Of a stretch of DNA of 64,000 bases, positions 1 through 64,000 are shown in pieces. The notes beneath the pieces were generated by a model. That model was given only the letters and a program-made list of their open reading frames with translations, had not been told where the DNA came from and made no database searches. The stretch is from Salinirubrum litoreum (GTDB lineage Archaea; Halobacteriota; Halobacteria; Halobacteriales; Haloferacaceae), in assembly GCF_020567425.1 (NCBI RefSeq), contig NZ_JAJCVJ010000001.1, forward strand, positions 1,550,001 through 1,614,000, given 5' to 3'. Within the stretch, counting starts at the first letter, position 1; the number at the start of each line of letters is the position of its first letter. The translations under genes were made by a program, and so were the position numbers.

Positions 1-1096
1 CACCCTGCACGTTGTTCTGGCCCCGGAGGGGGTTGACGCCGGTGCCGCGTTTCCCGACGTTGCCCGTCACCAGCGCGAGGTTCAACAGGGCGTGGACGTT
101 GTCGGTCCCGCAGTGGTGCTGGCTCATCCCCATCCCGGTGAACGCGGCCGCCTGGTCCGCCTCGGCGTAGGTCCGGGCCGCCTCGCGCAGGTCGTCCGGA
201 TCGACCCCCGCGAGGTCGGCGTTCGCGTCCACGTCCACCTCGGCGAGGTGCGCCCGCAGGTCCTCGACCCCGGTCGTGCGCTCCGCGAGGAACGCCCGGT
301 CTTCGAGTCCCTCCTCGAACACGACCGTCGTCATCGCGTTCAGCAGCGGGATGTCGTAGCCCGGTTCGACCGGGAGGTGGACGTCGGCGTGTCTCGTCGT
401 GGCGGTCGCCCGTGGGTCGACGTGGATCATCGTCGTCCCGTCTTTCAGCGCCGGGCCGAGGTACGACTGGAAGATGATCGGGTGCTGTTCGGCGGGGTTC
501 GCGCCGCAGACGAGGAAGGTGTCGGCCTCCCCGAGGTCGTCCAGGGTGTTCGTCATCGCGCCCGCGCCGAACCGGGCGCTCATCGCCGCGACGGTCGAGG
601 AGTGACAGAGCCGCGCGCAGTTGTCCACGTTGTTCGTCCCGAGGACGCGGGCGAGTTTCTGGAAGACGTAGTTCTCCTCGTTCGTGCAGTTCGACGAGGC
701 GAAGAAGCCCAGCGCGTCCGGGCCGTGCGTCTCGACGATGTCGGCGACCCCCGCCACGACGCGGTCGATGGCCTCGTCCCACGGCGCGGTGACGAGGTGG
801 CCCGACTCCCGGACGAGTGGCTGGGTCAGTCGGTCGTCGTGGTCGACCACGTCGAAGGCGGCGACCCCTTTCGGGCAGACCTCGCCCCGACGGTTCACCG
901 GCCCCTTCGTCCCGGTCGCCTTCCCGGACGCCTCGGCGTACTGGATCGTACAGCCGACGCCACAGAACGGGCAGACGCTCTGTGCCGGCCGGAAGGTGCG
1001 GTCCTCGGTCGGCGCGGCCGCGTCGGGGCCACCGTCAGTCGCCGCGTCCGGGCCGTCGGCGTCGGACTCGGACTCCTCGGAGGGCGTGTCACGCAT
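1..1096 (-). CDS. fdhA: Formate dehydrogenase alpha subunit (molybdopterin oxidoreductase), 3' part cut by window edge
   Basis: About 365 N-terminal codons of a molybdopterin/tungstopterin oxidoreductase of the formate dehydrogenase H type, which oxidises formate to CO2. The ATG is at 1096 and the C-terminus runs off the left edge. After an acidic leader of about 40 residues comes a CPFCGVGC cluster motif with a downstream CPKG, the ligands of one [4Fe-4S] cluster. The stretch NCARLCHSSTVA places a cysteine where FdhF enzymes carry the catalytic Sec or Cys. The conserved GMGMSQHHCGTDN and NLALVTGNVGKRGTG stretches near the edge are typical of the cofactor-binding domains. There is no twin-arginine signal, so a cytoplasmic enzyme is inferred. 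A haloarchaeal nitrate reductase or a generic molybdopterin enzyme is possible but less likely. Confidence 0.9.
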   Translation of the reverse strand, partial: MRDTPSEESESDADGPDAATDGGPDAAAPTEDRTFRPAQSVCPFCGVGCTIQYAEASGKATGTKGPVNRRGEVCPKGVAAFDVVDHDDRLTQPLVRESGHLVTAPWDEAIDRVVAGVADIVETHGPDALGFFASSNCTNEENYVFQKLARVLGTNNVDNCARLCHSSTVAAMSARFGAGAMTNTLDDLGEADTFLVCGANPAEQHPIIFQSYLGPALKDGTTMIHVDPRATATTRHADVHLPVEPGYDIPLLNAMTTVVFEEGLEDRAFLAERTTGVEDLRAHLAEVDVDANADLAGVDPDDLREAARTYAEADQAAAFTGMGMSQHHCGTDNVHALLNLALVTGNVGKRGTGVNPLRGQNNVQG

Positions 1097-1235
1097 ACTC
1101 CCGCGTTCGGCGCAGAGTACAAAGACGTTCACCCCCGATACGCCGGGTGAGAGTCCGGCGACGACGGAGTCGGTCCCGCTGGCGGCGGCGACCGAGGAAC
1201 GAACTCCTTTTGCCGTGGGTCCCGTAGGGCGGAGT

Positions 1236-1418
1236 ATGACTGGCTCCGTCACGCCACCGACGCCACCGACGAACAAGCTGGAGATCACGCTCACCGGCTA
1301 CGTGCTCGCGGCCGGGATCGGCCTGCTGATGCTCCCGATCCTGCCGTTCCTCGCCCTGCTGTGGGTGTTCCAGCGCATCGGCGGGAAAGACGAACCCGAG
1401 CACGCCGGCGACGCCTGA
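1236..1418 (+). CDS. Small single-span membrane protein
   Basis: A 60-residue protein starting at the ATG at 1236. It has a Pro/Thr-rich N-terminus, one strongly hydrophobic segment (about residues 20-46) ending in FQRIGG, and a short charged tail. It is transcribed divergently from the formate dehydrogenase gene, so the 140 bp between them probably carries both promoters. I recognise no functional family. It resembles the many small one-helix proteins of unknown function in haloarchaeal genomes. Confidence 0.6.
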   Translation: MTGSVTPPTPPTNKLEITLTGYVLAAGIGLLMLPILPFLALLWVFQRIGGKDEPEHAGDA

Positions 1419-1536
1419 GCCGACGGCGACGGGAATCGCCGGGGTCGTCCGGCCGTGAGTGTGCGCCGGGCGTCCCGACGGCGACCGAGTGCCGCGACCG
1501 GTAGCGGTTTCACGCCGACCCGCGAAGCCCCGAGCG

Positions 1537-1980
1537 ATGAGTCTCGCCTCGTTTCTGACGCAGATGCCGTACGCCCGCCACCTCGGGATCGAGGTGACCG
1601 AGGCCGACGACGGCTACGCCGAGGGTCGCCTCTCGCTGGAACGGGAACACTCCTCGGTCCCCGGGGGCGGGGTCGCCCACGGCGGGGTCGCCTACTCGCT
1701 CGCGGACACGGTCGGCGGCGCGGCGGTGATGTCGCTCCACTGGGCACCGACACCGACGGTCGACATGCGGATGGACTACCTCGCGCCCGGGACCGACGAC
1801 CTCGTGGCGGAGGCCGACGTGATCCGGAACGGCGACAGCGTGGCGGTGGCGACCGTCACGGTCCGGGACGTGACCGGGACACACGTCGCCGACGCGCGCG
1901 GCGTGTTCAAGACCGGGCAACCAGACGGCGGGAGCGCGTGGGACGGCGACCACCTCGGCAGCGTGGCAGACGAGGACTGA
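1537..1980 (+). CDS. PaaI-family hotdog thioesterase
   Basis: A 147-residue hotdog-fold acyl-CoA thioesterase of the PaaI/YbgC superfamily. The GGGVAHGGVAYSLADTVGG stretch (about residues 43-61) is the characteristic PaaI helix region, and the family's catalytic Asp is matched in SLADT. A second block, TVDMRMDYLAP, begins the next strand. Family members hydrolyse aryl- or acyl-CoA thioesters in the cytoplasm; the substrate here cannot be read from sequence. An upstream in-frame start would add a low-quality Arg-rich leader, so the ATG at 1537 is preferred. It is convergent with the following orc gene. Confidence 0.88.
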   Translation: MSLASFLTQMPYARHLGIEVTEADDGYAEGRLSLEREHSSVPGGGVAHGGVAYSLADTVGGAAVMSLHWAPTPTVDMRMDYLAPGTDDLVAEADVIRNGDSVAVATVTVRDVTGTHVADARGVFKTGQPDGGSAWDGDHLGSVADED

Positions 1981-2028
1981 CACCCCCGGAACCGGTGAGA
2001 GAATCGAGTACGGTCGAGAGCGACGCGG

Positions 2029-3159
2029 TCAGTTCAGCCGATCCAGCACCGCGTCGGGATCGTACGCCAGCGTCAACGACCGGGAGCGTCCGCGCCCGTC
2101 CACGTCGGCGTAGGCCGCCTCGATGACGCCGAGTTGGTCGAGTTTGTTGATGATCTCGGAGTAGCGCGTGTAGCCGAGGCCGGTCTCGTCGTGGAACGCC
2201 TCGTAGACGACGCCGGCCTGTTCGCCGTCGTGTTCGGCGATCACCTCCACGAGGGCGCGTTCGGAGTCCGACAGCCCCCGGAGACTGCGCGAGAGGTGGA
2301 CGTACTTCGACTTGTCGTAGGCCTCGTCGACGTCCTCGACGCTGATCGTCTTGCTCGCGCGCATCTCGGCGTTCAGACCGGCGCGGCGCAGGAGGTCGAT
2401 GCCGACCCGGAGGTCGCCGCTCTCGGCGGTCAGTTCGGCGACGCGGTCGAGTTCCGGCGCGCCGACGACCCCCTCGTGGAAGCCGCGCTCACTCCGCCCC
2501 CGGAGGATGTCCACGATCTCGTCGGTGTCGTACTTCGGGAAGTACACCTCCTCCGGCCGGAAGACGCTCTGGACGCGGGAGTCCAGTTCCTCGATCACGT
2601 CCAGATTCAGGTCCGAGGAGACGATGATGACGCCGATCTTCGCGCCGGAGTGGGCCTCGTGGGCCCGGAGCAGGGAGTAGAGGGTGTCGGAGGCCTCGTT
2701 CTCGTAGAACAGGTAGTTCACGTCGTCGAGTGCGACGACGAGCACCTCGTCCTCCTCGACGAGGCGGTCGGTGATCTGGGAGAACAGCTTCTTGAAGGAG
2801 ATGCCCGAGGAGGGCGGTTCGTACTCGAACAGCCCCTGGAAGACGCGGGAGAAGACGGCGTATCTGGTGGAGTCCACCTGGCAGTTGACCCGGACGGTCT
2901 GCACGTCGGTCTCGGCGGAGAGTTCGCCGAACAGCTTCTGGACCGCGGTGGTCTTCCCGGTGCCCGGCGGACCCCGGACCATCGTGTTCAGGGGCCGCGA
3001 GCCACGGACTGCGGGCCGGAGCGCGTACTGGAGACTCTGGAGTTGTGTCTCCCGGTGGGCGAACGTCTCCGGCACGTAGTCGATCTCGAAGACGTGTTCG
3101 TCACGGAAGACGGACTCGTCCCACGAGAGCATCCCCTCCTCGGGCCCATCGCTCATCAC
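2029..3159 (-). CDS. Orc1/Cdc6-family replication initiator ATPase
   Basis: A 376-residue AAA+ protein of the archaeal Orc1/Cdc6 family, which binds origins and loads the MCM helicase. Walker A (GPPGTGKTT, residues 63-71) and Walker B (VVALDDV, about 141-147) are intact. The C-terminal third is the expected winged-helix domain, with YTRYSEIINKLDQLGVIEA in the recognition region. Haloarchaea carry many Orc paralogues, so this need not be the initiator of the main origin. The start could be either of two adjacent Met codons (3159 or 3156). The upstream gap to 3513 has short repeats, but I do not see convincing origin-recognition boxes or an AT-rich unwinding element. Confidence 0.93.
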   Translation of the reverse strand: MMSDGPEEGMLSWDESVFRDEHVFEIDYVPETFAHRETQLQSLQYALRPAVRGSRPLNTMVRGPPGTGKTTAVQKLFGELSAETDVQTVRVNCQVDSTRYAVFSRVFQGLFEYEPPSSGISFKKLFSQITDRLVEEDEVLVVALDDVNYLFYENEASDTLYSLLRAHEAHSGAKIGVIIVSSDLNLDVIEELDSRVQSVFRPEEVYFPKYDTDEIVDILRGRSERGFHEGVVGAPELDRVAELTAESGDLRVGIDLLRRAGLNAEMRASKTISVEDVDEAYDKSKYVHLSRSLRGLSDSERALVEVIAEHDGEQAGVVYEAFHDETGLGYTRYSEIINKLDQLGVIEAAYADVDGRGRSRSLTLAYDPDAVLDRLN

Positions 3160-3513
3160 TCATACGACGCTCCGGGGAGGCCTTAATCGTTTGCCACCAC
3201 CGGACCGGAAGTGGAACTGACCTGTTCACGTCCCGAGAGGCCCGGTGGCGAGGGGTGCACGCCTGCCGCGCGACCGCCGAGAATCGACCCGCAGTCGCCC
3301 GGATTCGCCGAGAACCGACAGCGAGCGTTCGGCTCGCTGGTGTGTCGTTTCCGCGACGGGTGTCAGGCGTTGACAGGCCGGTGGAAGTGAACTCGCTCGG
3401 TGTATCGTCGACGAAAAGTCGGTCGGGTTCGGTCGCTCCGAGCACTCGGTCGTTCCGGGGAGTCGGCCGGGTTCGGTCGCTCCGGGGAGTCGGCCGTGTC
3501 AGGTAGCCTCGGC
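3160..3513. other. Intergenic region with short direct repeats upstream of orc
   Basis: No gene is supported here. Positions 3425-3440 and 3469-3484 are identical 16-nt direct repeats (GGGTTCGGTCGCTCCG), and related CCGGGGAGTCGGCC segments sit between and after them. A small inverted repeat lies near 3320-3340 (AGCGAG...CTCGCT). The base composition stays GC-rich except for a CCTTAATCG stretch just upstream of the orc start, probably its TATA region. I looked for a replication origin because of the orc gene and saw no clear origin-recognition box array. Confidence 0.5.
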
Positions 3514-3672
3514 TCAGGCGGCCTGCATCCCCTTTCGCACGTCCTTGTCGCTGACGGACATGCCGTGGCGGTCCTGGGCGTGTTCCCGGACCATGTGGAT
3601 CACTTCGCCCTCGTCGTCCGAGGAGACGGAGAAGTGACAGTCCTCCTGTGTGCAGTCGAATCGTCGTGTCAT
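3514..3672 (-). CDS. DUF1059 small protein
   Basis: A 52-residue protein starting at the ATG at 3672. It carries two N-terminal cysteines (FDCTQEDCHF) and then an HMVREHAQDRHGM segment, the pattern of the DUF1059 family. The cysteine/histidine spacing suggests a small metal-binding fold. No biochemical role is known to me. It is transcribed away from the repeat region at 3.8-4.4 kb. Confidence 0.75.
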   Translation of the reverse strand: MTRRFDCTQEDCHFSVSSDDEGEVIHMVREHAQDRHGMSVSDKDVRKGMQAA

Positions 3673-3799
3673 CGCACGTACCGAGAGGTCGCCTGCGAGC
3701 CTAACGCTTGCTCGGCTGGGCGTGTGCCGTGCCAACGTGACGCAGGTGTGTCGAAACTGCGCTGATGAGGAACGAATTCTCGCCAGGACAGGGTTCAGA

Positions 3800-4400
3800 C
3801 CGTGACTGTTACTGCATCCGGACCGCAGACCGCGACAGCACAGCAACCGCTACGATTGCTAGCGCGAGGAACCGCACCGCAGACAGCACAGCACCGCGCC
3901 TCGTCCTCCCCAGCCTCGGGACTGCTCTCGGCACCGCCCGCAGTCCCTTCCTCGCGCACGTTCCTCGCGCGCGCCGAATTTCGGACGAAAGCGCACGACT
4001 CCACCCGTCACCCGACAACTCCGACAACCCGGAATCCGACAGGACGCGATCTGGTGGCGGCCGGAACCGAGCAGTGTCCGAGCGACAGCGAGGACCTGCG
4101 CGCAGTCCGAGTCGCCAGCAGTCGGGGAGGGGTGGGGAGTACTGCGACTGCCGGGTTCCAGACCTGCGACGACTCGTCGGGTGACGACCCACGCGACGTG
4201 ATGGGTCACGACGTCCGGGTGGGACGTTCACCTCTCGTCGTCTGCGACTACTTTGTCCGAGTTGTCTCCAACTCATTCACCCGAGTCCCCTACAACGTAT
4301 CCACCCGACCTCTCTCCGGCAGGGCCGACCACCCGCTCTACACCGTATCCGACCGCGTCCACGTCACGAGACCCACGCCGAAAGAGACAGCGTCGAGAAC
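3800..4400 (+). repeat. Mosaic hairpin repeat, copy 1
   Basis: Intergenic, no credible gene. It starts with low-complexity CGACAGCAC-type sequence, then the conserved TCCTCCCCAGCCTCG flank. The core hairpin follows at 3918-3947: stem GGGACTGC/GCAGTCCC around the loop TCTCGGCACCGCCC, then a CCTCGCGC flank. A second module near 4113-4160 (CAGCAGTCG...CGACTGCCG) is shared with copy 6 near 51.3 kb. It ends with TTCACCTCTCGTCGTC, a variant of the family's terminal box. The orientation opposes the neighbouring genes, so this is not a gene leader. Confidence 0.8.
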
Positions 4401-4412
4401 AGTCGCGTCGGT

Positions 4413-5861
4413 CTACAGTTGGCCCGCCAACAGCCCGCTCGTCCGGACGAAGAAGTAGAAGACGAACGCGCCGGCGAGCGCCCAGTGGCCCATGCGCACG
4501 TCGTCGAGGTCGCCCGTCGCCGCCTTCACCAGCGGGTAGGAGATGATCCCGGCCGCGATGCCGTAGGCGATAGAGAAGGTGAACGGCATCACGAGCATCG
4601 TCATGCCGGCCGGCACCGCGTTGGTGATGTCCGACCAGTCGATATCCGTGATGTTCTGGAGCATCAGTACGGCGACGACCACCAGCGCGATGTGTGAGGC
4701 GTGCAGTGGGACGGCGGCCGCCAGCGGCACGAGCGCCAGCGACGCGAGGAACAGCAGTCCGACGACCAGCGCGGTCATCCCGGTGCGGCCGCCCTCCTCG
4801 ACGCCGGTCGAGGACTCGATGTAGGTCGTCACCGTCGAGGTGCCGAGGATGCCGCCGACCGTCGTGCCGACCGCGTCGGCCATCAGCGGCTTGTCGATGT
4901 CCGGCAGGTTGCCGTCCTTGTCGAGGAAGCCCGCGATCTGGGAGACGCCGGTCAGCGTGCCGGCGGTGTCGAAGAAGTCCACGAAGAAGAACGTGAAGAC
5001 GATCAGCGCGAAGGAGAGGCCGTCGATGTTCTGCAACCCGGTCAGGAACGCGCCCACCAGTGGGGTGATGTCGTAGCCGGCGAGGCTGTAGGTCAGCGTC
5101 CCCGACCCGGTCAGCGAGGCCGGTTCGTACAGCAGGTTGATCCCGCTCTCGGGGATGACCTCCTGGTTCGTCGCGGAGTAGCCGAGGAAGTCCGCGAGGT
5201 AACTGGCGACGGTCGTGAGGAGAATCCCGATGATGATCGACCCGCGGACGCCGCGAGCGTACAGCGCGAAGGTGACGAACAGGCCGATCACCGAGATGAT
5301 GGCGATGGGGTCGCTGGCGAAGATGGGGTTGAACTGCACGAACGTCGCCGAGTCGATGGCGACCACGTGCATCGCCTGTAAGCCGATTATCGCCAGGAAG
5401 AGGCCGATCCCGGCACCGACCGCGAACTTCACCGGTTCGGGGAACAGTTTGATGACGTACTCACGCGCGCCGGCCGCCGTCAGCGCGATGAACAGAATCC
5501 CCTCGACGACGACCGCCGCGAGTGCGGTCTGCCACGGGACGCCCAGTCCGAGGACGACCGTGAACGCGAAGAAGGCGTTCAGGCCGAGGCCCGGTGCCTG
5601 CCCGAACGGGCGGTTCGCGTAGAACGCCATGATCAGTGTCGCCACCGCCGCCGAGATGAGTGTCACCACGGCGAGCATCTGGATGGTCTCGGCTGTCGTC
5701 CGACTCGGTACGTCGATGGCGGCGACGAGGATCGAGGGGTTGACGACGACGATGTAGCTCATCGTCAGGAACGTCGTCAGCCCCGCCACGACCTCCGTCC
5801 GGAGGTCGGTGTCGTGTTCCTCGAAGCCGAAGTAGTCCGCGAGTTGCTCCGTGAGGCCCAT
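4413..5861 (-). CDS. NCS2/AzgA-type nucleobase permease
   Basis: A 482-residue polytopic membrane protein of the AzgA-like branch of the NCS2 family, which imports hypoxanthine, guanine or adenine by proton symport. It begins with a family-typical ADYFGFEEHDTDLRTEVVAGLTTF stretch. It also shows the NPSIL and APGLGLNAFFAF motifs, the latter in the conserved transmembrane helix 3 region, and DTAGTLTGV in the second half. About 12-14 hydrophobic segments are visible. A CTTAAC TATA-like element lies about 30 bp upstream of the ATG at 5861. It lies downstream of gfcR on the same strand, with 186 bp between them, and may be functionally linked to it. Confidence 0.9.
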   Translation of the reverse strand: MGLTEQLADYFGFEEHDTDLRTEVVAGLTTFLTMSYIVVVNPSILVAAIDVPSRTTAETIQMLAVVTLISAAVATLIMAFYANRPFGQAPGLGLNAFFAFTVVLGLGVPWQTALAAVVVEGILFIALTAAGAREYVIKLFPEPVKFAVGAGIGLFLAIIGLQAMHVVAIDSATFVQFNPIFASDPIAIISVIGLFVTFALYARGVRGSIIIGILLTTVASYLADFLGYSATNQEVIPESGINLLYEPASLTGSGTLTYSLAGYDITPLVGAFLTGLQNIDGLSFALIVFTFFFVDFFDTAGTLTGVSQIAGFLDKDGNLPDIDKPLMADAVGTTVGGILGTSTVTTYIESSTGVEEGGRTGMTALVVGLLFLASLALVPLAAAVPLHASHIALVVVAVLMLQNITDIDWSDITNAVPAGMTMLVMPFTFSIAYGIAAGIISYPLVKAATGDLDDVRMGHWALAGAFVFYFFVRTSGLLAGQL

Positions 5862-6047
5862 GTACGGCTACGAGTAGCCCGAACGTGCCACTTAACGATT
5901 CCTATCTCGGAGTCGGCAGTATGCGTGTTCGTGTATTAAATTCGGATGAGAGCGAGCCGAACCCGCGAGAAGTTGGCGAGTCGTGCATAGACTCGTGTGA
6001 GCACACTGCTCGTTCGACACCGGGGACGGGTGACGTCGAACCGCGCG

Positions 6048-6761
6048 TCACTCCATCGTCGTCAGCGCGCCGACCGGGGCGTCCGCGAGCGTCTCGGCGC
6101 GGGACATCCCCTCGTCGCCGACCGCGATGAGCGCGAAGACGCCCGTCACCTCGGCGTCGGCCTGTTTCGCGATGTCGAGCAGGAGTTCCTGGGTCTCGCC
6201 GGAGCGGATCAGGTCGTCGACGACCAGCACGCGCTGACCGGCCGAGAGTGCACTGGCCGGGAGGTAGTAGGTGAGTTCGATGCCCGAGGCGAGTCGCTGG
6301 CGGGACTCGATGAACTCCTCGACGGCCGTCTCCTTCGACTTCTTCGCGTAGGCGAGGCGGGCGTCGAAGTACGACGCCATCGCCGCGCCGAGGGTGATGC
6401 CGTCGGTCGCGGCGGTCAACACCACGTCCGGGCGACCGAACTCGAAGCTGTTCGCGGCGACCGGTGCGACCAAGTCGAGAAAGGACTGGTCGAAGACGAC
6501 GTCGGAGTTGTCGACGTAGCCCTCGTCGTCGAAGCGAATGCGGTCTTCCAACTCGTCGGCGAGCGCCTCGCGGCCGACGCCTTCGACGACCTCGCCCGCC
6601 CGTTCCGCGCCGGGCAGGACGTGCCCGTTGACGTACCGGTTCAGATCGCCAGCGGGGAGGCCGGTCACCTCCGCCAGTTCCTCGTAGGTCCGCGTCTCCT
6701 TCAGCATCCGGAGGACGGCGACGGCCTGCAACTGGAGGGCGGCCTTCTCTGCTCTGTTCAT
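6048..6761 (-). CDS. gfcR: PRTase-like transcriptional regulator GfcR
   Basis: 237 residues from the ATG at 6761. An N-terminal HTH-like region (about residues 8-50, with TRTYEELAEVTGLPAGDLNRYVNGHVLP) is fused to a type I phosphoribosyltransferase domain whose PRPP-binding loop is VLVVDDLIRSGET (178-190). This architecture matches GfcR, the activator of glycolytic genes in Haloferax volcanii that was once annotated as PyrE2. PRTase activity is not required for that role, and whether PRPP or a purine is the ligand here is unknown. The adjacent purine-type permease leaves open a nucleobase-salvage function, so an adenine-PRTase-like label remains an alternative. Confidence 0.85.
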   Translation of the reverse strand: MNRAEKAALQLQAVAVLRMLKETRTYEELAEVTGLPAGDLNRYVNGHVLPGAERAGEVVEGVGREALADELEDRIRFDDEGYVDNSDVVFDQSFLDLVAPVAANSFEFGRPDVVLTAATDGITLGAAMASYFDARLAYAKKSKETAVEEFIESRQRLASGIELTYYLPASALSAGQRVLVVDDLIRSGETQELLLDIAKQADAEVTGVFALIAVGDEGMSRAETLADAPVGALTTME

Positions 6762-6940
6762 GTCCCTCGAAAGTCGGTCGCACGAACATGAACACTTCGA
6801 TTCACTGCTCTCCTCGATCTGCGCAGTTCCGTGGGTATCTGCCACATCCACCGACGACGCCCGCGAGCGCGTCGTCCGGCGGCAGGTCGCCCCGATCGGG
6901 AGCCGAAACCCTTTCGGCCGGGCCACCCGCGCCACACGGT

Positions 6941-7756
6941 ATGGCTGTACTCCCCGAGGGGTTCGCGCTCCCGCCGTTCCCCTACCTGCTCGCGGTGCTC
7001 GGCGGTCTCGCGGGCGTCGGCTGGCTGGTCGTCCAGCGCCGCCCGCCCGTCACCGACCGGACTATCGCCGGCTTCGCGCCGTGGATGCTGGTCGGCAGTG
7101 CGAGCCACGTGCTCTCCGTCGTCGGCGCGCTCCCCCCGGTGGTCGACCCGCTGGCCGGCACACCGACGGTCTACGGCACGGTCGCGGTGCTCGCCGGTGG
7201 AGTCTGGCTCCTCGCGGACGCGCAGGCGGACGGCACCGACACGACCGCCCGACTGCTCGGCGGACTCGGACTCCTCGCGCTCGCGGTGCCGGTCGCACTG
7301 GCACTCCTCGACGGACTCGGCCGTGGCTCGCTCCGACTGTTCTGGCCGACGGTCGGGCTTCTCGGCTCCATCGTCCTGAGTGCCGGCGTCTGGCTCCTCC
7401 TCCGCCGGCTTCGGCCGGTCGTCGAGGTGACGGGCGCGGCGGGCGCGCTGGCGGTGTTCGGCCACGTCCTCGACGGGGTCTCGACAGCCGTCGGCATCGA
7501 CCTGCTCGGCTTCGGCGAGCGGTCGCCGCTCTCCCGGTATCTGATCGAGTTCGCCGCCGAGTTGCCGACCGCGAGCGTGATCGGCAGTGGCTGGCTGTTC
7601 GTCGTCGTGAAGGTCCTGCTGGCGGGCTTTCTGGTCGTCCTGCTGTCGGACTACGTCGAAGAAGAACCGACCGAGGGCTACCTGCTCGTGGGGTTCGTCG
7701 CGGCCGTGGGTCTCGGACCGGGGGCGCACAACCTGCTGTTGTTCACGGTCGCCTGA
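6941..7756 (+). CDS. DUF63 integral membrane protein
   Basis: A 271-residue polytopic membrane protein of the archaeal DUF63 family. It starts with PEGFALPPFPYLLAV and has about seven hydrophobic segments. GHVLDGVSTAVGID and GLGPGAHNLLL, both typical of the family, are near the C-terminus. The function is unknown. It is transcribed divergently from gfcR, with 179 bp between the starts that must hold both promoters. The translation start is the ATG at 6941, which removes an implausible Ser/Arg-rich extension. Confidence 0.82.
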   Translation: MAVLPEGFALPPFPYLLAVLGGLAGVGWLVVQRRPPVTDRTIAGFAPWMLVGSASHVLSVVGALPPVVDPLAGTPTVYGTVAVLAGGVWLLADAQADGTDTTARLLGGLGLLALAVPVALALLDGLGRGSLRLFWPTVGLLGSIVLSAGVWLLLRRLRPVVEVTGAAGALAVFGHVLDGVSTAVGIDLLGFGERSPLSRYLIEFAAELPTASVIGSGWLFVVVKVLLAGFLVVLLSDYVEEEPTEGYLLVGFVAAVGLGPGAHNLLLFTVA

Positions 7757-7803
7757 GAGAGAACAATCCGAGTTTAGGCTCAACGTGTGAAATGGGCCTG
7801 TGA

Positions 7804-8100
7804 TTATTCCTTCTCGGGGGGCGATTCAGGAGTTTCGTGTTCCCAATCCGGAATTAGTCTCATCCCATCCGACTGGACCCTTTTCCAGTACGAAGGGTGT
7901 AGCTCAGAGAGGTGTCTACTGAAGCCTTGCTTCGTCTGGAACTGTTTGTCACAGGTTGGGCATCGGAACGTATCCCGACGCACCAGTGATTCGTCGTGTG
8001 AGTGTGCGTGGTGGATTCGCATTGCCTGTTTGGTGTCGAAGTCGTCTCCGCAAGTCGGACAAGAGATCGTGGCGTAGTGACTGAGGTTCCGCTGATTCAT
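7804..8100 (-). CDS. Two-finger C2H2 zinc finger protein
   Basis: A 98-residue protein with two classical C2H2 fingers: C14-x2-C17-x12-H30-x4-H35 and C47-x2-C50-x12-H63-x4-H68. Both have the TKQ...R.H pattern in the helix. Haloarchaeal and haloviral genomes carry many such small fingers, presumably nucleic-acid binders, and none is well characterised to my knowledge. The gene is AT-richer than its surroundings and uses codons such as AGG, ATT and TTT that are scarce in the window. This supports recent acquisition as part of a small island with the next gene. Confidence 0.8.
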   Translation of the reverse strand: MNQRNLSHYATISCPTCGDDFDTKQAMRIHHAHSHDESLVRRDTFRCPTCDKQFQTKQGFSRHLSELHPSYWKRVQSDGMRLIPDWEHETPESPPEKE

Positions 8101-8276
8101 ACTCTGCCCCCTGTCGTTTCTTCAAGTGGTCTTTCCAGCTTCGGATGGTTCGAGACTCCGCACCAGCCAGTGTCGGCCGTCTGTGAGTCGTTCTTTGTGT
8201 CAGACATCCTGTGGATAGTGCACAGACTCCCACATGTATATACAGAAGGAAAAGACTAGAGACATTATAGGACAAT

Positions 8277-8774
8277 ATGTCTCAAGCATTTATTGAGTAT
8301 ATTGGGCGTCCTGGTTCGGAATTAGAGTTGCTCAAAGTACACGACGTAGTCGAGATTGGAGGCTCGTCTATCTGCTTCGGCTCGGTCATTTGGAAGGACA
8401 GACCGCGTTATGCTTTATATATTATCGGCCCGAACTCAGATGTCTGGATTACAGACCCTAGGGACTTCAGCAGAGGTATCCAAAACCGTCAGCTCTTGGA
8501 ATCACGAATCAGGATAACAGCAGATATGGCTCAAAAGGGCTGTTACAAGTATGAGGACGATGAGGAGGCAATCCCGATTGAGATAGCCACAATGGGTTCT
8601 TCTGGAATCGCGGCATACCTGTTTGCTGTCTCGGGATATACACTGCAAGAAATTAGCGAGGTGATGGGCCTAAACTCTCGTGATAGTGTACGAAAGTACC
8701 TCAGAAGGTACCAAAGAAACGAGAATATCGCGGGGATTTTTCCGGATTACGATCTAGAAATGATGTCACGGTGA
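8277..8774 (+). CDS. Protein with C-terminal sigma-like HTH, unknown function
   Basis: A 165-residue protein with low GC content and relaxed codon use. The N-terminal 100 residues form a beta-rich domain that I do not recognise (RPRYALYIIGPNSDVWI and neighbours). The last 50 residues contain an HTH: GYTLQEISEVMGLNSRDSVRKYLRRY. This resembles the sigma-70 region 4-like HTH found in many haloviral and plasmid proteins. A TGTATATA box lies about 35-42 bp upstream of the ATG at 8277. Its neighbour is the C2H2 protein, and both look like mobile-element cargo. Its function and its partner are unknown. Confidence 0.68.
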   Translation: MSQAFIEYIGRPGSELELLKVHDVVEIGGSSICFGSVIWKDRPRYALYIIGPNSDVWITDPRDFSRGIQNRQLLESRIRITADMAQKGCYKYEDDEEAIPIEIATMGSSGIAAYLFAVSGYTLQEISEVMGLNSRDSVRKYLRRYQRNENIAGIFPDYDLEMMSR

Positions 8775-8871
8775 AGGTTTTGCGGTGGTTCTGTGCAGTC
8801 GTGTGCACTTTGTTTGCGTAACAGGAGCTCTGACTGCCTGAAATCTACTGGCGATCTATCAAACATCTCTG

Positions 8872-10245
8872 TCACTCGGACGCCTCGATCCGACGCAACT
8901 CCTCTGCCAGCGACGCCATCGCCGGGTCCGGATCGCTGTCACCGGCGAGGAGTTCCGAGAGCGTGTCGTCGATGGCGCGATACTGCTCGGTCCACGCGCG
9001 AGTGACGGGGAGCGTGAGTCCGGACTCGTTCGCGTCGCGGACCGGTCGTGCGAACTGCCGGAGGTCGTCCGCCTCGCCGGTCGTCCGTGGATACGCCGAC
9101 CGGCGCGCCGGGAACCAGACGTGTCGGTCGCCCGCTCCGAGAGCCGCCTCGAACAGTCGACGCTGGAAGGTGTCGGTCGCCATCGCCCGCAGGACGGCGG
9201 CGGCCGCATCGCGCGTGCCGCCGGTCGCGTTCGGGTTGAGGACGGCGTACTGCCCGAAGTAGCTACTCGGCGGGCCGCCGGTCCACGGCAGGGGGCCTTC
9301 GATACCGCTGACACGCGGAACGCGGGTCACGCCGATTCGGTCCACTGCCGGTCGGCCGAGCGTGCCGAGTCGTGACGCGAGCGTCCGGCAGGCGACCGCC
9401 TCGCCGGTCGCCACGCGTTCGAGCGCCGCCCGCTCAGAGACCGACTCGTCGGGACCGAGTCCGGTGACGCCCGTCTCGCCGGACTCGACGAGCGACCGGA
9501 GGTGGCGGGCGGCCGCGACTCCGGCGGCGTCGCCGACCGTCACCGGGCGGTCGCCGACCGGGCCGAACAGGAACTGCGAGGGGTCGCCGAAGTACCCCCC
9601 GCCGTAGCCGGCGAGCAGGTCGTGAAACAACCCGGTGGGGTAGTCGCCGCCGTCGGTCTCGAACAAGAATCCCTCGACGTCTCGTTCGTCCCGCACGTCT
9701 CGCACTGCCTGCGCGAACGTCGTCCACGTCGGCGGATCGTCGTCCCAATCGGCGACCGGATACCCCTCTTCTGCCACCCAGTCCCGGCGGTACGCGACGA
9801 CCGAAGGGACCGCGAACAGCGGGAGTCCGACGAGGCTGTCGCCGACCGTCATCGCCCGGCGACCCATTCGGAACGCTCCCTCGGCGATATCCGACCCGGC
9901 GACCGATCGCAGGTCGGGTAACTCGTAGTTTGCGGCGGTGAGTCGCAGGTCCTCGCCGGCCGTGTTCCCGCCGTAGACGAGCAGTTCCGGCGTACTGTCG
10001 CCGTCGTCGATGGCCGACTCGAAACGGTCTCGCGTGTCGGCCATGAAGCCAGCACCGACCGACAGTTCCACGTCGGTCGGCAGGCCGGCGTCGGCGAGGG
10101 CGTCGCCGACGAGGGCTTCTCGGCCGGCCGCACGACTCCAGACGAGTCGAACACGGGTCGTCGTCAGCGAGCCGAGACAACCGCTCGTCGCGGTCACACT
10201 CGAGGCGAGTACCGCACACGCCTCTCGTCGCCCGATTCGTGGCAC
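8872..10245 (-). CDS. Extracellular solute-binding lipoprotein (SBP type 1)
   Basis: 457 residues from a GTG at 10245, which places a short lipoprotein signal (RREACAVLASSVTATSGC, lipid-anchored Cys near residue 21) at the N-terminus. The rest resembles sugar- or oligosaccharide-binding proteins of ABC importers: FAVPSVVAYRRDW, PPTWTTFAQAV and TGLFHDLLAGYGG. No ATPase or permease gene adjoins, so it is an orphan binding protein whose partner must be elsewhere. A start further upstream would run into the divergent kinase gene at 10355. The substrate is unknown. Confidence 0.8.
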   Translation of the reverse strand: MPRIGRREACAVLASSVTATSGCLGSLTTTRVRLVWSRAAGREALVGDALADAGLPTDVELSVGAGFMADTRDRFESAIDDGDSTPELLVYGGNTAGEDLRLTAANYELPDLRSVAGSDIAEGAFRMGRRAMTVGDSLVGLPLFAVPSVVAYRRDWVAEEGYPVADWDDDPPTWTTFAQAVRDVRDERDVEGFLFETDGGDYPTGLFHDLLAGYGGGYFGDPSQFLFGPVGDRPVTVGDAAGVAAARHLRSLVESGETGVTGLGPDESVSERAALERVATGEAVACRTLASRLGTLGRPAVDRIGVTRVPRVSGIEGPLPWTGGPPSSYFGQYAVLNPNATGGTRDAAAAVLRAMATDTFQRRLFEAALGAGDRHVWFPARRSAYPRTTGEADDLRQFARPVRDANESGLTLPVTRAWTEQYRAIDDTLSELLAGDSDPDPAMASLAEELRRIEASE

Positions 10246-10354
10246 AGTCGCCGGCAGTTCACTCGGCGCGAACAAAGCTCTTGTCGCCGCACCGATGGTC
10301 GTCCGGGTCGTCGGAGGCCCGGCTTTTTCACCCCGGCGGTCGTCTCTCCGGATC

Positions 10355-11227
10355 ATGGCTCGCGTCATCTGCGTCGGGCACGTCAACTGGGACGTGACGC
10401 TCCGGGTCGACCGCCTCCCCGAACCGGACGGTGAGTCGGTCATCGAGGAGCGGCGGACCGCCGGCGGTGGGAGCGCGGCCAACGTCGCGGTCGGCCTCGT
10501 CGGTCTCGACACGCCGGCGACGCTGCTGGGGAGTGTCGGCATCGACGACCACGGCCGCTCTGCCCGGCGGGAACTCGTCACCGCCGGGGTGGACTGCGGG
10601 CCACTCGTCGTCACCGAGTCGGGACCGACCGCCGTGAAGTATCTCGTGGTCGATCCGACCGGCGAGGTGATGGTGCTCTCGCGGGGCGGCGCGAACGAAG
10701 CGTTCTCGGCGGACGACCTGCCGGCCCGGACGCTCGCCGGCGCGGAGCACCTCCACCTGACGAGTCAGCATCCCGGGACGGCCGCCGAACTCGCCCACCG
10801 GGCGCGTGCCGAGGGCGTGACGGTCAGCATCGACCCCGGCCGTCGGGTCGCGGACCGGGACTTCGACGCCGCCATCGAGGCGTCGGACCTCGTCTTCCTG
10901 AACGACCGCGAGGCCGCGGCCGGGTACGCCGGCGACCTCGTCGCCGACGGGCGAACCGTGGTCGTCAAGCACGGCCCCGAGGGAGCGGAGATCAGACGCG
11001 AGGCGACGTCGCCCGCGGTCCACGAGGGGTTCCCGGTCGAGTCGGTGGACACGACCGGCGCGGGCGACGCCTTCGCGGCCGGCTTCCTCGCCAGTCGCCT
11101 CCAGGGAGCAGACGACGACCGCGCGCTCGCGGTCGCCAACGCCTGCGGCGCGCTGACGGCGGGCGAGACCGGTGCTCGGGTCGGACTCGACTGGGACGTC
11201 GTGGAGTCGGTGCTCGCGGGCGACTGA
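10355..11227 (+). CDS. PfkB/ribokinase-family carbohydrate kinase
   Basis: A 290-residue sugar or nucleoside kinase of the PfkB family. The N-terminal signature RRTAGGGSAANVAVGLVGL and the C-terminal VDTTGAGDAFAAGFL motif (catalytic Asp in GAGD, anion hole) are both intact. Family members phosphorylate ribose, fructose, KDG, adenosine or related substrates; the sequence does not settle which. It lies divergent to the solute-binding protein, with 109 bp between the starts. This makes a sugar uptake and activation pair conceivable, which is inference only. Confidence 0.88.
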   Translation: MARVICVGHVNWDVTLRVDRLPEPDGESVIEERRTAGGGSAANVAVGLVGLDTPATLLGSVGIDDHGRSARRELVTAGVDCGPLVVTESGPTAVKYLVVDPTGEVMVLSRGGANEAFSADDLPARTLAGAEHLHLTSQHPGTAAELAHRARAEGVTVSIDPGRRVADRDFDAAIEASDLVFLNDREAAAGYAGDLVADGRTVVVKHGPEGAEIRREATSPAVHEGFPVESVDTTGAGDAFAAGFLASRLQGADDDRALAVANACGALTAGETGARVGLDWDVVESVLAGD

Positions 11228-11232
11228 CTCGC

Positions 11233-11793
11233 TCAGAACTCGGAGGGACCGCCGTCGACGTACCGGAAGTCGATGCCGGCGCGTCGGGCCGTCTCCTCGT
11301 CGCGCCGGGAGTCGCCGACGAACAGCACCGGATCGTCGCCGGTGAGGCCGAGTCGGTCGACGGTCGCCAGCAGCGGCTCGGGGTTCGGCTTCCGGGTCGC
11401 CACCGAGTCCCGGCCGACGACCGCCCGGACCGCGTCGGTCAGATCGTGGGCGGCGAGTGCCTCCCGGCACGCGGCTTCACAGTTCAGCGAGCAGATCCCG
11501 ACCGGGATCGAGTGGCCGGAGAGGCAGTCGGCGAGTGGGAGTCGCTCGGAGGTGCGTGCGCCCTCGCGTTCGTGGTCGACGAGGACCGCCTCGATCTCGT
11601 CGCGCAGGCCGCGCTCGTCGGCCAGATCGAGCATCGCCCAGAGGTCGCCGTCGGCCTCGACCCCGTGGTCGGCGAAGACGCGCACCGCCTCGCGGGCCGT
11701 GGCGTCCCAGTCCACCGCGAGGCGGACGACCGTCCCGTCGAGGTCGTAGACGACCGCGTCGTAGCCCGTCACGTCGCAGGTGTCGGCTGTCAC
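11233..11793 (-). CDS. HAD-superfamily phosphatase (phosphoglycolate phosphatase-like)
   Basis: A 186-residue HAD hydrolase with all four motifs. YDLDGTVV holds the nucleophile and acid Asp pair, GICSLN the motif II Ser, RKPNPEP the Lys, and FVGDSRRDEETA the metal-binding acid. A small helical cap sits after motif I. Homologues dephosphorylate phosphoglycolate, pyrophosphate or small sugar phosphates; the substrate is undetermined. It is convergent with the PfkB kinase, with a 5 bp gap between the stops. Confidence 0.85.
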   Translation of the reverse strand: MTADTCDVTGYDAVVYDLDGTVVRLAVDWDATAREAVRVFADHGVEADGDLWAMLDLADERGLRDEIEAVLVDHEREGARTSERLPLADCLSGHSIPVGICSLNCEAACREALAAHDLTDAVRAVVGRDSVATRKPNPEPLLATVDRLGLTGDDPVLFVGDSRRDEETARRAGIDFRYVDGGPSEF

Positions 11794-11923
11794 ACCGCAC
11801 AGTCGGCGGGGGAGGGGCTTCGGTGTGGCGGTCGAACTGCCCGCTTCAGTCGGAAATGCGAGGTGTTTTCGGAGCCTGAAACCGCTCGGCCCCTTTTAAC
11901 ACCGACCGGAGCGACCGGGTGGT

Positions 11924-12370
11924 ATGCGCCGACTCGTCGGCTTCGACGCCGCCCTCCCCTCGCTCTCGGAGTCGTTGGTTCCGACCGGCACGAGCGTGCC
12001 TGGTTACACGAATCTGCCCACGGCCACGAGCGTCCCCGCCGGCACGGCAGACGTGCTCTCCGGGTCGCCACTCGCCGGACAGCCCGCCTTCCTGTTGCTC
12101 GCGCTGGTGACGATCACCGGCGCTGGGTTGGGACTCCTGATCTCACTGCAGGCGTATCAGGGCTACCGGCAGGCCCGGAGCACCCGACTGCTGTCGCTCG
12201 CGGTCGGGGTCGTTCTCCTGACGCTGGTTCCCTTTCTGCTGACGGTCGTCGGGGCCGTCCTCGCCGGGGCGACGACGCTGACGAACCTCTCGTATCCCGT
12301 GGCGCTCGTCACCAGGACCGCCGAGGTGCTGGGCCTGCTCGCAATCCTCTACTCGCTCCAGCAGGGGTGA
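11924..12370 (+). CDS. Three-span membrane protein, DUF7521-like
   Basis: A 148-residue protein. A polar N-terminus of about 50 residues is followed by three hydrophobic helices (roughly 55-75, 89-112 and 124-144). The loop after the first helix reads LISLQAYQGYRQARSTR, which resembles a pattern I associate with the haloarchaeal DUF7521 membrane proteins, often encoded beside small transcription regulators. The name is from memory and tentative. A CTTTTAAC TATA element at about 11893-11900 sits about 27 bp from the ATG, which fits a leaderless transcript. Confidence 0.6.
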   Translation: MRRLVGFDAALPSLSESLVPTGTSVPGYTNLPTATSVPAGTADVLSGSPLAGQPAFLLLALVTITGAGLGLLISLQAYQGYRQARSTRLLSLAVGVVLLTLVPFLLTVVGAVLAGATTLTNLSYPVALVTRTAEVLGLLAILYSLQQG

Positions 12371-12454
12371 CCTGCCCCGGAGAACACGCGGAACGAGCGG
12401 AGCGCGATCGGCAGGAACTGCGAGACGTCGACGACTGCGAGATGTCGGCGACTG

Positions 12455-12560
12455 CGAGGCGTCGGCGACCGCCGAGAGCCGACGCCGACGACAGGACCGC
12501 GACCGGGCCGCACGACAGTCGTCGCCCGCGTGGAGTCGGCGACCGCCGGGAGCCGACGAC
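12455..12560. repeat. Two near-identical 23-nt hairpins
   Basis: 12461-12483 and 12535-12557 are two copies, 74 nt apart, of the same hairpin. It has stem GTCGGC/GCCGAC around GACCGCCGAGA or GACCGCCGGGA, in the 231 bp between the convergent genes ending at 12370 and 12602. Shorter GTCGGCGACTGCGAG units precede them. They could act as bidirectional transcription terminators. No gene is seen in this gap. Confidence 0.5.
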
Positions 12561-12601
12561 CGTGTTCACGCCACCACACCGAGGAAATCGCTCGCGCTGG
12601 C

Positions 12602-13750
12602 TCAGTCCAGCAACCCACGCGCGATGATCTTCTTCTGGATCTCCGTGGTCCCCTCGTAGATGGTCGTGATCTTCGAGTCGCGGTAGAAGCGCTCCACGTC
12701 GAACTCCGACATGTAGCCGTAGCCGCCGTGAACCTGGACCGCCTCGTTGGTGATGTCGACCGCCGCCTCGCCCGCGAAGTACTTCGCCATCGCCGCAGCG
12801 ATGCGGGGGTCCTCGCCCGCGTCGTCCAGTCTGGCCGCTTCCCGAACCATCAGCCGCGCGGCCTGTAGCTGGGTGCCCATCTCCGCGAACGTGTGCCGGA
12901 TGCTCTGGATCTCCGCGATGGGCTGGTCGAACTGCTCGCGGTCGCCCGCGTACTCTCTCGCCTCGTCGAAGGCGGCCTGCGCCAGTCCGACCGCCTGCGA
13001 GGCGATGCCGATCCGACCGCCGGTGAGAATCGAGAACGCCGCAGAGAGGCCCTTCCCCTCCTCTGTCAGCCGGTTCTCGGCGGGGATGCGCGCGCCGTCG
13101 AAGGACAGTTGGGTGGTGTCGCTGGCCCGCAGGCCGAGTTTCTCCTCCTTCCGGCCGACCTCGACGCCCTCGGTCGACTTGGGCACGAGGAACTGCGTGA
13201 TCGACCCGGGGTCGTCGCGGTCGGTCTTGGCGAAGAGGATGCAGACCTCGCCGCGTTCGCCGTTCGTGATCCACTGTTTCTTCCCGTCGATCACGTACTC
13301 GTCGCCCTCGCGGCGGGCGACCGTCTCCATCGCCGCCGGGTTCGATCCGGCCTGCGGTTCCGAGAGCGCGAACATCCCGACCGGGCGACCGTCGACCATC
13401 TCGGGGAGCCAGCGTTCCTGTTGGGCGTCGGTGCCGAACTCGGCGAGACAGGAGGTGGCGAGACAGTGGACAGACAGGGCGGTGGCGACCGCGAGTTGGC
13501 CGTAGGCGACCTGCTCGTTGACGATGCTGTAGGTGGTGCGGTCGGCGTCGAAGCCGCCGTACTCCTCGGGGACCGTCAGGCCAGTGAGGTCCAACTCGGC
13601 GAGACCGTCCCACACGTCCTCGGGGAACGACTCCTCGGCGTCCGCCTCCCGTGCTGTGGGGCGGATCTCCTCGACGGCGAACTCGTGTACCACGTCGCGG
13701 ATCGCGCGCTGTTCGTCCGTCAGCGCCGAGTCCGCGTCTGCGAGCGACAT
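12602..13750 (-). CDS. Acyl-CoA dehydrogenase
   Basis: A 382-residue FAD-dependent acyl-CoA dehydrogenase, the first step of fatty-acid or branched-chain acyl-CoA beta-oxidation. It shows PEEYGG and CLATSCLAEFGT in the N-terminal helical domain, FALSEPQAGSNPAAM in the substrate region, and a KKQWITNGE signature. The C-terminal block QVHGGYGYMSEFDVERFYRD matches the family's FAD-binding end, and the catalytic Glu corresponds to YEGTTEIQ. Full length for the family. Electrons would pass to EtfAB, not in this window; the membrane iron-sulfur protein at 30.1-32.3 kb is a candidate downstream acceptor by analogy with EtfAB-linked HdrD-like proteins. Confidence 0.93.
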   Translation of the reverse strand: MSLADADSALTDEQRAIRDVVHEFAVEEIRPTAREADAEESFPEDVWDGLAELDLTGLTVPEEYGGFDADRTTYSIVNEQVAYGQLAVATALSVHCLATSCLAEFGTDAQQERWLPEMVDGRPVGMFALSEPQAGSNPAAMETVARREGDEYVIDGKKQWITNGERGEVCILFAKTDRDDPGSITQFLVPKSTEGVEVGRKEEKLGLRASDTTQLSFDGARIPAENRLTEEGKGLSAAFSILTGGRIGIASQAVGLAQAAFDEAREYAGDREQFDQPIAEIQSIRHTFAEMGTQLQAARLMVREAARLDDAGEDPRIAAAMAKYFAGEAAVDITNEAVQVHGGYGYMSEFDVERFYRDSKITTIYEGTTEIQKKIIARGLLD

Positions 13751-13828
13751 ACTCGGTGATTCGGTTCCGCATCAAAAAAGATGGCTTTTCCCACTACGCT
13801 CAAGTTACTGCAGGAGACAGTTACCCCC

Positions 13829-15064
13829 ATGACACGGTCTCCCGGCCGCACAGTCGTGTTCGTCGTCACAGCCCTCCTCGTCTCCTCGGTCGTCGCCGTC
13901 CCACTGCTCGCAGCGCCCGCCAGTGCCCAGTCCGGTGGGTTCACCGTGGTCGTCACCGACGACACCGGCGAGCGACTCGCGGACGCGACGGTGAACGCCT
14001 CGTGGGGTGGCGAACGCGACTCGAAGACGACGACGAGCAACGGGACGGTCGTCTTCGACGTCCCGCGCGGCGAGACGGTCTTTCTCACGGTCACCCACCC
14101 CGACTTCGCCAGCGACGAGCAGCGCGTCGTCTCCGACACCGGCGACCCGGCACGGATCGAGTTCCGGACGACCGGGACGCTGGTCGTGACCGCCAGTGCC
14201 GGCGGCGAGCGACTCGCCAACGCCCGCGTGACACTCACCGACGAAGAGGCGAACGAGACGATACTGGAAGGGCGAACCGGCGACGACGGCCGGTTCACCT
14301 CCGAGACCATCCCGCAGGGCGTCTACAACGTCACGGTCTCCCGAACCGGCTACTTCGCGGTCGAAGAACGCGTCGCCGTCTACGGCCGGACGACGGTCGA
14401 CACCCAGCACCAGCGCGGCTCCATCGAACTGCGCGTCAGGGTGGTCGATCCGTACTTCTCGTCGCCGGAACCGGTCGCCGAGGCGAACGTGCGCTACGAC
14501 GCCTACGACGGCGACACGACGACCGGCAACGGGGTCGTCCGTCTGCTCGCCCCGCTGAACAGCCGTGACTCGCTGATCGTCGAGAAGGAGGGGTATCAGA
14601 CAATCGAGCGCACCATCTCGGTCGGAGAGTCACCCCGCGATCTGACGGTCACCCTCTCCCGGACGCCGACGCTCGACACGAGTCTCTCGGCGACCAGTGT
14701 CGAAGCTGGCGAGTCGGTGACACTGACGGTCCGGAACGCCTACGACGACCCCGTGACGGGCGCGACCGTCAGTCTGGACGGCGAGGAGGTCGCCACGACC
14801 GACAACGGGACCGCCGAGTTCGCGGTGCCGCCGGGTGAGCACGAGGTCGTCGTGGCGACCGACGAGACCGAGACGACGCTCTCCGTGACCGGCGAGGGGA
14901 CGCCGACCGCGACCGTGCGCTCGGAGCCGACGCCGACACCGAGTGCGACGCCCGAGGCCCCGACGACCGAGACGACCGGTCCCGGGTTCGGTGTGCTGGC
15001 CGCGGTGGTCGGACTGCTCGGACTGATCCTGCTCGCTGTCGGTGGCCGGCATCGCAGTCGCTGA
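13829..15064 (+). CDS. PGF-CTERM surface protein with repeated Ig-like/CarboxypepD-reg domains
   Basis: 411 residues from the ATG at 13829. A Sec-type signal peptide (residues 1-36, ending APASAQ) is followed by three or four beta-sandwich domains of the carboxypeptidase regulatory or peptidase-associated type, with repeated VTDDTGERLADATV- and TDEEANET-like patterns. A Thr/Pro/Ser-rich stalk (TPTPSATPEAPTTET) follows. The tail is GPGF plus a hydrophobic helix plus RHRSR, a PGF-CTERM sorting signal. Established knowledge: such tails are cleaved and lipid-attached by archaeosortase A in haloarchaea. It is therefore a surface-anchored, probably glycosylated adhesin or structural protein. Its ligand is unknown. 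Confidence 0.85.
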   Translation: MTRSPGRTVVFVVTALLVSSVVAVPLLAAPASAQSGGFTVVVTDDTGERLADATVNASWGGERDSKTTTSNGTVVFDVPRGETVFLTVTHPDFASDEQRVVSDTGDPARIEFRTTGTLVVTASAGGERLANARVTLTDEEANETILEGRTGDDGRFTSETIPQGVYNVTVSRTGYFAVEERVAVYGRTTVDTQHQRGSIELRVRVVDPYFSSPEPVAEANVRYDAYDGDTTTGNGVVRLLAPLNSRDSLIVEKEGYQTIERTISVGESPRDLTVTLSRTPTLDTSLSATSVEAGESVTLTVRNAYDDPVTGATVSLDGEEVATTDNGTAEFAVPPGEHEVVVATDETETTLSVTGEGTPTATVRSEPTPTPSATPEAPTTETTGPGFGVLAAVVGLLGLILLAVGGRHRSR

Positions 15065-15099
15065 GCGACCCTGCGCCGGTCACGACCGGCGGGTAGTCC

Positions 15100-16302
15100 T
15101 CACTCCCGCAGGAACGCGACGACCTCCTCCGCCTCGGCCGACAGCCCGCCACCCTGCGCGAACGTCGGCCCGCCGCCACCGCCGCCGCCGAACTCGGTCG
15201 TGACTCGGTCCACGATCTCGCCCGCGTCGGCGTCTCCCTCGCCGGTGGCCGCGACGACGACGAACCGACTGTCCCCCGCACCGACGACCGCCAGCACGTC
15301 GCCGGCCTCGCCGACGAGCGACTTGAGTCGGTCGCCGACCGTGTTCGCGTCGAAGCCCTCGACGGTGCCGACGCGCCACGTCAGCCCGTCGCGTTCCTCG
15401 CGCGGGAGGTCCGCGAGTCGCGCGTCGAGCACCTCGGCCTGGAGGTCGCGCACCTCGGCTTCCAGTCGGTCGCGCTCGTCGCGGAGGTCGGCGACGCGCT
15501 CCGGCAGGTCGGCGACACCGACGCCGAGATCCCGGCTGGCGTCGAGTGCGGCCCGCTTCGTCTCGGCGCGGCCGTCGATGCCGGTCGGCCCGACCGCGAA
15601 CTCGACGCGGGTGAGGCCCTCGCCCGGATTGGAGCGGGACAGCACCTCGACGGGTCCGATCTCGCGCGTGTTCGAGACGTGCGTGCCGCCGCAAGCCGCC
15701 ACGTCCCAGTCGGCGACGGTGACGACCCGGACCGTGTCGCTGCCCGAGAGGACGCCCTCCTCGGTCTTCGTGTTGAACGCGATGCCCTCGCGGTCCATCG
15801 CCTCCCGTTTCGGGAGTCGCTCCCACGAGACGTCGCGGGCGTCCCACACCGCGCGGTTCGTCAGGCGTTCGAGTTCCACGAGCGTCGCGTCGTCGATGTC
15901 TGTCGTCGTCGAGAAGTCGACTCTGACTTTCGACTCGTCGATGTCGAAGCCGCCGTAGCCCAGGTCGTCCAGCAGTCGGCGGCCCGCGCCGTAGAGGACG
16001 TGGCTCGCGGTGTGGGCACGCATACAGTAATCCCGGAAGGCGTCGTCGACGTGGGCGGTGACGCTGTCGCCCTCCGCGCAGTCGATCGGGTCGGCGAGGT
16101 GGTGGACGACGGCGTCGGCCTCGGGGTCCCGTTGGACGTCCACGACCGGCACGTCGTCGATGGTGCCACGGTCGGCGGGTTGGCCGCCGGACTCGGCGTA
16201 GAAGTACGTCCGGTCGAGGACGAGTCGGTCGCCCTCGCATCGTTCGACGGTCGCCTCGAAGCTCCGCACCGCCGGGTCGTCGGCGGCCAGCGAGTCGCTC
16301 AT
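15100..16302 (-). CDS. AlaX-type alanyl-tRNA editing protein with DHHA1-like tail
   Basis: A 400-residue homologue of the editing half of alanyl-tRNA synthetase (AlaX, long form), which deacylates Ser- or Gly-mischarged tRNA-Ala. The zinc/editing motifs are present: HTASH (H97, H101) and CGGTH (C204, H208). A coiled-coil segment of about residues 255-300 precedes a C-terminal DHHA1-like domain ending in GGGGGGGPTFAQGGG. There is no aminoacylation domain. The Met at 16302 is preferred over an upstream extension. Transcribed downstream of MBF1, with an 89 bp gap. Confidence 0.9.
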   Translation of the reverse strand: MSDSLAADDPAVRSFEATVERCEGDRLVLDRTYFYAESGGQPADRGTIDDVPVVDVQRDPEADAVVHHLADPIDCAEGDSVTAHVDDAFRDYCMRAHTASHVLYGAGRRLLDDLGYGGFDIDESKVRVDFSTTTDIDDATLVELERLTNRAVWDARDVSWERLPKREAMDREGIAFNTKTEEGVLSGSDTVRVVTVADWDVAACGGTHVSNTREIGPVEVLSRSNPGEGLTRVEFAVGPTGIDGRAETKRAALDASRDLGVGVADLPERVADLRDERDRLEAEVRDLQAEVLDARLADLPREERDGLTWRVGTVEGFDANTVGDRLKSLVGEAGDVLAVVGAGDSRFVVVAATGEGDADAGEIVDRVTTEFGGGGGGGPTFAQGGGLSAEAEEVVAFLRE

Positions 16303-16391
16303 GAGAGACGCGAGGCCCGGCAGGTGGAAAAACGAGTGGGTCCGGGCAGGTGCCGCCGGGGAGTCTGTCGGGGGCGACCGTGGGCCGTCGC

Positions 16392-16913
16392 CTACTCGTC
16401 GGCCAGTTCCACGTCGAGGCGGGCTTCGAGTTTCCCGATGACGCTGCCGCCGACGCCGGCTTGCGTCGCACGGCCCTGTTCGATCGCGAGCAGGTCGGAT
16501 TCGTCGACGTCGAGTTCGGCGGCGAGTTCGGCGAGTTGCAGACCGGCCGCTTGGCGGGCCGACTCCACGACGTCACCGTAGTCCTTCACGAGGTACGGGA
16601 GGCGGTCCTTCTCGTAGTCGGTGCCCTCCTCCTCCCAGCGCTTCGCGTCGCCCTTCTGGGCGTCGTACAGCTTCGCGGCCTGCTGGGCGGCGCGCTTCTT
16701 CCGGCTGACCTCGCCGGTGTCGCGGTCCTGCTGGGACTCGCGTTTCTTCCGGTCCTTGTGGGCGGTGTCGTCGTGGGGGGCGCAGTCGGCACAGACGAGG
16801 AGGTTCGCGCCGGCGACGTTCGCCTTGCGGAGTTTGCCCGTCTCCTTCCCGCAGAGTTCACAGCTGTCGCCGTCGCCGCCGCCGCCACCGGACCCGGTCG
16901 AGTACTTCGGCAT
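16392..16913 (-). CDS. Archaeal multiprotein bridging factor MBF1
   Basis: A 173-residue protein with a Gly-rich N-terminus and a zinc ribbon (CELCGK at about 18-23 and CADC at about 41-44). A basic, charged linker leads to a C-terminal Cro/C1-type HTH (about residues 110-165, DYGDVVESARQAAGLQLAELAAELDVDE). This is the domain order of archaeal MBF1, a ribosome- or transcription-associated factor. Putative promoter: GTTAAAT near 16938-16945, about 28 bp from the ATG, with a 6-bp-arm hairpin between it and the start. Confidence 0.92.
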   Translation of the reverse strand: MPKYSTGSGGGGGDGDSCELCGKETGKLRKANVAGANLLVCADCAPHDDTAHKDRKKRESQQDRDTGEVSRKKRAAQQAAKLYDAQKGDAKRWEEEGTDYEKDRLPYLVKDYGDVVESARQAAGLQLAELAAELDVDESDLLAIEQGRATQAGVGGSVIGKLEARLDVELADE

Positions 16914-16930
16914 GCCACGCTATACGTGGC
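16914..16930 (-). promoter_or_regulatory. Inverted repeat abutting the MBF1 start codon
   Basis: GCCACG (16914-16919), CTATA and CGTGGC (16925-16930) form a 6-bp inverted repeat that touches the MBF1 start codon and lies downstream of its TATA-like element. If the transcript starts near the usual position, it covers the transcription start, so it could be an operator or a very short 5' hairpin. There is no direct evidence of function. Confidence 0.4.
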
Positions 16931-17177
16931 CGGAGGTTGTTAAATCGCGTCGTTGCACTCGCAGGAAGTCCGTCGTGGTCGTGGTCGCGGGGCTGTCGGC
17001 CGGTGGTCGCAGGGAGGGGCGAGCGACAGCGTCGGCTGGTCGGTGTAGCGTCGGAAGGATGTGCGTGGGTGATGTCCGTGTAGGGACGTCACCTGCATCG
17101 TCACCCTCGGCGGCGATGCCGCCTCGGTGTCGGTGGTCGTCCGACCACCTCGAGACCCGTGTGGATCTCGCGTGCGA

Positions 17178-17262
17178 TGCGTGGGACCGGATTTGAACCG
17201 GCGGACCTCTACAGGACAGCGCCCTCAACGCTGCGCCGTTGGCCTGGCTTGGCTACCCACGC
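17178..17262 (-). tRNA. tRNA-Leu (anticodon GAG)
   Basis: 85 nt read on the minus strand. A 7-bp acceptor stem GCGTGGG/CCCACGC is perfect with discriminator A. The anticodon loop is TTGAGGG on a CAGCG/CGCTG stem, giving anticodon GAG, which reads CUC and CUU. The long variable arm typical of class II tRNAs and a GGTTCAAAT T-loop are present. No intron is seen and the CCA is not encoded. A TATA-like GATAAAAG at 17304-17311 lies about 42 bp upstream. Confidence 0.95.
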
Positions 17263-17303
17263 TCGCGTGTGTCTGTTTCCGCACCGGGACTACCGCGTGG
17301 GTA

Positions 17304-17311
17304 GATAAAAG
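17304..17311 (-). promoter_or_regulatory. TATA box of tRNA-Leu
   Basis: On the minus strand the sequence reads CTTTTATC, preceded by a purine-rich GGAAAGCG that could serve as a BRE. The distance to the mature tRNA 5' end is about 42 nt, which allows a short 5' leader removed by RNase P. The surrounding 80 bp is otherwise GC-rich, so this AT block stands out. Confidence 0.6.
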
Positions 17312-17387
17312 CGCTTTCCTTTACTACCGGCACGTGGATTCGACGCACGGGGCGGGGTCGCACGCCGCTCGGGGTGCACCCGCCGAC

Positions 17388-18002
17388 TCACACCGACTCG
17401 TTCAACAGCCGTCTGCTCGTCTCGCTGAACCGGAACTCGGGCGTCGCGTCGCTCGGCAACTCGCGCCAGTCGCGCATGATCGTCCACGCCTCCTCGTCGG
17501 CGTGGTGGTGGCGAAGCCCGAAGGCGTGGCCGATCTCGTGGAGGATCAACCACGCACCCTGCGTCCCCGAGGCGTAGCCGGCGACGGCGGTCCCGTCGCC
17601 GTAGAGTCCGTAGCCCCCGGCTCGACCGGCGAGTAGAAGCACGTCACACAACACGTCGCGCGGGCGGGCCGAGTCCCACCACGAGGCCACATCCGAGAGT
17701 GACCGTCGTCGGATCACCCACGGGACGTAGGTCGGCGCACCGACGAACAGTTTCGGGTCGTGCGTCAGCGCGTCTCGGAGGACGTACCGCACCACTCCGA
17801 GTGGGAGTCGGGCGTCGCCGGGCAGGCGATCGGAAGGTGTGAGTCGGATCGCCCGCGGGACCGTCGCGGTCGCGGTGTCGGCAGGAGAGAGGGTCGTTGG
17901 CCGCACCTCGCTTCCGGCGCTGGCGGTGCCCGCCAGACCGACCGTGACACCGGTTGCGCTTGCGATTCGACCGAGGACCCCCCGGCGCGAGACCGAACGC
18001 AT
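17388..18002 (-). CDS. Tat-exported metzincin-like metalloprotease
   Basis: 204 residues from the Met at 18002. A Tat-type signal (SRRGVLGRIASATG, ending near ASAGS) directs export. The extended zinc motif HEIGHAFGLRH at residues 155-165 (HExxHxxGxxH) and a following TIMRDW that may be the Met-turn place it in the metzincin clan. The rest of the domain is short and lacks the extra Cys zinc site of archaemetzincin. It is probably a secreted protease of unknown target. An upstream in-frame Met at 18032 would bury the Tat signal, so it was rejected as the start. Confidence 0.78.
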   Translation of the reverse strand: MRSVSRRGVLGRIASATGVTVGLAGTASAGSEVRPTTLSPADTATATVPRAIRLTPSDRLPGDARLPLGVVRYVLRDALTHDPKLFVGAPTYVPWVIRRRSLSDVASWWDSARPRDVLCDVLLLAGRAGGYGLYGDGTAVAGYASGTQGAWLILHEIGHAFGLRHHHADEEAWTIMRDWRELPSDATPEFRFSETSRRLLNESV

Positions 18003-18059
18003 CTGGCTACGAGGTGGTAACCACGAGTGCATAACACTTCTGTCAGTAGTTCTGTTCGA

Positions 18060-18345
18060 TCAACTGGTAGGATGCGGGACGTGGCGGCCACGAGTGCGAG
18101 CGGACCTCTGCCACGACCGCGACAGCACCAGCAGGACACAGCACCGCAGACCGCACCTCTGTCCTCGCCAGACGCGGATGGTCGAGACGCCGGGGGCTTT
18201 CACCCCTCGTTGTCCGCGACTCACTCGACGGTGATTCTGTCTTCCGGGCGCGTTCACCTCTCGTCGTCCACGACCGATTCACCCGAACAGTCCACGACCG
18301 ACTCCACCCAGCCATCCCGGTCCGACCCCCGACCTATTTCCCGGT
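18060..18345 (+). repeat. Mosaic hairpin repeat, copy 2 (deletion derivative)
   Basis: Between divergent genes. It has the CACCGCAGAC low-complexity start and CCTCTGTCCTCGCCAGACGCG, where the core hairpin is missing and the left flank joins a later module directly. The family's terminal box GTCGAGACGCCGGGGGCTTTCACCCC follows, then CGTTGTC and several CGACCGA(C/T)TC units. It is a shortened member of the family. Confidence 0.72.
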
Positions 18346-18363
18346 CGCCTGCGACGCGAAATC

Positions 18364-19743
18364 GTGCGACTCGTAGAGGTGACAGTGCCCGCCGGCAAGC
18401 GCCAGGCCGTCCTCTCGGTGCTGGACGACGAGGAGATAGACTACGTCGTCACCGAGGAGACCAGCGGCCGAGAGTACACCGCCGTCGTCACCTTCCCGGT
18501 GCCGAAGGTCGCGGTCGAACCCGTCCTCGACGACCTCCGGGACGCGGGCCTCGGCGAGAACGCCTTCACCATCGTCCTGACGCCCGAGACCGTCGTCTCA
18601 CGCCGGTTCGAGCAGTTACAGGAGAAGTACGACGACGAGAACGACAACGGGGACCGCATCGCCCGCGAGGAACTCGTCGCCCGCGCCGCCGACCTCGCGC
18701 CGAACCGCTGGGTCTACCTCGTGATGACGACCGTCAGCGCCGTGGTCGCCACCGCCGGTCTCCTGCTGGACTCGGCGGCCGTGGTCGTCGGCTCGATGGT
18801 CATCGCGCCGCTGATCGGCCCGGCGATGGCGACCAGCGTCGGCTCCGTGCTGGCCGAGCGCGACCTGTTCGTCCGTGGGATCAAACTCCAGGCAGTGGGC
18901 GGCCTGCTGGCCGTCGTCGCCGCCGGCCTGTTCGCGCTCCTGCTCCGGACGACCGGTGTCGTCCCCCTCGGTCCCGGTGAAGTGCTGGCCATCGGCGAGG
19001 TGGAGGAGCGACTCGACCCCGGCGTACTCTCGCTGGCGGTGGCACTCGCCGCCGGTGTCGCCGGGGCGTTCAGCCTCTCCTCCGGCGTCTCCTCCGCGCT
19101 CGTCGGGGTGATGATCGCCGCCGCGCTGGTGCCGCCGACCGCCGTCGTCGGCATCGGCATCGCGTGGGGCGAACCGGCGACGGTCGTCGGCTCCGGCATC
19201 CTCGTGTTGATCAACTTCCTGTCGGTGAACCTCTCGGCGCTGGTCGTGCTCTACCTGCAGGGCTACCGCCCCGAGAACTGGTTCCGCGAGGACGAGGCCC
19301 GGACCGCGACGCTCCGCCGGATCGGGACGCTCGTCGTCGCCGTCGCCGTGCTCTCGCTGTTCCTCGGCGGAGTCAGCTACACCGCCGTCCAGACCGCCGC
19401 CTTCGAGGAGGACGCCCGCACGACCGTCGAAGGCGAGTTGGCCGACTACCCCGACGAACTGACGCTCGTCTCGATGGACGTGGAGTACGGCGGCGAACTG
19501 GTCCGCCGGCCGGCCGGCGTGGTCGTCACGGTCGGCTACCCCGCCGAGACCGATCCGCCCTCGCTCCGTGGTGATCTCGCGGGTGCGATTCACGACCTCC
19601 CGGCGGACCGGTTCGGCGTCGTCGATCCATCGACCGTGACGGTCGAAGTGCGGTACGTCGCGGTCGAACGCCCGCCGGATGCGGCGGAACTCGGGACACC
19701 GGAGACGCTGACACCGACCGCGAGACGGGCAGTGGCTGCCTGA
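18364..19743 (+). CDS. DUF389 (TIGR00341-type) membrane protein
   Basis: 459 residues from a GTG at 18364. It has an N-terminal ACT-like cytoplasmic domain (about 1-90, VEVTVPAGKRQAVLSVLDDEEIDY) and then about six hydrophobic helices with GSMVIAPLIGPAMATSVGSV and SGVSSALVGVMIAAALVPP. A C-terminal soluble domain follows. This is the TIGR00341/DUF389 pattern; the family is widespread and of unknown function, possibly transport-related. It sits alone with the repeat element upstream of it. Confidence 0.85.
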   Translation: MRLVEVTVPAGKRQAVLSVLDDEEIDYVVTEETSGREYTAVVTFPVPKVAVEPVLDDLRDAGLGENAFTIVLTPETVVSRRFEQLQEKYDDENDNGDRIAREELVARAADLAPNRWVYLVMTTVSAVVATAGLLLDSAAVVVGSMVIAPLIGPAMATSVGSVLAERDLFVRGIKLQAVGGLLAVVAAGLFALLLRTTGVVPLGPGEVLAIGEVEERLDPGVLSLAVALAAGVAGAFSLSSGVSSALVGVMIAAALVPPTAVVGIGIAWGEPATVVGSGILVLINFLSVNLSALVVLYLQGYRPENWFREDEARTATLRRIGTLVVAVAVLSLFLGGVSYTAVQTAAFEEDARTTVEGELADYPDELTLVSMDVEYGGELVRRPAGVVVTVGYPAETDPPSLRGDLAGAIHDLPADRFGVVDPSTVTVEVRYVAVERPPDAAELGTPETLTPTARRAVAA

Positions 19744-19827
19744 GAACGATCCGCCAGCCAGCCGATATGTAAAACGGAATTTTGTGCTTAGCGCGGCTTC
19801 AAGCCGTGAGCCGTCGAATATCTTGGT

Positions 19828-20541
19828 ATGCGACGAGCACTCCTCGCAGTGGCCCTCGCAGGACTCCTCCTGCTCGCGGGCTGTACCGCACCGCTCCAGA
19901 CGAACGCGTCCTCGACCGACGGGGACACCGGGCCGACGCTCTCGGCCTCGGGCACCGGCCAGATCAGCGCCGAGGCCGACCTCGCGGTCGTCTCGGTCGC
20001 CGTGACCGCCCGCGCCGACAGCGCCGACGACGCACGCGGTCAGGTCGCCGACGGCGTGGCGAGCGTCAGGCAGGCACTCGCGGACGCCGGTATCCCCGAG
20101 GACGCGGTGACGACGGCGTACTTCTCGGTCCGGCCGGAGTACGACGACGAGGACCGCATCCCCGACAGCTACCGCGCGACCCACGCGCTCCGGATCGAGA
20201 CCGACCCCGCCCGCGCCGGTGAGGTCGTCGACCTCGCGGTCGGCAACGGGGCGACCGAGGTCAACGGCGTCCAGTTCACCCTGACCGACGAGACCCGCGA
20301 CGAACTCCGCAGTGAGGCGCTCGCGCAGGCCGTCGACCGTGCCCGCGCCGACGCCGACGCGGTGGCTGGTGCGGCGGACCTGCAGATCACCGGCGTCGAG
20401 TCCATCTCGGTCGGGAACAGCTACTCGCCCGGCCCGTTCTACGCCGAGACCGCCGCAGATCGCGCCGGTGGCGCGACCAGTTTCGCGCCCGGTCCGGTGA
20501 CGGTGTCGGCGTCGGTGTCGATCACCTACACGGTCGAGTAA
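19828..20541 (+). CDS. SIMPL-domain (DUF541) lipoprotein
   Basis: A 237-residue protein with a lipoprotein signal (LLLLAGC, Cys about residue 19). The SIMPL domain follows: SASGTGQISAEADLAVVSVAVTARAD at its start and QALADAGIPEDAVTTAYFSVRPEYD in the middle. Its C-terminal strands end ASVSITYTVE. SIMPL/DUF541 proteins sit in the periplasm or on the cell surface and have been linked to stress tolerance in bacteria; no enzyme activity is known. The start is the ATG at 19828. An AT-rich 85 bp gap separates it from the DUF389 gene. Confidence 0.85.
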   Translation: MRRALLAVALAGLLLLAGCTAPLQTNASSTDGDTGPTLSASGTGQISAEADLAVVSVAVTARADSADDARGQVADGVASVRQALADAGIPEDAVTTAYFSVRPEYDDEDRIPDSYRATHALRIETDPARAGEVVDLAVGNGATEVNGVQFTLTDETRDELRSEALAQAVDRARADADAVAGAADLQITGVESISVGNSYSPGPFYAETAADRAGGATSFAPGPVTVSASVSITYTVE

Positions 20542-20562
20542 CCGAGTCCCGGACGCGACTCG

Positions 20563-20997
20563 TCACACCTCTTCCTCGGCCAACTGCCGCACCGTCAGCA
20601 CCGGCACCGGACACGTTCGGACGACACGCTCCGCGACGCTCCCGATGAGAAACCGGTTCTCGCCGTGTCGCCCGCGCGTGCCGGTGGCGACCATGTCGGC
20701 GTCGTGTTCGCGGGCGTACTCCGAGATGACTGCCGCCGGGCGACCCTCCCGCACTGCGGTCGTCACCGACTGGTCGGTGGCGTCGGTCACGGTCGCCAGT
20801 GCCTCCTCGCCGCGTTCGTGGAGTGCCTCGCGCATCTCCTCGCGGACGCTCTCGGGTGACGACTCCACCTCGCCGGCGTCGACGACGTACAGCGCGTGGA
20901 CCGAGGCGTCGAACCGCGAGGCGAGGTCGAGTGCCACCGTGATACAGCGCCGGACGCTGTCGGAGCCGTCGGTGGCGATGACGATCTCGTCGAACAT
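20563..20997 (-). CDS. UspA-family universal stress protein
   Basis: A 144-residue universal stress protein starting at MFDEIVIATDGSDSV. The Rossmann-like core ends with the ATP-binding signature GTRGRHGENRFLIGSVAERVV, a G-x2-G-x9-GS type, so nucleotide binding is likely. These proteins act in the cytoplasm in stress adaptation or as subunits of other systems. It is one of three UspA genes within 2 kb and is divergent from the next one. Confidence 0.9.
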   Translation of the reverse strand: MFDEIVIATDGSDSVRRCITVALDLASRFDASVHALYVVDAGEVESSPESVREEMREALHERGEEALATVTDATDQSVTTAVREGRPAAVISEYAREHDADMVATGTRGRHGENRFLIGSVAERVVRTCPVPVLTVRQLAEEEV

Positions 20998-21121
20998 ACG
21001 CGCCACGTCGTCGGGCCGGGGCTTAAATCCCGCGTGGTGCCGGCGGGGTCGCCGGCGATCACCGCACGTCACCCCGACCGGAGGGGGAGCGTTTTTGCCG
21101 GATGGGGTCGCACGTGGCCGT

Positions 21122-21574
21122 ATGACCGAGCCACTCGACATCGATCTCGTCCTCGCGCCGGTCGACGGGAGCGAGGAGTCCGTGACCGCGATCGAGTACG
21201 CGGTCGCCATCGCGGCCGAGTACGACGCCGACGTCCACACCGTGTACGTGCTCGGCGAGGAGGTCACGCGAGCGATCGAGACCGGCGCGGTCGACGAGAC
21301 GTCGGTCGCCGACGACACCGGAGCGTTCGTCGACACCGCCGTCGAGATCGCCGAATCGTCGGGGGTCCACCTCTCGTCGTCCATCGCCTACGGCTTCTCG
21401 ACGCGCGTGAAGACTCGCCACCCGGGTAGCGTCATCCTCGACACCGCCGAGGAACTGGCGGCCGACTTCGTCGTCGTCCCGCGCGAACCGGTCTCGGGCG
21501 ACCCGGGCGAGGTGTTAGAGAAGGCCGCCGAGTACGTCCTGCTGTACGCGAGTCAGCCGACGCTGTCGGTGTAG
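21122..21574 (+). CDS. UspA-family universal stress protein
   Basis: A 150-residue UspA-domain protein (DLVLAPVDGSEESVTAIEYAVAIAAEYDA at the N-terminus). The C-terminal nucleotide loop is altered: FVVVPREPVSGDPGEVLEKAAEYVLLYASQPTLSV lacks the canonical G-x2-G-x9-GS, so it is probably a non-ATP-binding member. It is transcribed divergently from the UspA at 20997, with 124 bp between the two starts. Confidence 0.83.
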   Translation: MTEPLDIDLVLAPVDGSEESVTAIEYAVAIAAEYDADVHTVYVLGEEVTRAIETGAVDETSVADDTGAFVDTAVEIAESSGVHLSSSIAYGFSTRVKTRHPGSVILDTAEELAADFVVVPREPVSGDPGEVLEKAAEYVLLYASQPTLSV

Positions 21575-21611
21575 TCGGGTTCGACGACGAGGCGGGCCGA
21601 CTGCGGCGACC

Positions 21612-22157
21612 CTACGACAGCCGCAACGTCATCTCCAACTCGAAGCTCTCCGCGTCGCTGGTCTCGAAGCCGATCTTCTTGTAGAGGCCCACGGCGGCCC
21701 GGTTCCAGCGTTCGACCGTGAGCCACACCTTCTCGATGCCCTCCTGCTGGCCGTAGCCGAGCAGGCCGGTCATCAGTCGGGTGCCGATGCCGGAGCGCTG
21801 GTACGCCTGGAGGACGAAGATGGCGAGTTCGTACGCCTCGCCGTCGGGCACCAGCGTCGCGTGGCCCGCCGCGTCCGGCCCGTCCCACGCGATCACGTTC
21901 AGGCAGTCGTCGGTGAGGATGTTGTCCAGCCAGTCGCGGACGCGGTCCTCGCGGGCCGGCGGGATGCCCTGCGCGCGGTCGGAGGGGTCGAAGGCGTCGT
22001 ACATCGCCACGAGCGCCTCGTACTCCGAGCGCCCGCCGATCTCCCGGTCCGGGTCGTAGGGCCGGAGTTCGATCTCGCGGTCCTCCCGGTCGGTGAACGT
22101 CAGGGGCGGCGCGTCGAACGACTCGACCGGCTCGTCGGCGAAGTTGCGGTCCGTCAT
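21612..22157 (-). CDS. GNAT-family N-acetyltransferase
   Basis: 181 residues starting at the ATG at 22157. The acetyl-CoA binding motif A is visible as IFVLQAYQRSGIGTRLMTGLLGYGQ, followed by WLTVERWNRAAVGLYKKIGFE, the GNAT beta6/7 region. Its acceptor is unknown: it could be a small amine, a peptide or a protein. The start codon lies 2 nt downstream of the preceding UspA gene's stop, so the two form an operon. Confidence 0.87.
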   Translation of the reverse strand: MTDRNFADEPVESFDAPPLTFTDREDREIELRPYDPDREIGGRSEYEALVAMYDAFDPSDRAQGIPPAREDRVRDWLDNILTDDCLNVIAWDGPDAAGHATLVPDGEAYELAIFVLQAYQRSGIGTRLMTGLLGYGQQEGIEKVWLTVERWNRAAVGLYKKIGFETSDAESFELEMTLRLS

Positions 22158-22159
22158 GG

Positions 22160-22528
22160 TCACCTGACGAGCGTGACGGTCACGTGGGAGTTCAGCAGGA
22201 CGAACTCCGCGACCTGGCCGATCTTGATCTTCCCCATCGGGCTGGTCTGGCCGCCGCCGATGACGATCTGCTCGAACCCCTCGTGTTCGGCGATCTCGAC
22301 CAGTCGACTGCCGGGGTCGCCCTCGACGCGCCGCACCTCGGCGTCGATCGCCGCCGCGTCGAGCGTCTCGCGGACCTCCTGTGCTACGTCCTCGGGCGCG
22401 GGGTCGGACTCGGGGTTGTCGAGCACCGCGACGGTCAACTCGTCGCCCGCCTCGCGGACGCGGTCGACCGTCTGCTCCAGTGCTCGGATCGAGTCCTCGG
22501 TGCCGCCGACGCCCAGTAAGACCTTCAT
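22160..22528 (-). CDS. UspA-like protein in operon with acetyltransferase
   Basis: A 122-residue compact universal-stress-type protein (MKVLLGVGGTEDSIRALEQTV; C-terminal IVIGGGQTSPMGKIKIGQVAEFVLLNSHVTVTLVR). The loop with GGGQ...G is near the usual nucleotide-binding site but is shortened. It is the first gene of an apparent two-gene operon with the GNAT gene downstream, the stop and next start being separated by 2 nt. The functional link between the two is inference only. Confidence 0.8.
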   Translation of the reverse strand: MKVLLGVGGTEDSIRALEQTVDRVREAGDELTVAVLDNPESDPAPEDVAQEVRETLDAAAIDAEVRRVEGDPGSRLVEIAEHEGFEQIVIGGGQTSPMGKIKIGQVAEFVLLNSHVTVTLVR

Positions 22529-22618
22529 ACGCGGTCGGTCGTAGGCATGGCTCAAAACCGTTGTGTGCGGCCCCCCGCGACGGAACGCTTTTTCCCTCCC
22601 CGCAGGCAACGACCGGGC

Positions 22619-23422
22619 ATGGCAGACGATCCCGCGACGACGCCCGAGTCGGGCGACGAGGAGGCGACCGAGACCGCCACCGACGAGGCGGCGACCCGGA
22701 CGCCGACCGACGACGACACCCCCCACACCTCGGGAGCGAGCGAGTCGCCGGCAGGCGACGACGCGAGCGACCAGTCCGCCGAACACGAATCGGGGACCGA
22801 GTCCGGCGACGACCAGTACGTCGACGCCGAGGACATGGCGCCACAGGAGTCCAGCGACCTCGCAGACGAGGCCGTCTCTGCCGAGGACGCGGCCGCCGAC
22901 GTGCCGGCGGACGTGCAGAAGTACGCCCGCTTCCAGAAGATGGACGGCGCGCAGTACGACCGGGTCAACGAGTTCCTGCGCGACCGGACCTACATCACCG
23001 CCCGCGAGTGGGCTATCGCTCGGCTGTGTGCCGACTTCCGGACCGAGACCGGCGTCGAGATGACGAAGATCGGCGAGAACCTGCCGCGCTTGATCCCGTT
23101 CATGACCGACACCTACACGCCGCAGGCCGTGAATCAGGCGCGCCACTCCTTCGAAGAGAAGGTGACGAAGGCCGGCGCGACGTTCCTCTACGGCGCGATG
23201 TCGGGCTTCTTCACCGCCGAGGAACTGGACGAGACCATGTACGAGGTCAGCGAGGTCGCCAAGTTCTTGCTGGAAGTCGAAGGGGTAGACCTCTCTGTCG
23301 GCGACGAGTTGGAGGCCGAAGAACGCATCTCCAGTGTGATGCGGGAGGTCAGACAGTCCAGTGCGGAACTCCGGGGCGAGGAAGTGCAGTGTCCCGAGTG
23401 CGGCCACGTCCACGAGTCCTGA
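22619..23422 (+). CDS. DUF5806-like haloarchaeal protein
   Basis: 267 residues from the ATG at 22619. The first 95 residues are an acidic, Thr/Ser/Asp-rich disordered tail. The folded part begins near VQKYARFQKMDGAQYDRVNEFLRDRTYITAREWAIARLCADFRT and ends in a CPECGHVHES half zinc ribbon. I associate this with DUF5806, which is haloarchaea-specific and of unknown function. It is divergent from the UspA gene upstream. Confidence 0.72.
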   Translation: MADDPATTPESGDEEATETATDEAATRTPTDDDTPHTSGASESPAGDDASDQSAEHESGTESGDDQYVDAEDMAPQESSDLADEAVSAEDAAADVPADVQKYARFQKMDGAQYDRVNEFLRDRTYITAREWAIARLCADFRTETGVEMTKIGENLPRLIPFMTDTYTPQAVNQARHSFEEKVTKAGATFLYGAMSGFFTAEELDETMYEVSEVAKFLLEVEGVDLSVGDELEAEERISSVMREVRQSSAELRGEEVQCPECGHVHES

Positions 23423-23469
23423 GGGTCGCGGTCGTCAACTCGCGGTCGGCGCCTGCCGACGCGACCGAC

Positions 23470-24141
23470 TCACTCCACCAACTCGCCGAACCGGTCGTAC
23501 TGCGGGGCACCACGATTCCGGGCGAGTCGTCGCAACCGCGATGCCGGGAACCGGTAGCGGTCCAACTCGTCGGGTGCAGTGTCCGCCCGGAGGGAGTCGA
23601 GATACACCGCCTCCACGACCGGTTCGTGGTCGCCGTAGTCGGCGTTCGACGCGAACTCGGCGATCGTCTTGCCGGCCGACTCGACGACCGCCTCGTCCGC
23701 TCGCTGGCCGGGTCTGCCGACGACCAGCAGGAGTTTCTCGGTCTCACGGTCGCGGACCAGATCACCCGGATCGAGGCGGTGCCGGCGACAGAGGGCCGCG
23801 TTCGCCTCCGCGTGCGGGACGAAGGTTCGCTCCCCGCAGACCGCACAGACCGCCTCGGTCGTCCCCGGCGGGGCGACGAGTCCCTCGGTCACCTCGATCG
23901 CGACCCGGCGGAGATGCTTACAGCGGGCACCGCGGATGGCGTAGTCCGGGCACGTGCAGGTCCGGTTCTGGAGGTCGACGACGTAGGTCCCGCTGTCGGT
24001 CTCGACGACGTACCGGCCGTCGCGCAGCGGTCTGACGGCCATCGGTTCGGTGCGTGCCCGGCGGGACCGGCCGGAGAAGCCGTCGGCTGGCAGTTTCGTC
24101 TTGCCGCGCGGTCGCCTCGCCGTCTGGTCGTTCTGTGACAC
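23470..24141 (-). CDS. SWIM zinc finger protein
   Basis: A 223-residue protein with a basic N-terminus. A SWIM motif CTCPDYAIRGARCKH (CxCx8-10CxH, about residues 62-76) is followed by a probable zinc knuckle (CAVCGERTFVPHAEANAALC, about 98-117). SWIM fingers bind DNA or protein; haloarchaeal homologues are uncharacterised. It is convergent with the DUF5806 gene. Confidence 0.8.
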   Translation of the reverse strand: MSQNDQTARRPRGKTKLPADGFSGRSRRARTEPMAVRPLRDGRYVVETDSGTYVVDLQNRTCTCPDYAIRGARCKHLRRVAIEVTEGLVAPPGTTEAVCAVCGERTFVPHAEANAALCRRHRLDPGDLVRDRETEKLLLVVGRPGQRADEAVVESAGKTIAEFASNADYGDHEPVVEAVYLDSLRADTAPDELDRYRFPASRLRRLARNRGAPQYDRFGELVE

Positions 24142-24298
24142 GGGAATCGGGAGCGGGGGCTCCTCGGTGGACGTAGGTCGCCGAGCTACCTAAGACTTCG
24201 TCCGAGGGGACGAGACCGCCGAATTCGGCGTCTCGGCCGGCGCGACCGGCGACGATCACTTCGAAGTGCTTTTCATACGCCCGGCGGAAGCGCCAGTC

Positions 24299-24496
24299 AT
24301 GGACTTAGACGAGGAAGCGCGCCGCCAGATCGCCGTGTCAGTCGTCGCCGTCGGCTTCTTCGTCGCACTGATCCTCGGCATCGGCGTCGTCTTCGCCAAC
24401 TCCGGACTCGGCTCGACCGGCGGGCTGGCGCTCGTCGGCGCGATCGTACTGTTCATCTTCGTCATGGCCGCCGTCGGTGTGTTTCTCTCGGACTGA
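24299..24496 (+). CDS. Two-span small membrane protein, DUF7472-like
   Basis: 65 residues from the ATG at 24299 (MDLDEEARRQIAVSV). Two hydrophobic helices (about 11-33 and 40-61) are joined by NSGLGSTGG. The pattern resembles the haloarchaeal DUF7472 family as I remember it; the assignment is tentative. Function unknown. An upstream in-frame Met would add residues with no hydrophobic or motif content, so it was not used. Confidence 0.6.
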   Translation: MDLDEEARRQIAVSVVAVGFFVALILGIGVVFANSGLGSTGGLALVGAIVLFIFVMAAVGVFLSD

Positions 24497-24550
24497 CGAC
24501 GGTCTCGGCGGCGACCTGCTACTCGACGCTCACGACCGACAGCCGACGGT

Positions 24551-25678
24551 TCAGGCTTCGGACTCTGCTTCCTCGGGGTCTGCGCCACGGTTCCGCCAGT
24601 CGTCGATCTCCGAGGCCTCGACCGACGCCAACGCGTCGCCGTAGTACGACATCGGATGCGAGACGGACTCACAGAGACCGCGCTCGTCGTCCTCCTTCAC
24701 GCAGAGATCGTACGCCTCCATCGTCGCACAGGAGGGCGGCGGGTACTGTGTGACCGGCGTGTTCTGGAGATACTCGATCTGGTAACGGATCGTCTCCGCG
24801 TCGACCGACGAGTCGCGGTACAGCGCCACGATCTCGTCGGTGTCCATCCCGATGCCGGTGAGGAAGGCGGTCAGCGAGAAGGTCGCCTCCGCGTCGAGGT
24901 CGGCTCCGCGCTGGACCCGGCGCAGGAGTCCGTCCATGCACGGCGGGAACAGTTCGGGGACGACGGTGTCCAGTTGCCGGGTGCCGGACCGGTCGGCCAG
25001 CAGTTCGCGGAGGTCGGTGATCTTCTCGTCCAGTGCCTCGACCAGCGCCTCGTTCTCGGCGATGCCCTCGAAGGGGAGGCCCTCGGCGACCCGGCGTTCG
25101 ACCGCGACCTCAAGCAGGCGGGAGAGTTCCGCACGGGTGACGCGCACCCGGCCGTCTGCCAGTTCGCGGTTCACCAGTCGCCAGCCGTCGCCCCAATCGG
25201 CCGTCGAGAGACGGAGGTACGCCCCGACTGCGACCCGGTAGCGGTCCTCGCTCCGGGCGGGCCGGTCGGCGGGCGACTCGGCGATGACGGCGTCCGCGAG
25301 GTCGAACTCCCGGAGGACGGTGTCCAGATCGACCGACGCGCCGCCGGTCCGGAGGTCGTCGTCCTGCGCGAAGTCAGCCTCGAAGCGGGCGCGGGCGGTC
25401 GCGGCCTCGGCGGCGGCGTACTTCTGCACGGCGGCCGGCGCGTCGACCAGCGAGACGAGGATGCGGGCGATGGGGTACGAGAGGAGTTCGTTCCGGTCGA
25501 ACCGCGTGGTGTCCTCGGACTCGACGGTGCCGGCCAGCAGGGCGCGTTCGACGCGTTCCAGTCCGCGCTCGACCGCCGGGGCGTCCTCGGCGATCAGCGT
25601 CGGCAGATCGGCTCCCTCCTGCTCGACGGTCTCGCGGGCCGCGTCGAAGAAGGGGTACTTGGCGTCGAGCGCGCGCAT
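24551..25678 (-). CDS. priL: DNA primase large subunit PriL
   Basis: 375 residues from the ATG at 25678 (MRALDAKYPFFDAARE). The archaeal PriL regulates and anchors the catalytic PriS subunit during primer synthesis. The C-terminal region carries four conserved cysteines, in FPPCMDGLL, PPPSCATM and YDLCVKEDDERGLCES, which are the [4Fe-4S] ligands. The rest is the expected helical domain. A much longer upstream reading frame exists but is a shadow of the cofE gene. It is divergent from cofE. Confidence 0.93.
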   Translation of the reverse strand: MRALDAKYPFFDAARETVEQEGADLPTLIAEDAPAVERGLERVERALLAGTVESEDTTRFDRNELLSYPIARILVSLVDAPAAVQKYAAAEAATARARFEADFAQDDDLRTGGASVDLDTVLREFDLADAVIAESPADRPARSEDRYRVAVGAYLRLSTADWGDGWRLVNRELADGRVRVTRAELSRLLEVAVERRVAEGLPFEGIAENEALVEALDEKITDLRELLADRSGTRQLDTVVPELFPPCMDGLLRRVQRGADLDAEATFSLTAFLTGIGMDTDEIVALYRDSSVDAETIRYQIEYLQNTPVTQYPPPSCATMEAYDLCVKEDDERGLCESVSHPMSYYGDALASVEASEIDDWRNRGADPEEAESEA

Positions 25679-25824
25679 GACCTGTGGTTTTCTGTCGGTT
25701 CGGATAAACGCGACGGTCGGGCGCGAGCCGGGGTGGCGAGGCGTCGAGACCCTCCCGTCGTGTGTTCGAAACCTGCGATCGTGCCGGAGCCTGCGAGCGT
25801 ACGACCCGCACCCGCAACCGCGCA

Positions 25825-25872
25825 GCGAACAGCCCCGGCGACCGCACTGCGAACAGCCCCGACGACCGCACT
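25825..25872. repeat. 24-nt tandem duplication in the priL-cofE promoter region
   Basis: Two units of 24 nt, 25825-25848 and 25849-25872, differ by one base. Each begins GCGAACAGCCCC and ends GACCGCACT; a third partial unit, GCGAAGGG, follows. The duplicate lies in the divergent gap between the priL start (25678) and the cofE start (25949). It could place paired sites for a regulator or be neutral slippage. Confidence 0.6.
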
Positions 25873-25948
25873 GCGAAGGGCTCCGGGAACGTCGGCTACC
25901 CTCGCCTCGCAACGACCCGTTTTTGACCCCCGCCCACCCACAGCCCGT

Positions 25949-26755
25949 ATGCACCTGTTCGCCGTCCCCGATCTGCCGGAGATCGGTCCGGGGGACGACC
26001 TCGCGGCACTGATCAGCGAGCGCGTCGACCTCCGCCCGGACGACGTAGTCTGTGTCGCCAGCACGGTCGTCTCGAAGGCCGAGGGACGCACCGCCGACCT
26101 CGCCGACTTCCCGGCCGGGCCACGCGCCAGAGAGATCGCCGACCGACTCGCCGACCTCACCGGCGACGAGAAAGACCCCCGCTTCGCGCAGGCCGTCCTG
26201 GAGGAGTCTGTCGACCTGCTGATGGAGGCTCCGTTCCTCCTGACCGAGACGCGCTTCGGCCACGTCGGGGTCAACGCCGGCATCGACCGCTCGAACGTCC
26301 CCGGTGGCGACCTGCTCCTGCTCCCCGAACGTCCGGGCGAGAGCGCCGAACGCATCCGGGCCGGCCTGTCGGGTGCAGACGCACCGACGGGGGTCGACAC
26401 GCCGGCAGCGACCGCCACCGACACACCGGCCGTGCTCGTCACCGACACCTGCGGGCGACCGTTCCGGCACGGCCAGCGCGGGGTCGCGATCGGGTGGGCG
26501 GGTATCCCGGCGAGTCGTGACTGGCGCGGGGAGACCGACCGCGACGGCCGGGAACTGGGCGTCACCGTCGAGAACGTGATCGACGAACTCGCGGCGGCCG
26601 CGAACCTCGTGGCCGGCGAGGGTGCCGGCGGGACCCCGGTAGTCGTGATCCGGGAGTTCGACTTCGGCGACCACGCCGGCAGCGACAACCACTTCCGGGA
26701 GATAGAGGGCGACTTCGTCCGGCAGGCACTCCGGGAGTGGGACTTCGACGGCTGA
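25949..26755 (+). CDS. cofE: Coenzyme F420-0:L-glutamate ligase CofE
   Basis: 268 residues starting MHLFAVPDLPEIGPGDDLAALISERV. CofE adds glutamates to F420-0 using GTP to make gamma-F420-2. Conserved blocks are VCVASTVVSKAEG near the N-terminus, ETRFGHVGVNAGIDRSNVPGG in the middle and VTDTCGRPFRHGQRGVAIGWAG, typical of the family's GTP and metal sites. It is slightly longer than methanogen homologues because of an insert (about 142-155). It lies 121 bp upstream of the mer-like gene on the same strand, so F420 synthesis and use are adjacent. Confidence 0.94.
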   Translation: MHLFAVPDLPEIGPGDDLAALISERVDLRPDDVVCVASTVVSKAEGRTADLADFPAGPRAREIADRLADLTGDEKDPRFAQAVLEESVDLLMEAPFLLTETRFGHVGVNAGIDRSNVPGGDLLLLPERPGESAERIRAGLSGADAPTGVDTPAATATDTPAVLVTDTCGRPFRHGQRGVAIGWAGIPASRDWRGETDRDGRELGVTVENVIDELAAAANLVAGEGAGGTPVVVIREFDFGDHAGSDNHFREIEGDFVRQALREWDFDG

Positions 26756-26876
26756 CCGCAGATCCACGACCACGGTCGCGGGACCGACCACGGGCCCGAA
26801 GCCGACCACCGATACCGGCGACGCCCGCCGACAGTACCCCCATTTAGCAGGCTCCGGTCCTACCGTCCGACAACGA

Positions 26877-27860
26877 ATGCTCGGCATCGAACTCACGCCG
26901 GAACATCCCATCGACCGCGTCGTCGACCTCGGCCAGCGTGCCGAGGCGGCCGGCTACGACACGCTGTTCACCAGTTGCCACTACAACAACCGCGACCCCT
27001 TCGCGGCGCTCGCACGCCTCGCACACGCGACCGACGACATCCGCCTCGGACCGGGCGTCGCCAACCCCTACGAACGCCACCCCGTCACCCTCGCCGCGAA
27101 GACCGCCACGGTCGCCGAGCAGTCCGACGGGCGGGCCGTCTTCGGCATCGGACCGGGCGACCCCTCGACGCTCCGGAACCTCGGCCTCGCGGACGACCGG
27201 GGGCTGCGATCGGTCCTGGAGGCGTTCAAAGTCGCACAACGACTGTGGGCCGGCGAACGCGTCGACCACGAGGGCACCTTCGAGGCGCACGACGCCGGCC
27301 TGAACTTCGACGTGCCGGGCGAGATTCCCGTCTACGTCGGCGGCGAGGGGCCGCACATGTGCCGGATGGCCGGCAAACACGCCGACGGCCTGCTGTTCAA
27401 CGGCTCACACCCGGCCGACCTGTCGTGGGCACGCGACCGCGTCGAGGAGGGGACGGAAGACCGCCCCGACGAGCGCGGCGACTTCGATCTGGCGGCGTAC
27501 GCCAGCGTCAGCGTGAGTGCGGACGCCGAGGCGGCACGGGAGGCCGCGCGACCGCCGACCGCGTTCATCACGGCGGGGGCCGCCCCGCCGGTGTTGGACC
27601 GCCACGGCATCGACCACGACCGCGCAGACGAGATCGGCGAGAAGATCAGTGCCGGCCAGTTCGGCGACGCCTTCGAACTCGTGACGCCGGCGATGGTCGA
27701 GGCGTTCTGTATCGCCGGACCACCCGAGACCGTGGCCGACAGGATGGCGGCGGTGCTGGATCACGCGGACAGTCTCGTCGTCGGATCCCCGCTGGGTCCC
27801 GATCTGGACGCGGCTATCGATCTCGCCGCGACGGCGTACGACCGGGCGACGGGGGAGTGA
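26877..27860 (+). CDS. mer: F420-dependent methylenetetrahydromethanopterin reductase-like (Mer) protein
   Basis: A 327-residue F420-dependent luciferase-like oxidoreductase. It starts MLGIELTPEHPIDRVVDLGQRAEAAGYDTLFTSCHYNNRDPF and contains a family-typical GPGVANPYERHPVTLA stretch. GIGPGDPSTLRNLG and PVYVGGEGPHMCRMAGKHADGLLFNG are Mer/LLM signatures. In haloarchaea Mer probably interconverts methylene and methyl folate-type C1 carriers. A different F420 substrate cannot be excluded, since the LLM family is broad. The 3' end overlaps a convergent small gene by 47 bp. Confidence 0.88.
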   Translation: MLGIELTPEHPIDRVVDLGQRAEAAGYDTLFTSCHYNNRDPFAALARLAHATDDIRLGPGVANPYERHPVTLAAKTATVAEQSDGRAVFGIGPGDPSTLRNLGLADDRGLRSVLEAFKVAQRLWAGERVDHEGTFEAHDAGLNFDVPGEIPVYVGGEGPHMCRMAGKHADGLLFNGSHPADLSWARDRVEEGTEDRPDERGDFDLAAYASVSVSADAEAAREAARPPTAFITAGAAPPVLDRHGIDHDRADEIGEKISAGQFGDAFELVTPAMVEAFCIAGPPETVADRMAAVLDHADSLVVGSPLGPDLDAAIDLAATAYDRATGE

Positions 27861-28056
27861 TACCGACGCCGTCGGCGAGTGCGCCGACGACGAGGAGGCC
27901 GAACCCGACGACGGCGGCCGTTGTCAGGCCCGCGCCGACGAGGAAGACGAGGAGCGCGAGTGGGTCGCCCCGGAGCGCCACGTCCCGGAGGAAGATCACG
28001 ACGAGGTCGCCGATGCTTGTCAACAACGCGACGATGAAGTCGAGCAGTGTCGCCAT
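27814..28056 (-). CDS. Small two-span membrane protein overlapping mer 3' end
   Basis: 80 residues from the ATG at 28056 (MATLLDFIVALLTSIGDLV). It has two hydrophobic segments (about 5-26 and 36-65) and a basic tail (TPSRRDR). The last 47 nt run into the mer coding region on the opposite strand, where the two stop codons converge. Small membrane proteins of this size are common in haloarchaea, but an overlap of this length makes the call uncertain. It is not similar to a family I can name. Confidence 0.5.
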   Translation of the reverse strand: MATLLDFIVALLTSIGDLVVIFLRDVALRGDPLALLVFLVGAGLTTAAVVGFGLLVVGALADGVGITPPSPGRTPSRRDR

Positions 28057-28179
28057 GTCTCCCTGCACGGCGTCGACCGACTTGGGTGTGTCTGCTTCGG
28101 GTGGCGCGAGTCGGCCGAGAGTTGCGTCTCGCGGGTCGGCTCCGCCACGGCTAAGAGTCGTCGGGCGGTGTACGGAGAT

Positions 28180-28479
28180 ATGGGCGGAGACCGGTCGTTA
28201 GACGAGTTCGCCACCGACGACACGGAGCGTGCGGCGTCTGCGGAGACGGACGCCGGTGTCGACGCCGAGTGCGACGAGGGCTCGGAACCGGACTCGACCG
28301 ACGCGACAGCAGACAGTCCCGAGGGCGACGCCCCGGAGCGCGAGGCTGGGGTCGACCCGGCGGAGTCGACGTACGCGTGGTCGCCGTCGGGAGCGACCTG
28401 CGCGTCCTGCGAGGCGACGGTCGAGCGCCGGTGGCGCGACGAGGGGGACCTCGTCTGTGCCGACTGCAAGTCGTGGTAG
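28180..28479 (+). CDS. Small acidic zinc-ribbon protein
   Basis: 99 residues from the ATG at 28180 (MGGDRSLDEFATDD). About 65 acidic, probably disordered residues precede a C-terminal zinc ribbon: CASC and CADC separated by 17 residues. Small haloarchaeal zinc-ribbon proteins like this are uncharacterised. Its stop codon abuts the stop codon of the convergent HTH gene, so the two genes share no spacer. Confidence 0.65.
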   Translation: MGGDRSLDEFATDDTERAASAETDAGVDAECDEGSEPDSTDATADSPEGDAPEREAGVDPAESTYAWSPSGATCASCEATVERRWRDEGDLVCADCKSW

Positions 28480-28830
28480 CTACTCGGTGAAGTTCTGTAC
28501 TGCCGTCTGGACACCGTCGGTGCCCGCGACGAACTGCGCGTCGAGTTCGGCGTTCAGTGCCACGAGGAGGTCGGCGACGGGCGAGTCTGCGAGCGTGTAC
28601 CGCGGGTAGCCACTCTCGGGGTGGTGCTTCCGCATCACGCCCAACTCCACGAGTGCCTCGCGGTGGTTGTGAAACGTCCGCTCGGAGACGCCCGCCTGCC
28701 CCGCGATCTCGGTCGGCAGGAGTTCCTCTCCCCGCGACTCCACGAGGGCACCGGCGATCCGCACGCGCGCCGGGGTCGAGAGTGCCCGTCCGAGCGGCGA
28801 CCTGAACGTCGTGTCGGCGTTGCCGTCCAT
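28480..28830 (-). CDS. Winged-helix DNA-binding protein
   Basis: A 116-residue wHTH protein. The recognition region is LLPTEIAGQAGVSERTFHNHREALVELGVM (about 37-66), followed by a KHHPESGYPRYTL wing. This is the ArsR/MarR-like architecture of many haloarchaeal regulators, but there is no metal-binding cysteine pair, so the effector is not a metal by this site. An inverted repeat GATTTCA-N7-TGAAATC lies 36 bp upstream of its start and may be its autoregulatory operator. Confidence 0.85.
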   Translation of the reverse strand: MDGNADTTFRSPLGRALSTPARVRIAGALVESRGEELLPTEIAGQAGVSERTFHNHREALVELGVMRKHHPESGYPRYTLADSPVADLLVALNAELDAQFVAGTDGVQTAVQNFTE

Positions 28831-28866
28831 ACACCGACTCTCGTGTGTGTCACCAAGTGTGTTTCT

Positions 28867-28887
28867 GATTTCACAGTCCCTGAAATC
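28867..28887 (-). promoter_or_regulatory. Inverted repeat GATTTCA-N7-TGAAATC upstream of wHTH gene
   Basis: 7-bp perfect arms with a 7-nt spacer, 36-57 bp upstream of the wHTH start at 28830. This lies just beyond the usual TATA position for a leaderless haloarchaeal promoter. The flanking AT-rich stretch (28861-28985) contains further TTT/AAA runs. The site is suited to a dimeric wHTH regulator, and the adjacent wHTH gene is the obvious candidate. No experimental support is visible from the sequence. Confidence 0.5.
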
Positions 28888-29207
28888 GACGGCACACTTT
28901 TTGACATAGAGGCAATCTGCGTGGTATTTCCTCAGAAACGTGTTGAGAAGATGCTTTTTCCCCCAGTAATTTTAAGCTACTGGCAAGACCACCACAGGGC
29001 ACTGCGTCGCCGAGTGTTCACGGTCGATTTCGTTCCGTCGAGCCACTCGGTGAACCGAACTCTCCCAGGGACTCATGTACGCCTACTCGACTCACTACTG
29101 CGAAGCGGAACAGCACCACGACCACGTCACACGACAGACGACACCCCGGTCTGCAGACGGCGTCGCACCTCGACGTGGCCGACAGACGGCGGGTGGAGGT
29201 GAGCGCC
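28888..29207. other. AT-rich intergenic region between two regulators
   Basis: No credible gene in these 320 nt. The AT-rich left half contains TTTTTGACATAG and TTTTTCCCCCAGTAATTTTAAGC, the latter a possible TATA element on either strand. The right half returns to normal GC. The region separates two divergent regulatory genes and probably holds both promoters. Confidence 0.5.
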
Positions 29208-29543
29208 GTGAGTAACACGCCGGAGTTCCGACTCGGCGACGTGTCGGCGTTCCAGCGCGACCTGCTGACCGCTATCGGACTCTTGGAACAGGACGACGAG
29301 ACGCCGACGACCCGCGGGATGATCGACATTCTCGACCCGTACTACTCGGAGTCGATCACCCGTGGTCGGTTGAGTCGGAACCTCGACGACCTCTCTCGGC
29401 GCGACATGATCGACGTGGAACCGGTCGACGGACGGACGAACGCCTACTTCCTCACCGACACCGGCCGGTCGATGCTCCGCCGGAGTGTCGAACTCCGGCT
29501 CGGCGCACTCGAAGACGTGGAAGCGAACGGACAGAACGCCTGA
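29208..29543 (+). CDS. PadR-like winged-helix regulator
   Basis: 111 residues from the GTG at 29208 (MSNTPEFRLGDVSAFQRDLLTAIGLLEQ). The fold follows the PadR/wHTH pattern: ESITRGRLSRNLDDLSRRDMIDVEPVDGRTNAYFLTDTGRSMLRRSVELRLGALEDV, with the winged part then a dimerisation helix. PadR proteins sense aromatic acids or stress, but the archaeal ligand is unknown. The start could instead be the in-frame ATG at 29175, which would add 11 low-complexity residues. Confidence 0.8.
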   Translation: MSNTPEFRLGDVSAFQRDLLTAIGLLEQDDETPTTRGMIDILDPYYSESITRGRLSRNLDDLSRRDMIDVEPVDGRTNAYFLTDTGRSMLRRSVELRLGALEDVEANGQNA

Positions 29544-29589
29544 TCGGGGGCCGCCGACTCTCCCGTTCTCTCGACAGATCCGGGTTCGA

Positions 29590-30110
29590 TCAGTGACGAC
29601 CGTGACGAGCGCGTGACACCGACCCGAAACGTCTCTGTGACGGCGAAACCAGCGTGCTCCACGGCGACACTGCGACCGCTGACCGTACCGCCATAGCGAC
29701 GGTCGACGGCACTGCCACAGTCACAGCGACCGCGACGATTGCTAGCGCACCTCTGCCACGACCGCACGGCACAGCGACAGCACCGCACCGCGACCGCCTC
29801 CGCGACAGCACCGCACCTCGGTCCTCCCCAGCCTCGGCGGGCAACGAGAGCGCCCGCCTCCACCGTCAGCGGCACGCTCTGAGGAGCCTTCGTCACCGGC
29901 GCTCCGCGTCGGTTGCTGGCGAGAGCTTTGCTCTCGCTCTGTCGTCGGCGCGCCGCGCCGACTGCCAGCGAGACCCTCGGTCTCGCCCTGTTCGGTTCCC
30001 TCGGGAAGACCTCGCGCGCGTCGGAGTCGCGCGCGCCGAGTGGTCGGCAAGAGCCCGTGCCACACCAGCCACCAGAGACACCCCGACCGCGACGTCCCGA
30101 GCGTCTGCGC
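29590..30110 (+). repeat. Mosaic hairpin repeat, copy 3
   Basis: Lies between convergent genes. After the GACAGCACCGCACC low-complexity start and TCCTCCCCAGCCTCG flank comes a core hairpin with a different, shorter loop: GGCGGGC at 29836-29842, loop AACGAGAGC, GCCCGCC at 29852-29858. Then come perfect hairpins at 29919-29937 (GCGAGAGC/GCTCTCGC), 29944-29962 (GTCGGCGC/GCGCCGAC) and 29968-29986 (GCGAGACC/GGTCTCGC), each with a 3-nt loop. The terminal CTTTCACC box is not seen. Confidence 0.78.
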
Positions 30111-30116
30111 GCGGCC

Positions 30117-32261
30117 TCAGTCCGCGCTCACGCCGGAGTCGTCGCCGACTTCCACGTCCTCGACCGACACCGCGCCACTGCCGGCGTCGAGCGCCTCGAC
30201 CAGCAGTTCCGCCACGTCGATCACCTCGATGTCGTCCTCGAAGTCGCCCGTCTTCCGGCCGTCCTCGTACATCGTCCCGCACATCGGACAGGCGACGACG
30301 AACTTCTCGACTGCGTCGCCGGCGTCGGTGTCTTCGAGGGCTTCGCGCAGGCGCTCCTCCGAGGGCTTCGTCTCCTCGTTCTGGTCCATCCACAGGCCAC
30401 CACCGCCGCCACCACAGCAGAAGGAGTCCTTCCGGTTGCGGGGCATCTCCGAGAGTCGCGCGCCGGTCGCGCGCACCAGTTCACGGGGGGCCTCGTACTC
30501 GTGGTTGTACCGCCCGAGGTGACAGGGGTCGTGGTAGGTGACGGTGTAGTCGAGTTCGGTGCCCGCGAGGTCGATGCGGCCCGACTCGACGAGGGTCTCC
30601 ACGACCTGCGTGTAGTGGAACACCGGGTAGTCGAACTCCACGCCCAGTTCTGCGGCCATCTCGGGATACTCGTTCGAGAAGGTGTTGTACGAGTGCGGGT
30701 CGGTACAGACGATCTTCTCGAACTCGCAGTCGGCCATCGCGCCGGCGTTGTCCTCGACGAGCATCTCGAAGAGGCCCTCCTCGCCCACGCGGCGCACGTC
30801 GTTGCCGTCGTTCTGCTCGTCCTCGTAGAGGATGCCGTAGGAGACGCCGCTCGCCTCGAACAGACGCGCCAGCGACCGGGCGACGCGCTGGTTCCGCTCG
30901 TCGTAGGAGGGGTAGTCGCCGACGTACCAGAGGAACTCCACGTCCGCCTCGCGGGCGTCCGGCACCTCGAAGTCCAGGTCGTCGGTCCAGTCCGGCCGCT
31001 TGCGCTGGGGGTCGCCGAAGGCGTTCCCGTTCTGGAAGACGTTCATCATCGCGTCCTGCACGTTCTCCTGCATCTGGCCCGTCTCGGTCAGGCGGCGGTT
31101 CATCTCGGTGAAGTGCGTGAGGTGCTCGATCTCGACCGGACAGGCGTCCATGCAGGCCATGCAGGCCATGCACGACTCCATCGACTCGCTGTCGATGACG
31201 GACGTCCCGCCGTCGGCGACGATCTCGACCGAGTCGGTCTCACCGGCGTCCAGTTCCTCACGGTAGGTCTTCAGGTCGAGGATGACGTCGCGCGGGTCCA
31301 GATTGCGCCCGGAGGCCTTCGCGGGACAGACCGACGAACAGCGGCCGCACTTCGTACAGGCGTCCTGATCGAGCATCGCCTTCCACGAGAAGTCGTCGAC
31401 GGAGGTGTAGCCGATCTCGTCGGGCGCGGCGTCCGAGGGCACACCGGGCAGTCGCCGACCCGCTTTCTCGTCGCGCGTGACGACGTTGGCGAAGGAGGAG
31501 ATCATGTGGAACGGCTTCGCGTAGGGGATCCACGCGACGAACGCCAGCGCGAGCAGGGCGTGTGACCACCAGCCCCACCAGTAGAGCGACTCGGCGAGCC
31601 CGGCCGACACGCCGGCGGCGTCGAAGACGAGCGCGAGGAAGTAGCCGACGAAGCTGACCGTCTCGAAGGAGGGGAAGCCGGTCCCGACGATGCGCAGGCC
31701 CTCGATGAGGTAGCCGCCCACACCGAGGAGGAACAGCGACCAGACGAACAGCGCGTCCTCGTTCGAGGTGTGTTTGCCCCACAGCCGCTCGTTCCGGACG
31801 GCGTACCGGCGGTAGAGCGCCATGCCGACCCCGACGACGAAGAGGAGACCCATCGCGTCCATCACCAGCGAGTACGAGAGGTAGAAGTCGCCGACGAAGA
31901 AGGAGGGCTGGCCCAGCAGTTTCGTCCAGATGTCCATGTCGATGGCGAGGATGGTCGTCCCGATCAGCAGGGTGAGAAAGCCCCAGAGGATGAAGGAGTG
32001 CATCAGGCCGCCGTAGAGGTCGCGGTCGAACTGTTTCTCGTTCGAGCCGACGATCTTCGCCGCCGACGTGACGCGCGTCGAGAGGTCGTCGAGTCGCGGG
32101 AAGGGGTCCTCGGTCCCGCGCGCGTAGCGGGCGAACCGCTCGTACAGGCCGTACAGGAAGACGAGGATAGCGACGGCCGCGAAGAAGTAGAAGGCGACCT
32201 CGCCCACCGGACTGATGGTCCAGAAGGTCTCCCGCGTCGGCGTCGTCTGCAGGAATGTCAT
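30117..32261 (-). CDS. Membrane iron-sulfur oxidoreductase (HdrD-like, NarI-like domain fused)
   Basis: A 714-residue protein. An N-terminal five- to six-helix domain (about 20-265, with paired His residues as in NarI/DsrM heme b domains) leads into two [4Fe-4S] ferredoxin motifs, CTKCGRCSSVCP and CMACMACMDACP. Two CCG-type cysteine-rich modules follow (HDPCHLGRY and FCCGGGGGG...CPMCG). This architecture matches the HdrD/GlpC-like membrane oxidoreductases that in haloarchaea are often linked to EtfAB and fatty-acid oxidation, delivering electrons to menaquinone. The role here is inferred from architecture. Confidence 0.9.
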   Translation of the reverse strand: MTFLQTTPTRETFWTISPVGEVAFYFFAAVAILVFLYGLYERFARYARGTEDPFPRLDDLSTRVTSAAKIVGSNEKQFDRDLYGGLMHSFILWGFLTLLIGTTILAIDMDIWTKLLGQPSFFVGDFYLSYSLVMDAMGLLFVVGVGMALYRRYAVRNERLWGKHTSNEDALFVWSLFLLGVGGYLIEGLRIVGTGFPSFETVSFVGYFLALVFDAAGVSAGLAESLYWWGWWSHALLALAFVAWIPYAKPFHMISSFANVVTRDEKAGRRLPGVPSDAAPDEIGYTSVDDFSWKAMLDQDACTKCGRCSSVCPAKASGRNLDPRDVILDLKTYREELDAGETDSVEIVADGGTSVIDSESMESCMACMACMDACPVEIEHLTHFTEMNRRLTETGQMQENVQDAMMNVFQNGNAFGDPQRKRPDWTDDLDFEVPDAREADVEFLWYVGDYPSYDERNQRVARSLARLFEASGVSYGILYEDEQNDGNDVRRVGEEGLFEMLVEDNAGAMADCEFEKIVCTDPHSYNTFSNEYPEMAAELGVEFDYPVFHYTQVVETLVESGRIDLAGTELDYTVTYHDPCHLGRYNHEYEAPRELVRATGARLSEMPRNRKDSFCCGGGGGGLWMDQNEETKPSEERLREALEDTDAGDAVEKFVVACPMCGTMYEDGRKTGDFEDDIEVIDVAELLVEALDAGSGAVSVEDVEVGDDSGVSAD

Positions 32262-32441
32262 AGTCGTTCACGCGGGTACGGCAGGGTTAAATCTTGCCAC
32301 ACCGCACGGGCGTTTGACAGACGTTTCCGCGCGCAGTCCGGGAGTCCCGGGTGCAGTCGGCAGGCCGCGTCTCGCCGGGTCGAGCCTCACCGGAGGGCAG
32401 TCGCCGGAAGCACCTTCCGACAGGCGTGTCTCGCTCCGATT

Positions 32442-32636
32442 GTGACCGACGGCTTCACCGCCCACCTCCTCGCGGACGCGCGACTCAGACTCCTCGGTGT
32501 CGTCTTCGCGGGCGTCGTCCTCGTCGTCGGCGGCGTCCTCCAGTTCGTCCTCCCCACGAGCCAGTGGCTCCCGGCCAGCCTCGCGATCGGACTCCTCGTC
32601 ACTGTCGGCGTCGGCCGCCGGTGGGTCGGCGGCTGA
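32442..32636 (+). CDS. Small two-span membrane protein
   Basis: 64 residues from a GTG at 32442 (MTDGFTAHLLADARLRLLGVVFAGVVLVVGGVLQFVLPTS). Two hydrophobic segments (about 15-40 and 43-60) are joined by PTSQWLP. I recognise no family. It is divergent from the HdrD-like gene, and its start is chosen to keep the first helix close to the N-terminus. Confidence 0.5.
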   Translation: MTDGFTAHLLADARLRLLGVVFAGVVLVVGGVLQFVLPTSQWLPASLAIGLLVTVGVGRRWVGG

Positions 32637-32678
32637 GGCGCGCACCGACCACGACGGGCCCCACTCGGACGAAGCGGC

Positions 32679-33383
32679 TCACAGCAGAACCGACACCGCC
32701 AGTCCGAGTCCGACGACCGCCCCGACCAGATCGCGCGGGGCGAACGCCAGCGCCGGAAGCGTCGGGTTCCACGCGAGACAGCGCGCCCGGAGCGCCAGCG
32801 CGAGTCGGTCCGCCCGCCCGAACGCCCGCGAGAGGCCGGCGGCCGCGGCCACCTGGATGCGCTCGTCCAGCCGACGCTCGCTGCCGAGTCGCGCGGCCAT
32901 CGCCTCTCGCGCCCGGCGCACGTCGTCGCGCAGGACCGGGAGAAACCGGAAGACGAGCGCCACCCCGATCCCGAGAAACTGGCCCGGTCGCCCCGGTATC
33001 GTCCGCTGGATGGCCGCCCGCGTCTCCCGGACCGGCGTCGTGCGGACGTACGCCGCCGAGACGAGCAGGATCAGGGAGACACGATAGCTCGCGAGCAGGG
33101 GGAAGACAGCATCCGCCGGCACGAACCACGGCGCGCCGAGCGTCACCCCCTCGACGACCGGCGAGACGACGAGAAACGGGAGGACGTACCGGTAGGCCCA
33201 CAGCGTCCGGATCGGGGAGGTGTCGGCCGCCAGTAGCAGGCCGGCGGTGACGACCGAGAGGACGGCGAGGCCGCCCGGCGTCGTGTGCGCGAACGCGGCC
33301 GCGACGAAGGCGAACTGGACGAACAGCTTCGTCCGGGGATCGAGGCGGTGGGCGAGACTGTCGCCCGGTTCGTAGGTCAGCAT
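32679..33383 (-). CDS. bioN: ECF transporter T component (BioN)
   Basis: A 234-residue transmembrane coupling subunit of an energy-coupling factor importer. DPRTKL at the N-terminus and the C-terminal AIQRTIPGRPGQFLGIG...RFLPVLRDDVRRAREAMAARLG segment contain the coupling-helix ARxxG-type region (AREAMAARLG). It lies third in the bioY-bioM-bioN unit and overlaps the preceding ATPase gene by 7 bp, so the three are co-expressed. Its presence alongside BioY argues for a dedicated biotin importer rather than a shared module. Confidence 0.88.
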   Translation of the reverse strand: MLTYEPGDSLAHRLDPRTKLFVQFAFVAAAFAHTTPGGLAVLSVVTAGLLLAADTSPIRTLWAYRYVLPFLVVSPVVEGVTLGAPWFVPADAVFPLLASYRVSLILLVSAAYVRTTPVRETRAAIQRTIPGRPGQFLGIGVALVFRFLPVLRDDVRRAREAMAARLGSERRLDERIQVAAAAGLSRAFGRADRLALALRARCLAWNPTLPALAFAPRDLVGAVVGLGLAVSVLL

Positions 33384-34138
33384 CGGTCGTCTCGGTCGTC
33401 GGTCGAGTGACTCGACTCGCCGGCGTCCGACGCCTCCGCTGGCGGCACGCGCACCCCGAGGTCGGCGAGTCGGTCGCGGGCGTCCGCAGGAGCGGCGTCC
33501 AGTGCGATCTCGCCGTCCTGCATCGCCACGACCCGATCCGCGAGGGGCAGTGCGTCCCGCAAGTCGTGAGTGACGAGGACGATGCCGGTGCCCTCGGCGT
33601 GGCGCTCCCGGAGGCGGGCGACGACCGACTCGCGGGCCGGCGCGTCGAGTCCGGTGAAGGGTTCGTCCAGCACGAGGTGGCTCGGCTCCATCGCCAGCGC
33701 ACCCGCGATGGCGACGCGTTCGCGCTCGCCGCCAGAGAGTGAATCGATCCGCTCCGTCTCCCTGCCGGCCATCCCGACCGCGTCCAGCGCGTCGGCGACC
33801 CGGCGGTCGATCTCCGCGCGCGTGAGGCCGAGGTTCTCCGGGCCGAAGGCTACGTCCGCGCCGACGGTCGCGGCGACGATCTGGTCGCGGGGGTCCTGAA
33901 ACACCATCCCGACCGCGGTGCGCGCCGCGACGAGATCGTCGGCGACGGCCGTGCCGTCGACCAGCACCGCGCCGGAGTCGGGTGTCAGGAGACCGTTGCA
34001 GTGCCGGACGAGCGTCGTCTTCCCGGAGCCGTTCGCGCCTGCGAGGACCAGAAACTCCCCGTCCGGGATCGTCAGCGAGACCGAGTCGAGCGCGAGGGAG
34101 TCGCCGTACCGATGAGTGACGTCGCGGAGTTCGATCAT
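33377..34138 (-). CDS. bioM: ECF transporter ATPase (BioM)
   Basis: A 253-residue ABC ATPase of the EcfA/CbiO type. Walker A is GANGSGKTT, the Q-loop is FQDPRDQ, the signature is LSGGERE and Walker B is HLVLDEPFTG, with H in VTHDL. All are intact. The C-terminus is acidic and Ser-rich. One ATPase gene is present; a BioM homodimer would serve both ATP sites. It lies 57 bp downstream of bioY and overlaps bioN. Confidence 0.9.
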   Translation of the reverse strand: MIELRDVTHRYGDSLALDSVSLTIPDGEFLVLAGANGSGKTTLVRHCNGLLTPDSGAVLVDGTAVADDLVAARTAVGMVFQDPRDQIVAATVGADVAFGPENLGLTRAEIDRRVADALDAVGMAGRETERIDSLSGGERERVAIAGALAMEPSHLVLDEPFTGLDAPARESVVARLRERHAEGTGIVLVTHDLRDALPLADRVVAMQDGEIALDAAPADARDRLADLGVRVPPAEASDAGESSHSTDDRDDRC

Positions 34139-34195
34139 CGGGTCGGCTCCAGGCCGATCGGCGGCCGCCGTCTCGGGTCGGATCGCGTCACGGTC

Positions 34196-34777
34196 TCAGT
34201 CCGCCGAGAGGCGGTCGCTCCGGACGATGCCGACCGCGGCGGCGATCTTGACCGCCTCGAAGGGGACGAACGCGAGCGCCGAGACGACGAACGCCTCGAC
34301 GAGGCCGACACCCTGCACGAGGGCGAAACCGGCCGTCCCGAGACCGTAGATGACCACGGTCCCCGCGAGCATCGCGCCGACGAGTCGGGGCGTGGAGGCG
34401 CGGTCGTAGTTCCCCAGATCGAGGCCACCGTGGACGACCACGCCGATCACGAGCGCCGCGACCGGATACGACCAGAGGTAGCCCGCCGTGAAGCCGACGA
34501 GTGGCTGGAGGCCCGCCTGTCCGCCGGCGAAGACGGGTGCGCCGGCCGCGCCCGCCGCGAGGTACAGCAGGATCGACGCGCTCCCCCAGACGGGACCGAG
34601 CATGATCCCCGCGAGGAAGACGCCCAGTACCTGGAGCGTGATCGGTGTGGGCGAGAGCGGGTTCGGGAAGGAGACGTAGGCGAACGCCCCCATCAGTGCC
34701 GCGAAGAGCGCGGCCCGGGCGAGGTTGCCGACGGCTTCCTCTCCGACCAGTTCGACAGAGTCCGTGTTCGTCACCAT
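34196..34777 (-). CDS. bioY: Biotin transporter substrate-binding subunit BioY
   Basis: A 193-residue S component with six hydrophobic segments. Diagnostic are PLSPTPITLQVLGVFLAGIMLGP and YLAAGAAGAPVFAGGQAGLQPLVGFTAGYLWSYP, both characteristic of BioY. It binds biotin and is energised by BioM/BioN. The start codon at 34777 lies 13 bp from a BirA-type operator, so the operon is predicted to be biotin-repressed. First gene of the bioYMN operon. Confidence 0.94.
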   Translation of the reverse strand: MVTNTDSVELVGEEAVGNLARAALFAALMGAFAYVSFPNPLSPTPITLQVLGVFLAGIMLGPVWGSASILLYLAAGAAGAPVFAGGQAGLQPLVGFTAGYLWSYPVAALVIGVVVHGGLDLGNYDRASTPRLVGAMLAGTVVIYGLGTAGFALVQGVGLVEAFVVSALAFVPFEAVKIAAAVGIVRSDRLSAD

Positions 34778-34790
34778 GCTCCCGGCTCTC

Positions 34791-34822
34791 TCGTAAACCG
34801 ACGTGAAACTGGTGGTTTACGA
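34791..34822 (-). promoter_or_regulatory. BirA-type operator of bioYMN
   Basis: TCGTAAACC at 34791-34799 and GGTTTACGA at 34814-34822 form a perfect 9-bp inverted repeat with a 14-nt spacer. The bacterial and archaeal BirA consensus is TTGTAAACC-N14/15-GGTTTACAA (established comparative-genomics result), and this site differs at only one position in each arm. It starts 13 bp upstream of the bioY start codon and covers the promoter region. This would be a simple repression site for a BirA with an N-terminal HTH, which is not encoded in the window. Confidence 0.85.
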
Positions 34823-34947
34823 CAGGGACACCCCACTCGGGTCGTCGCCACCGAACCGTCGATTCAGCCGGGAACGAGGCGCTGAGTGGCACGATCGGCA
34901 CACACGTCCAGCAAGCTTTTGTCCGTCGGTCACGAGATACGGCAGGC

Positions 34948-35550
34948 ATGGACGAGAAGACCGAAGAACTCCGCGACATCTTCATCGACGCCACCGGGTC
35001 CGACACGGTGACGGAGCGACAGGAGGAGGGGCCCGGCTCGCTCGCGGACGAGCCCTCCGGCGACCCGGCGCGCATCCGGGAGTTGATCGGCCAGATGCGT
35101 GACCGCTACGAGTTCACGTCTCCCCTCTCCGACGAGACGCTCGAGACGGTGGTCCGGGCGTTCTTCGACGACGCGGACGACGCCGCCATCGCCGAGCGCA
35201 TCGACGCCGACGCGGAGAGGGTGTTCGACGCTCGGATGGACCTCCACCTCCTGCGGGAGTCGGACACCGCCGACGCGGCGGTCGACCTCGTGGCCCTCCG
35301 GAAACTGCTGGTCGAGGACGCGAGCGTCGCCGACTGTGTCGAGCGGCTGGACGCCGACGAGGAGACGGTCCGCCACTACGCCCGCGTGGTCGAGACACGA
35401 CTCGAGGCGACTCGCGCGAACGACCGCTTCCGCGACGAGTTCGCCGAACTGCTGACCGACGAGGAACTCTCCGACCGGATGGCACAGGACGCACGGGAGG
35501 ACGGCCTGCGCGAAGCGACCGAGGACATCGAGACCGACGTGTCGTTCTGA
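34948..35550 (+). CDS. Conditioned medium-induced protein 4-like
   Basis: A 200-residue, strongly acidic, mostly helical protein beginning MDEKTEELRDIFIDATGSDTVTERQEE. I match it from memory to the haloarchaeal proteins called conditioned medium-induced protein 4, whose biochemical function is unknown. There is no signal, membrane segment or catalytic motif, and a helical bundle is the most likely fold. It is transcribed divergently from bioY. Confidence 0.65.
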   Translation: MDEKTEELRDIFIDATGSDTVTERQEEGPGSLADEPSGDPARIRELIGQMRDRYEFTSPLSDETLETVVRAFFDDADDAAIAERIDADAERVFDARMDLHLLRESDTADAAVDLVALRKLLVEDASVADCVERLDADEETVRHYARVVETRLEATRANDRFRDEFAELLTDEELSDRMAQDAREDGLREATEDIETDVSF

Positions 35551-35567
35551 CGCCGAGTCGTTGCTCC

Positions 35568-35651
35568 CGACGAGGTACGCCCTCGTCACTTCTTTCGACG
35601 AGGTACACCGTCGTCACGTCTCCCGGCGAGTTACACCGTCGTCGTCTCGGG
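35568..35651. repeat. 28-nt tandem repeat overlapping the SDR 3' end
   Basis: Three units of 28 nt. Unit 1 begins at 35568, unit 2 at 35596 and unit 3 at 35624. The shared core is CGACGAGGTACACCGTCGTC with variations. Unit 1 contains a 7-bp hairpin GACGAGG-TACGC-CCTCGTC. The third unit encodes the last residues of the convergent SDR gene. It could be a converging-transcript terminator or a slippage product. Confidence 0.6.
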
Positions 35652-36584
35652 GAAGACGTACTCGACACCGGTCAGGTCTTCCGACACCTGCCACAGTCGC
35701 TCGGCCGTCGCCTCGTCGTACGACCGGTCGCTGGACCGTTGCGTCTCGGGGTAGCCACGCATGTCCATCAGGCCGCCGGGCCCGACGTAGTCGCCGCCGG
35801 TCACCGCGTCGGCGGTCGCGGCGTACAGCATCGGCAGCGCCCCCATCTCGGCCGACTGCGCGAGGAGGCTGTTCGCCACCTTCATCGCGGCCATCCTGAC
35901 TCTGCTCCCGCGTGCCTCCGGGCCGCGGTACTGGAGGTTCGTCGCGGCGTACCCCGGGTGACAGACGACGCTCGTCACGCGCTCGATGTCCGCCGCGTCG
36001 AGTCGTCGGTCGAGTTCGTAGCCGAACAGGACGTTCGCCAGTTTGCTCTGTGCGTAGGCGTCCCACTCGTCGTACGCCCGTCGGCCCTGCAGGTCGTCGA
36101 AGTCCATCTCGCCGCGCTCGTGGAGTCCACTCGACTGGGTGACGACCCGCGTCTCGCCGTCGGTCTCGAGCAGCAGGTCGAGGAGGTGCCCGGTCAGCGC
36201 GAAGTGGCCGAGGTGGTTGACGCCGAACTGGGTCTCGAAGCCGTCTGCGGTCTCGCGACGCGGGATGGCCATCACGCCGGCGTTGTTACAGAGGACGCGC
36301 AGGTCGTCGTAGTCCGCCCGGAACTCGTCGGCGAATCGCTGGACAGAGGCGAGGTCGCCGAGGTCGAGGTCGCGCACGTCGAGGTCGGCGTCGGGGACGC
36401 GCCGGGCCACGTCGTCGCGGGCCGACTCTGCGCGGTCGCGACTCCGACAGGCCATCACCACGGTCGCGCCCGCGTCGGCGAACGCCCGCGTCGCCTCGAA
36501 TCCGAGGCCGCTGTTCGCCCCGGTCACGATCACCGTCTCGTCACTGAGGTCCGGCATCTCGGCCGTGGTCCACCGCGAGGTCAT
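35631..36584 (-). CDS. Short-chain dehydrogenase/reductase (retinol dehydrogenase-like)
   Basis: A 317-residue NAD(P)-dependent SDR. The nucleotide loop TGANSGLGFEATR (about 20-32), NNAGVMA (about 100) and the catalytic pair YAQSK (Tyr and Lys, after a Ser in QSSGLHERG) are intact. The length and the VVCHPGYAATNL motif point to the light-dependent protochlorophyllide-type or retinol dehydrogenase subgroup of classical SDRs. The substrate is probably hydrophobic but unassigned. Confidence 0.88.
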   Translation of the reverse strand: MTSRWTTAEMPDLSDETVIVTGANSGLGFEATRAFADAGATVVMACRSRDRAESARDDVARRVPDADLDVRDLDLGDLASVQRFADEFRADYDDLRVLCNNAGVMAIPRRETADGFETQFGVNHLGHFALTGHLLDLLLETDGETRVVTQSSGLHERGEMDFDDLQGRRAYDEWDAYAQSKLANVLFGYELDRRLDAADIERVTSVVCHPGYAATNLQYRGPEARGSRVRMAAMKVANSLLAQSAEMGALPMLYAATADAVTGGDYVGPGGLMDMRGYPETQRSSDRSYDEATAERLWQVSEDLTGVEYVFPETTTV

Positions 36585-36686
36585 GGGTTCACTTGGGGTG
36601 CCGGCTACAGAAAGTCGTCGGTGGTAGTGGTGGTGGTGAGTCCGACCTCGGTCGTCGCCACCGACCGCTCCGACGTCGGCGGTGGC

Positions 36687-37172
36687 TCACCCCTCGGTCA
36701 GTTCCGCGATCAGCGTTTCCAGACTGTAGCTCTCCAGAACGCGGGTGCTGTCCTGGAGCGTGTCGATGACGAACGTGGAGTTGGTTCGCTCGACGCCCTC
36801 GATGGCCTCGAACTCGCTGATGAGTCGTTCGACCGAGTCGCTGCTCGGCAGGTGCGCGACGACGATGAAGTCCGTCTCGCCCATCGTGAAGTACACCTGC
36901 GAGACGCCCTCGACCGCCCGGAGGCGGTCGCCGAACTCCTCGTACGAGCCCTCGTAGTCGGCGAGTACCTCGATCATGATCGTCACCCCCAACCCGACCG
37001 CGTCGAGGTCCACGTCGTAGAGGTCGTTCGTGAAGACGCCGGCGTCCCGGAGGTTGTTCAGCCGGTAGTGGATCGTCGAGACCGGGATGTCGGTCGCCTC
37101 GTGGAGTCGTTCGGGACTCCCGGTGCCGAGGTCGGCGATGGCCTTCAGCAGTCGCACGTCGCGTTCGTCCAT
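36687..37172 (-). CDS. Lrp/AsnC-family transcription regulator
   Basis: A 161-residue Lrp-type regulator. The N-terminal HTH is MDERDVRLLKAIADLGTGSPERLHEATDIPVSTIHYRLNNLRDAGV, and a RAM/ACT-like effector domain follows (LADYEGSYEEFGDRLRAVEGVSQVYFTMGETDFIVVAHLPSSDSVERLISEFEAIEGVERTNS). It lies divergently upstream of the EamA transporter, a common arrangement for amino-acid exporters. The 260 bp between the two holds AT-rich promoters and a 10-bp palindrome. Confidence 0.92.
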   Translation of the reverse strand: MDERDVRLLKAIADLGTGSPERLHEATDIPVSTIHYRLNNLRDAGVFTNDLYDVDLDAVGLGVTIMIEVLADYEGSYEEFGDRLRAVEGVSQVYFTMGETDFIVVAHLPSSDSVERLISEFEAIEGVERTNSTFVIDTLQDSTRVLESYSLETLIAELTEG

Positions 37173-37293
37173 CTCGTCCGGTCTCTCGCGGCCGCGACGT
37201 AATTATCCACCGTCACGCCGCCGGTGTGCCGCGTCTCACAGGAGCGACGTCGGACACGGCCGACCACCGGCGAGTCGCACGGAGATCTTCTGA

Positions 37294-37303
37294 TAGAATT
37301 CTA
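37294..37303. promoter_or_regulatory. 10-bp palindrome TAGAATTCTA between Lrp and EamA genes
   Basis: A perfect palindrome (TAGAATTCTA, 37294-37303) in the AT-rich divergent region. Further CTTCGAAG (about 37382-37389) and TTCTCGAAAGC segments lie nearer the EamA gene. Lrp-type regulators often bind short AT-rich imperfect palindromes, so these are candidate operators. Part of the AT content is simply promoter sequence, so the assignment is tentative. Confidence 0.4.
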
Positions 37304-37432
37304 CAATACAAACTGGCTTCGACCCGATATCGTTCTAACTGTCACGAACTTCTCGAAAGCTATTCGGTCACAGGGAGGGTGCTTCGAAGAAGGACTTAAC
37401 AACCCTCGACCACCGACGTTGAACTGTACTCG

Positions 37433-38374
37433 ATGAACTTGGTCCAAAATTACAGAATACTCTCACGGACGCCAGTATTGTTCGTACTGCTCGCCGTCTT
37501 CTGGGGCACCTCCTTCGTCGCCATCGAAGTCGGACTGCACTACTTCCCGCCGCTGCTGTTCGCGGCGATCCGGTACGACGTGGCGGGGCTGCTGGTCCTC
37601 GCGTACGCCGTCGCCCGGTTCGACTCGTGGCGACCTCGGACGCGCGGCGAGGTCGCGGGGATACTCGTCGCGGGACTGCTCGTCTTCGGCGCGCACCACA
37701 GCCTGCTGTATCTCGGCCAGCAGTACGTCTCCGGGAGCATCGCGTCGGTGCTGATCTCGCTGTCGCCGGTGTTGACCGCCGGGTTCGCGGGCCTCCTCCT
37801 GTCGGGCGAGTCGCTCGACGCGAAGGGCATCGTCGGCCTGTTGACGGGGCTGACCGGCGTGGTGATCGTCCTCGATTCCGATCCGGCGCAGTTCTTCGGA
37901 GCCGACACACTCGGCATCGGATTGGTGTTTCTCTCGGCGGTGAGTTTCGCGCTCGGATCGGTGCTGACCCGCCCGTTCGAGAGCGACCTGCCGATCCAGG
38001 CGACGCAGGGGTGGGCGATGGTGCTCGGGGCAGTGCTGTTGCATCTCGGGAGCTACGTCCGGGGCGAGTCGGCCAGCGCGATTCTCTGGACGCCCTCGGC
38101 GGTCGCGTCGTTCGTCTATCTGACGCTCATCTCGGGCGTGCTCGCCTTCTCGATCTACTTCGTCCTCTTGGAGCGGATCGGCCCGGCGGAACTGAATCTC
38201 GTCGGCTATCTCGAACCGGTCACGGCCACGCTGGTCGGACTGGTCGTGCTCGGTCAGCCCATCGCCGTGACGACCGTCACGGGCTTCGTGACCATCTTCG
38301 CCGGCTTCACGCTGGTCAAGCGTGACCGGTTGGTCGATCTGGTGGACAGACGGGTCGGCACCTCGTGGCACTGA
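37433..38374 (+). CDS. EamA/DMT-family membrane transporter
   Basis: A 313-residue protein with two EamA repeats and about ten helices. AVFWGTSFVAIEVGLHYFPPLLFAAIRYDVAGL opens the first repeat and TLGIGLVFLSAVSFALGSVLTRP the second. Family members export amino acids, cadaverine or metabolites. The divergent Lrp regulator supports an amino-acid or related metabolite exporter, which is inference. A CTTAACA TATA-like element lies about 37 bp upstream of the start. Confidence 0.85.
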   Translation: MNLVQNYRILSRTPVLFVLLAVFWGTSFVAIEVGLHYFPPLLFAAIRYDVAGLLVLAYAVARFDSWRPRTRGEVAGILVAGLLVFGAHHSLLYLGQQYVSGSIASVLISLSPVLTAGFAGLLLSGESLDAKGIVGLLTGLTGVVIVLDSDPAQFFGADTLGIGLVFLSAVSFALGSVLTRPFESDLPIQATQGWAMVLGAVLLHLGSYVRGESASAILWTPSAVASFVYLTLISGVLAFSIYFVLLERIGPAELNLVGYLEPVTATLVGLVVLGQPIAVTTVTGFVTIFAGFTLVKRDRLVDLVDRRVGTSWH

Positions 38375-38428
38375 GTCGGCGCGATTCGACTCAACCGATT
38401 CGACCTTACTCGACGCTCCTGGCGTTCC

Positions 38429-38716
38429 TCACTCCTCGTCTCGTGCCGCCTCGACTCTGCTCGCGTACTTCTCCAACTCCTCGGCGAGGTCGCGGGCCTG
38501 CTCGGCCGAGAGGGTCACGCGGTCGGCGTGGGCCGGCAGGTGGTCGAGTTGCGTGTTGTCGAGTTCGAGTTCGAGCGTGACTGCCTGTGGATTCTTCCGG
38601 GGCGCGGTGACGTTCAGCACCGCGAAGGCCTCCTCGGTGAACTCGTGGCTCTCTGCCTCGCCGTCCAGCGTGTCGAAGGTCGTGTAGGCGTTGATCTTCA
38701 GGAGTCTGTCGGGCAT
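38429..38716 (-). CDS. DUF6360-family small protein
   Basis: 95 residues from the ATG at 38716 (MPDRLLKINAYTTFDTLDGEAESHEF). The blocks FAVLNVTAPRKNPQAVTLELELDNTQLDHLPAHADRV and LSAEQARDLAEELEKYASRVEAA match the haloarchaeal DUF6360 family as I recall it. Probably a small cytoplasmic protein with no known role. It is convergent with the EamA gene, with 54 bp between the stops. Confidence 0.7.
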   Translation of the reverse strand: MPDRLLKINAYTTFDTLDGEAESHEFTEEAFAVLNVTAPRKNPQAVTLELELDNTQLDHLPAHADRVTLSAEQARDLAEELEKYASRVEAARDEE

Positions 38717-38814
38717 ACCGTGGTGTGGGTTCGTGACCGGGAAAGCGATGTCGGGTGGTACCCGGGAGAATCGGTCGTGGGTGGGTACTCTGACGAATCG
38801 GTCGTGAACACTGA

Positions 38815-39370
38815 GGAGTGAAACTTCCCGCGAGACATGCCTTCGGTCGAGTGAGTCGCGGACAGCGAGAGGTGAAAGCCCCCGCGCTCTCGACCCCCTT
38901 TCAGTGCCACCCGGTGGAATCTGCGAAAGCGCACGCAACACCCGGTGGACCAGTCGGTTTCAGCGCGAGCGCCTCCCTGCAACCGTCGGCTTGTCTGAGC
39001 CGGGTGCATCCCGGCGAAGTGCGCGGCACAGAGGTCGCGCCAGCCCATTCGACTGGTGAGTCTGTCGTGAGTTCCAGTGGAAAGTCGGCGGTCGCAGTGC
39101 GGTCGGCGCGTGCGCGACCTCGACGCGCACGCGAGGGAGTCGGATGCGGGCGGTGCGGAGAGCATCCGACGAGGCTGGGGAGGGGCGAGGTGCGGTGCTG
39201 GGCTGTGCAGTCGCGGTGCGGATGCGGTGCGGTCGCGGGTCCGCTGGTAGCCGCGCTACGACGAGTAGCGGTGCTGATGCTGTTCGCGGTGCTGTCGTGG
39301 TCGCGGTCTGCGGTGCTGTCGCGGTCAGCGATACTGCCACAGTCGCAACCGAAACCGTACACTACCCACT
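38815..39370 (-). repeat. Mosaic hairpin repeat, copy 4 (reverse orientation)
   Basis: Between two minus-strand genes, element on the minus strand. The terminal box (GGTGAAAG...CTCTCGACC, 38871-38900) abuts CTTTCAG directly, so the interior cassette array is deleted here. The core hairpin at 39139-39170 is GTCGGATGC with GCATCCGAC around a loop that reads TCTCCGCACCGCCC on the element strand. A TCCTCCCC-type left flank follows. A GCCGGGTGCATCCCGGC hairpin and the GCGAAAGCGCACGCAAC module are also present. Confidence 0.8.
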
Positions 39371-39485
39371 CTCACAGAACAGCCACGTCTAGCCGATCGA
39401 GCGTCGCATAAAAGTCAGAGTATCGCAGTCGAGTGCCGGTGCGCCGAAAGTCGGTGGAGTGGGGGTGTGGCGTATCAGCGGACGC

Positions 39486-41174
<1,689 letters not shown>

Positions 41175-41199
41175 ATCGGGCGTTGATTGTCTACGGTTC

Positions 41200-41208
41200 T
41201 ATAAAAAT
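41200..41208 (-). promoter_or_regulatory. TATA box of thermosome gene
   Basis: On the minus strand ATTTTTATA, 26-34 bp upstream of the ATG at 41174, flanked by GC-rich DNA. The spacing fits a leaderless haloarchaeal transcript. Haloarchaeal thermosome promoters are heat-inducible (established for Haloferax), so inducibility is likely but not visible from sequence alone. Confidence 0.65.
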
Positions 41209-41359
41209 CCGTCGTTTCGAGTTCGTGTCAACCGAAGCCACACCGACGCCCTCTTGCGATGTGGTGTGTGGTATCGCGCCCCACGAAGCGGCGAACGACC
41301 CCGAACCGCAATTCCACTCTAGGCTGTCGCTGGTGAGGAGTCGTCGGCCTGTCGAGCAG

Positions 41360-42244
41360 TCATCGCCGGACGTCGACCAGTCGCACCCAGTTCCGGGCAC
41401 CGAACGGTTGTCGGTAGGGAATCTGGTCGTCGGTGGCGTCGGCGTCTTCCTTCTCCACCCTGTCCACGACCGCGCCGAATCCGACCCGCCGGTAGACGAC
41501 CGGCGGGATGCCGATGTCGGCCAGCAGGAGATCGCCGACCGCCGGTCTGAGGTCGAGGTCGTCGGCCTCGTCTGCGAACCCGGTCTTCGGCAGTGCCAGC
41601 GTCAGCGTCGTGTCGGCGGAGACGGCGACTCCCGGCGTCTCGCCGGTCGTCGCCTGCAGGCCGGATGGCACGTCGAGCGAGACGACCGGTGTCTCGCTCG
41701 CTTCGATCGCGTCGATCATCTCCGCCGTCGTCCCGTGGGGCGGTCCCGACAGGCCGTACCCGATCAGCGCGTCCACCACCAGGTCGGCGTCGGCGAGCAG
41801 GTGAGTCAGTCCGGTGTCGGTGTCGCTACCGTCGGCGTCGTGCCGATCGGTCGCCGCAGTCACCGCGACGCCGCTCTTCGTCAGGATGCGACACTGTCGA
41901 CCCGCCGGGCCGGAGAGGTCGGTCGGGTCGCGGTCGAGCAGGGTACGAGCAGACCAGCCGTGATTCCGGAGGTGTCGAACCGCACACAACCCACCGGCTC
42001 CGTTGCCGCCGCCGCCCGCGAGAACGATCACGGTCGGTGTCGCGTCGGCCTCTCGCCGACCGACGATCTGTGTCGGCTCCCCCGTCTTCCGCCGGACGAT
42101 GCCGGCGAGGGTTCGGCCCGCGTTCTCGACCATCTGCAGCATCCCGAGTTCGACACAGTCTACAGCGACCCGGTCCACCTCGCGCATCTCGTCGGCGGTG
42201 ACGCTCGGGACCTCGTGGCCGGACTCGGTACGGAAGACGGGCAT
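41360..42244 (-). CDS. NAD(P)H-hydrate epimerase (YjeF N-domain) only
   Basis: A 294-residue protein of the YjeF N-terminal domain type, which epimerises R-NAD(P)HX for repair. VTADEMREVDRVAVDCVELGMLQMVENAGR (the family's AI-BP helix), LAGGGGNGAGGLCAVRHL and ADLVVDALIGYGLSGPPHG are diagnostic. The ADP-dependent dehydratase domain, often fused in archaea, is absent, so the partner kinase-type dehydratase must be encoded elsewhere. Confidence 0.87.
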   Translation of the reverse strand: MPVFRTESGHEVPSVTADEMREVDRVAVDCVELGMLQMVENAGRTLAGIVRRKTGEPTQIVGRREADATPTVIVLAGGGGNGAGGLCAVRHLRNHGWSARTLLDRDPTDLSGPAGRQCRILTKSGVAVTAATDRHDADGSDTDTGLTHLLADADLVVDALIGYGLSGPPHGTTAEMIDAIEASETPVVSLDVPSGLQATTGETPGVAVSADTTLTLALPKTGFADEADDLDLRPAVGDLLLADIGIPPVVYRRVGFGAVVDRVEKEDADATDDQIPYRQPFGARNWVRLVDVRR

Positions 42245-42323
42245 AGCTCACGAGAGGACGCGAGCGGACAAAACGACTGGTGGCGACCGAGCGGGGAGCG
42301 TGGATTCGGCGACCGCGAAGACG

Positions 42324-42863
42324 CTACTCCGGCGTCAGGTCCACGTCGTTGGTCAGTTCGTTGTGCTTGCGTTCGAGGAAGGAGTACACCGCGCCGTGGG
42401 GTGCCCCGTCGAGGATCATCTCGGCCGCACGCCGGACCGCCTGCACTTCCTCGGGTTGGCCGATGATCCCGAGCGTCGAACCGTAGATGACGACGTTCGC
42501 ACCCGACAGTTCCTCCATCAGTTCGCGGGTCCGGCCGTTCTCGCCGATGAGACGACCCTTGTGTCGCTGGAGGTCGTTCTGGTTGCGTGCCGCGTCGTCG
42601 ATGTCGATGAGGTCGAACATCCGCAGATCGTGATCCAGCAGGGAGAGCGCCGCGTCGGGGGCGAAGCCGCGACCGATGGCCCGGACGATGTCGGGTGCGA
42701 CCATCCCGGTGACCGGGTCGCCGACCGACTCGATCGCGACCGACCCGTTCTCGGAGTCGATGTCGAGGCGCACCTCGGCGGCCTCCTCTATCTCACGCAT
42801 GGTCTCGCCTCCCTCACCGATGAGAACACCGATGCGGTCCTGCGGTACCGTCACGTGTTGCAT
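42324..42863 (-). CDS. KH-domain rRNA-processing protein (KRR1/Dim2-like)
   Basis: 179 residues from the ATG at 42863. Two KH domains: QDRIGVLIGEGGETMREIEEAAEVRL in the first and HKGRLIGENGRTRELMEELSGANVVIYGSTLGIIG in the second, both with GxxG loops. The archaeal KRR1/Dim2 homologue (Pno1 family) binds the 3' end of 16S rRNA in late small-subunit assembly and stimulates RIO1. It lies downstream of rio1 as is usual in archaea, but with a remnant gene in between. Confidence 0.9.
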   Translation of the reverse strand: MQHVTVPQDRIGVLIGEGGETMREIEEAAEVRLDIDSENGSVAIESVGDPVTGMVAPDIVRAIGRGFAPDAALSLLDHDLRMFDLIDIDDAARNQNDLQRHKGRLIGENGRTRELMEELSGANVVIYGSTLGIIGQPEEVQAVRRAAEMILDGAPHGAVYSFLERKHNELTNDVDLTPE

Positions 42864-42871
42864 GAGAGACG

Positions 42872-43270
42872 CTACCCGGTCGAGGCGTTTAAGCGTTCCT
42901 TCGCAGCGGCCGTGTGAGACCGACTGACGCCCGGCAGTGGGCCTCCCGGACCGCGACTGCCGACGCAGGCCACTGTCGAACCACGCGCCGTGACCCGCCG
43001 CCGGACCGCGACCGCGAGCAGGTAGTAGCGCGGTGCGACCCGCCACCGGACGAGTCGCCCGAGGAGGTCGCGGACTGCGGGGCGGCCACCCTCGCCCGCG
43101 GTGACGACCACTCCGGCGACCGTCGGTCCCCACGCCCCGACGAGGACGGCGAGGATGGGTGTCGGCTCGGCGACGAGGCTCTCCGCGAGCCACGCGGTCC
43201 ACGACCACGCGAGCGTCACGAGTGCGAACGCGAGCAGTGGTCGGTCGGCGACGCGACTGCGGACGAACAT
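42872..43270 (-). pseudogene. Truncated CPBP-family membrane protease remnant
   Basis: Reading on the minus strand from the ATG at 43270, about 90 residues (MFVRSRVADRPLLAFALVTLAWSW..., then WGPTVAGVVVTAGEGGR and LVRWRVAPRYYLLAVAVR) look like the N-terminal portion of a CPBP/CAAX-type intramembrane protease. Full-length proteins are about 250-300 residues and carry EExxxR and other motifs in the missing part. Here the frame decays into an Arg/Gly-rich tail and stops at 42872, 9 bp before krr1. It separates rio1 from krr1, a pair that is usually adjacent. Confidence 0.65.
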
Positions 43271-43350
43271 ACACCCCCGACGACGGACAGCTATCTGAAC
43301 GTTTCGCGGGTCGAGAGGGGCTCGGTCCCGGCGCGTCCGCCGGGGTCGGC

Positions 43351-44208
43351 TCAGGGCGTCGGGTCGACCTCGGTCACGTAGTCGTACAGCGTGTCGCCGT
43401 CCACGTCGACGCCCTGCCGGGAGAAGAAGCCCGCCACGTTTCGGCAGTCCCGGCGCAGGAACTCGTCGGCGTTCGGGTGGTGGACGGTCACGGCCTGGCC
43501 GAGGTCGATGACGACCAGTTCGCCCTCGTGGACGATCAGGTTGTACTCCGAGAGGTCGCCGTGGACCAGGCCGGCCGAGTGGAGTCGGCGCATGTACTCC
43601 CGGACGACCTCGAAGGCGGTCTCGGGGTTCTCGACGTGGACCTCGGCGAGTCGGCGCGCGCGGTCCTCGACGAGGCCGACGAGTTCCATCACGAGGACGT
43701 TCCGCTCGACCGCGATGGGGTTCGGGACGCGGACGCCCGCCTTCCTCGCGCGTTCGAGGTTCGCGTACTCTTTCCGGGTCCACGCCAGCACGGTCTTGCC
43801 TTTGTCGCCGCCGATGCCGTCGAACCGGGGGTCGCCGGCGAGGTAGTCGGTCATGTGCCGGAAGTTCGAGGCGTTGATCCGGTAGATCTTGACCGCGACG
43901 TCGGTGCCGTCCGCGCCGAGTGCCTCGTAGACGTTCGCCTCTTTGCCGGTGGAGATCGGTCCGCCGAAGGCTTCGATGTGCCCGTCCTGGACGAGTTTGT
44001 AGATGGCGGCGAAGGTCGCGTCGTCGAACACCGACTGTTCGACCTTGAACTGGTCGGCGTCCTTCAGGCGCTTGCGGAACTCGCTGAACTCGCGGTCCCG
44101 CTTGCGCGCGATGGTGTCGGCTTCGCTGTCCGACACGTCGATCTCCTCCCACTCGTCGCCGAATCCCTCGACCGCGTCGGGTTCGATCAGACCGAACTCC
44201 TCTGTCAC
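43351..44208 (-). CDS. rio1: RIO1-type serine/threonine kinase
   Basis: 285 residues from a GTG at 44208 (MTEEFGLIEPDAVEGFGDEWEEIDVSDSEAD). It carries the RIO signatures STGKEANVY (P-loop), LVHGDLSEYNLIVH (catalytic Asp) and VVIDLGQAV (metal Asp). RIO1 acts in late 40S/30S pre-rRNA maturation. A GTAAAAC TATA-like element (about 44232-44238) is 25-30 bp from this start. A start 15 nt upstream is possible but would place the TATA too close. Confidence 0.93.
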   Translation of the reverse strand: MTEEFGLIEPDAVEGFGDEWEEIDVSDSEADTIARKRDREFSEFRKRLKDADQFKVEQSVFDDATFAAIYKLVQDGHIEAFGGPISTGKEANVYEALGADGTDVAVKIYRINASNFRHMTDYLAGDPRFDGIGGDKGKTVLAWTRKEYANLERARKAGVRVPNPIAVERNVLVMELVGLVEDRARRLAEVHVENPETAFEVVREYMRRLHSAGLVHGDLSEYNLIVHEGELVVIDLGQAVTVHHPNADEFLRRDCRNVAGFFSRQGVDVDGDTLYDYVTEVDPTP

Positions 44209-44284
44209 GACTGGTCGTTGCACGTCCGCGCGTAAAACGTCTCAGGTGTCGTACTGGGGAGATCGTGTCGTAGATCGACGTGGG

Positions 44285-45060
44285 TCGGGAGACGGGGGAG
44301 GTGGTGACGACTGCGACTGCGACTGAGGTGATACCCGTGACGACACCGCAAACCGCGACAGCGACGACTACTGCACCGCGAACTGCGACAGCACCAGCAC
44401 CGCTACTCGTCGTAGCGCGGCTCCCAGCGGAACCGCCACAGCACCGCACCGCATCCGCACCGCGACTGCACAGCCCAGCACCGCACCTCGTCCTCCCCAG
44501 CCTCGCCGGATGCTCTCGGCACCGCCCGCATCCGGCTCCCTCGCGCGCGTCGAGTCGCGCACGCCGACCACCACAGCACTGCAATACGGGAACGAAATTT
44601 CGACTCACGTCACAGGTACCAGTCGAACGGGCTGGCGCGGCTTCATGCCGCGCCGACGGTCGCAGGGAGGCGCTCGCGCTGAAACCGACTGGTCCACCGC
44701 GAGTTGCATGCGTCCCCGCGAACTCTCCGGGTGGGACTGAAAGGGGCCGGCGTCTCGATCCGGCCCCGACGCCGTAAGCAAGGCGAGACCGGAGGTCTCG
44801 CCAGCAGACGGGCGAGGCTCGGCTCGCCCGTCAGCACCGCAGGGAGGGCGGTCGGCTTGCCGACCGCCCGACTGAGGAGCGCAACAAGTCGCGGCGGTCT
44901 TCGTGAGCGAAGCGAACGAAGGCTCGTCAGAGCTTGCCTCTGACGGTGGTCGAGACGCCGGGGGCTTTCACCCCTCGTTGTCACCGACCGACTCGACACC
45001 AGCCACACCACCAACCGACTCGCCACCGACCGAGTACACGTCCGAACTCCGAACCACTAT
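44285..45060 (+). repeat. Mosaic hairpin repeat, copy 5 (near full length)
   Basis: Between divergent rio1 and the methyltransferase gene. It has the low-complexity start and TCCTCCCCAGCCTC flank; the core hairpin is GCCGGATGC/GCATCCGGC with loop TCTCGGCACCGCCC at 44505-44536. Then comes a GGCGCGGC-TTCAT-GCCGCGCC hairpin. The outer stem is GAAAG-GGG-CCGGCGTCTCGA (44739-44758) with TCGAGACGCCGG-GGG-CTTTC (44950-44969). Inside are perfect hairpins at 44782-44802, 44807-44832, 44846-44869 and 44925-44945. Confidence 0.85.
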
Positions 45061-45084
45061 CCCACCCGCCGCCGAAGCCCGACC

Positions 45085-45765
45085 ATGAGCGTCAGAGCAG
45101 AGTTCGACGCGTGGGCCGCAGACGGCCGCGACAAAGGCATGGAAGACCGCCACTGGCACACCGCGAAACACGTCCTCGCGCGGATGCCGGTCGAACCGGG
45201 CGAGACCGTCCTCGACCTGGGCACCGGATCGGGCTACGCCGCCAGGGCACTCCGGGCCGCAGACGACGCCGGGCGTGCCTACGGCCTGGACGGCTCACCC
45301 GAGATGGCGCGGAACGCCCGGAGCTACACCGACGACGAGCAGGTCGGCTTCCTCGTGGGCGACTTCGACGAACTCCCCTTCGCCGAGGACAGCGTGGACC
45401 ACGTCTTCTCGATGGAGGCGTTCTACTACGCCAGCGACCCCGCACACACCCTCGAAGAGGTCGCCCGCGTCCTGCGACCCGGCGGGACGTTCTTCTGTGC
45501 GGTGAACTACTACGAGGAGAACGTCCACAGCCACGAGTGGCAGGAGTACATCGAGGTCGAGATGACGCGCTGGTCGGGCGAGGAGTACCGCGACGCGTTC
45601 CGCGAGGCCGGGTTCCACGTCGCCGAACAGGACAACGTCCCCGACACCGAGACCGAGATTCCGCCCGCCGACGCCTTCCCGACCGAGGACTGGGAGACCC
45701 GTGAGGCGATGGTCGAACGCTACCGCGAGTTCGGCACCCTGCTGACCGTCGGTGTGGTGCCCTGA
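45085..45765 (+). CDS. Class I SAM-dependent methyltransferase
   Basis: A 226-residue methyltransferase of the ubiE-like small-molecule group. VLDLGTGSGYAARAL (about 43-57) is motif I; GLDGSPEMARNAR, FLVGDFDELPFAEDSVDHVFS and VLRPGGTFFC are the following motifs. The C-terminus (GEEYRDAFREAGFHVAEQ) fits the helical cap. The substrate is unknown. It is divergent from rio1 with the repeat element between them. Confidence 0.9.
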   Translation: MSVRAEFDAWAADGRDKGMEDRHWHTAKHVLARMPVEPGETVLDLGTGSGYAARALRAADDAGRAYGLDGSPEMARNARSYTDDEQVGFLVGDFDELPFAEDSVDHVFSMEAFYYASDPAHTLEEVARVLRPGGTFFCAVNYYEENVHSHEWQEYIEVEMTRWSGEEYRDAFREAGFHVAEQDNVPDTETEIPPADAFPTEDWETREAMVERYREFGTLLTVGVVP

Positions 45766-45790
45766 GCAGTCGGGTCCGGTTCTCGACCGC

Positions 45791-46885
45791 TCAATCGAGG
45801 AGCAGTCGCGCATCCGCAGGACCGAAGTCGAGCGTCACGTCGCCCGACAGCGCGTCGTCGTGGCTGAGGACCACCGACCGACCTGCCCACTCGCAGTGGA
45901 CCCGCGTCGTCGCGCCGAGGAACTCCGACTCCCGTACCGTCGCCGGGAACCGGTTCGTAGTCTTCGCCGTGATTTCGTCGTCATTCGATCCGCCGACCAC
46001 TCGGAGGTGTTCCGGGCGGACACAGAGCGTCACGCTGTCTCCGACCGCGACCGACTGGACGCTCCCGGCCGTGTCACCTCTTGCCTCCCGCGCCACCCCG
46101 AACTGCCGGTCGCCGACGCGCACCGCCACCCGCGAGTCGTCCGCGCCGACGACCCGGCCGTCGAACAGGTTGTTGTCGCCGACGAACGACGCGACGAACC
46201 GCGTCGCCGGCTGTCGGTACACCTCGCGTGGCGCGCCGACCTGCTCGACGCGTCCGTCGCGCAGGACTGCCACCCGGTCGGACACCGACAGCGCCTCCTC
46301 CTGGTCGTGGGTGACGTAGACGGTCGTGATCCCCAACTCCGACTGGATCTCCTTCACCTGCAACCGGAGGCGCTCGCGGAGTTGTGCGTCCAGCGCCGAC
46401 ATCGGTTCGTCCAGCAGGAGCAGTCGCGGACCGGGAGCCAGCGCCCGCGCCAGCGCGACGCGCTGCTGCTGACCGCCCGACAGCGCGCCGGGGTCGCGGT
46501 CGCCCAGCCCCGAGAGGTCCACGAGGTCCAGCAGGTCCGCGACGCGCTCGTCCGCCGACACGCCACCCGGCGGGTCGTGGAACTTCAGCCCGTAGGCGAC
46601 GTTCTCCCGGACCGACAGGTGGGGGAACAGCGCGTAGTTCTGGAAGACGACGCCGACTCCTCTGTCCTCGGGCGGGACCCCGGTCATCACCTCGCCGTCG
46701 AATCGGACGTCCCCGGCTGTCGGCTCCTCGAATCCCGCCAGCAGGCGCAGGGTGGTCGTCTTGCCACACCCGGAGGGACCGACCAGCGTGAAGAACTCGC
46801 CGTCCGAAATCTCCACGTCGATGCCGGCGACCGCGTCGGTGTCGGCGTAGGACTTCCGGACCCCGTCGAGGGTGACGCGGGTCAC
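45791..46885 (-). CDS. thiQ: ABC transporter ATPase, ThiQ-like
   Basis: 364 residues from the GTG at 46885, overlapping the permease stop by 4 bp. Walker A is GPSGCGKTT, the Q-loop FQNYALFPHL, the signature LSGGQQQRVALARAL and Walker B LLLLDEPMSALD. A C-terminal TOBE domain follows (DDEITAKTTNRFPATVRESEFLGATTRVHCEW). The MalK/FbpC-like subfamily suits the thiB/thiP neighbours. The substrate assignment depends on the binding protein. Confidence 0.9.
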   Translation of the reverse strand: MTRVTLDGVRKSYADTDAVAGIDVEISDGEFFTLVGPSGCGKTTTLRLLAGFEEPTAGDVRFDGEVMTGVPPEDRGVGVVFQNYALFPHLSVRENVAYGLKFHDPPGGVSADERVADLLDLVDLSGLGDRDPGALSGGQQQRVALARALAPGPRLLLLDEPMSALDAQLRERLRLQVKEIQSELGITTVYVTHDQEEALSVSDRVAVLRDGRVEQVGAPREVYRQPATRFVASFVGDNNLFDGRVVGADDSRVAVRVGDRQFGVAREARGDTAGSVQSVAVGDSVTLCVRPEHLRVVGGSNDDEITAKTTNRFPATVRESEFLGATTRVHCEWAGRSVVLSHDDALSGDVTLDFGPADARLLLD

Positions 46886-48582
46886 AGTCGCCCCCAGCGC
46901 CCGCCGAACCGGTCGACGACGACGAAACTCAGACTCGTGACGACGAGCAGGACGACACCCATCGCGGTCGCTGGCCCGAGTCTCCGACCGATGTAGCGTT
47001 CGAGCGCGACCGGCATCGTGTACCACTCCGACCCGGTCGCCAGAATAACCGTCGAATCGAACTCGCCGATGCTGATGGCGACCGCGAACGCCGCGCCCGC
47101 GACCACGCCGGGCGCGACGAGGGGGAGTTCCACGTCCAGCAGCGCCCGGACGCGACTCGCGCCGAGGCTCCGGGCCGACTCCACGAGACGGTCGTCCAGT
47201 GCGTCCAGCAAGGGTGCGACGTTGCGGACGACGAAGGGGTACGCGCCGACCGCGTGGGCCGCGACGACCGCGACCGCGCCCGTCACCCGAATGCGGTACG
47301 CGCCGATCTCCAGTCCGAAGACCAGCCCTCGAAGCAGACCGAGACCGACGACGATGCCCGACACCGCCAGCGGTGCCATCGTCAGCGCGTCGATGGCGGC
47401 CCGACCCCGAAAGCGCCGGGTCGTCAGCACCGACAGCGCGACCCCCATGGGGAGCGCGACGACCAGCGTCCCCAGCGCGAAGACGAGCGAGTTCCTGATC
47501 GCGGGGAGTGGGCGAACCTGCGCCGACGTGCCGGTCGCCTGTCGCTCCACGAGGAACTCGTAGTTCGCGGTCGTCAGCCCACCGTCACCGCCGGTCACGC
47601 TGGCGAGGATCATGCTGGCGATCGGGCCGACGAAGACGAGGAGGACGACCCCGGCGTAGCCCGCGATGCCGGTCCGGACTGCGAGCGCCCGGAGCGACCA
47701 GTCGTCTGGCACGAGCGACCGGCGCGGGAGCGGGTGTGCGCCCTCGCCGGCCCCCGACGTGCGCGCCTCGTACCGGAGGTAGGCGTAGGTCAACCCGAGC
47801 GAGATGGCGGTCTCTATCGTCGCCAGCGCGGCCGCGTCGGCGTACTCCAGCGACCGCACCTTCGAGTAGATGAACACCTCGACGGTCGCCAACTGCACCC
47901 CGCCGAGTGCCAGCACGATGGGGAACGAGGCGAAGGTGAAGACGAACGTCAGGGTCGCGCCGATCAGGATCGCGGGGCGAAGCTGTGGCGCGACCACGTC
48001 CCAGAAGGCCCGCAGGGGGCCGGCACCGAGACTCCGGGCCGTCTCGACGGTTCGGGCGTCGACCGACTCCCAGGCCGCCGTCGTCACCCGCGTCACCAGC
48101 GGTGCGTTGTAGAAGGCGTGCGCGACGATGATCGCCTCTAAGGTGAACAGCAACTCGACGCGCGGGAGACCGAGTGCCGCGAGCAGGGAGTTCAGCGTGC
48201 CGTTCGCACCGAAGGTCGCCACGAAGCCGATGGCGACCATGATCGAGGGCATGACGAACGGGAGGATGGTCAGCGAGCGCAGCGTCTTGCGGCCGGGAAA
48301 GTCGTATCGCGCGAGCAGATAGGCACCCGGGAGTCCCAGCAGGACGCTCGCGATGGTCGAGTAGGCGGCCTGCTTCGCCGTGAACCAGAAGATGTCCACG
48401 AGGTAGAACTCCGAGGTGAGAATCTCCCGGAACGCGGCGAGCGAGAACCGCCCCTCGGCGTACACCGCGTCGACGAAGACGGTGGCCACCGGGTAGTAGA
48501 AGACGACGAGGAGCACCAGCGCCGTCGCTCCCGCCACCAGCGTCAGCGCGCGTCGTTCCAGCCAGTCTGTCGCCGTTCTCAC
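46882..48582 (-). CDS. thiP: ABC transporter permease, ThiP-like (fused double permease)
   Basis: 566 residues from a GTG at 48582. Two homologous six-helix permease halves are fused, as in ThiP/FbpB. Each carries an EAA-like coupling loop: ETARSLGAGPLRAFWDVVAPQLRP in the first half and ESARSLGASRVRALLDVELPLVAPG in the second. A GAGGAG Shine-Dalgarno-like motif lies just before the start. The gap to the thiB stop is 27 bp and the overlap with thiQ is 4 bp, so the three form one operon. Confidence 0.9.
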   Translation of the reverse strand: MRTATDWLERRALTLVAGATALVLLVVFYYPVATVFVDAVYAEGRFSLAAFREILTSEFYLVDIFWFTAKQAAYSTIASVLLGLPGAYLLARYDFPGRKTLRSLTILPFVMPSIMVAIGFVATFGANGTLNSLLAALGLPRVELLFTLEAIIVAHAFYNAPLVTRVTTAAWESVDARTVETARSLGAGPLRAFWDVVAPQLRPAILIGATLTFVFTFASFPIVLALGGVQLATVEVFIYSKVRSLEYADAAALATIETAISLGLTYAYLRYEARTSGAGEGAHPLPRRSLVPDDWSLRALAVRTGIAGYAGVVLLVFVGPIASMILASVTGGDGGLTTANYEFLVERQATGTSAQVRPLPAIRNSLVFALGTLVVALPMGVALSVLTTRRFRGRAAIDALTMAPLAVSGIVVGLGLLRGLVFGLEIGAYRIRVTGAVAVVAAHAVGAYPFVVRNVAPLLDALDDRLVESARSLGASRVRALLDVELPLVAPGVVAGAAFAVAISIGEFDSTVILATGSEWYTMPVALERYIGRRLGPATAMGVVLLVVTSLSFVVVDRFGGRWGRL

Positions 48583-48609
48583 GCTTTCTCCTCGCTCGCG
48601 GGCCGTCGC

Positions 48610-49740
48610 CTACTTCTGGGCGACTTCCCGCGACCACGCGTCGACCCACTCGGAGACGTTCCCCTTCAGTTCGTCGTATCCGAACGTCACCGGTTCCGGC
48701 GGTTCCTTCGCGTACTGCGCGAAGTCTGCGGGCACGTCCGCGTCCTCGGTCGCCGGGAACGCGACGTTCCGGACCGCGATCTCACCCTGCACCGCCGGTC
48801 GGAGCATGAAGTCCATGAACTGCCGGCCCACCTCGGGGGCGTCGGCGTCCGCGAACAGCGCCATCCCCTCGGGGTTCGCGTACCCCTGATCGTTCAGGAA
48901 GCGGATCTGGTGTTTCGAGAGGTCCTGTCCCTCGGCGTTGGCGAACACCTGGTCCGTGGAGTAGGAGACGACCATCGGCGCTTCACCCTCGGAGTAGGCG
49001 GCGTAGGCGTCCGACCACGATCCGAGGATGCGCACGTCGTTGTCGACCAACCGTCGCCAGTAGTCGAGGTAGCCGTCCTCGCCCATCGCGGCGATGGTGT
49101 GCAGGAGGAAGGCCCGGCCGGTCGCCGACGACTGCGGGTTCTGGGTGATCAGATCGCCCGCGAACTCCTCGGCCAGCAGGCCGTCGAACGTCTCCGGGGC
49201 GACCGCCTGGTTCTCGTCGTACACCAGCGAGATGTAGCCGGTGTCGAAGGGGATCGCTCGTCCCTGCGGGTCGAACTGGAGGCCTGGTTTGACGTTCCCG
49301 GCGTTCGACAGTTCGGCCGGGACGAACAGATCCTCGGAGAGTTTCTCGTCGACTCGGATGAGCGCGTCCGTGTCGAGACCGACGTACACGTCGGCGTCGA
49401 CCGCGACACCGCGACTCGCACGTTCGATGAAGTAGTTGATCTCGGTGTCCGGCGTCTGCCACTCGATCGTCGCGTCGAACTCCGACTCGAACTGCTCTTT
49501 CAGCCACGGCCCGGGACTGGACGACGGTGCGTCCACGAAGGGCGCGTAGGTCGCCACCTGCAGCGTCGTCGGTCCCGACTCGGTCGTCCCGGTCGTCGCG
49601 CCGTCGGTTCCCGCGCCGTCTCCGGTTCCGGTGTCGGTTCCACCCTCTGTCGCCGGGACGGCGTCTCGACTGACACACCCTGCGAGGAGTGCCGTCGCAC
49701 CACCCGCACCGGCACGTCTGAGGAAGGCACGTCGTCTCAT
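48610..49740 (-). CDS. thiB: Thiamine-type ABC substrate-binding lipoprotein, ThiB-like
   Basis: 376 residues with a twin-arginine lipoprotein signal: RRRAFLRRAGAGGATALLAGC (Cys about 22), then a Thr/Gly-rich linker. The domain resembles ThiB: SPGPWLKEQFESEFDATIEWQTPDTEINYFIERASRGVAVDADVYVGLDTDALIRVDEKL and SYSTDQVFANAEG. Its substrate in ThiB homologues is thiamine or its phosphates. An iron(III)-binding relative is the main alternative. No obvious TPP riboswitch precedes it, so any thiamine control would be by a protein. Confidence 0.87.
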   Translation of the reverse strand: MRRRAFLRRAGAGGATALLAGCVSRDAVPATEGGTDTGTGDGAGTDGATTGTTESGPTTLQVATYAPFVDAPSSSPGPWLKEQFESEFDATIEWQTPDTEINYFIERASRGVAVDADVYVGLDTDALIRVDEKLSEDLFVPAELSNAGNVKPGLQFDPQGRAIPFDTGYISLVYDENQAVAPETFDGLLAEEFAGDLITQNPQSSATGRAFLLHTIAAMGEDGYLDYWRRLVDNDVRILGSWSDAYAAYSEGEAPMVVSYSTDQVFANAEGQDLSKHQIRFLNDQGYANPEGMALFADADAPEVGRQFMDFMLRPAVQGEIAVRNVAFPATEDADVPADFAQYAKEPPEPVTFGYDELKGNVSEWVDAWSREVAQK

Positions 49741-49872
49741 TACTCGGTGGTTTCGGCCAGTGGTACTTGAATCGCGTGGTTGGCGGTCGGGGCGCAACAC
49801 TCGCCGGGATCAGTCACGTTGTCGACATCTCGGTGGAGCAACCGTTTTCCCGTCGGCTGTGGTACGTCCGCT

Positions 49873-50970
49873 GTGGCACCCGACAGACGGTACGTCCTCG
49901 GCGGTCTGCTCGTGCTCCTGAGCCTGCTCGCGACCGTCGTCCTCCTGAACGTCGTGGCGACGGTCTTCTTCGCGGTCACGGTCGCGTACCTGCTCGCACC
50001 GCTCCGGACCAGACTCCACGAGCGGGGCATCTCCCAGTGGTGGGCCAGCGTACTGGCGACGGCCGCCGGCTTCCTCGGCACCGTCGCGGTCTTCACACCC
50101 CTCGTCGTCGTCCTCGTCCTGCGGTTCGAGTCGCTGGTGGCGCTGCTCGATCTGATCCCCGACTCGGTGACGCTCGCCCTCTTCGGCTTCGAGTACGTCG
50201 TCACGTTCGACACCGCGCTGGCGGTCGTCGTCGCCCGCCTCTCGGCCATCGCCACCCAGTTCGTCACCGCCGCCCCGGTCCTGCTCATCAAACTCACCCT
50301 GTTCGCGTTCGTCGTCTTCGCGCTCCTGCTCCGGGAGGACGCGACCCGCCGGGCGGTGTTGGCCATCGTCCCGCCGAGTTACCGGGGGACCGCGAAGGCA
50401 CTGGATCGCCGGACCCGCGAGACGCTCTTCGCCATCTACGTCCTGCAGGCCGCGACCGCGCTGGGGACGTTCCTGATCGCGCTCCCGGTGTTCGTCCTCC
50501 TCGGCTACGAGTTCCCGGTCGCGCTGGCGACGGTCGCGGCCGTCCTCCAGTTCCTCCCCATCGTCGGGCCGAGTATCCTGCTCCTCGGTCTCGGCGTCTA
50601 CCACCTCGCACTCGGGGAGGTTCTCCAGGCGGTGCTGGTCGCGGTCGGCGGCGGCTTCTTCATCGCCTGGTTGCCGGACGTCCTGATCCGGCCACGCCTG
50701 GCCCGCGAGACGACGAACCTCCCGGGGAGTCTCTACTTCGTCGGCTTCGTCGGCGGGTTGCTCTCGCTGGGTCCAATCGGCGTCATCGCCGGGCCGCTGG
50801 CCGTCGCGCTGGTCGTCGAGGTGGCCGCGCTCCTCTCGGCGGAGATGAACACGGTCGCCGTCGGCGACGACGAAGACGGGGACGACTCGAGCGCCGGCGC
50901 GGTCGCGGTGGGTGGCAGCGAGGAGGAGCGATCCGATGCCAGTGACGGTGGTGACTCCCCGGCGTCGTAA
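49873..50970 (+). CDS. AI-2E-family (PerM-like) membrane protein
   Basis: 365 residues from a GTG at 49873 (VAPDRRYVLGGLLVLLSLLATVVLLNVVATVFFAVTVAYLL). About seven helices follow, with AVLQFLPIVGPSILLLGLGVYHLALGEVLQA near the C-terminus, the AI-2E/PerM signature. The acidic C-terminal tail (about 40 residues) is typical of haloarchaea. Members are transporters of disparate solutes (Na+/H+ exchange or export of organic compounds). It is divergent from thiB. Confidence 0.85.
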   Translation: MAPDRRYVLGGLLVLLSLLATVVLLNVVATVFFAVTVAYLLAPLRTRLHERGISQWWASVLATAAGFLGTVAVFTPLVVVLVLRFESLVALLDLIPDSVTLALFGFEYVVTFDTALAVVVARLSAIATQFVTAAPVLLIKLTLFAFVVFALLLREDATRRAVLAIVPPSYRGTAKALDRRTRETLFAIYVLQAATALGTFLIALPVFVLLGYEFPVALATVAAVLQFLPIVGPSILLLGLGVYHLALGEVLQAVLVAVGGGFFIAWLPDVLIRPRLARETTNLPGSLYFVGFVGGLLSLGPIGVIAGPLAVALVVEVAALLSAEMNTVAVGDDEDGDDSSAGAVAVGGSEEERSDASDGGDSPAS

Positions 50971-50984
50971 GCTGGAGCGTTGCG

Positions 50985-51385
50985 GTGTCGTCGTGGTGAA
51001 ATCCCGGCAGAACGTGACTGCATCTGCGACAGCAACGCGACTGGTTCGGAGCGCACCTCTGCCACGACCGCTACCGCAACAGGTCTCCAAACCGCACCCG
51101 CGACAGCAACGCTACTCGTCGTAGCGCACCGACGAGAGGCCCGCGACTGCAACCGCGACAGCACCGCACCGCGACAGCACCGCACCGCGACCGCACCTCG
51201 GTCCTCCCCAGCCTCGACCGCCTCTCGGCACCGCCCGGCGGTCTCCCTCGCGCGTTCCTCGCGCGCCGGGTTGTCTGTGAAAGCGCACACCACACCGGTC
51301 ACTCGACCACACGTCGCCAGCAGTCGGGGAGGGTCGGGGACGACTGCGACTGCTGGGTTCCCGATCGAGCCGACACCGAAACCGG
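50985..51385 (+). repeat. Mosaic hairpin repeat, copy 6
   Basis: Between convergent genes. Core hairpin at 51216-51243: GACCGCC/GGCGGTC with loop TCTCGGCACCGCCC, preceded by TCGGTCCTCCCCAGCCTC and followed by CTCCCTCGCGCG. A later segment near 51318-51354 has a 9-bp stem CAGCAGTCG...CGACTGCTG, the module shared with copy 1. The outer stem and cassette array are absent. Confidence 0.8.
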
Positions 51386-51404
51386 GTGCCACCGACGATC
51401 CGAC

Positions 51405-51806
51405 TCAGGACTCGACGATCTCGACCGTCACCCGGTAGAACCGCGTCCCGCTCTCCGGATCGGCCAGCGCGACGTGGTACGTCCGACCGTCGGTACTCCC
51501 GGCGAGTCGTACGCGATACCGGTTCTCGACCGTGGTCGTCGTCTGCACGCGGCCGTCTTCGCTGTCCGCGCGCTCGACGAGTTCGACGACCGGACTCGGC
51601 GACTCGAACTCGCTGGCGTCGTAGGCGGCCGGCGCGTCGGCGGCGGCGTCCGGTGCCGGACGCGCGGTGATCTCGACCGTCGGTCCCCCGGTCGAGAGGA
51701 GGACGACCCCGACACCACCGACGACCACGGCGAGGAGGAGCACGACGCCGAGGAGTGGTCGGAGGCCCTCGATTCCGGCGGTCGTCGCGGGCGGGGTCTC
51801 TCGCAC
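51405..51806 (-). CDS. Single-span membrane protein, unknown function
   Basis: 133 residues from a GTG at 51806 (MRETPPATTAGIEGLRPLLGVVLLLAVVVGG). A single transmembrane helix (about 15-38) precedes a soluble domain ending VTVEIVES. I recognise no family. The start could be further upstream, but that would add Arg/Pro-rich residues. It lies between two repeat-containing or regulatory gaps. Confidence 0.55.
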   Translation of the reverse strand: MRETPPATTAGIEGLRPLLGVVLLLAVVVGGVGVVLLSTGGPTVEITARPAPDAAADAPAAYDASEFESPSPVVELVERADSEDGRVQTTTTVENRYRVRLAGSTDGRTYHVALADPESGTRFYRVTVEIVES

Positions 51807-51929
51807 GGCCGGGGCTACCGGCGCGAGTCGGGAGGGCCTTGTGCCCCTCGCTCTCGGTGTGCGACACCCTCTCGCGTGCGACACGTCGGCGCTCGTAGCT
51901 TTATCTCCTCAGCGCGCGTCTCTCGGGGT

Positions 51930-52199
51930 ATGGGACTTCTCGACAGCACATTCGGCGGACGAACCGACTTCCCGGACGACGCGACCATCATCGAGATCAC
52001 CGACGGCGAGGCGGAGATCGTCACCTCCCGCCGGTCGCGTGCGCGACGCGCGCTCCGGCGCACGATCACGACCCTCGGTCTGGTCGCGGTCGGCGCTGGC
52101 GTCCTGGCGTACCTCTCGCGCCGCCGGTCGGCCCGACAGATCGCGGAGATCGAGGTGGAGGCCGACGACGCGATGGAGACCGACACGCCGAGCGAGTGA
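51930..52199 (+). CDS. Small membrane-anchored protein, unknown function
   Basis: 89 residues from the ATG at 51930 (MGLLDSTFGGRTDFPDDATIIEITDGEAEIVTSRRSRARR). A basic stretch then a single hydrophobic helix (about 46-62) ending LSRRRSARQIAEIEVEADDAMETDTPSE. The acidic tail is cytoplasmic or extracellular. Function unknown. A TTTATCTCC TATA-like stretch lies about 28 bp upstream. Confidence 0.55.
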   Translation: MGLLDSTFGGRTDFPDDATIIEITDGEAEIVTSRRSRARRALRRTITTLGLVAVGAGVLAYLSRRRSARQIAEIEVEADDAMETDTPSE

Positions 52200-52365
52200 G
52201 GTCGTCCACGGACGACGTGGCGGGCGGGGGCGTCGCCCCGACGACCCAGACCCCGAACGCGACCCACTGACCGCAGGACTGCGTGGGCCAGCGGCCCCAC
52301 GCTCGCCGCGGCTCGTGGCACCGTAACCCGAACGCATTTCCGCGCACCGCCCTTCTCTCCGCCCG

Positions 52366-54147
52366 ATGAATACCCTGCTCTGGATACTCGTCGGCGTCCT
52401 CGCGTACTCCGCGGTCGCCGTCGCTCTGCAGACCCGTGGCTACATCCCACGGTCGGTTCGCCTGCAGGGACCGCTCACCACGATCCACACGAGACGTGGC
52501 CGGGCGTTCCTGAACTGGCTCGCCCGACCGAAACGGTTCTGGCGTGCGTGGAGCAACGTCGGTGTCGGCATCGCCCTGGTCGTGATGGTCGGCTCCTTCT
52601 TCCTCCTGATCCTCGCGGCCCTGTCGGCACTCGGCACCGACCAACCCTCCGCCGTCAGCCAGCCGCGCAACTTCCTCGTCATCCCCGGCGTCAACGACTT
52701 CCTCCCGCTGTCGGTCGCCCCCGAGATCGTCTTCGGTCTCCTCGTGGGGCTGGTCGTCCACGAGGGCGGCCACGGCCTGCTCTGCCGCGTCGAGGACATC
52801 GACATCGAGTCGATGGGGATCGTCCTCCTGACGGTCCTCCCCATCGGCGCGTTCGTCGAACCGAACGAGGAGAGCCAGAAGAACGCCGATCGCGGCGGCC
52901 GGACCCGGATGTTCGCCGCCGGCGTGATGAACAACTTCGCCATCACCGCGATCGTCTTCGCGCTCCTCTTCGGCCCGGTGATCGGCTCGATCGGTCTCGC
53001 ACCCGGCGTCGGCGTCGGCGCGGCCTACGGATCCGCCGCAGACGCCGGCATCGGCCAGGGCGACCGCATCACCGCGATCAACGGGACCACGGTGGACACG
53101 AACGACGAACTGCTCGCCGCACTCGAGGCGACGGGTGGCTCGCAGGTCGCCGTCGAGGTGAACGGCGAGCGGACCGCGATGGTCGAGCGGTCCCCGATCG
53201 TCGTCGCCTCCGCGGAGGGGAACCCGGCGAACCTCTCGGTCGATCCGAGCGCGGACGACCCGATCACGGTCGACTCGGTCAACGGGACGCCGGTGAACAC
53301 GATGTCGGAGTTCCGGACCGCAGTCGAAGACCGGGAGTTCGCGGTGCTGGGCACCAGCGAGGGCGACCGCCGGACGCCGATCGGCACCTTCGCGCAGGTC
53401 AGTCCGGAGCGCCCGCTCGCCGACCAGACCGACCTCGAAGCCGGTGACACGATCACGATCACCCGGATCGGCGACCAGCGGATCGTGGACGCCGGCGATC
53501 TGACGGCGACGCTCGACGGCTACCAACCGGGCGACGAGGTGACGCTCCGACTCTACAGCGACGGTGCGTTCCGAACCGTGACCGTGACGCTCGACGAGGA
53601 CGGCTTCGTCGGTGTCAGCCCGGCGGGTGGGGTGAGTGGACTGGCGCTGACCGACTTCGGTGTCCAGCACTACCCCGCCGGCACGTACCTCTCGCTGCTC
53701 GGCGGCGAGGGCGGCGAGGGGAGTCTCGACGGGGTGCCGCTGGCCGGCGCGGCCGGGTCGTTCCTCGGGCTGATCTACGTCGCGCTGATCCTCCCGCTGG
53801 CGTCGGTGGTGCTGGGCCTGCCGTACAACTTCCCCGGCTTCACCGGCTTCTGGACGAACTTCTTCGTCGTGGAGGGCCCGCTGGCGTTCCTCGGCGGCGG
53901 GGTGTTCCTGCTGGCGAATCTCCTCTTCTGGACCGGCTGGATCAACCTCCAACTCGGCCTGTTCAACTGCATCCCCGGCTACCCGCTGGACGGCGGGCGC
54001 ATCCTCCGGACCTCGGCGGAGGCGGTCGTCTCCCGGCTGCCGGTCGGTGACGGCTACACGCTTGTCCGCACCATCACGACCGGTGTCGGCTTGACCATGC
54101 TGGTCGCGCTGGTGTTGACGGTGTTCGGCCCGACGCTGTTGAACTGA
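52366..54147 (+). CDS. Site-2 protease (M50) with PDZ domains
   Basis: A 593-residue intramembrane metalloprotease. HEGGH at residues 132-136 (HExxH) and YPLDGGR near residue 543 (the NPDG-type third ligand region) are the M50 zinc ligands. Between them lie two PDZ-like domains (about 220-295 and 340-425, GDRITAINGTTVDTNDELL and TNEELVALEATGGSQVAVEV-like). The PDZ pairing suggests regulated intramembrane proteolysis of an anti-sigma-type or membrane substrate. Its target is unknown. Confidence 0.88.
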   Translation: MNTLLWILVGVLAYSAVAVALQTRGYIPRSVRLQGPLTTIHTRRGRAFLNWLARPKRFWRAWSNVGVGIALVVMVGSFFLLILAALSALGTDQPSAVSQPRNFLVIPGVNDFLPLSVAPEIVFGLLVGLVVHEGGHGLLCRVEDIDIESMGIVLLTVLPIGAFVEPNEESQKNADRGGRTRMFAAGVMNNFAITAIVFALLFGPVIGSIGLAPGVGVGAAYGSAADAGIGQGDRITAINGTTVDTNDELLAALEATGGSQVAVEVNGERTAMVERSPIVVASAEGNPANLSVDPSADDPITVDSVNGTPVNTMSEFRTAVEDREFAVLGTSEGDRRTPIGTFAQVSPERPLADQTDLEAGDTITITRIGDQRIVDAGDLTATLDGYQPGDEVTLRLYSDGAFRTVTVTLDEDGFVGVSPAGGVSGLALTDFGVQHYPAGTYLSLLGGEGGEGSLDGVPLAGAAGSFLGLIYVALILPLASVVLGLPYNFPGFTGFWTNFFVVEGPLAFLGGGVFLLANLLFWTGWINLQLGLFNCIPGYPLDGGRILRTSAEAVVSRLPVGDGYTLVRTITTGVGLTMLVALVLTVFGPTLLN

Positions 54148-54189
54148 TGACGTCGAGGACTGGAGCGTTCCGTCGGGAACTGTAGAGGC

Positions 54190-54500
54190 GGTGCCCGCGA
54201 CCGCGACAGCACCGCAGCCCGTAACTGCAACCGTACCGCGACGAGCGAGTAGCATCCCGGCTCACGCTACACGCACCAGTCGAGTGGGCTGGCGCGACAC
54301 CTCGGCGACGGAGGGTCGCTTCGGGCACCACACCTCGGTGGCGTGGGGCCGCCTCGGGCACCACACTTCGGCGGCGTGGAGCGCCGGTGACGAAGGCTCG
54401 TCAGAGCGTGCCCCTGACGGTGGTCGAGAGACCGGGGGCTTTCACCGCTCGTCGTCACCGACCGACTCGACAGAATTCTCGTCTCCGACTCACTAGACAG
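54190..54500 (+). repeat. Mosaic hairpin repeat, copy 7 (shortened, with 33-nt tandem repeat)
   Basis: Between convergent genes. The low-complexity CGACAGCACCGCAG start leads to GGGCTGGCGCGAC, then two 33-nt tandem units (54321-54353 and 54354-54386) that begin TCGGGCACCACAC. CGTCAGAGCGTGCCCCTGACG and a terminal box GTCGAGAGACCGGGGGCTTTCACCG follow, with CGTCGTCACCGACCGACTCGAC after it. The core hairpin and the outer stem's left arm are missing. Confidence 0.72.
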
Positions 54501-54542
54501 CGTTCACGCGAAAAACTACCTCAGCCGACAGCTCTCAGACGC

Positions 54543-55064
54543 TCACCGAACCAGCCGACTACAGGTCCCACAGAGGTTCTCCTCTTTCACGTCCACCTCA
54601 CGAACCGTCGGCGAGAAACTCATCACACATTTGCTGTTGTCACAGTGCTCTAGCCCGACCGTGTGGCCGATCTCGTGGACGACCTCCTTCCGGACGCGGT
54701 CGGCGAAGACCTCCTTCGCGGGCTTGGTGGAGATGCCGCCGTCCGAGGAGGTGTTGAGCCGGTAGGTGGAGATGACGGAGCCGGAGCCGTTGAGGTACGC
54801 GAGGCCGAAGACGTAGTTTCGGCGGCGGTAGAAGAGGTCCTCGCTGGTGATCCCGATGTTCTTGTCACCGGAGCCGGTTCTGCTCGCCAGTTCGATGAAC
54901 TCCTCGGCCCGGTACTGGTTCCGGCTCCGGTCGAACGCGCCGTCGGGGATCCCCTGCTCGTTGTGGACCGTCACGTCGCAGTCGTAGACCGACCGCAACG
55001 CGGCAGAGGCCTCCCGCTTGACCTGTGCGGGAACCTCCCCAATCGGCACGATATCCACAAGCAT
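54543..55064 (-). CDS. amzA: Archaemetzincin
   Basis: 173 residues from the ATG at 55064 (MLVDIVPIGEVPAQVKREASAALRSVYDCDV). HEIGHTVGLEH (residues 130-140) is followed by C141, C146, C165 and C168, the extended archaemetzincin zinc pattern (HExxHxxGxxHCx4CxMx17-18CxxC). The family is a one-domain peptidase with unclear physiological substrate. A TTTATCA TATA-like element lies about 30 bp upstream. Unlike the metzincin at 17.4 kb it has no signal peptide. Confidence 0.93.
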   Translation of the reverse strand: MLVDIVPIGEVPAQVKREASAALRSVYDCDVTVHNEQGIPDGAFDRSRNQYRAEEFIELASRTGSGDKNIGITSEDLFYRRRNYVFGLAYLNGSGSVISTYRLNTSSDGGISTKPAKEVFADRVRKEVVHEIGHTVGLEHCDNSKCVMSFSPTVREVDVKEENLCGTCSRLVR

Positions 55065-55103
55065 GGAAGGGGTTAAGCAGTGGCCTGTGATAAATATCCC
55101 GAC

Positions 55104-55526
55104 GTGCCGACCGACGCCTGTCCCGCGCTCGTCCGACGACTCGCCGACTACCGTGAGGTGGTCGAGATCGGTGTCGGTCGACGCCCGGAAGTCGCCCGCG
55201 CCCTCGCCGAGCGCGGGGTGTCGGTCACGGTGACTGACGTCCACGATCCACGCGAATTCGGCGTGGCGCTCCCCGAAGCAGTGCGGTTCGTCCGCGACGA
55301 CGTGGTCGCCGCCAGCGAGTCGTCCGACCCGCACCCCTGCTACCGCGCCGCGGCGTACTACGCGCTGAACTGTCCGCCGGAACTCCACCGCCCGATCCGG
55401 ACGCTCGCCCGCCGGCACGGGGCAGACTTCCTGTTCACGACCCTCGGCGGCGACCAGCCCGCGATCCCCGTCGACCGCGAGACGCTCCCCGGCGAGACGC
55501 TGTTCGTGGCACGCGACGGTCCCTGA
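55104..55526 (+). CDS. UPF0146 family protein
   Basis: 140 residues from a GTG at 55104 ([48 protein letters not shown]). The SAM-methyltransferase-like half-fold with VEIGVG resembles the UPF0146 family, archaeal proteins of unknown function. A GTG at 55080 would add eight residues, but a TTAAGC TATA-like element lies about 27-32 bp upstream of 55104, which favours the shorter form. Divergent from amzA. Confidence 0.78.
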
Positions 55527-55644
55527 GCCACTCGTCGAGGCCGGTCCGATCTCCCGTCTGCGTGGGTCGGCGGCCGCGAGACGGAACCTGTCACGCGACG
55601 ACAAAGCCGGAAACCATTTCCTGTCGGCCGGCGGGGTGTACCCT

Positions 55645-56511
55645 ATGCGAGTCGAAGCGGTCGTACTGGACATCGACGGGGTGCTCGTCGACGTGGCCGA
55701 CTCCTATCGCCGGGCTATCGTCGACGCCATCGACCACGTCTGCGGGCGCACCATCGCCCGCGAGGAGATTCAGTACTTCAAGAACGCGGGGGGGTTCAAC
55801 AACGACTGGGAACTCACGTACGCCGGGGCGCTCTACGTCCTCTCGAAACGCGAGGGACTCCGGATGAGCCTCGAGGAGTTCACCGACGAGATCGAGACAC
55901 GGGGCGGCGGGTTGGCGGCCGCCCGGTCCATCGTCGGCGAGACACTGCCGATGGTGCCACAGGCGCGCGTGAAGGACAAGTGGGACATGGACGCCCTGCG
56001 GGACACCTTTCAGGCGCTGTACCTCGGGGGCGACCGGTACCGCGAACTGGAGGGCGGCGAGCCACCGATCGAGACCGAGGGGTACATCGAGGACGAACCG
56101 GTCCTGATCTCGCCGGCGACGATCGACGCGCTGACCGAGCGCTACGCGGTCGGCGTCGTGACGGGACGGCCTGCGGCCGAAGCCGAGATCGCGCTCTCGC
56201 GGGTCGGTCTCGACGTGCCGGTCGACTACCGGTTCACGATGGACGACGACACCGCCGGGAAGCCGGACCCCGAGGCACTGATCGAACTCGCCAAGCGACT
56301 CGACGCCGAGTCGGTCGCGTTCGCGGGCGACACGCTGGACGACGTGTTGACCGCCCGGAACGCCGACGAGACAGACCCCAGTCGGGTCTACTACGGGATC
56401 GGCGTGTTGACCGGCGGCTTGCGCGGTGAGGCAGGCCGCGAGCAGTTCACCGAGGTCGGAGCCGACGCCGTGATCGATCACGTCGACGACCTGCCGGAGT
56501 TGCTCGAATGA
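55645..56511 (+). CDS. HAD-superfamily phosphatase (TIGR01548-like)
   Basis: 288 residues from the ATG at 55645 ([32 protein letters not shown]). DxD in LDIDGVLVD, the T of VVTGRPA, K in GKPDP and GDTLDD are the four HAD motifs. A helical cap with [25 protein letters not shown] is characteristic. The TIGR01548 subgroup is found in archaea and some bacteria; its physiological substrate is not settled. It overlaps the next gene by 4 bp (ATGA). Confidence 0.86.
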
Positions 56512-56705
56512 ACCAGTTCTCGTTGTTCGTCTCGACGATGGTCCTCCTCGACATCGTGGGACTGCTGTTGACTGTGCTGTTGCTCCCGCCGGCGTCGACG
56601 CAAGTCGGCTTTCTGGCGACGATCGTTCTCGCGCCCGTACTCGCCTTCTTCCTCGCGTATCGTGGCGGGTTCGAGGCGCTCGGTCTCGGCGGACTGGTCG
56701 ATTGA
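56508..56705 (+). CDS. Small two-span membrane protein
   Basis: 65 residues ([34 protein letters not shown]). Two hydrophobic helices (about 7-27 and 33-52). The start codon overlaps the HAD gene's stop in ATGA, so it is translated as part of the same operon. No family is recognised. Confidence 0.65.
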
Positions 56706-56817
56706 GAGGGCTTCTCTGTCCCCGGCAGAGGCAGAACGTCTCTGTCGGCCTCACGCCGGCAGAGGCAGTCGTGGCCGGTCGCGCAAGGCTTAGGGACGCG
56801 CCGCACACAGTCGAACT

Positions 56818-57486
56818 ATGCGAATCGCGCTACTCGGCGGCACCGGCGACATCGGCGAGGGCCTCGCGCTCCGGTGGGCCTACGACAGCGACCACGAGGT
56901 ACTGATCGGCTCCCGCGACCCCGCACGGGCACGCACCAAAGCCGAGGAGTACGAGACGGAACTCGACAGCCGCGGCCGCGAGGTGACCGTCAAGGGGTTC
57001 GTCAACGAGATGGCCGCCGACCGTGCGGACGTGATCGTGCTCGCGGTCCCGCCGTACCACGTCGCGGACACGGTCGAGTCGGTCGCCGACAAACTGGACG
57101 ACGAGGACGTGCTCGTGACGCCTGCGACCGGAATGAAACGCGACGAGGACGGCTTCCACTACCACCGGCCCTCGGCGGGGAGCGTGACGGCGCTCGCAGT
57201 CGAGGCGGCACCCGACGACGTGCCGGTCGTCGGCGCGTTCCACAACCTCCCGGCCGGTCGACTCGCCGACCTGGACGCCGAGTTGGGTATCGACACACTG
57301 CTCGTCGGCGACGACGAGGACGCCAAGGAGACGGTCCGTCTGCTGGCCGAGGAGATCGAGGGCCTGCGCGTGCTGGACGCCGGCGGCATCGCCAACGCGC
57401 CGGAGATCGAGGGCGTGACGCCGCTGCTCATCAACGTGGCGTCGAACAACGACGACCTGCACGATCTGGGTATCCGGTTCACCTGA
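56818..57486 (+). CDS. npdG: NADPH-dependent F420 reductase
   Basis: A 222-residue F420H2:NADP+ oxidoreductase (Fno/NpdG) with the dinucleotide loop MRIALLGGTGDIGEGLALRW and SRDPARARTKAEEYE. ANAPEIEGVTPLLINVASNNDDLHDLGIRF is family-specific near the C-terminus. It couples F420 and NADP pools. Together with CofE and Mer it supports active F420 metabolism in this organism. Confidence 0.92.
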   Translation: MRIALLGGTGDIGEGLALRWAYDSDHEVLIGSRDPARARTKAEEYETELDSRGREVTVKGFVNEMAADRADVIVLAVPPYHVADTVESVADKLDDEDVLVTPATGMKRDEDGFHYHRPSAGSVTALAVEAAPDDVPVVGAFHNLPAGRLADLDAELGIDTLLVGDDEDAKETVRLLAEEIEGLRVLDAGGIANAPEIEGVTPLLINVASNNDDLHDLGIRFT

Positions 57487-57583
57487 GGCGGGAGAGAGGC
57501 GTTCGAGGTGAAGCGACAGAGTCGCGCCACACCCGCCGAGGGACCGGAATACGACCACCTGACGGCGGTGGGTCCCGACAATG

Positions 57584-57590
57584 TTTAATA
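57584..57590 (+). promoter_or_regulatory. TATA box of aIF1 gene
   Basis: TTTAATA at 57584-57590, about 24-30 bp upstream of the ATG at 57614, in a GC-rich context. The spacing fits a leaderless transcript. Confidence 0.6.
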
Positions 57591-57604
57591 GCCCGGTCGT
57601 GTAG

Positions 57605-57907
<303 letters not shown>

Positions 57908-58004
57908 TCGTCACCTGACCGGCCCGCGTCGAGTCGCTTTTTCGCAGAGTCAGTGGGAGTTCGCTCGTGAGTAGCAACGCGCTCGGTCTCCCAGCGAGTG
58001 CGGC

Positions 58005-58376
58005 TCAGAACGGTGCGTCCGGTCCCTCGTCGGCCTCGGCGCTCGCCCCGTCGGGATCGCTTGTCTCGACCGGCCCCTCCCACGCTTCGAGGCCGCCAGC
58101 CATGCTCTCGACCGTGGCGTCGGCGGTGCCCTCGTAGGAGCCAACGAGTCGCGCGGCCTGCACGCTCGCCTTCCCGTGCGGGCAGACGGTGACGACGCGG
58201 TCGGCGTCGGCCAGTTCCTCGACCCGACTCGGCAACTGCTCGAAGGGGATGTTGACGCTGTCGGGGATGTGGCCCCGGTCGAAGGCGTGTTTCGAGCGGA
58301 TGTCTACGACTGCCAGCCCCTCGCCGTCGGTCGCGAGGAGGTCGGCCACCTCGTCGGGGTCGATCTCGCCGTCCAT
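58005..58376 (-). CDS. Rhodanese-domain sulfurtransferase
   Basis: 123 residues from the ATG at 58376 (MDGEIDPDEVADLLATDGEGLAVVDIRSKHAFDRGHIPDSVNIPFEQL). The active-site loop is VTVCPHGKAS with the catalytic Cys. Single-domain rhodaneses transfer sulfur between thiosulfate-type donors and thiol acceptors and often feed tRNA or cofactor sulfuration. An acidic C-terminal extension follows. An upstream frame that extends this gene is a shadow of the repeat element. Confidence 0.9.
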   Translation of the reverse strand: MDGEIDPDEVADLLATDGEGLAVVDIRSKHAFDRGHIPDSVNIPFEQLPSRVEELADADRVVTVCPHGKASVQAARLVGSYEGTADATVESMAGGLEAWEGPVETSDPDGASAEADEGPDAPF

Positions 58377-58439
58377 GGGAGTCGGTAGCGGTGTGGGTGG
58401 TTTATGTTTCTCGGTCGGGGTACGTCTGAGAGAACTCGC

Positions 58440-59110
58440 GTGAATCGGTTGCAGACGATTCGGGTGAATACGTCGTGAGGTGCTCGGTCGAATCGGTTGT
58501 CGGGAACTCGGTCGAATACGTCGTGAACGACGAGGGGTGAAAGCCCCCGCGCTCTCGACCTCCCGCGACTCGGGGCGCTCCTCAGTCAGGCGGGCCGGCA
58601 AGCCGGCTCGCCTTCCCTGCGGTGCTACCGTCGTCGGGGGAGGATCGAGAGCGCGGCCCCTTTCAGTCCCGCCCGGTGGATTCTGCGAAAGCGCACGCAA
58701 CTCGCGGTGGACCAGTCGGATCAGCGCGAGCGCCTCCCTGTAACCGTCGGCGCGACACGGAGGTCGCGCCAGCCCATTCGACCGGTACCTCTGTCGTGAG
58801 TCGAATTTCTGCTGTGCTGTCGCGGTGCAGTCGGCGCGTGAGAAGCGTCTTCGTGAGTGAAACGAACAAGGCGAGACCGGAGGTCTCGCCAGCAACCGGC
58901 GCGAAGCGCCGGTGACGACGGTCAGCGAGAGCGTGCCTCTCGCCAGACGCGAGGGAGGTCTGCGGGCGGTGCTGAGAGCAGACCGAGGCTGGGGAGGACC
59001 GAGGTGCGGTCGCGGTCTGCTGGGCTGTCGGGGTCGCGGTCCACGAGTCGGTCGCAGTCGCGGCCTGCGGTGCTGTCGTGGTTGTGGTCCAAGTAGCAAT
59101 CCCAGCCACG
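58440..59110 (-). repeat. Mosaic hairpin repeat, copy 8 (reverse orientation)
   Basis: Between divergent genes, element on the minus strand. The outer stem is GAAAG...CCGCGCTCTCGACC (58539-58560) and TCGAGAGCGCGG...CTTTC (58645-58664), 12 paired bases that differ from copies 5 and 9 by compensating changes. The core hairpin at 58957-58984 is GGTCTGC/GCAGACC with loop TCTCAGCACCGCCC on the element strand. Other perfect hairpins include GGCGAGACC-GGA-GGTCTCGCC and GGCGCGAC-ACGGAG-GTCGCGCC. Confidence 0.85.
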
Positions 59111-59205
59111 GAGATCCACTCGACCGGATCGCCCGACCAGCCAACACCGAGTTCACGTCACGAATGATCGGGATTTAAGCGGGCACCCGCCCGTCCCACG
59201 ACTGT

Positions 59206-60351
59206 ATGAAACTGCACGAGTATCAGGCGAAACAGATCTTCGCCGACGCCGGAATCCCCGTCCCGGACTCCCGGCTGGCGACGTCTGTCGCGGAGGTCGA
59301 AGCGGCGGTCGAGGAGATCGGCTTCCCGGCGGCCATCAAAGCACAGGTCCACGTCGGCGGACGTGGCAAGGCTGGCGGCATCAAGATCGCCTCGGACGCC
59401 GAGGAAGCGAGCCAGTACGCCGACGAGATTCTCGGGATGGACCTCAAGGGCTACACCGTGGACCGGGTCCTCGTCGAGGCCGGCGTCGACTTCGTCAACG
59501 AACTGTACGTCGGGATCACGATGGACCGCGGCGAGGGCAAGCCCGTGGCGATGGTCTCGACCGAGGGCGGCGTCGACATCGAGTCGGTCGCCGAGGAGAC
59601 CCCCGAGGCGATCGCCCGCGAGCACATCGACCCCGCGTTCGGCCTGCATCCGTTCCAGGCCCGGAAGGTCGTCTACGAGGCCGGCATCCCGCGTGAAGTG
59701 GCAGGCGACGTGGCCTCAATCCTGACGACGCTGTACGACCTCTACGAGTCGCGTGACGCCTCCGAGATCGAGATCAACCCGGTGATGATCACGAGCGACG
59801 ACGACGTGGTCGCCGCCGACGCCGTGATGAACATCGACGACGACGCACTGTTCCGCCAGCCGGATCTCGCGGAACTGGAAGAAGAGACGTTCTCGGACGA
59901 TCTGGAGAAGAAGGCCAACGAGTACGGCTTCGACTACGTACGCCTCTCGGGCAACGTCGGTATCATCGGCAACGGCGCGGGCCTCGTGATGACGACGCTG
60001 GACCTCGTGGACTACTACGGCGGCGAACCCGCCAACTTCCTCGACATCGGCGGCGGTGCGAAGGCCGAACGCGTGACCCACGCGCTGGATATGGTCTTCT
60101 CGGACCCGAACGTCGACGCCGTCGTCTTCAACATCTTCGGCGGGATCACGCGCGGTGACGAGGTAGCGAAGGGGATCAACGAGGCGCTGGAGGGCTTCGA
60201 CGAGATTCCGAAGAAGGTCGTCGTCCGCCTCGCCGGGACGAACGCGAAAGAGGGCATGGAGATTCTCAACACCGATCTCGTAGAGGTAGAGGAGACGCTC
60301 GAAGCGGCCGTGCAACGTGCCGTGCAGAACGCTCAGGAGGTGGACGCATGA
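59206..60351 (+). CDS. sucC: Succinate-CoA ligase beta subunit
   Basis: A 381-residue ATP-grasp subunit ([60 protein letters not shown]). EINPVMI and [11 protein letters not shown]-type metal residues plus FLDIGGGA in the C-terminal CoA-ligase domain are present. It condenses succinyl-CoA hydrolysis with ATP formation in the TCA cycle. It overlaps sucD by 4 bp. Confidence 0.95.
60336..60342 (+). promoter_or_regulatory. Shine-Dalgarno sequence of sucD
   Basis: GGAGGTG at 60336-60342, 5 nt before the sucD ATG, inside the sucC coding region. Internal genes of haloarchaeal operons often keep a Shine-Dalgarno site, whereas leaderless first genes do not. This supports the 60348 start. Confidence 0.7.
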
Positions 60352-61217
60352 GCGTCCTCGTCGACGACGACACTCGCGTCGTCGTGCAGGGGATCACCGG
60401 CGGGGAGGGCTCCTTCCACGCCGAGCAGATGATCGAGTACGGGACCAACGTCGTCGCCGGCGCGGTGCCGGGCAAGGGCGGCCAGAAGGTCCACGGCGTC
60501 CCGGTCTACGACACGGTCCACGCCGCCGTGCGCGAGGAGGACGCCGACGCCTCGGTCGTCTTCGTCCCGCCCGCGTTCGCGGCCGACGCGGTGTTCGAGG
60601 CGCTGGACGCACCGCTCGATCTGGTCGTGGCCATCACCGAGGGCGTCCCCACGGGCGACATGGCGAAGGTCTACAAGCGACTGGGCGAGGTCGACACCCG
60701 CCTGATCGGCCCGAACTGTCCGGGCATCATCACGCCGGGCGAGGCCAAACTCGGCATCCTGCCGGGCAACATCTTCGCCGACGGCAACGTGGGTCTCGTC
60801 TCCCGATCTGGGACGCTCACCTATCAGGTCGTCGACAACCTGACGAGCCGCGGTATCGGTCAGACCACCGCCATCGGTATCGGCGGGGACCCGATCATCG
60901 GGACGGACTTCGTCGATGCGCTCGAACTGTTCGAGGCCGACGAGGAGACCGAGGCGGTCGTCATGTGCGGTGAGATCGGTGGCGAGGACGAGGAGGAGGC
61001 CGCCGCGTACATCGCCGAGCACATGGACACGCCGGTCGCGGGCTTCATCGCCGGGCGAACCGCCCCGCCGGGCAAGCGCATGGGTCACGCCGGCGCTATC
61101 GTCTCCGGCAGTGGGACCGGGACCGCGGAGTCGAAGATTCAAGCACTGAACGACGCGGGCGTCCCGGTCGGCGACACCCCCGAGGAAGTGGCCGACTCCA
61201 TCGAAGACTTCCTGTAA
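60348..61217 (+). CDS. sucD: Succinate-CoA ligase alpha subunit
   Basis: A 289-residue CoA-binding subunit ([45 protein letters not shown]). The phosphorylated His lies in [15 protein letters not shown] near the C-terminus, and CoA-binding GITGGEG is near the N-terminus. It is complementary to sucC: ATP-driven or ADP-driven reversible conversion of succinyl-CoA to succinate in the TCA cycle. Confidence 0.95.
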
Positions 61218-61309
61218 GACGGGTCGTGTAGTCGTTACTCGGCAGTTTTCTCGTATTTTTGATGGCGATTCGCGGGCGATTGCTTTCTGGCGAGTGGTTC
61301 GGCTGACGA

Positions 61310-62215
61310 CTGGATCAGTGACCGCGACTGTGACCGTATCGTAGACTGCGACAGCGGCCGTATCGTAGACTGCGACAGCGACCGCACCGCAGACCGCACC
61401 AGCACCGCTACTCGATCCGGGACAACCGGACTATTCGACCGCGACCGCGACATCCCTGCACCGCAACCGCGACCGCACCTCGTCCTCCCCAGCCTCGGCG
61501 GACGCTCTCGACACCGCCCGCGTCCGCCTCCCTCGCGCGTTCCTCGCGTCTGGCGAGAGACAAGCTCTCGCTGACCGTCGTCACCGGCGCTTCGCGCCGG
61601 TTGCTGGCGAGACCTCCGGTCTCGCTCTGTTCGGTTCCCTCACGAAGACGCCGACCGCACCGCGACAGCGTCGCCGGTTTCCCACCACTACTCACGTCAC
61701 ACTCCACCAGTCAGATGGGCTGGCGCGACCTCCGTGTCGCGCACTTCGCCGGGATGCACCCGGTTCAGGCAAGCCGACGGTCACAGGGAGGCGCTCGCGC
61801 TGATCCGACTGGTCCACCGGGCGTTGCATGAGTCTCCGCGAAATCACCGGGTGGGACTGAAAGGGGCCGGCGTCTCGACCCCGCCCCGACGATGTAAGCA
61901 GAGCAAGAGCGAAGCTCTCGCCAGCAGTCGGGCGACTCCCGTGTCGCCCGACAACACTGGACTGAACGAGGGCGCGGAGCGTAGCGACGCGCCCTCGTGA
62001 GGGAAGCGCGCACCGAGTGTCTCGTGAGGGAACCGAACGAGACTCAGCGAGAGCTTCGCTCTCGCCAGACGCGGCGGGTCGAGACGCCGGGGGCTTTCAC
62101 CGCTTGTCGTCTGCAACTCACTCTACAGCAACCAGCTCGGCCGGGAGCTTTCACCTCCTGCCCTCTGCAACTCACTCGACCGAGTTCACCACGTAGCAAA
62201 CAGAACCGACACACG
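61310..62215 (+). repeat. Mosaic hairpin repeat, copy 9 (full length)
   Basis: Between convergent genes. Core hairpin GGCGGACGC/GCGTCCGCC with loop TCTCGACACCGCCC at 61497-61528. Then hairpins at 61553-61571, 61583-61601 and 61607-61625, and GCGCGAC-CTCCGT-GTCGCGC at 61723-61742. The outer stem GAAAG-GGG-CCGGCGTCTCGACC (61859-61880) pairs with GGTCGAGACGCCGG-GGG-CTTTC (62077-62098). Within it lie perfect hairpins at 61927-61952, 61967-61997 and 62047-62065. It ends with a second CTTTCACCTCC box near 62148-62160. Confidence 0.87.
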
Positions 62216-62224
62216 AACCACAGT

Positions 62225-63079
62225 CTAGTTCCCGGTCCACCGAAGCAGGGCCAGGGTCCCCTCGAACAGACCGACCATCGTCGCCGCGACCAGAATCGGC
62301 GACATCCCGGTCGGGTCCGGACTCACGAGGAACGCCAGCCCGAGGAACGCACCCCAGAACAGCAGGCGCTTGTCCTCCAGCCAGATCCGCGTGACGAGGT
62401 TCATCATGATCGCCAGCATGATGAAGAGCGGAATCTGGAAGACGATGGCCATGTAGCCCATCAGGATGAGGATGAGGTTGAACGTCTCCTTCAGGCCGAA
62501 CGCGATGATCGCGGTGCCGGTCGTGTAGGAGGTGAAGTACGCGAAGATGGCCGGCAGGATGATGAAGTGCGCGAAGGCCACGCCGACCAGCGCGAGGATC
62601 AGACTCGTCGGGACGGCCGCGAGGTAGTACTTGCGCTCTTTCGGGTAGAGTCCAGGCCGCATGAACAGGTACGTCTGGTAGACGAAGACGGGAAGTCCGA
62701 TCACCACGCCCGCGAGGCTGGCGACCTTCACCTCGGTCAAGATCAGTTCGAGCGGCGCGTACAGTCGGGGTCGTGTGTCCTGTGCCGGGAGATCCGGGAT
62801 GTGCGTGTTCCAGAGGAAACTGATCGCGGAGTCCGCGACCGGAAACACCGCCAGCGTGACGACCATGGCGACGCCGACGACGACCGCCACACGGCGCACC
62901 ATCTCCTCGATGTGCTCCGTGAGGGGCATCTCCTGGTCGCTCTCGGGACCGTCGCCGAACAGGCCGCCGTCGTCCTCGTCGGGAGCGGGGTAGTCCGGCT
63001 CTGCGGTGGGGGCGTCCGCCGTCGCCGTGTCTGCGGTCGCCTCGCTGAGTCCCGTGGTCGCGTTCGACTCCTCGGCCAT
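62225..63079 (-). CDS. tatC: Twin-arginine translocase subunit TatC (TatCo-like)
   Basis: A 284-residue protein. An acidic cytoplasmic N-terminus of about 50 residues (PTAEPDYPAPDEDDGGLFGDGPESDQEMPLTEHIEEM) precedes six TatC helices, with FMRPGLYPKERKYYL and ITFGLKETFNL/MGYMAIVFQIPLF-type family segments. TatC recognises twin-arginine signal peptides and, with TatA, exports folded proteins; the substrates here include lipoproteins of the kind at 48.6 kb. It is back to back with the second tatC. Confidence 0.93.
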   Translation of the reverse strand: MAEESNATTGLSEATADTATADAPTAEPDYPAPDEDDGGLFGDGPESDQEMPLTEHIEEMVRRVAVVVGVAMVVTLAVFPVADSAISFLWNTHIPDLPAQDTRPRLYAPLELILTEVKVASLAGVVIGLPVFVYQTYLFMRPGLYPKERKYYLAAVPTSLILALVGVAFAHFIILPAIFAYFTSYTTGTAIIAFGLKETFNLILILMGYMAIVFQIPLFIMLAIMMNLVTRIWLEDKRLLFWGAFLGLAFLVSPDPTGMSPILVAATMVGLFEGTLALLRWTGN

Positions 63080-63177
63080 TCATCGAATGGTGGCTTCCCA
63101 GTGCTTATAGGCCTTTTTCCATCCGGCGGCGACCGGGCGCGGTCGGGGTAAAAAGATTGATAACGCGAACTCGGCTT

Positions 63178-64000
63178 ATGTCGGATAGTATGTCCAGCGC
63201 GCTCGACGAGGACACTCGCCGCACTATCGACGAGGGTCGGCGAACAGCCGGCGCGATGTTGCGCGCCGCCCAGCAGGACCTCCAGAAGGTCTTCATCGTC
63301 TTCCTCGTCGGCTTCCTCGGCGCGTTCTACGCTCTGAGCTACGCGGTCTGGCCCTTCCTGAAGGACGTCACCAAGGCCCGGATGGAGGGTGTGCTCGGCG
63401 AGGAAGTGCAGATCATCGCACAGACCCCCTTCGACGTGATCCTCTTACAGGCGAAGATATCGCTCGTCGTCGGTGTCATCGTCTGTCTCCCGGCGTTCAT
63501 CTACTACTCCCGTGACGCGCTCCGGGTGCGCGGGATGTGGCCCTCGTCGCCCGTCGAGCCGTGGAAGGCGGTCCTGATCGGGGTGCTCTCCGTCCTGCTC
63601 TTCCTCGCCGGGTTGGCCTACGGCTACCTGTTCTTCTTCCCGGTGATGTTCGAGTTCCTCGCGGGCAACGCGCTGTCTGCGGGGTTCAAGCCGACCTACT
63701 CCATCGTGAAGTGGGCGCAGTTCATCTTCCTGCTCACGCTCTCGTTCGGACTCGCGGCACAGATGCCACTCGCGATCACCGGGTTGTCGTACTCCGGCAT
63801 CGTCCAGTACGAGACGTTCCGCGACAAGTGGCGGTACGCGGTCGTCCTCATCTTCGTCTTCGGCGCGCTGTTCTCGCCGCCGGACCCCTTCACACAGATC
63901 ATGTGGGCCGTGCCCCTCCTCTTCCTCTACGGCTTCAGTCTCTACCTCGCCAAGGTCGTCGTCACGGCGAAGCGCGGGAGCGAACAGATCGACGTCTGGG
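63178..64000 (+). CDS. TatCt-type twin-arginine translocase subunit, cut by window edge
   Basis: An N-terminal fragment of about 274 residues (MSDSMSSALDEDTRRTIDEGRRTAGAMLRAAQQDLQKVFIVFLVGFLGAFYALSYAVW). It continues past the right edge. This is the haloarchaeal TatCt form, in which two TatC domains are naturally fused; the part seen covers the first TatC domain. The ATG at 63178 is chosen because GTAAAAAG lies about 25 bp upstream. An internal ATG at 63190 is possible. It is divergent from the TatCo gene. Confidence 0.88.
   Translation, partial: MSDSMSSALDEDTRRTIDEGRRTAGAMLRAAQQDLQKVFIVFLVGFLGAFYALSYAVWPFLKDVTKARMEGVLGEEVQIIAQTPFDVILLQAKISLVVGVIVCLPAFIYYSRDALRVRGMWPSSPVEPWKAVLIGVLSVLLFLAGLAYGYLFFFPVMFEFLAGNALSAGFKPTYSIVKWAQFIFLLTLSFGLAAQMPLAITGLSYSGIVQYETFRDKWRYAVVLIFVFGALFSPPDPFTQIMWAVPLLFLYGFSLYLAKVVVTAKRGSEQIDVW

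What the first reader, a model, noticed from the sequence alone, without database searches (positions are those of the whole stretch)
7757..8871. AT-rich mini-island with a C2H2 finger protein and an HTH protein
GC drops sharply from about 7.76 to 8.87 kb, and codon use changes. Two genes lie inside, divergently arranged: a two-finger C2H2 protein and a 165-residue protein with an unknown beta-rich domain plus a sigma-like HTH. Both types are common in haloviruses and plasmids. There is no integrase, tRNA or flanking direct repeat, so it may be the remnant of a larger element.
Basis: partly seen in the sequence, partly recalled or inferred. Interest (0 to 1): 0.5.

Follow-up and report, generated by a model that had tools for sequence, protein, structure and literature searches.

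The report
Orphan haloviral regulator gene pair
A short, foreign-looking stretch of DNA in a salt-loving archaeon carries two small genes for predicted DNA-binding proteins that elsewhere sit next to the gene of a DNA-cutting enzyme in archaeal viruses and other mobile elements, and here the enzyme gene is missing.

Summary
Window 7757-8871 has 49% G+C against a local mean of 68% and holds two intact divergent ORFs: a two-finger C2H2 protein (7804-8100, -) and a 165-residue protein with a C-terminal helix-turn-helix, HTH (8277-8774, +). Both proteins belong to families that recur around a small HNH endonuclease gene. Two genomes have the full set, HTH <-> HNH-C2H2; in one it lies between sdhB and sdhA, which are 7-72 bp apart in 12 of the 16 genomes of that genus with a match. 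In Halorubrum coriense the divergent HTH/C2H2 pair, also without HNH, lies in a ~8-kb integrative element with a betapleolipovirus-type Rep, an integrase and a 14-bp repeat at a tRNA-Arg. The HTH family includes HRPV-3 ORF7. I found no HNH, integrase, Rep or att repeat around the window copy. I read it as a nuclease-less, virus-type pair stranded downstream of the DUF63 gene. Function is inferred: HTH protein as regulator, C2H2 protein as former HNH partner. New variant of a known kind; moderate interest.

The parts
7757..8871 (.). AT-rich island between the stop codon of the DUF63 gene and the stop codon of the solute-binding-protein gene
   Evidence: G+C 0.491 vs 0.684 +/- 0.023 elsewhere in the window; lowest 500-bp windows of the 64 kb
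7804..8100 (-). 98-aa two-finger C2H2 protein (P0002); presumed zinc ligands C14 C17 H30 H35 and C47 C50 H63 H68
   Evidence: zf-C2H2_4 32.5 bits, cut-off 27; all eight ligands invariant in the 7 aligned sequences; profile of the six others finds it at E 2e-30 (Z=10000), the only hit among 802 window ORFs
8101..8276 (.). 176-bp divergent intergenic region, presumed shared promoter region; in the complete cassettes the HNH gene lies at this point of the map
   Evidence: ORF positions; HNH gene between HTH and C2H2 in G126 and G129. The best inverted repeat (GAGACAT-N11-ATGTCTC, 8259-8283) is not significant: 92 of 500 shuffles reach it
8277..8774 (+). 165-aa protein (P0001): N-terminal part predicted beta-rich at low confidence, C-terminal helix-turn-helix about 100-149
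   Evidence: profile of 7 relatives without it: E 1.5e-13 (Z=10000), the only hit among 802 window ORFs; secondary structure from a poor model, mean pLDDT 50

Best explanation
The island is a horizontally acquired two-gene module from the haloarchaeal mobilome. It is the HNH-less form of a recurrent cassette made of (i) a small HTH protein of the HRPV-3 ORF7 family, divergently transcribed from (ii) a ~136-aa HNH endonuclease whose gene overlaps by four bases (iii) the gene of a ~91-aa two-finger C2H2 protein. Likely working of the full cassette (inferred): the C2H2 protein gives the HNH nuclease its DNA recognition, because the two are overlapping genes or parts of one protein; the HTH protein binds the divergent promoter and holds the nuclease operon in check. 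In the window no nuclease, integrase or replication gene is found and the two predicted DNA-binding proteins remain open. They would act, if at all, as a self-regulated pair of DNA-binding proteins, or be an early remnant. Shown: composition, intact ORFs, family membership by profile, linkage in other genomes, and the same pair type inside an integrative element. Inferred: acquisition route, loss of HNH, regulation, DNA targeting.
For: Composition outlier. Linkage: HTH <-> HNH-C2H2 complete in G126 and G129 (= Halobellus salinus JCM 14359 by contig), HTH <-> C2H2 without HNH in G144 (= Halorubrum coriense DSM 10284 by contig), HTH <-> HNH in G033, G193, G185, G233 and twice in G382, HNH-C2H2 in G111, G109, G032. 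Of 15 HTH loci besides the window seen in wider context, 8 have the HNH divergently adjacent and 3 have C2H2 in the same cluster. C2H2 and HNH profiles match one and the same ORF in 13 of the 25 loci L254-L278 (E<1e-4) and in more loci; both profiles favour Cys/His-rich segments, so single cases may be cross-matches. P0002 matches annotated halovirus HNH nucleases (HVTV-1 and HVTV-2 E 5e-5, HJTV-4 E 8e-4; weaker in HCTV-5, HCTV-16, ChaoS9) and the start of a Natrinema plasmid HNH endonuclease (E 3e-11). Mobility: the triad lies between sdhB and sdhA in G129, 7-72 bp apart in 12 of 16 genomes of that genus with an sdhB match. The Halorubrum coriense pair lies between a tRNA-Arg and an integrase, within a 14-bp repeat at 719-732 and 8695-8708 of L113, with a DUF7845 Rep 46% identical to HRPV-3 ORF9. 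G382 has HTH/HNH next to homologues of HRPV-3 ORF3-ORF6, ORF6 at 70%. HRPV-3 ORF7 belongs to the HTH family. In relatives DUF63 and PfkB are neighbours without the island (14 of 29 loci).
Against: P0001 is divergent (16-30% identity to its relatives) and has no direct hit in phages or plasmids. What recurs is mainly the C-terminal HTH half: most order-wide matches cover only profile positions from about 67 on. Weaker HTH relatives seldom have an HNH neighbour: of 33 loci scanned (window included), only L213, L215, L216, L217 and, weakly, L238 do. Trees of C2H2 and HTH are unresolved, so HNH loss in the window and in G144 is not shown to be one event, or a loss at all. No empty allele of the window site is in hand (no other genome of its genus was searched). 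No operator-like repeat stands out. 9 of 15 other HTH loci show none of the few mobile-element markers tested. The G144 HTH was found by looking next to its C2H2 gene, so that linkage is not an independent draw.
Confidence: 0.7

Rival explanations
1. Sub-reading of the above: remnant of a once complete betapleolipovirus-like or plasmid-like integrative element at this very site, everything else deleted.
For: The same divergent pair type without HNH sits in a ~8-kb element of Halorubrum coriense; HTH members lie beside a DUF7845 Rep in G033 and G416, beside an integrase in G185 and G290, and beside pleolipovirus core genes in G382.
Against: No tRNA, flanking repeat over 7 nt, or match of the tested Reps, integrases and HRPV-3 proteins near the island; no DUF7845 in the whole genome; the island is compact, 47 bp from the DUF63 stop to the C2H2 stop. 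Only two integrases were used as queries.
Confidence: 0.45
2. Sub-reading: stand-alone small mobile cassette that moves as a unit by HNH-driven homing and later lost its nuclease here.
For: In G129 the triad alone occupies the sdhB-sdhA junction, which is 7-72 bp in 12 of 16 genomes of the genus; around the G126 cluster none of the tested markers other than the HTH gene itself matches in 13 kb.
Against: Homing needs the nuclease, not found here; G032, which shares the sdh site, carries further genes there, and G121 and G123 have other sequence at the junction, so the site may be a general hot spot.
Confidence: 0.25
3. The full cassette is a restriction-like defence or superinfection-exclusion nuclease of viruses with its control protein, and the window keeps the control part only.
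For: A betapleolipovirus restriction endonuclease with an HNH domain is in print (HHPV4I, PMC10101028, start of abstract in the listings; HNH domain of the HHPV4 protein, PMC5867852, passage). The G129 HNH protein matches HNH parts of PADLOC models, best DpdF E 8e-11.
Against: The PADLOC matches cover only the HNH motif region, so they are generic; P0001 has no PADLOC match and P0002 only 14.8 bits to one model; no methyl-binding domain was looked for or seen.
Confidence: 0.2
4. Ordinary host regulatory genes with unusual composition, unrelated to mobile elements.
For: Both ORFs are intact, with all presumed zinc ligands kept.
Against: Pair not found beside DUF63 in 29 other loci; P0001 matches in 11 of 170 family genomes, its own included, and two of these are not HTH members by profile; G+C 8 sd below the window mean.
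Confidence: 0.08

Closest known systems
HRPV-3 ORF7 (Halorubrum pleomorphic virus 3, Betapleolipovirus, JN882265)
   Same: Same family by profile: 7 relatives without P0001 find ORF7 at E 6e-14 (Z=10000); hhalign with A3 probability 98
   Different: The window protein has a longer, different N-terminal part; direct identity is 31% over 48 residues; no viral genes found around it
C2H2-bearing HNH endonucleases of tailed haloviruses (HVTV-1 gene 109, HJTV-4) and of a Natrinema plasmid
   Same: Finger region similar, 31-47% over the matched part; at the start of the protein in HVTV-1 and Natrinema
   Different: The window protein has fingers only, no HNH domain
HTH <-> HNH-C2H2 cassette of Halobellus salinus (L116/L140) and of G126
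   Same: Both flanking families, same divergent order
   Different: HNH gene missing in the window; HTH only about 25-30% identical, C2H2 42-44%
HTH/C2H2 pair in the tRNA-Arg element of Halorubrum coriense DSM 10284 (L113/L139)
   Same: Same two families, divergent, no HNH, similar spacing (192 vs 176 bp by the start codons used)
   Different: Lies in an element with integrase, DUF7845 Rep and a 14-bp repeat; HTH proteins only 16-20% identical, C2H2 47%
HHPV4I, restriction endonuclease of betapleolipovirus HHPV4 (PMC10101028, start of abstract seen)
   Same: HNH-type nuclease in a virus of the same genus as HRPV-3
   Different: By its abstract an SRA-domain enzyme; no sequence comparison made here

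Membership tests
HRPV-3 ORF7-type HTH family (defined here) | Match to the family profile, conserved C-terminal block with HTH | tested here: met
   Leave-one-out profile finds P0001 at E 1.5e-13, only hit among 802 window ORFs; P100, L115, Y141 invariant in the 8 rows
HRPV-3 ORF7-type HTH family (defined here) | Binds DNA / represses the divergent promoter | not testable with these tools
   No assay; inverted repeat not significant
C2H2 partner of HNH cassettes (defined here) | Two C2H2 fingers and the conserved C-terminal W | tested here: met
   Alignment A2, 21 invariant positions in 7 rows incl. all ligands and W72; leave-one-out profile E 2e-30
C2H2 partner of HNH cassettes (defined here) | HNH gene directly upstream and overlapping | tested here: not met
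   No HNH profile hit in the window at E<1e-3; two weak hits in the whole genome (E 1e-4, 5e-4) in much longer open frames on another contig
Halovirus C2H2-HNH endonuclease | HNH catalytic domain in the same protein | tested here: not met
   P0002 is 98 aa, fingers only
Integrative element / provirus of pleolipovirus type | Integrase, Rep (DUF7845) and att repeat | tested here: not met
   No hit of 12 HRPV-3 proteins, two integrases or two Reps in window 1-20000 at E 1e-4; no DUF7845 in the genome; no flanking repeat over 7 nt
Homing-endonuclease element | Active endonuclease with empty and occupied alleles | tested here: inconclusive
   Occupied and empty alleles seen for the triad at sdhB-sdhA, none for the window; nuclease not found in the window
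Phage terminase small subunit (Terminase_5) | Match to Pfam PF06056 and a terminase large subunit nearby | tested here: inconclusive
   21.1 bits vs cut-off 20.3, over 37 residues of the HTH only; a terminase neighbour was not searched for

The most novel reading that the evidence does not exclude
The HTH/C2H2 pair without nuclease, found in the window and in an integrative element of Halorubrum coriense, is a functional derived system rather than debris: the C2H2 protein still occupies the target sequence of its HNH-armed relatives, and the HTH protein represses their divergent promoter, so the pair acts as a site-protection and immunity module against incoming HNH-carrying pleolipovirus-type elements.
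Probability: 0.12. Interest if true: 0.75.

Novelty: new variant of a known kind. Interest (0 to 1): 0.42.

Why it matters
It ties three poorly understood halophile gene types (the HRPV-3 ORF7 family, free-standing two-finger C2H2 proteins and small HNH nucleases) into one exchangeable cassette. It suggests that in archaeal mobile elements a C2H2 finger protein can be a separate DNA-recognition subunit of an HNH nuclease. It gives a concrete comparison set: full triad, HTH-HNH, HNH-C2H2, C2H2 and HNH in one ORF, and the nuclease-less pair. My paper searches listed nothing that by title or abstract start describes such a cassette (open-access library only; two searches returned no paper). Of four papers I read passages (PMC5867852, PMC10599561, PMC13107129, PMC7547991).

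Tried and rejected
Sigma-factor reading of the HTH: only a sub-threshold match. PADLOC: nothing for P0001, 14.8 bits to one model for P0002, so a catalogued defence system is not indicated for the window pair. Rfam: nothing at gathering score in 7500-9100. Operator palindrome at 8259-8283: rejected, 92 of 500 shuffles as good. Terminator and sigma-70 promoter scans: at chance level. Flanking repeats as insertion scars: 7 nt at best. Structure of P0001: AlphaFold2 with three sequences gave pLDDT 50, pTM 0.47, so no fold search was run. PDB sequence search: HTH profile only generic HTH matches, best E 0.0055; HNH profile hits HNH domains of IscB, McrA-type and other nucleases; C2H2 profile hits eukaryotic-type zinc fingers; none says more on function. 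Viral-contig scans: P0001 one 20-residue match, P0002 none, A2 five, A3 not searchable, A4 62, A5 none; no viral stretch held showed two of the three families at E<1e-3. Plasmids: HNH of G129 matches 8 records, none over 80% of the query; in the two whose surroundings I looked at no annotated HTH or C2H2 gene lies beside it. C2H2 and HTH trees: unresolved, 0 of 10 and 1 of 14 inner branches well supported. Rows dropped before the count of 15 HTH loci: G028 and G154 (matches that the profile does not recognise), G015 and G061 (weaker members, seen with 1.5-kb flanks only, no HNH or C2H2 hit), two further copies in G416, and the weaker order-wide loci L223-L242 (1.5-kb flanks only).

Full report
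What is there. Window 7757-8871 is the most AT-rich stretch of the 64 kb. It lies between the stop of a DUF63 membrane protein gene (6788-7756, +) and the stop of a solute-binding-protein gene (8872 to about 10134, -). It contains two intact ORFs in divergent arrangement: C2H2 (7804-8100, -, 98 aa) and HTH protein (8277-8774, +, 165 aa). Their GC3 is 0.62 and 0.50 against 0.85-0.94 in six neighbours.

Neighbourhood. A DUF63 match is found in 168 of 170 genomes of the family. Thirty of these loci were fetched, the best-scoring ones; one is the window. In 14 of the other 29 the PfkB-type kinase gene lies next to DUF63, and in none of the 29 did tblastn with the window proteins (E 1e-5) find C2H2, HTH or the solute-binding gene within about 1.5 kb. 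In the window the kinase comes after the island and the solute-binding gene. The island is therefore an addition at this place, but the solute-binding gene, of native composition, is extra too (its best matches elsewhere are about 30% identical), so exact insertion ends cannot be given. No other genome of the window's genus appeared in the sets searched.

Families. A search with P0001 alone gives matches in 11 of 170 family genomes, its own included; the ten others have E 1e-7 to 9e-4, and two of them (G028, G154) are not recognised by the later profile. With the profile of eight (A3), 47 of 392 genomes of the order have a match, its own included, many over the C-terminal half only. A profile built from the other seven finds P0001 at E 1.5e-13 and nothing else among 802 window ORFs; the corresponding test for P0002 gives 2e-30. 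P0002 has matches in 31 of 170 family genomes, its own included. Six others are strong and near full length (G111, G109, G144, G032, G126, G129), and G121 has a fragment; the rest are weaker and mostly lie in longer ORFs, many of which the HNH profile also matches.

Linkage. All-against-all comparison of ORFs from 12 regions and the window showed a recurring cluster: an HTH protein divergent from a ~136-aa HNH protein, whose gene overlaps the start of the C2H2 gene by four bases in G126, G129, G032, G111 and G109 (coordinates). Complete in G126 and G129; HTH-C2H2 only in G144 and the window; HTH-HNH only in G033, G193, G185, G233 and two places of G382; HNH-C2H2 only in G111, G109, G032. Of 11 HNH matches over 100 bits in 382 genomes of the order, 5 have the HTH family divergently adjacent, 4 have C2H2 downstream (two of them the complete clusters), 3 have instead another divergent protein family (two members tested, no Pfam match; one of the 3, G109, is also among the C2H2 loci), and 2 (G280, G367) have none of these. 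The rough chance for one HTH and one C2H2 copy to lie within 1.2 kb in a 3.5-Mb genome is 7e-4. It holds in the three other genomes in which I found an HTH-family gene and a free-standing C2H2 of this type; in G126 and G129 both were found by separate searches, in G144 the HTH was found by looking next to the C2H2, so that case is not independent. Against the reading: among weaker HTH relatives HNH neighbours are rare.

Mobility. In G129 the triad lies between genes that by Pfam are sdhB and sdhA. Of 17 genomes of that genus, 16 have an sdhB match. In 12 of 16 the last sense codon of sdhB and the start of sdhA are 7-72 bp apart; G129 carries the triad there and G032 HNH-C2H2 with further genes; G123 (729 bp) and G121 (a 415-aa ORF) carry other sequence. 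In Halorubrum coriense the pair lies at 5746-6636 of L113, between a tRNA-Arg (658-733) and a tyrosine integrase (7601-8644). A 14-bp repeat at 719-732 and 8695-8708 delimits about 8 kb that also holds a DUF7845 protein (2402-4015) 46% identical to HRPV-3 ORF9 and an ORF weakly similar to HRPV-3 ORF6 (30%, E 1e-5). The DUF7845 protein of SNJ2 was shown to be a rolling-circle replication initiator and its family traced through archaeal viruses and plasmids (PMC13107129; passages read). G185 has a similar arrangement, with an 18-bp repeat between its tRNA-Arg and its integrase side. G382 has HTH/HNH next to homologues of HRPV-3 ORF3, 4, 5 and 6. HRPV-3 ORF7, annotated only as ORF7, belongs to the HTH family. 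HNH-like genes were reported in 9 of 14 'Epsilonpleolipovirus' genomes, role unknown (PMC10599561; passages read). With the markers used, 6 of 15 other HTH loci show integrase, Rep or pleolipovirus genes (G144, G033, G185, G290, G416, G382) and 9 do not.

C2H2 and HNH. P0002 matches ten halovirus records at E up to 0.1 (seven viruses, some in two records), all below 60% identity and only one over 80% of its length. Eight of the ten matches lie in genes annotated as HNH endonuclease or HNH protein, one in a 'zinc-finger domain protein' (the other record of ChaoS9) and one in a hypothetical protein. Only HVTV-1, HVTV-2 and HJTV-4 are below E 1e-3. The best plasmid hit (38%, E 3e-11) is the start of an annotated HNH endonuclease close to a phage tail tube gene. 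Overlapping separate genes plus both domains in one ORF are the usual signature of partners; this is the main ground, by inference, for C2H2 as the DNA-recognition part of the nuclease. The two profiles can cross-match in Cys/His-rich segments, so the number of true fusions is uncertain.

How it probably works. In the full cassette the HTH protein would control a divergent promoter; the C2H2 protein would guide or stabilise the HNH nuclease on DNA. Whether the nuclease serves homing or exclusion of other elements is open; an HNH-containing restriction enzyme of betapleolipovirus HHPV4 is in print (PMC10101028, start of abstract; PMC5867852, passage). In the window only the control and recognition parts remain. 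Both ORFs are open with all presumed metal ligands kept, so decay is either recent or opposed by selection; without close homologues this cannot be decided. I put 0.7 on origin as an HNH-less member of this mobile cassette family and low odds on any specific present function.

Limits. HNH absence in G000 rests on a profile search (two weak hits in long open frames). The N-terminal domain remains unidentified. Tree support is too low to order gain and loss of HNH.

Noticed in passing
window 8872-10134 (-): Solute-binding-protein-like gene (SBP_bac_1) between the island and the PfkB gene; not found at this place in 29 other DUF63 loci, best relatives elsewhere about 30% identical, native G+C. 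Possibly a second, independent insertion at the same site.
   Followed up: partly
L116 4933-6675, L114 3067-6760, L317 3560-5325, L126 2389-3117: The sdhB-sdhA junction in the genus of Halobellus salinus carries inserts in 4 of 16 genomes and is 7-72 bp in the other 12: an insertion hot spot inside the succinate dehydrogenase gene cluster.
   Followed up: partly
L114 3680-4579 (+): 299-aa protein with an HNH domain followed by a weak phage-integrase-like match (Pfam 19.5 bits, cut-off 27.1) in the sdh insert of G032.
   Followed up: no
L111 5163-6047 (-), L112 7498-8532 (+), L288 1959-2528 (+), L318 5945-6430 (+): A protein family with a shared stretch (LT...R.Y..G...D....ER..R.RIR.R) sits divergently to the HNH gene where the HTH protein is missing; no Pfam match for the two members tested. 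Looks like an alternative partner.
   Followed up: partly
L115 5186-5830 (-), L114 4640-5359 (+), L111 8532-9200 (+): A 214-239-aa protein with an HExxH motif lies within about 2 kb of the HNH-C2H2 genes in three genomes (Pfam M48 for the G126 copy 17.4 bits, cut-off 20.3).
   Followed up: no
L113 719-8708: About 8-kb integrative element of Halorubrum coriense at a tRNA-Arg with DUF7845 Rep and integrase; of the HRPV-3 proteins only ORF9 and, weakly, ORF6 have a match.
   Followed up: partly
L315 703-4904: Betapleolipovirus-like provirus genes (HRPV-3 ORF3-ORF6 homologues) followed by the HTH/HNH pair in G382.
   Followed up: partly

Follow-up and report, generated by a model that had tools for sequence, protein, structure and literature searches.

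A noncoding, dispersed multi-hairpin element of haloarchaeal spacers in which the fold, not the sequence, appears to be preserved

REP, BIME and REPIN elements of enterobacteria and pseudomonads are short intergenic palindromes, modular in build and present in many copies and in both orientations, and the same features are seen in the spacer repeat of Salinirubrum litoreum described here. By general features, not by sequence, the repeat can also be likened to ERIC/IRU, BOX, RUP and NEMIS (noncoding, hairpin-forming, intergenic), for which we know of no swapping of hairpins as cassettes at fixed loci. No match was found in Rfam, either for the window (the whole 64,000-nt stretch that was analysed) at gathering score or for four loci at E 0.1. 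In the open-access PMC literature the elements are undescribed and the motif strings occur in unrelated papers only; other papers could describe them. The haloarchaeal spacer element is apparently undescribed.

The core hairpin fills one slot in a larger spacer element of haloarchaea, CTC-NNN-CCTCCCCAGCC-TC-hairpin-TCCCTCGC, with a CCGC/CAGC-rich body upstream of the core and a second small hairpin downstream. With moderate confidence, we regard this hairpin as the central slot of a dispersed, noncoding spacer element that contains several hairpins and has a selected fold and cassette exchange, acting as a putative RNA of the G-rich strand. The six hairpins on which the original prediction was based are present at positions 3918-3947, 39139-39170, 44505-44536, 51216-51243, 58957-58984 and 61497-61528, and are flanked by CCTCCCCAGCCTC and TCCCTCGC or TTCCTCGC. 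The copies and modules of the window are as follows.

3905..3955, plus strand: copy 1, CCTCCCCAGCCTC, 8-bp stem GGGACTGC/GCAGTCCC with loop TCTCGGCACCGCCC, then TTCCTCGC
29823..29866, plus strand: copy 3, CCTCCCCAGCCTC, stem GGCGGGC/GCCCGCC with a different loop and no TCCCTCGC after it
39131..39183, minus strand: copy 4, 9-bp stem GTCGGATGC/GCATCCGAC with loop TCTCCGCACCGCCC
44330..44491, plus strand: upstream body of copy 5, rich in CCGC/CAGC, with CACCGCACCTC directly before the core; mosaic with respect to stem type
44492..44544, plus strand: copy 5, sister of copy 4, 9-bp stem GCCGGATGC/GCATCCGGC
44541..44567, plus strand: second small hairpin HpC, adjoining the core of copy 5, GCGCGCGTCGAGTCGCGCACGC
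44729..44747, plus strand: GGGTGGGACTGAAAGGGGC module near copy 5, in orientation opposite to the core; it corresponds to the HpA flank in relatives
51203..51251, plus strand: copy 6, 7-bp stem GACCGCC/GGCGGTC
58949..58997, minus strand: copy 8, 7-bp stem GGTCTGC/GCAGACC
61484..61536, plus strand: copy 9, 9-bp stem GGCGGACGC/GCGTCCGCC with loop TCTCGACACCGCCC
38894 (minus), 58656 (minus) and 61849 (plus): further GGGTGGGACTGAAAGGGGC copies
about 58880-58955 (minus), about 61540-61620 (plus) and 29866-29960 (plus): a second repeat, following several cores

The loop motif was matched 11 times with up to two mismatches, with 2.2 matches expected by chance (0 of 100 shuffles). Across the 4.06-Mb genome the core pattern has 51 sites, while the reversed pattern has none, and 42 of the 51 sites carry perfect stems of 7, 8 or 9 bp. 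Forty of the 48 copies parsed with a 14-nt loop are perfectly paired; a single G.T occurs in three and a single A.C in four, and one stem is broken. The other three sites comprise two perfect copies with loop CACTGCCC and one place without such a hairpin. The claim that every stem pairs without mismatch is consequently true of the six hairpins listed for the window but does not extend to the genome. Likewise, the loop is invariant, as was proposed, within the genome or lineage of S. litoreum, but other genera have other stems and other loops. Copy 3 does combine a paired stem with another loop.

The 21 perfect stem types differ by at least 38 paired substitutions, counted within length classes. 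Standard pairs make up 95.8% in the 7-bp class and 97.9% in the 9-bp class, and the covariation scores, computed on ungapped alignments per length class with related copies counted as they are, were 0.870 (0.156 when shuffled, at most 0.23 with slid partners) and 0.655 (0.230 and at most 0.11), respectively. The predicted covariation is thereby far above both controls in the genome-wide copies. Copies 4 and 5 of the window are clear sister copies in which one stem position differs by a whole pair, T-A vs C-G. The folding z-score of the core region was unremarkable and uninformative.

All 48 classified copies are intergenic, and none is spanned by a gene predicted with a home-made gene caller. 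No open frame runs through the core, as stems of 7, 8 and 9 bp shift its length by 2 or 4 nt and no predicted gene crosses it in the 48 copies. Twenty-eight copies lie between co-oriented genes (17 -/- and 11 +/+), 14 between convergent and six between divergent genes. A transcription terminator or insulator between genes would suit the intergenic setting, the excess of convergent over divergent spacers and the convergent trxB-ilvA spacer treated below. As a general explanation it is improbable, since more than half of the copies stand between genes of one orientation (plus or minus), the elements are not regularly followed by a T-rich tract, and a terminator would not need so long a multi-hairpin plan. 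Such a role is possible for some copies, but the range of contexts does not fit it overall.

There are 26 different 5' arms among the 48 copies. The bodies around them show no greater likeness among same-stem than among different-stem copies (permutation p 0.89 upstream and 0.20 downstream), with mean upstream identity of 78% in same-stem and 79% in different-stem pairs, while the arms are identical in 26 of 30 same-stem pairs. This indicates that the hairpin travels independently of the body.

Elements of Halorubrum allow the same site to be followed between species. In the spacer between genes that we take to be trxB and ilvA, a readable element is at the same place in 16 species with 12 different hairpins, and upstream of a presumed hel308 (the MT-hel308 spacer, MT standing for a putative methyltransferase) 18 species have the element with 17 different hairpins; all four names were read from translated starts and are not database annotations. 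Within the first five pairs, a hairpin's own arms form on average 4.94 Watson-Crick pairs at trxB-ilvA and 4.78 at MT-hel308, but only 2.69 and 3.19, respectively, when the 3' arm is taken from another species. Upstream of a chaperonin gene, eight named or numbered Halorubrum carry eight different hairpins, two of them with one A.C-type departure. In some species (L138, L152) the element is absent or damaged at these loci. Both arms do change together at the same locus. In most cases the whole cassette is replaced, but single compensated pairs also occur, as in window copies 4 and 5 and in the orthologues L193 and L196, which differ by an A-T to C-G exchange. Identical hairpins were found at different loci in different species, e.g., GTCAGTCGCC...GGCGACTGAC, which indicates that whole hairpins are exchanged as cassettes. 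The picture is that of an element resident at fixed loci with exchangeable hairpins.

The window has a gene of its own at 39486-41156 (minus), which we presume from its sequence to encode a chaperonin (thermosome-like); the closest protein, the Halogranum rubrum counterpart, shares 92% identity, in keeping with a haloarchaeon near Halogranum.

Dispersal in up to about 180 copies, occurrence in both orientations and patchy distribution would also be expected of a mobile repeat (MITE or REP-like), in which the hairpin is a transposase signal and pairing is selected through mobility. This explanation has a low probability. The element holds the same position at three loci across Halorubrum, and such long residence at fixed sites disfavours active transposition. 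Also, the Y1 transposase family (PF01797) had no match in the element-rich genomes G013 and G184 (more than 100 copies), while genome G005 has 10 Y1 matches and no element. These counts do not support dependence on Y1 transposase.

In genome G176, 161 CCTCCCCAGCCTC-N-TCCCTCGC places contain inverted repeats that vary widely in sequence and loop. In genome G184, part of the slots have the layout TGCG-X-T-Y-CTC...TGCG-Y'-T-X'-CTCG, where X with X' and Y with Y' are antiparallel Watson-Crick pairs in 49 of 50 cells around a fixed T.T; when distinct rows only are counted, 15 of 16 cells pair (permutation 0/10,000). Mismatches fixed between covarying pairs disfavour simple arm-copying, as copying would erase them. 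It is therefore very improbable that replication template switching or arm-to-arm conversion keeps the palindromes perfect by mutation alone with no selection, even if perfect stems of unrelated sequence and whole hairpins replaced at fixed loci are what such a process would leave. The identical hairpins at unrelated loci also speak for exchange from copy to copy and not for new palindromes. The original prediction had offered selection for pairing and joint rewriting of both arms as alternatives; both appear to act, but pure arm-copying cannot account for G184. Selection on structure plus cassette exchange is most likely.

Of 292 genomes of the class, 70 contain the motif CTCNNNCCTCCCCAGCC (controls gave 0 to 2 hits per strand), and every Halorubrum species sampled (genus assigned via named loci) has 10 to 177 copies. 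The exact core pattern of S. litoreum had no match in the searched genome contigs. Viral contigs gave 34 scattered pattern matches, which are likely mostly chance. A plasmid blast with the S. litoreum element returned short matches only, likely of low complexity, and with the Halorubrum element two plasmid matches, with no annotated feature under either.

Several other repeats neighbour the element. The stretch at 58606-58676 (minus) of the window, around a GGGCGGGACTGAAAGGGGC module, shares about 81-85% identity with plasmid spacers, most of them unannotated, of Halobaculum, Haloplanus, Halorientalis and others; GGGCGGGACTGAAAGGGGC is a very widespread module of its own. The second repeat of the feature list has two hairpins with variable stems, CTGGCGAGAG...CTCTCGCTGACC...CCGGCGCTTCGCGCCGG or a related form, and it interrupts the Halorubrum elements at L144, L173, L174, L179 and L047. 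A tandem array at G184:C3:123165-123261 has six copies of CTCAAACCTCCCCAGCC, the conserved left motif, with 16-bp spacing, and the spacers at L139, L173 and L174 have tandem units of about 55-80 nt, TTTATAAAT...AAGCCCCAGCCG, left of the Halorubrum element. Left of the slot (L044, L140, L174 and others) is HpA, a long hairpin whose stem averages 17.9 bp and often has C.C mismatches; its 44 copies have 32 different 13-nt left arms. HpA follows the same variable-stem principle as the slot hairpin.

One-sided departures from pairing bear on the question of strand. In HpA, departures that read as G.T on the G-rich and A.C on the C-rich strand were counted 13 times and the reverse five times; in the slot the counts, with two loop-closing pairs left out, were 9 and 5 in the same direction. 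Summed with two at the chaperonin locus, they give 24 vs 10 (p 0.024, related copies counted), a modest asymmetry that does no more than hint at the G-rich strand. In G184 the fixed mismatches, when read on that strand, are purine-purine. In RNA folding of the G184 slots, the G-strand recovers the covarying pairs more often and is the more stable in 22 of 34 slots; with DNA energy parameters it is so in 18 of 34, and neither strand is clearly favoured. A TATA-like box lies +12 to +26 nt past the right end, mostly at 18-20, in 27 of 41 Halorubrum elements and in one of 41 in a control interval. It is also found in spacers between gene ends and its direction is ambiguous; no TATA box at a fixed position was found in the S. 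litoreum elements. The evidence points weakly to action as a putative RNA from the G-rich strand, and the G184 folding, the wobble asymmetry and the Halorubrum TATA-like box place the RNA level ahead of the DNA level, an order that is suggestive and falls short of proof.

The structure could instead act in DNA, as a cruciform or single-stranded hairpin to which a nucleoid, topoisomerase or recombination protein binds. REP/BIME elements are bound by gyrase, and GCTTCGC/GCGAAGC, very stable DNA mini-hairpins, form the centres of many hairpins in relatives. The occurrence of elements in all gene orientations and the one-sided changes of S. litoreum, which have no strand preference (3 vs 4), agree with such a role as well. 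We hold it to be rather unlikely, as both the wobble asymmetry and RNA folding point to one strand and the TATA-like box is positioned in Halorubrum.

Under the favoured reading of a selected fold with cassette exchange, purifying selection on the fold would maintain the pairing. The folded form would act on the G-rich strand, most probably as an RNA transcript. The paired stems may present the unpaired conserved motifs GGCTGGGGAGG and GAGGGA to a putative protein partner. Judged by the pattern of replacement, cassettes probably move between dispersed copies by homologous exchange (gene conversion), with the conserved flanks as a guide. In both S. litoreum and Halorubrum the slot is an inverted repeat with conserved flanking motifs and variable stems, and it appears to be the fold, not the sequence, that is kept.

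A broader proposal is put forward tentatively: haloarchaeal genomes may each carry up to about 180 noncoding genes or chromosomal sites whose structural slot, at a fixed locus, is continually refitted with interchangeable hairpin cassettes. Their identity would reside in fold and flanking motifs, and homologous exchange would let them share one pool of hairpins. This would be a widespread class of elements in well-sequenced archaea left blank by standard annotation, as the absence of Rfam matches illustrates. It would also be a natural experiment on the maintenance of structure through replacement of sequence, with a different working hairpin at one and the same locus in each of dozens of species, and selection vs mutational palindrome repair becomes directly testable with strain-level data.

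When compared with known systems, the element departs from REP/BIME in two respects: REP stems are largely conserved within a family, whereas the stem here is free to vary, and REP is tied to a Y1 (RAYT) transposase, whereas two element-rich genomes here are without a Y1 match. In comparison with MITEs, the haloarchaeal element is at the same site across species. Compensatory changes above controls, as in structured noncoding RNAs, were found both among genome-wide copies and at orthologous loci. Iron-responsive elements, with a fixed loop and a free stem, are similar to the variable paired stem and constant loop of S. litoreum, but the loop is constant only in this lineage, and constancy across genera is outside the hairpin. 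As in integron attC sites, conservation is of the fold and not of the sequence; unlike attC sites, the elements occupy fixed spacers, and no cassette arrays or integron integrase were noted. The element works like a structural repeat of the REP or attC type.
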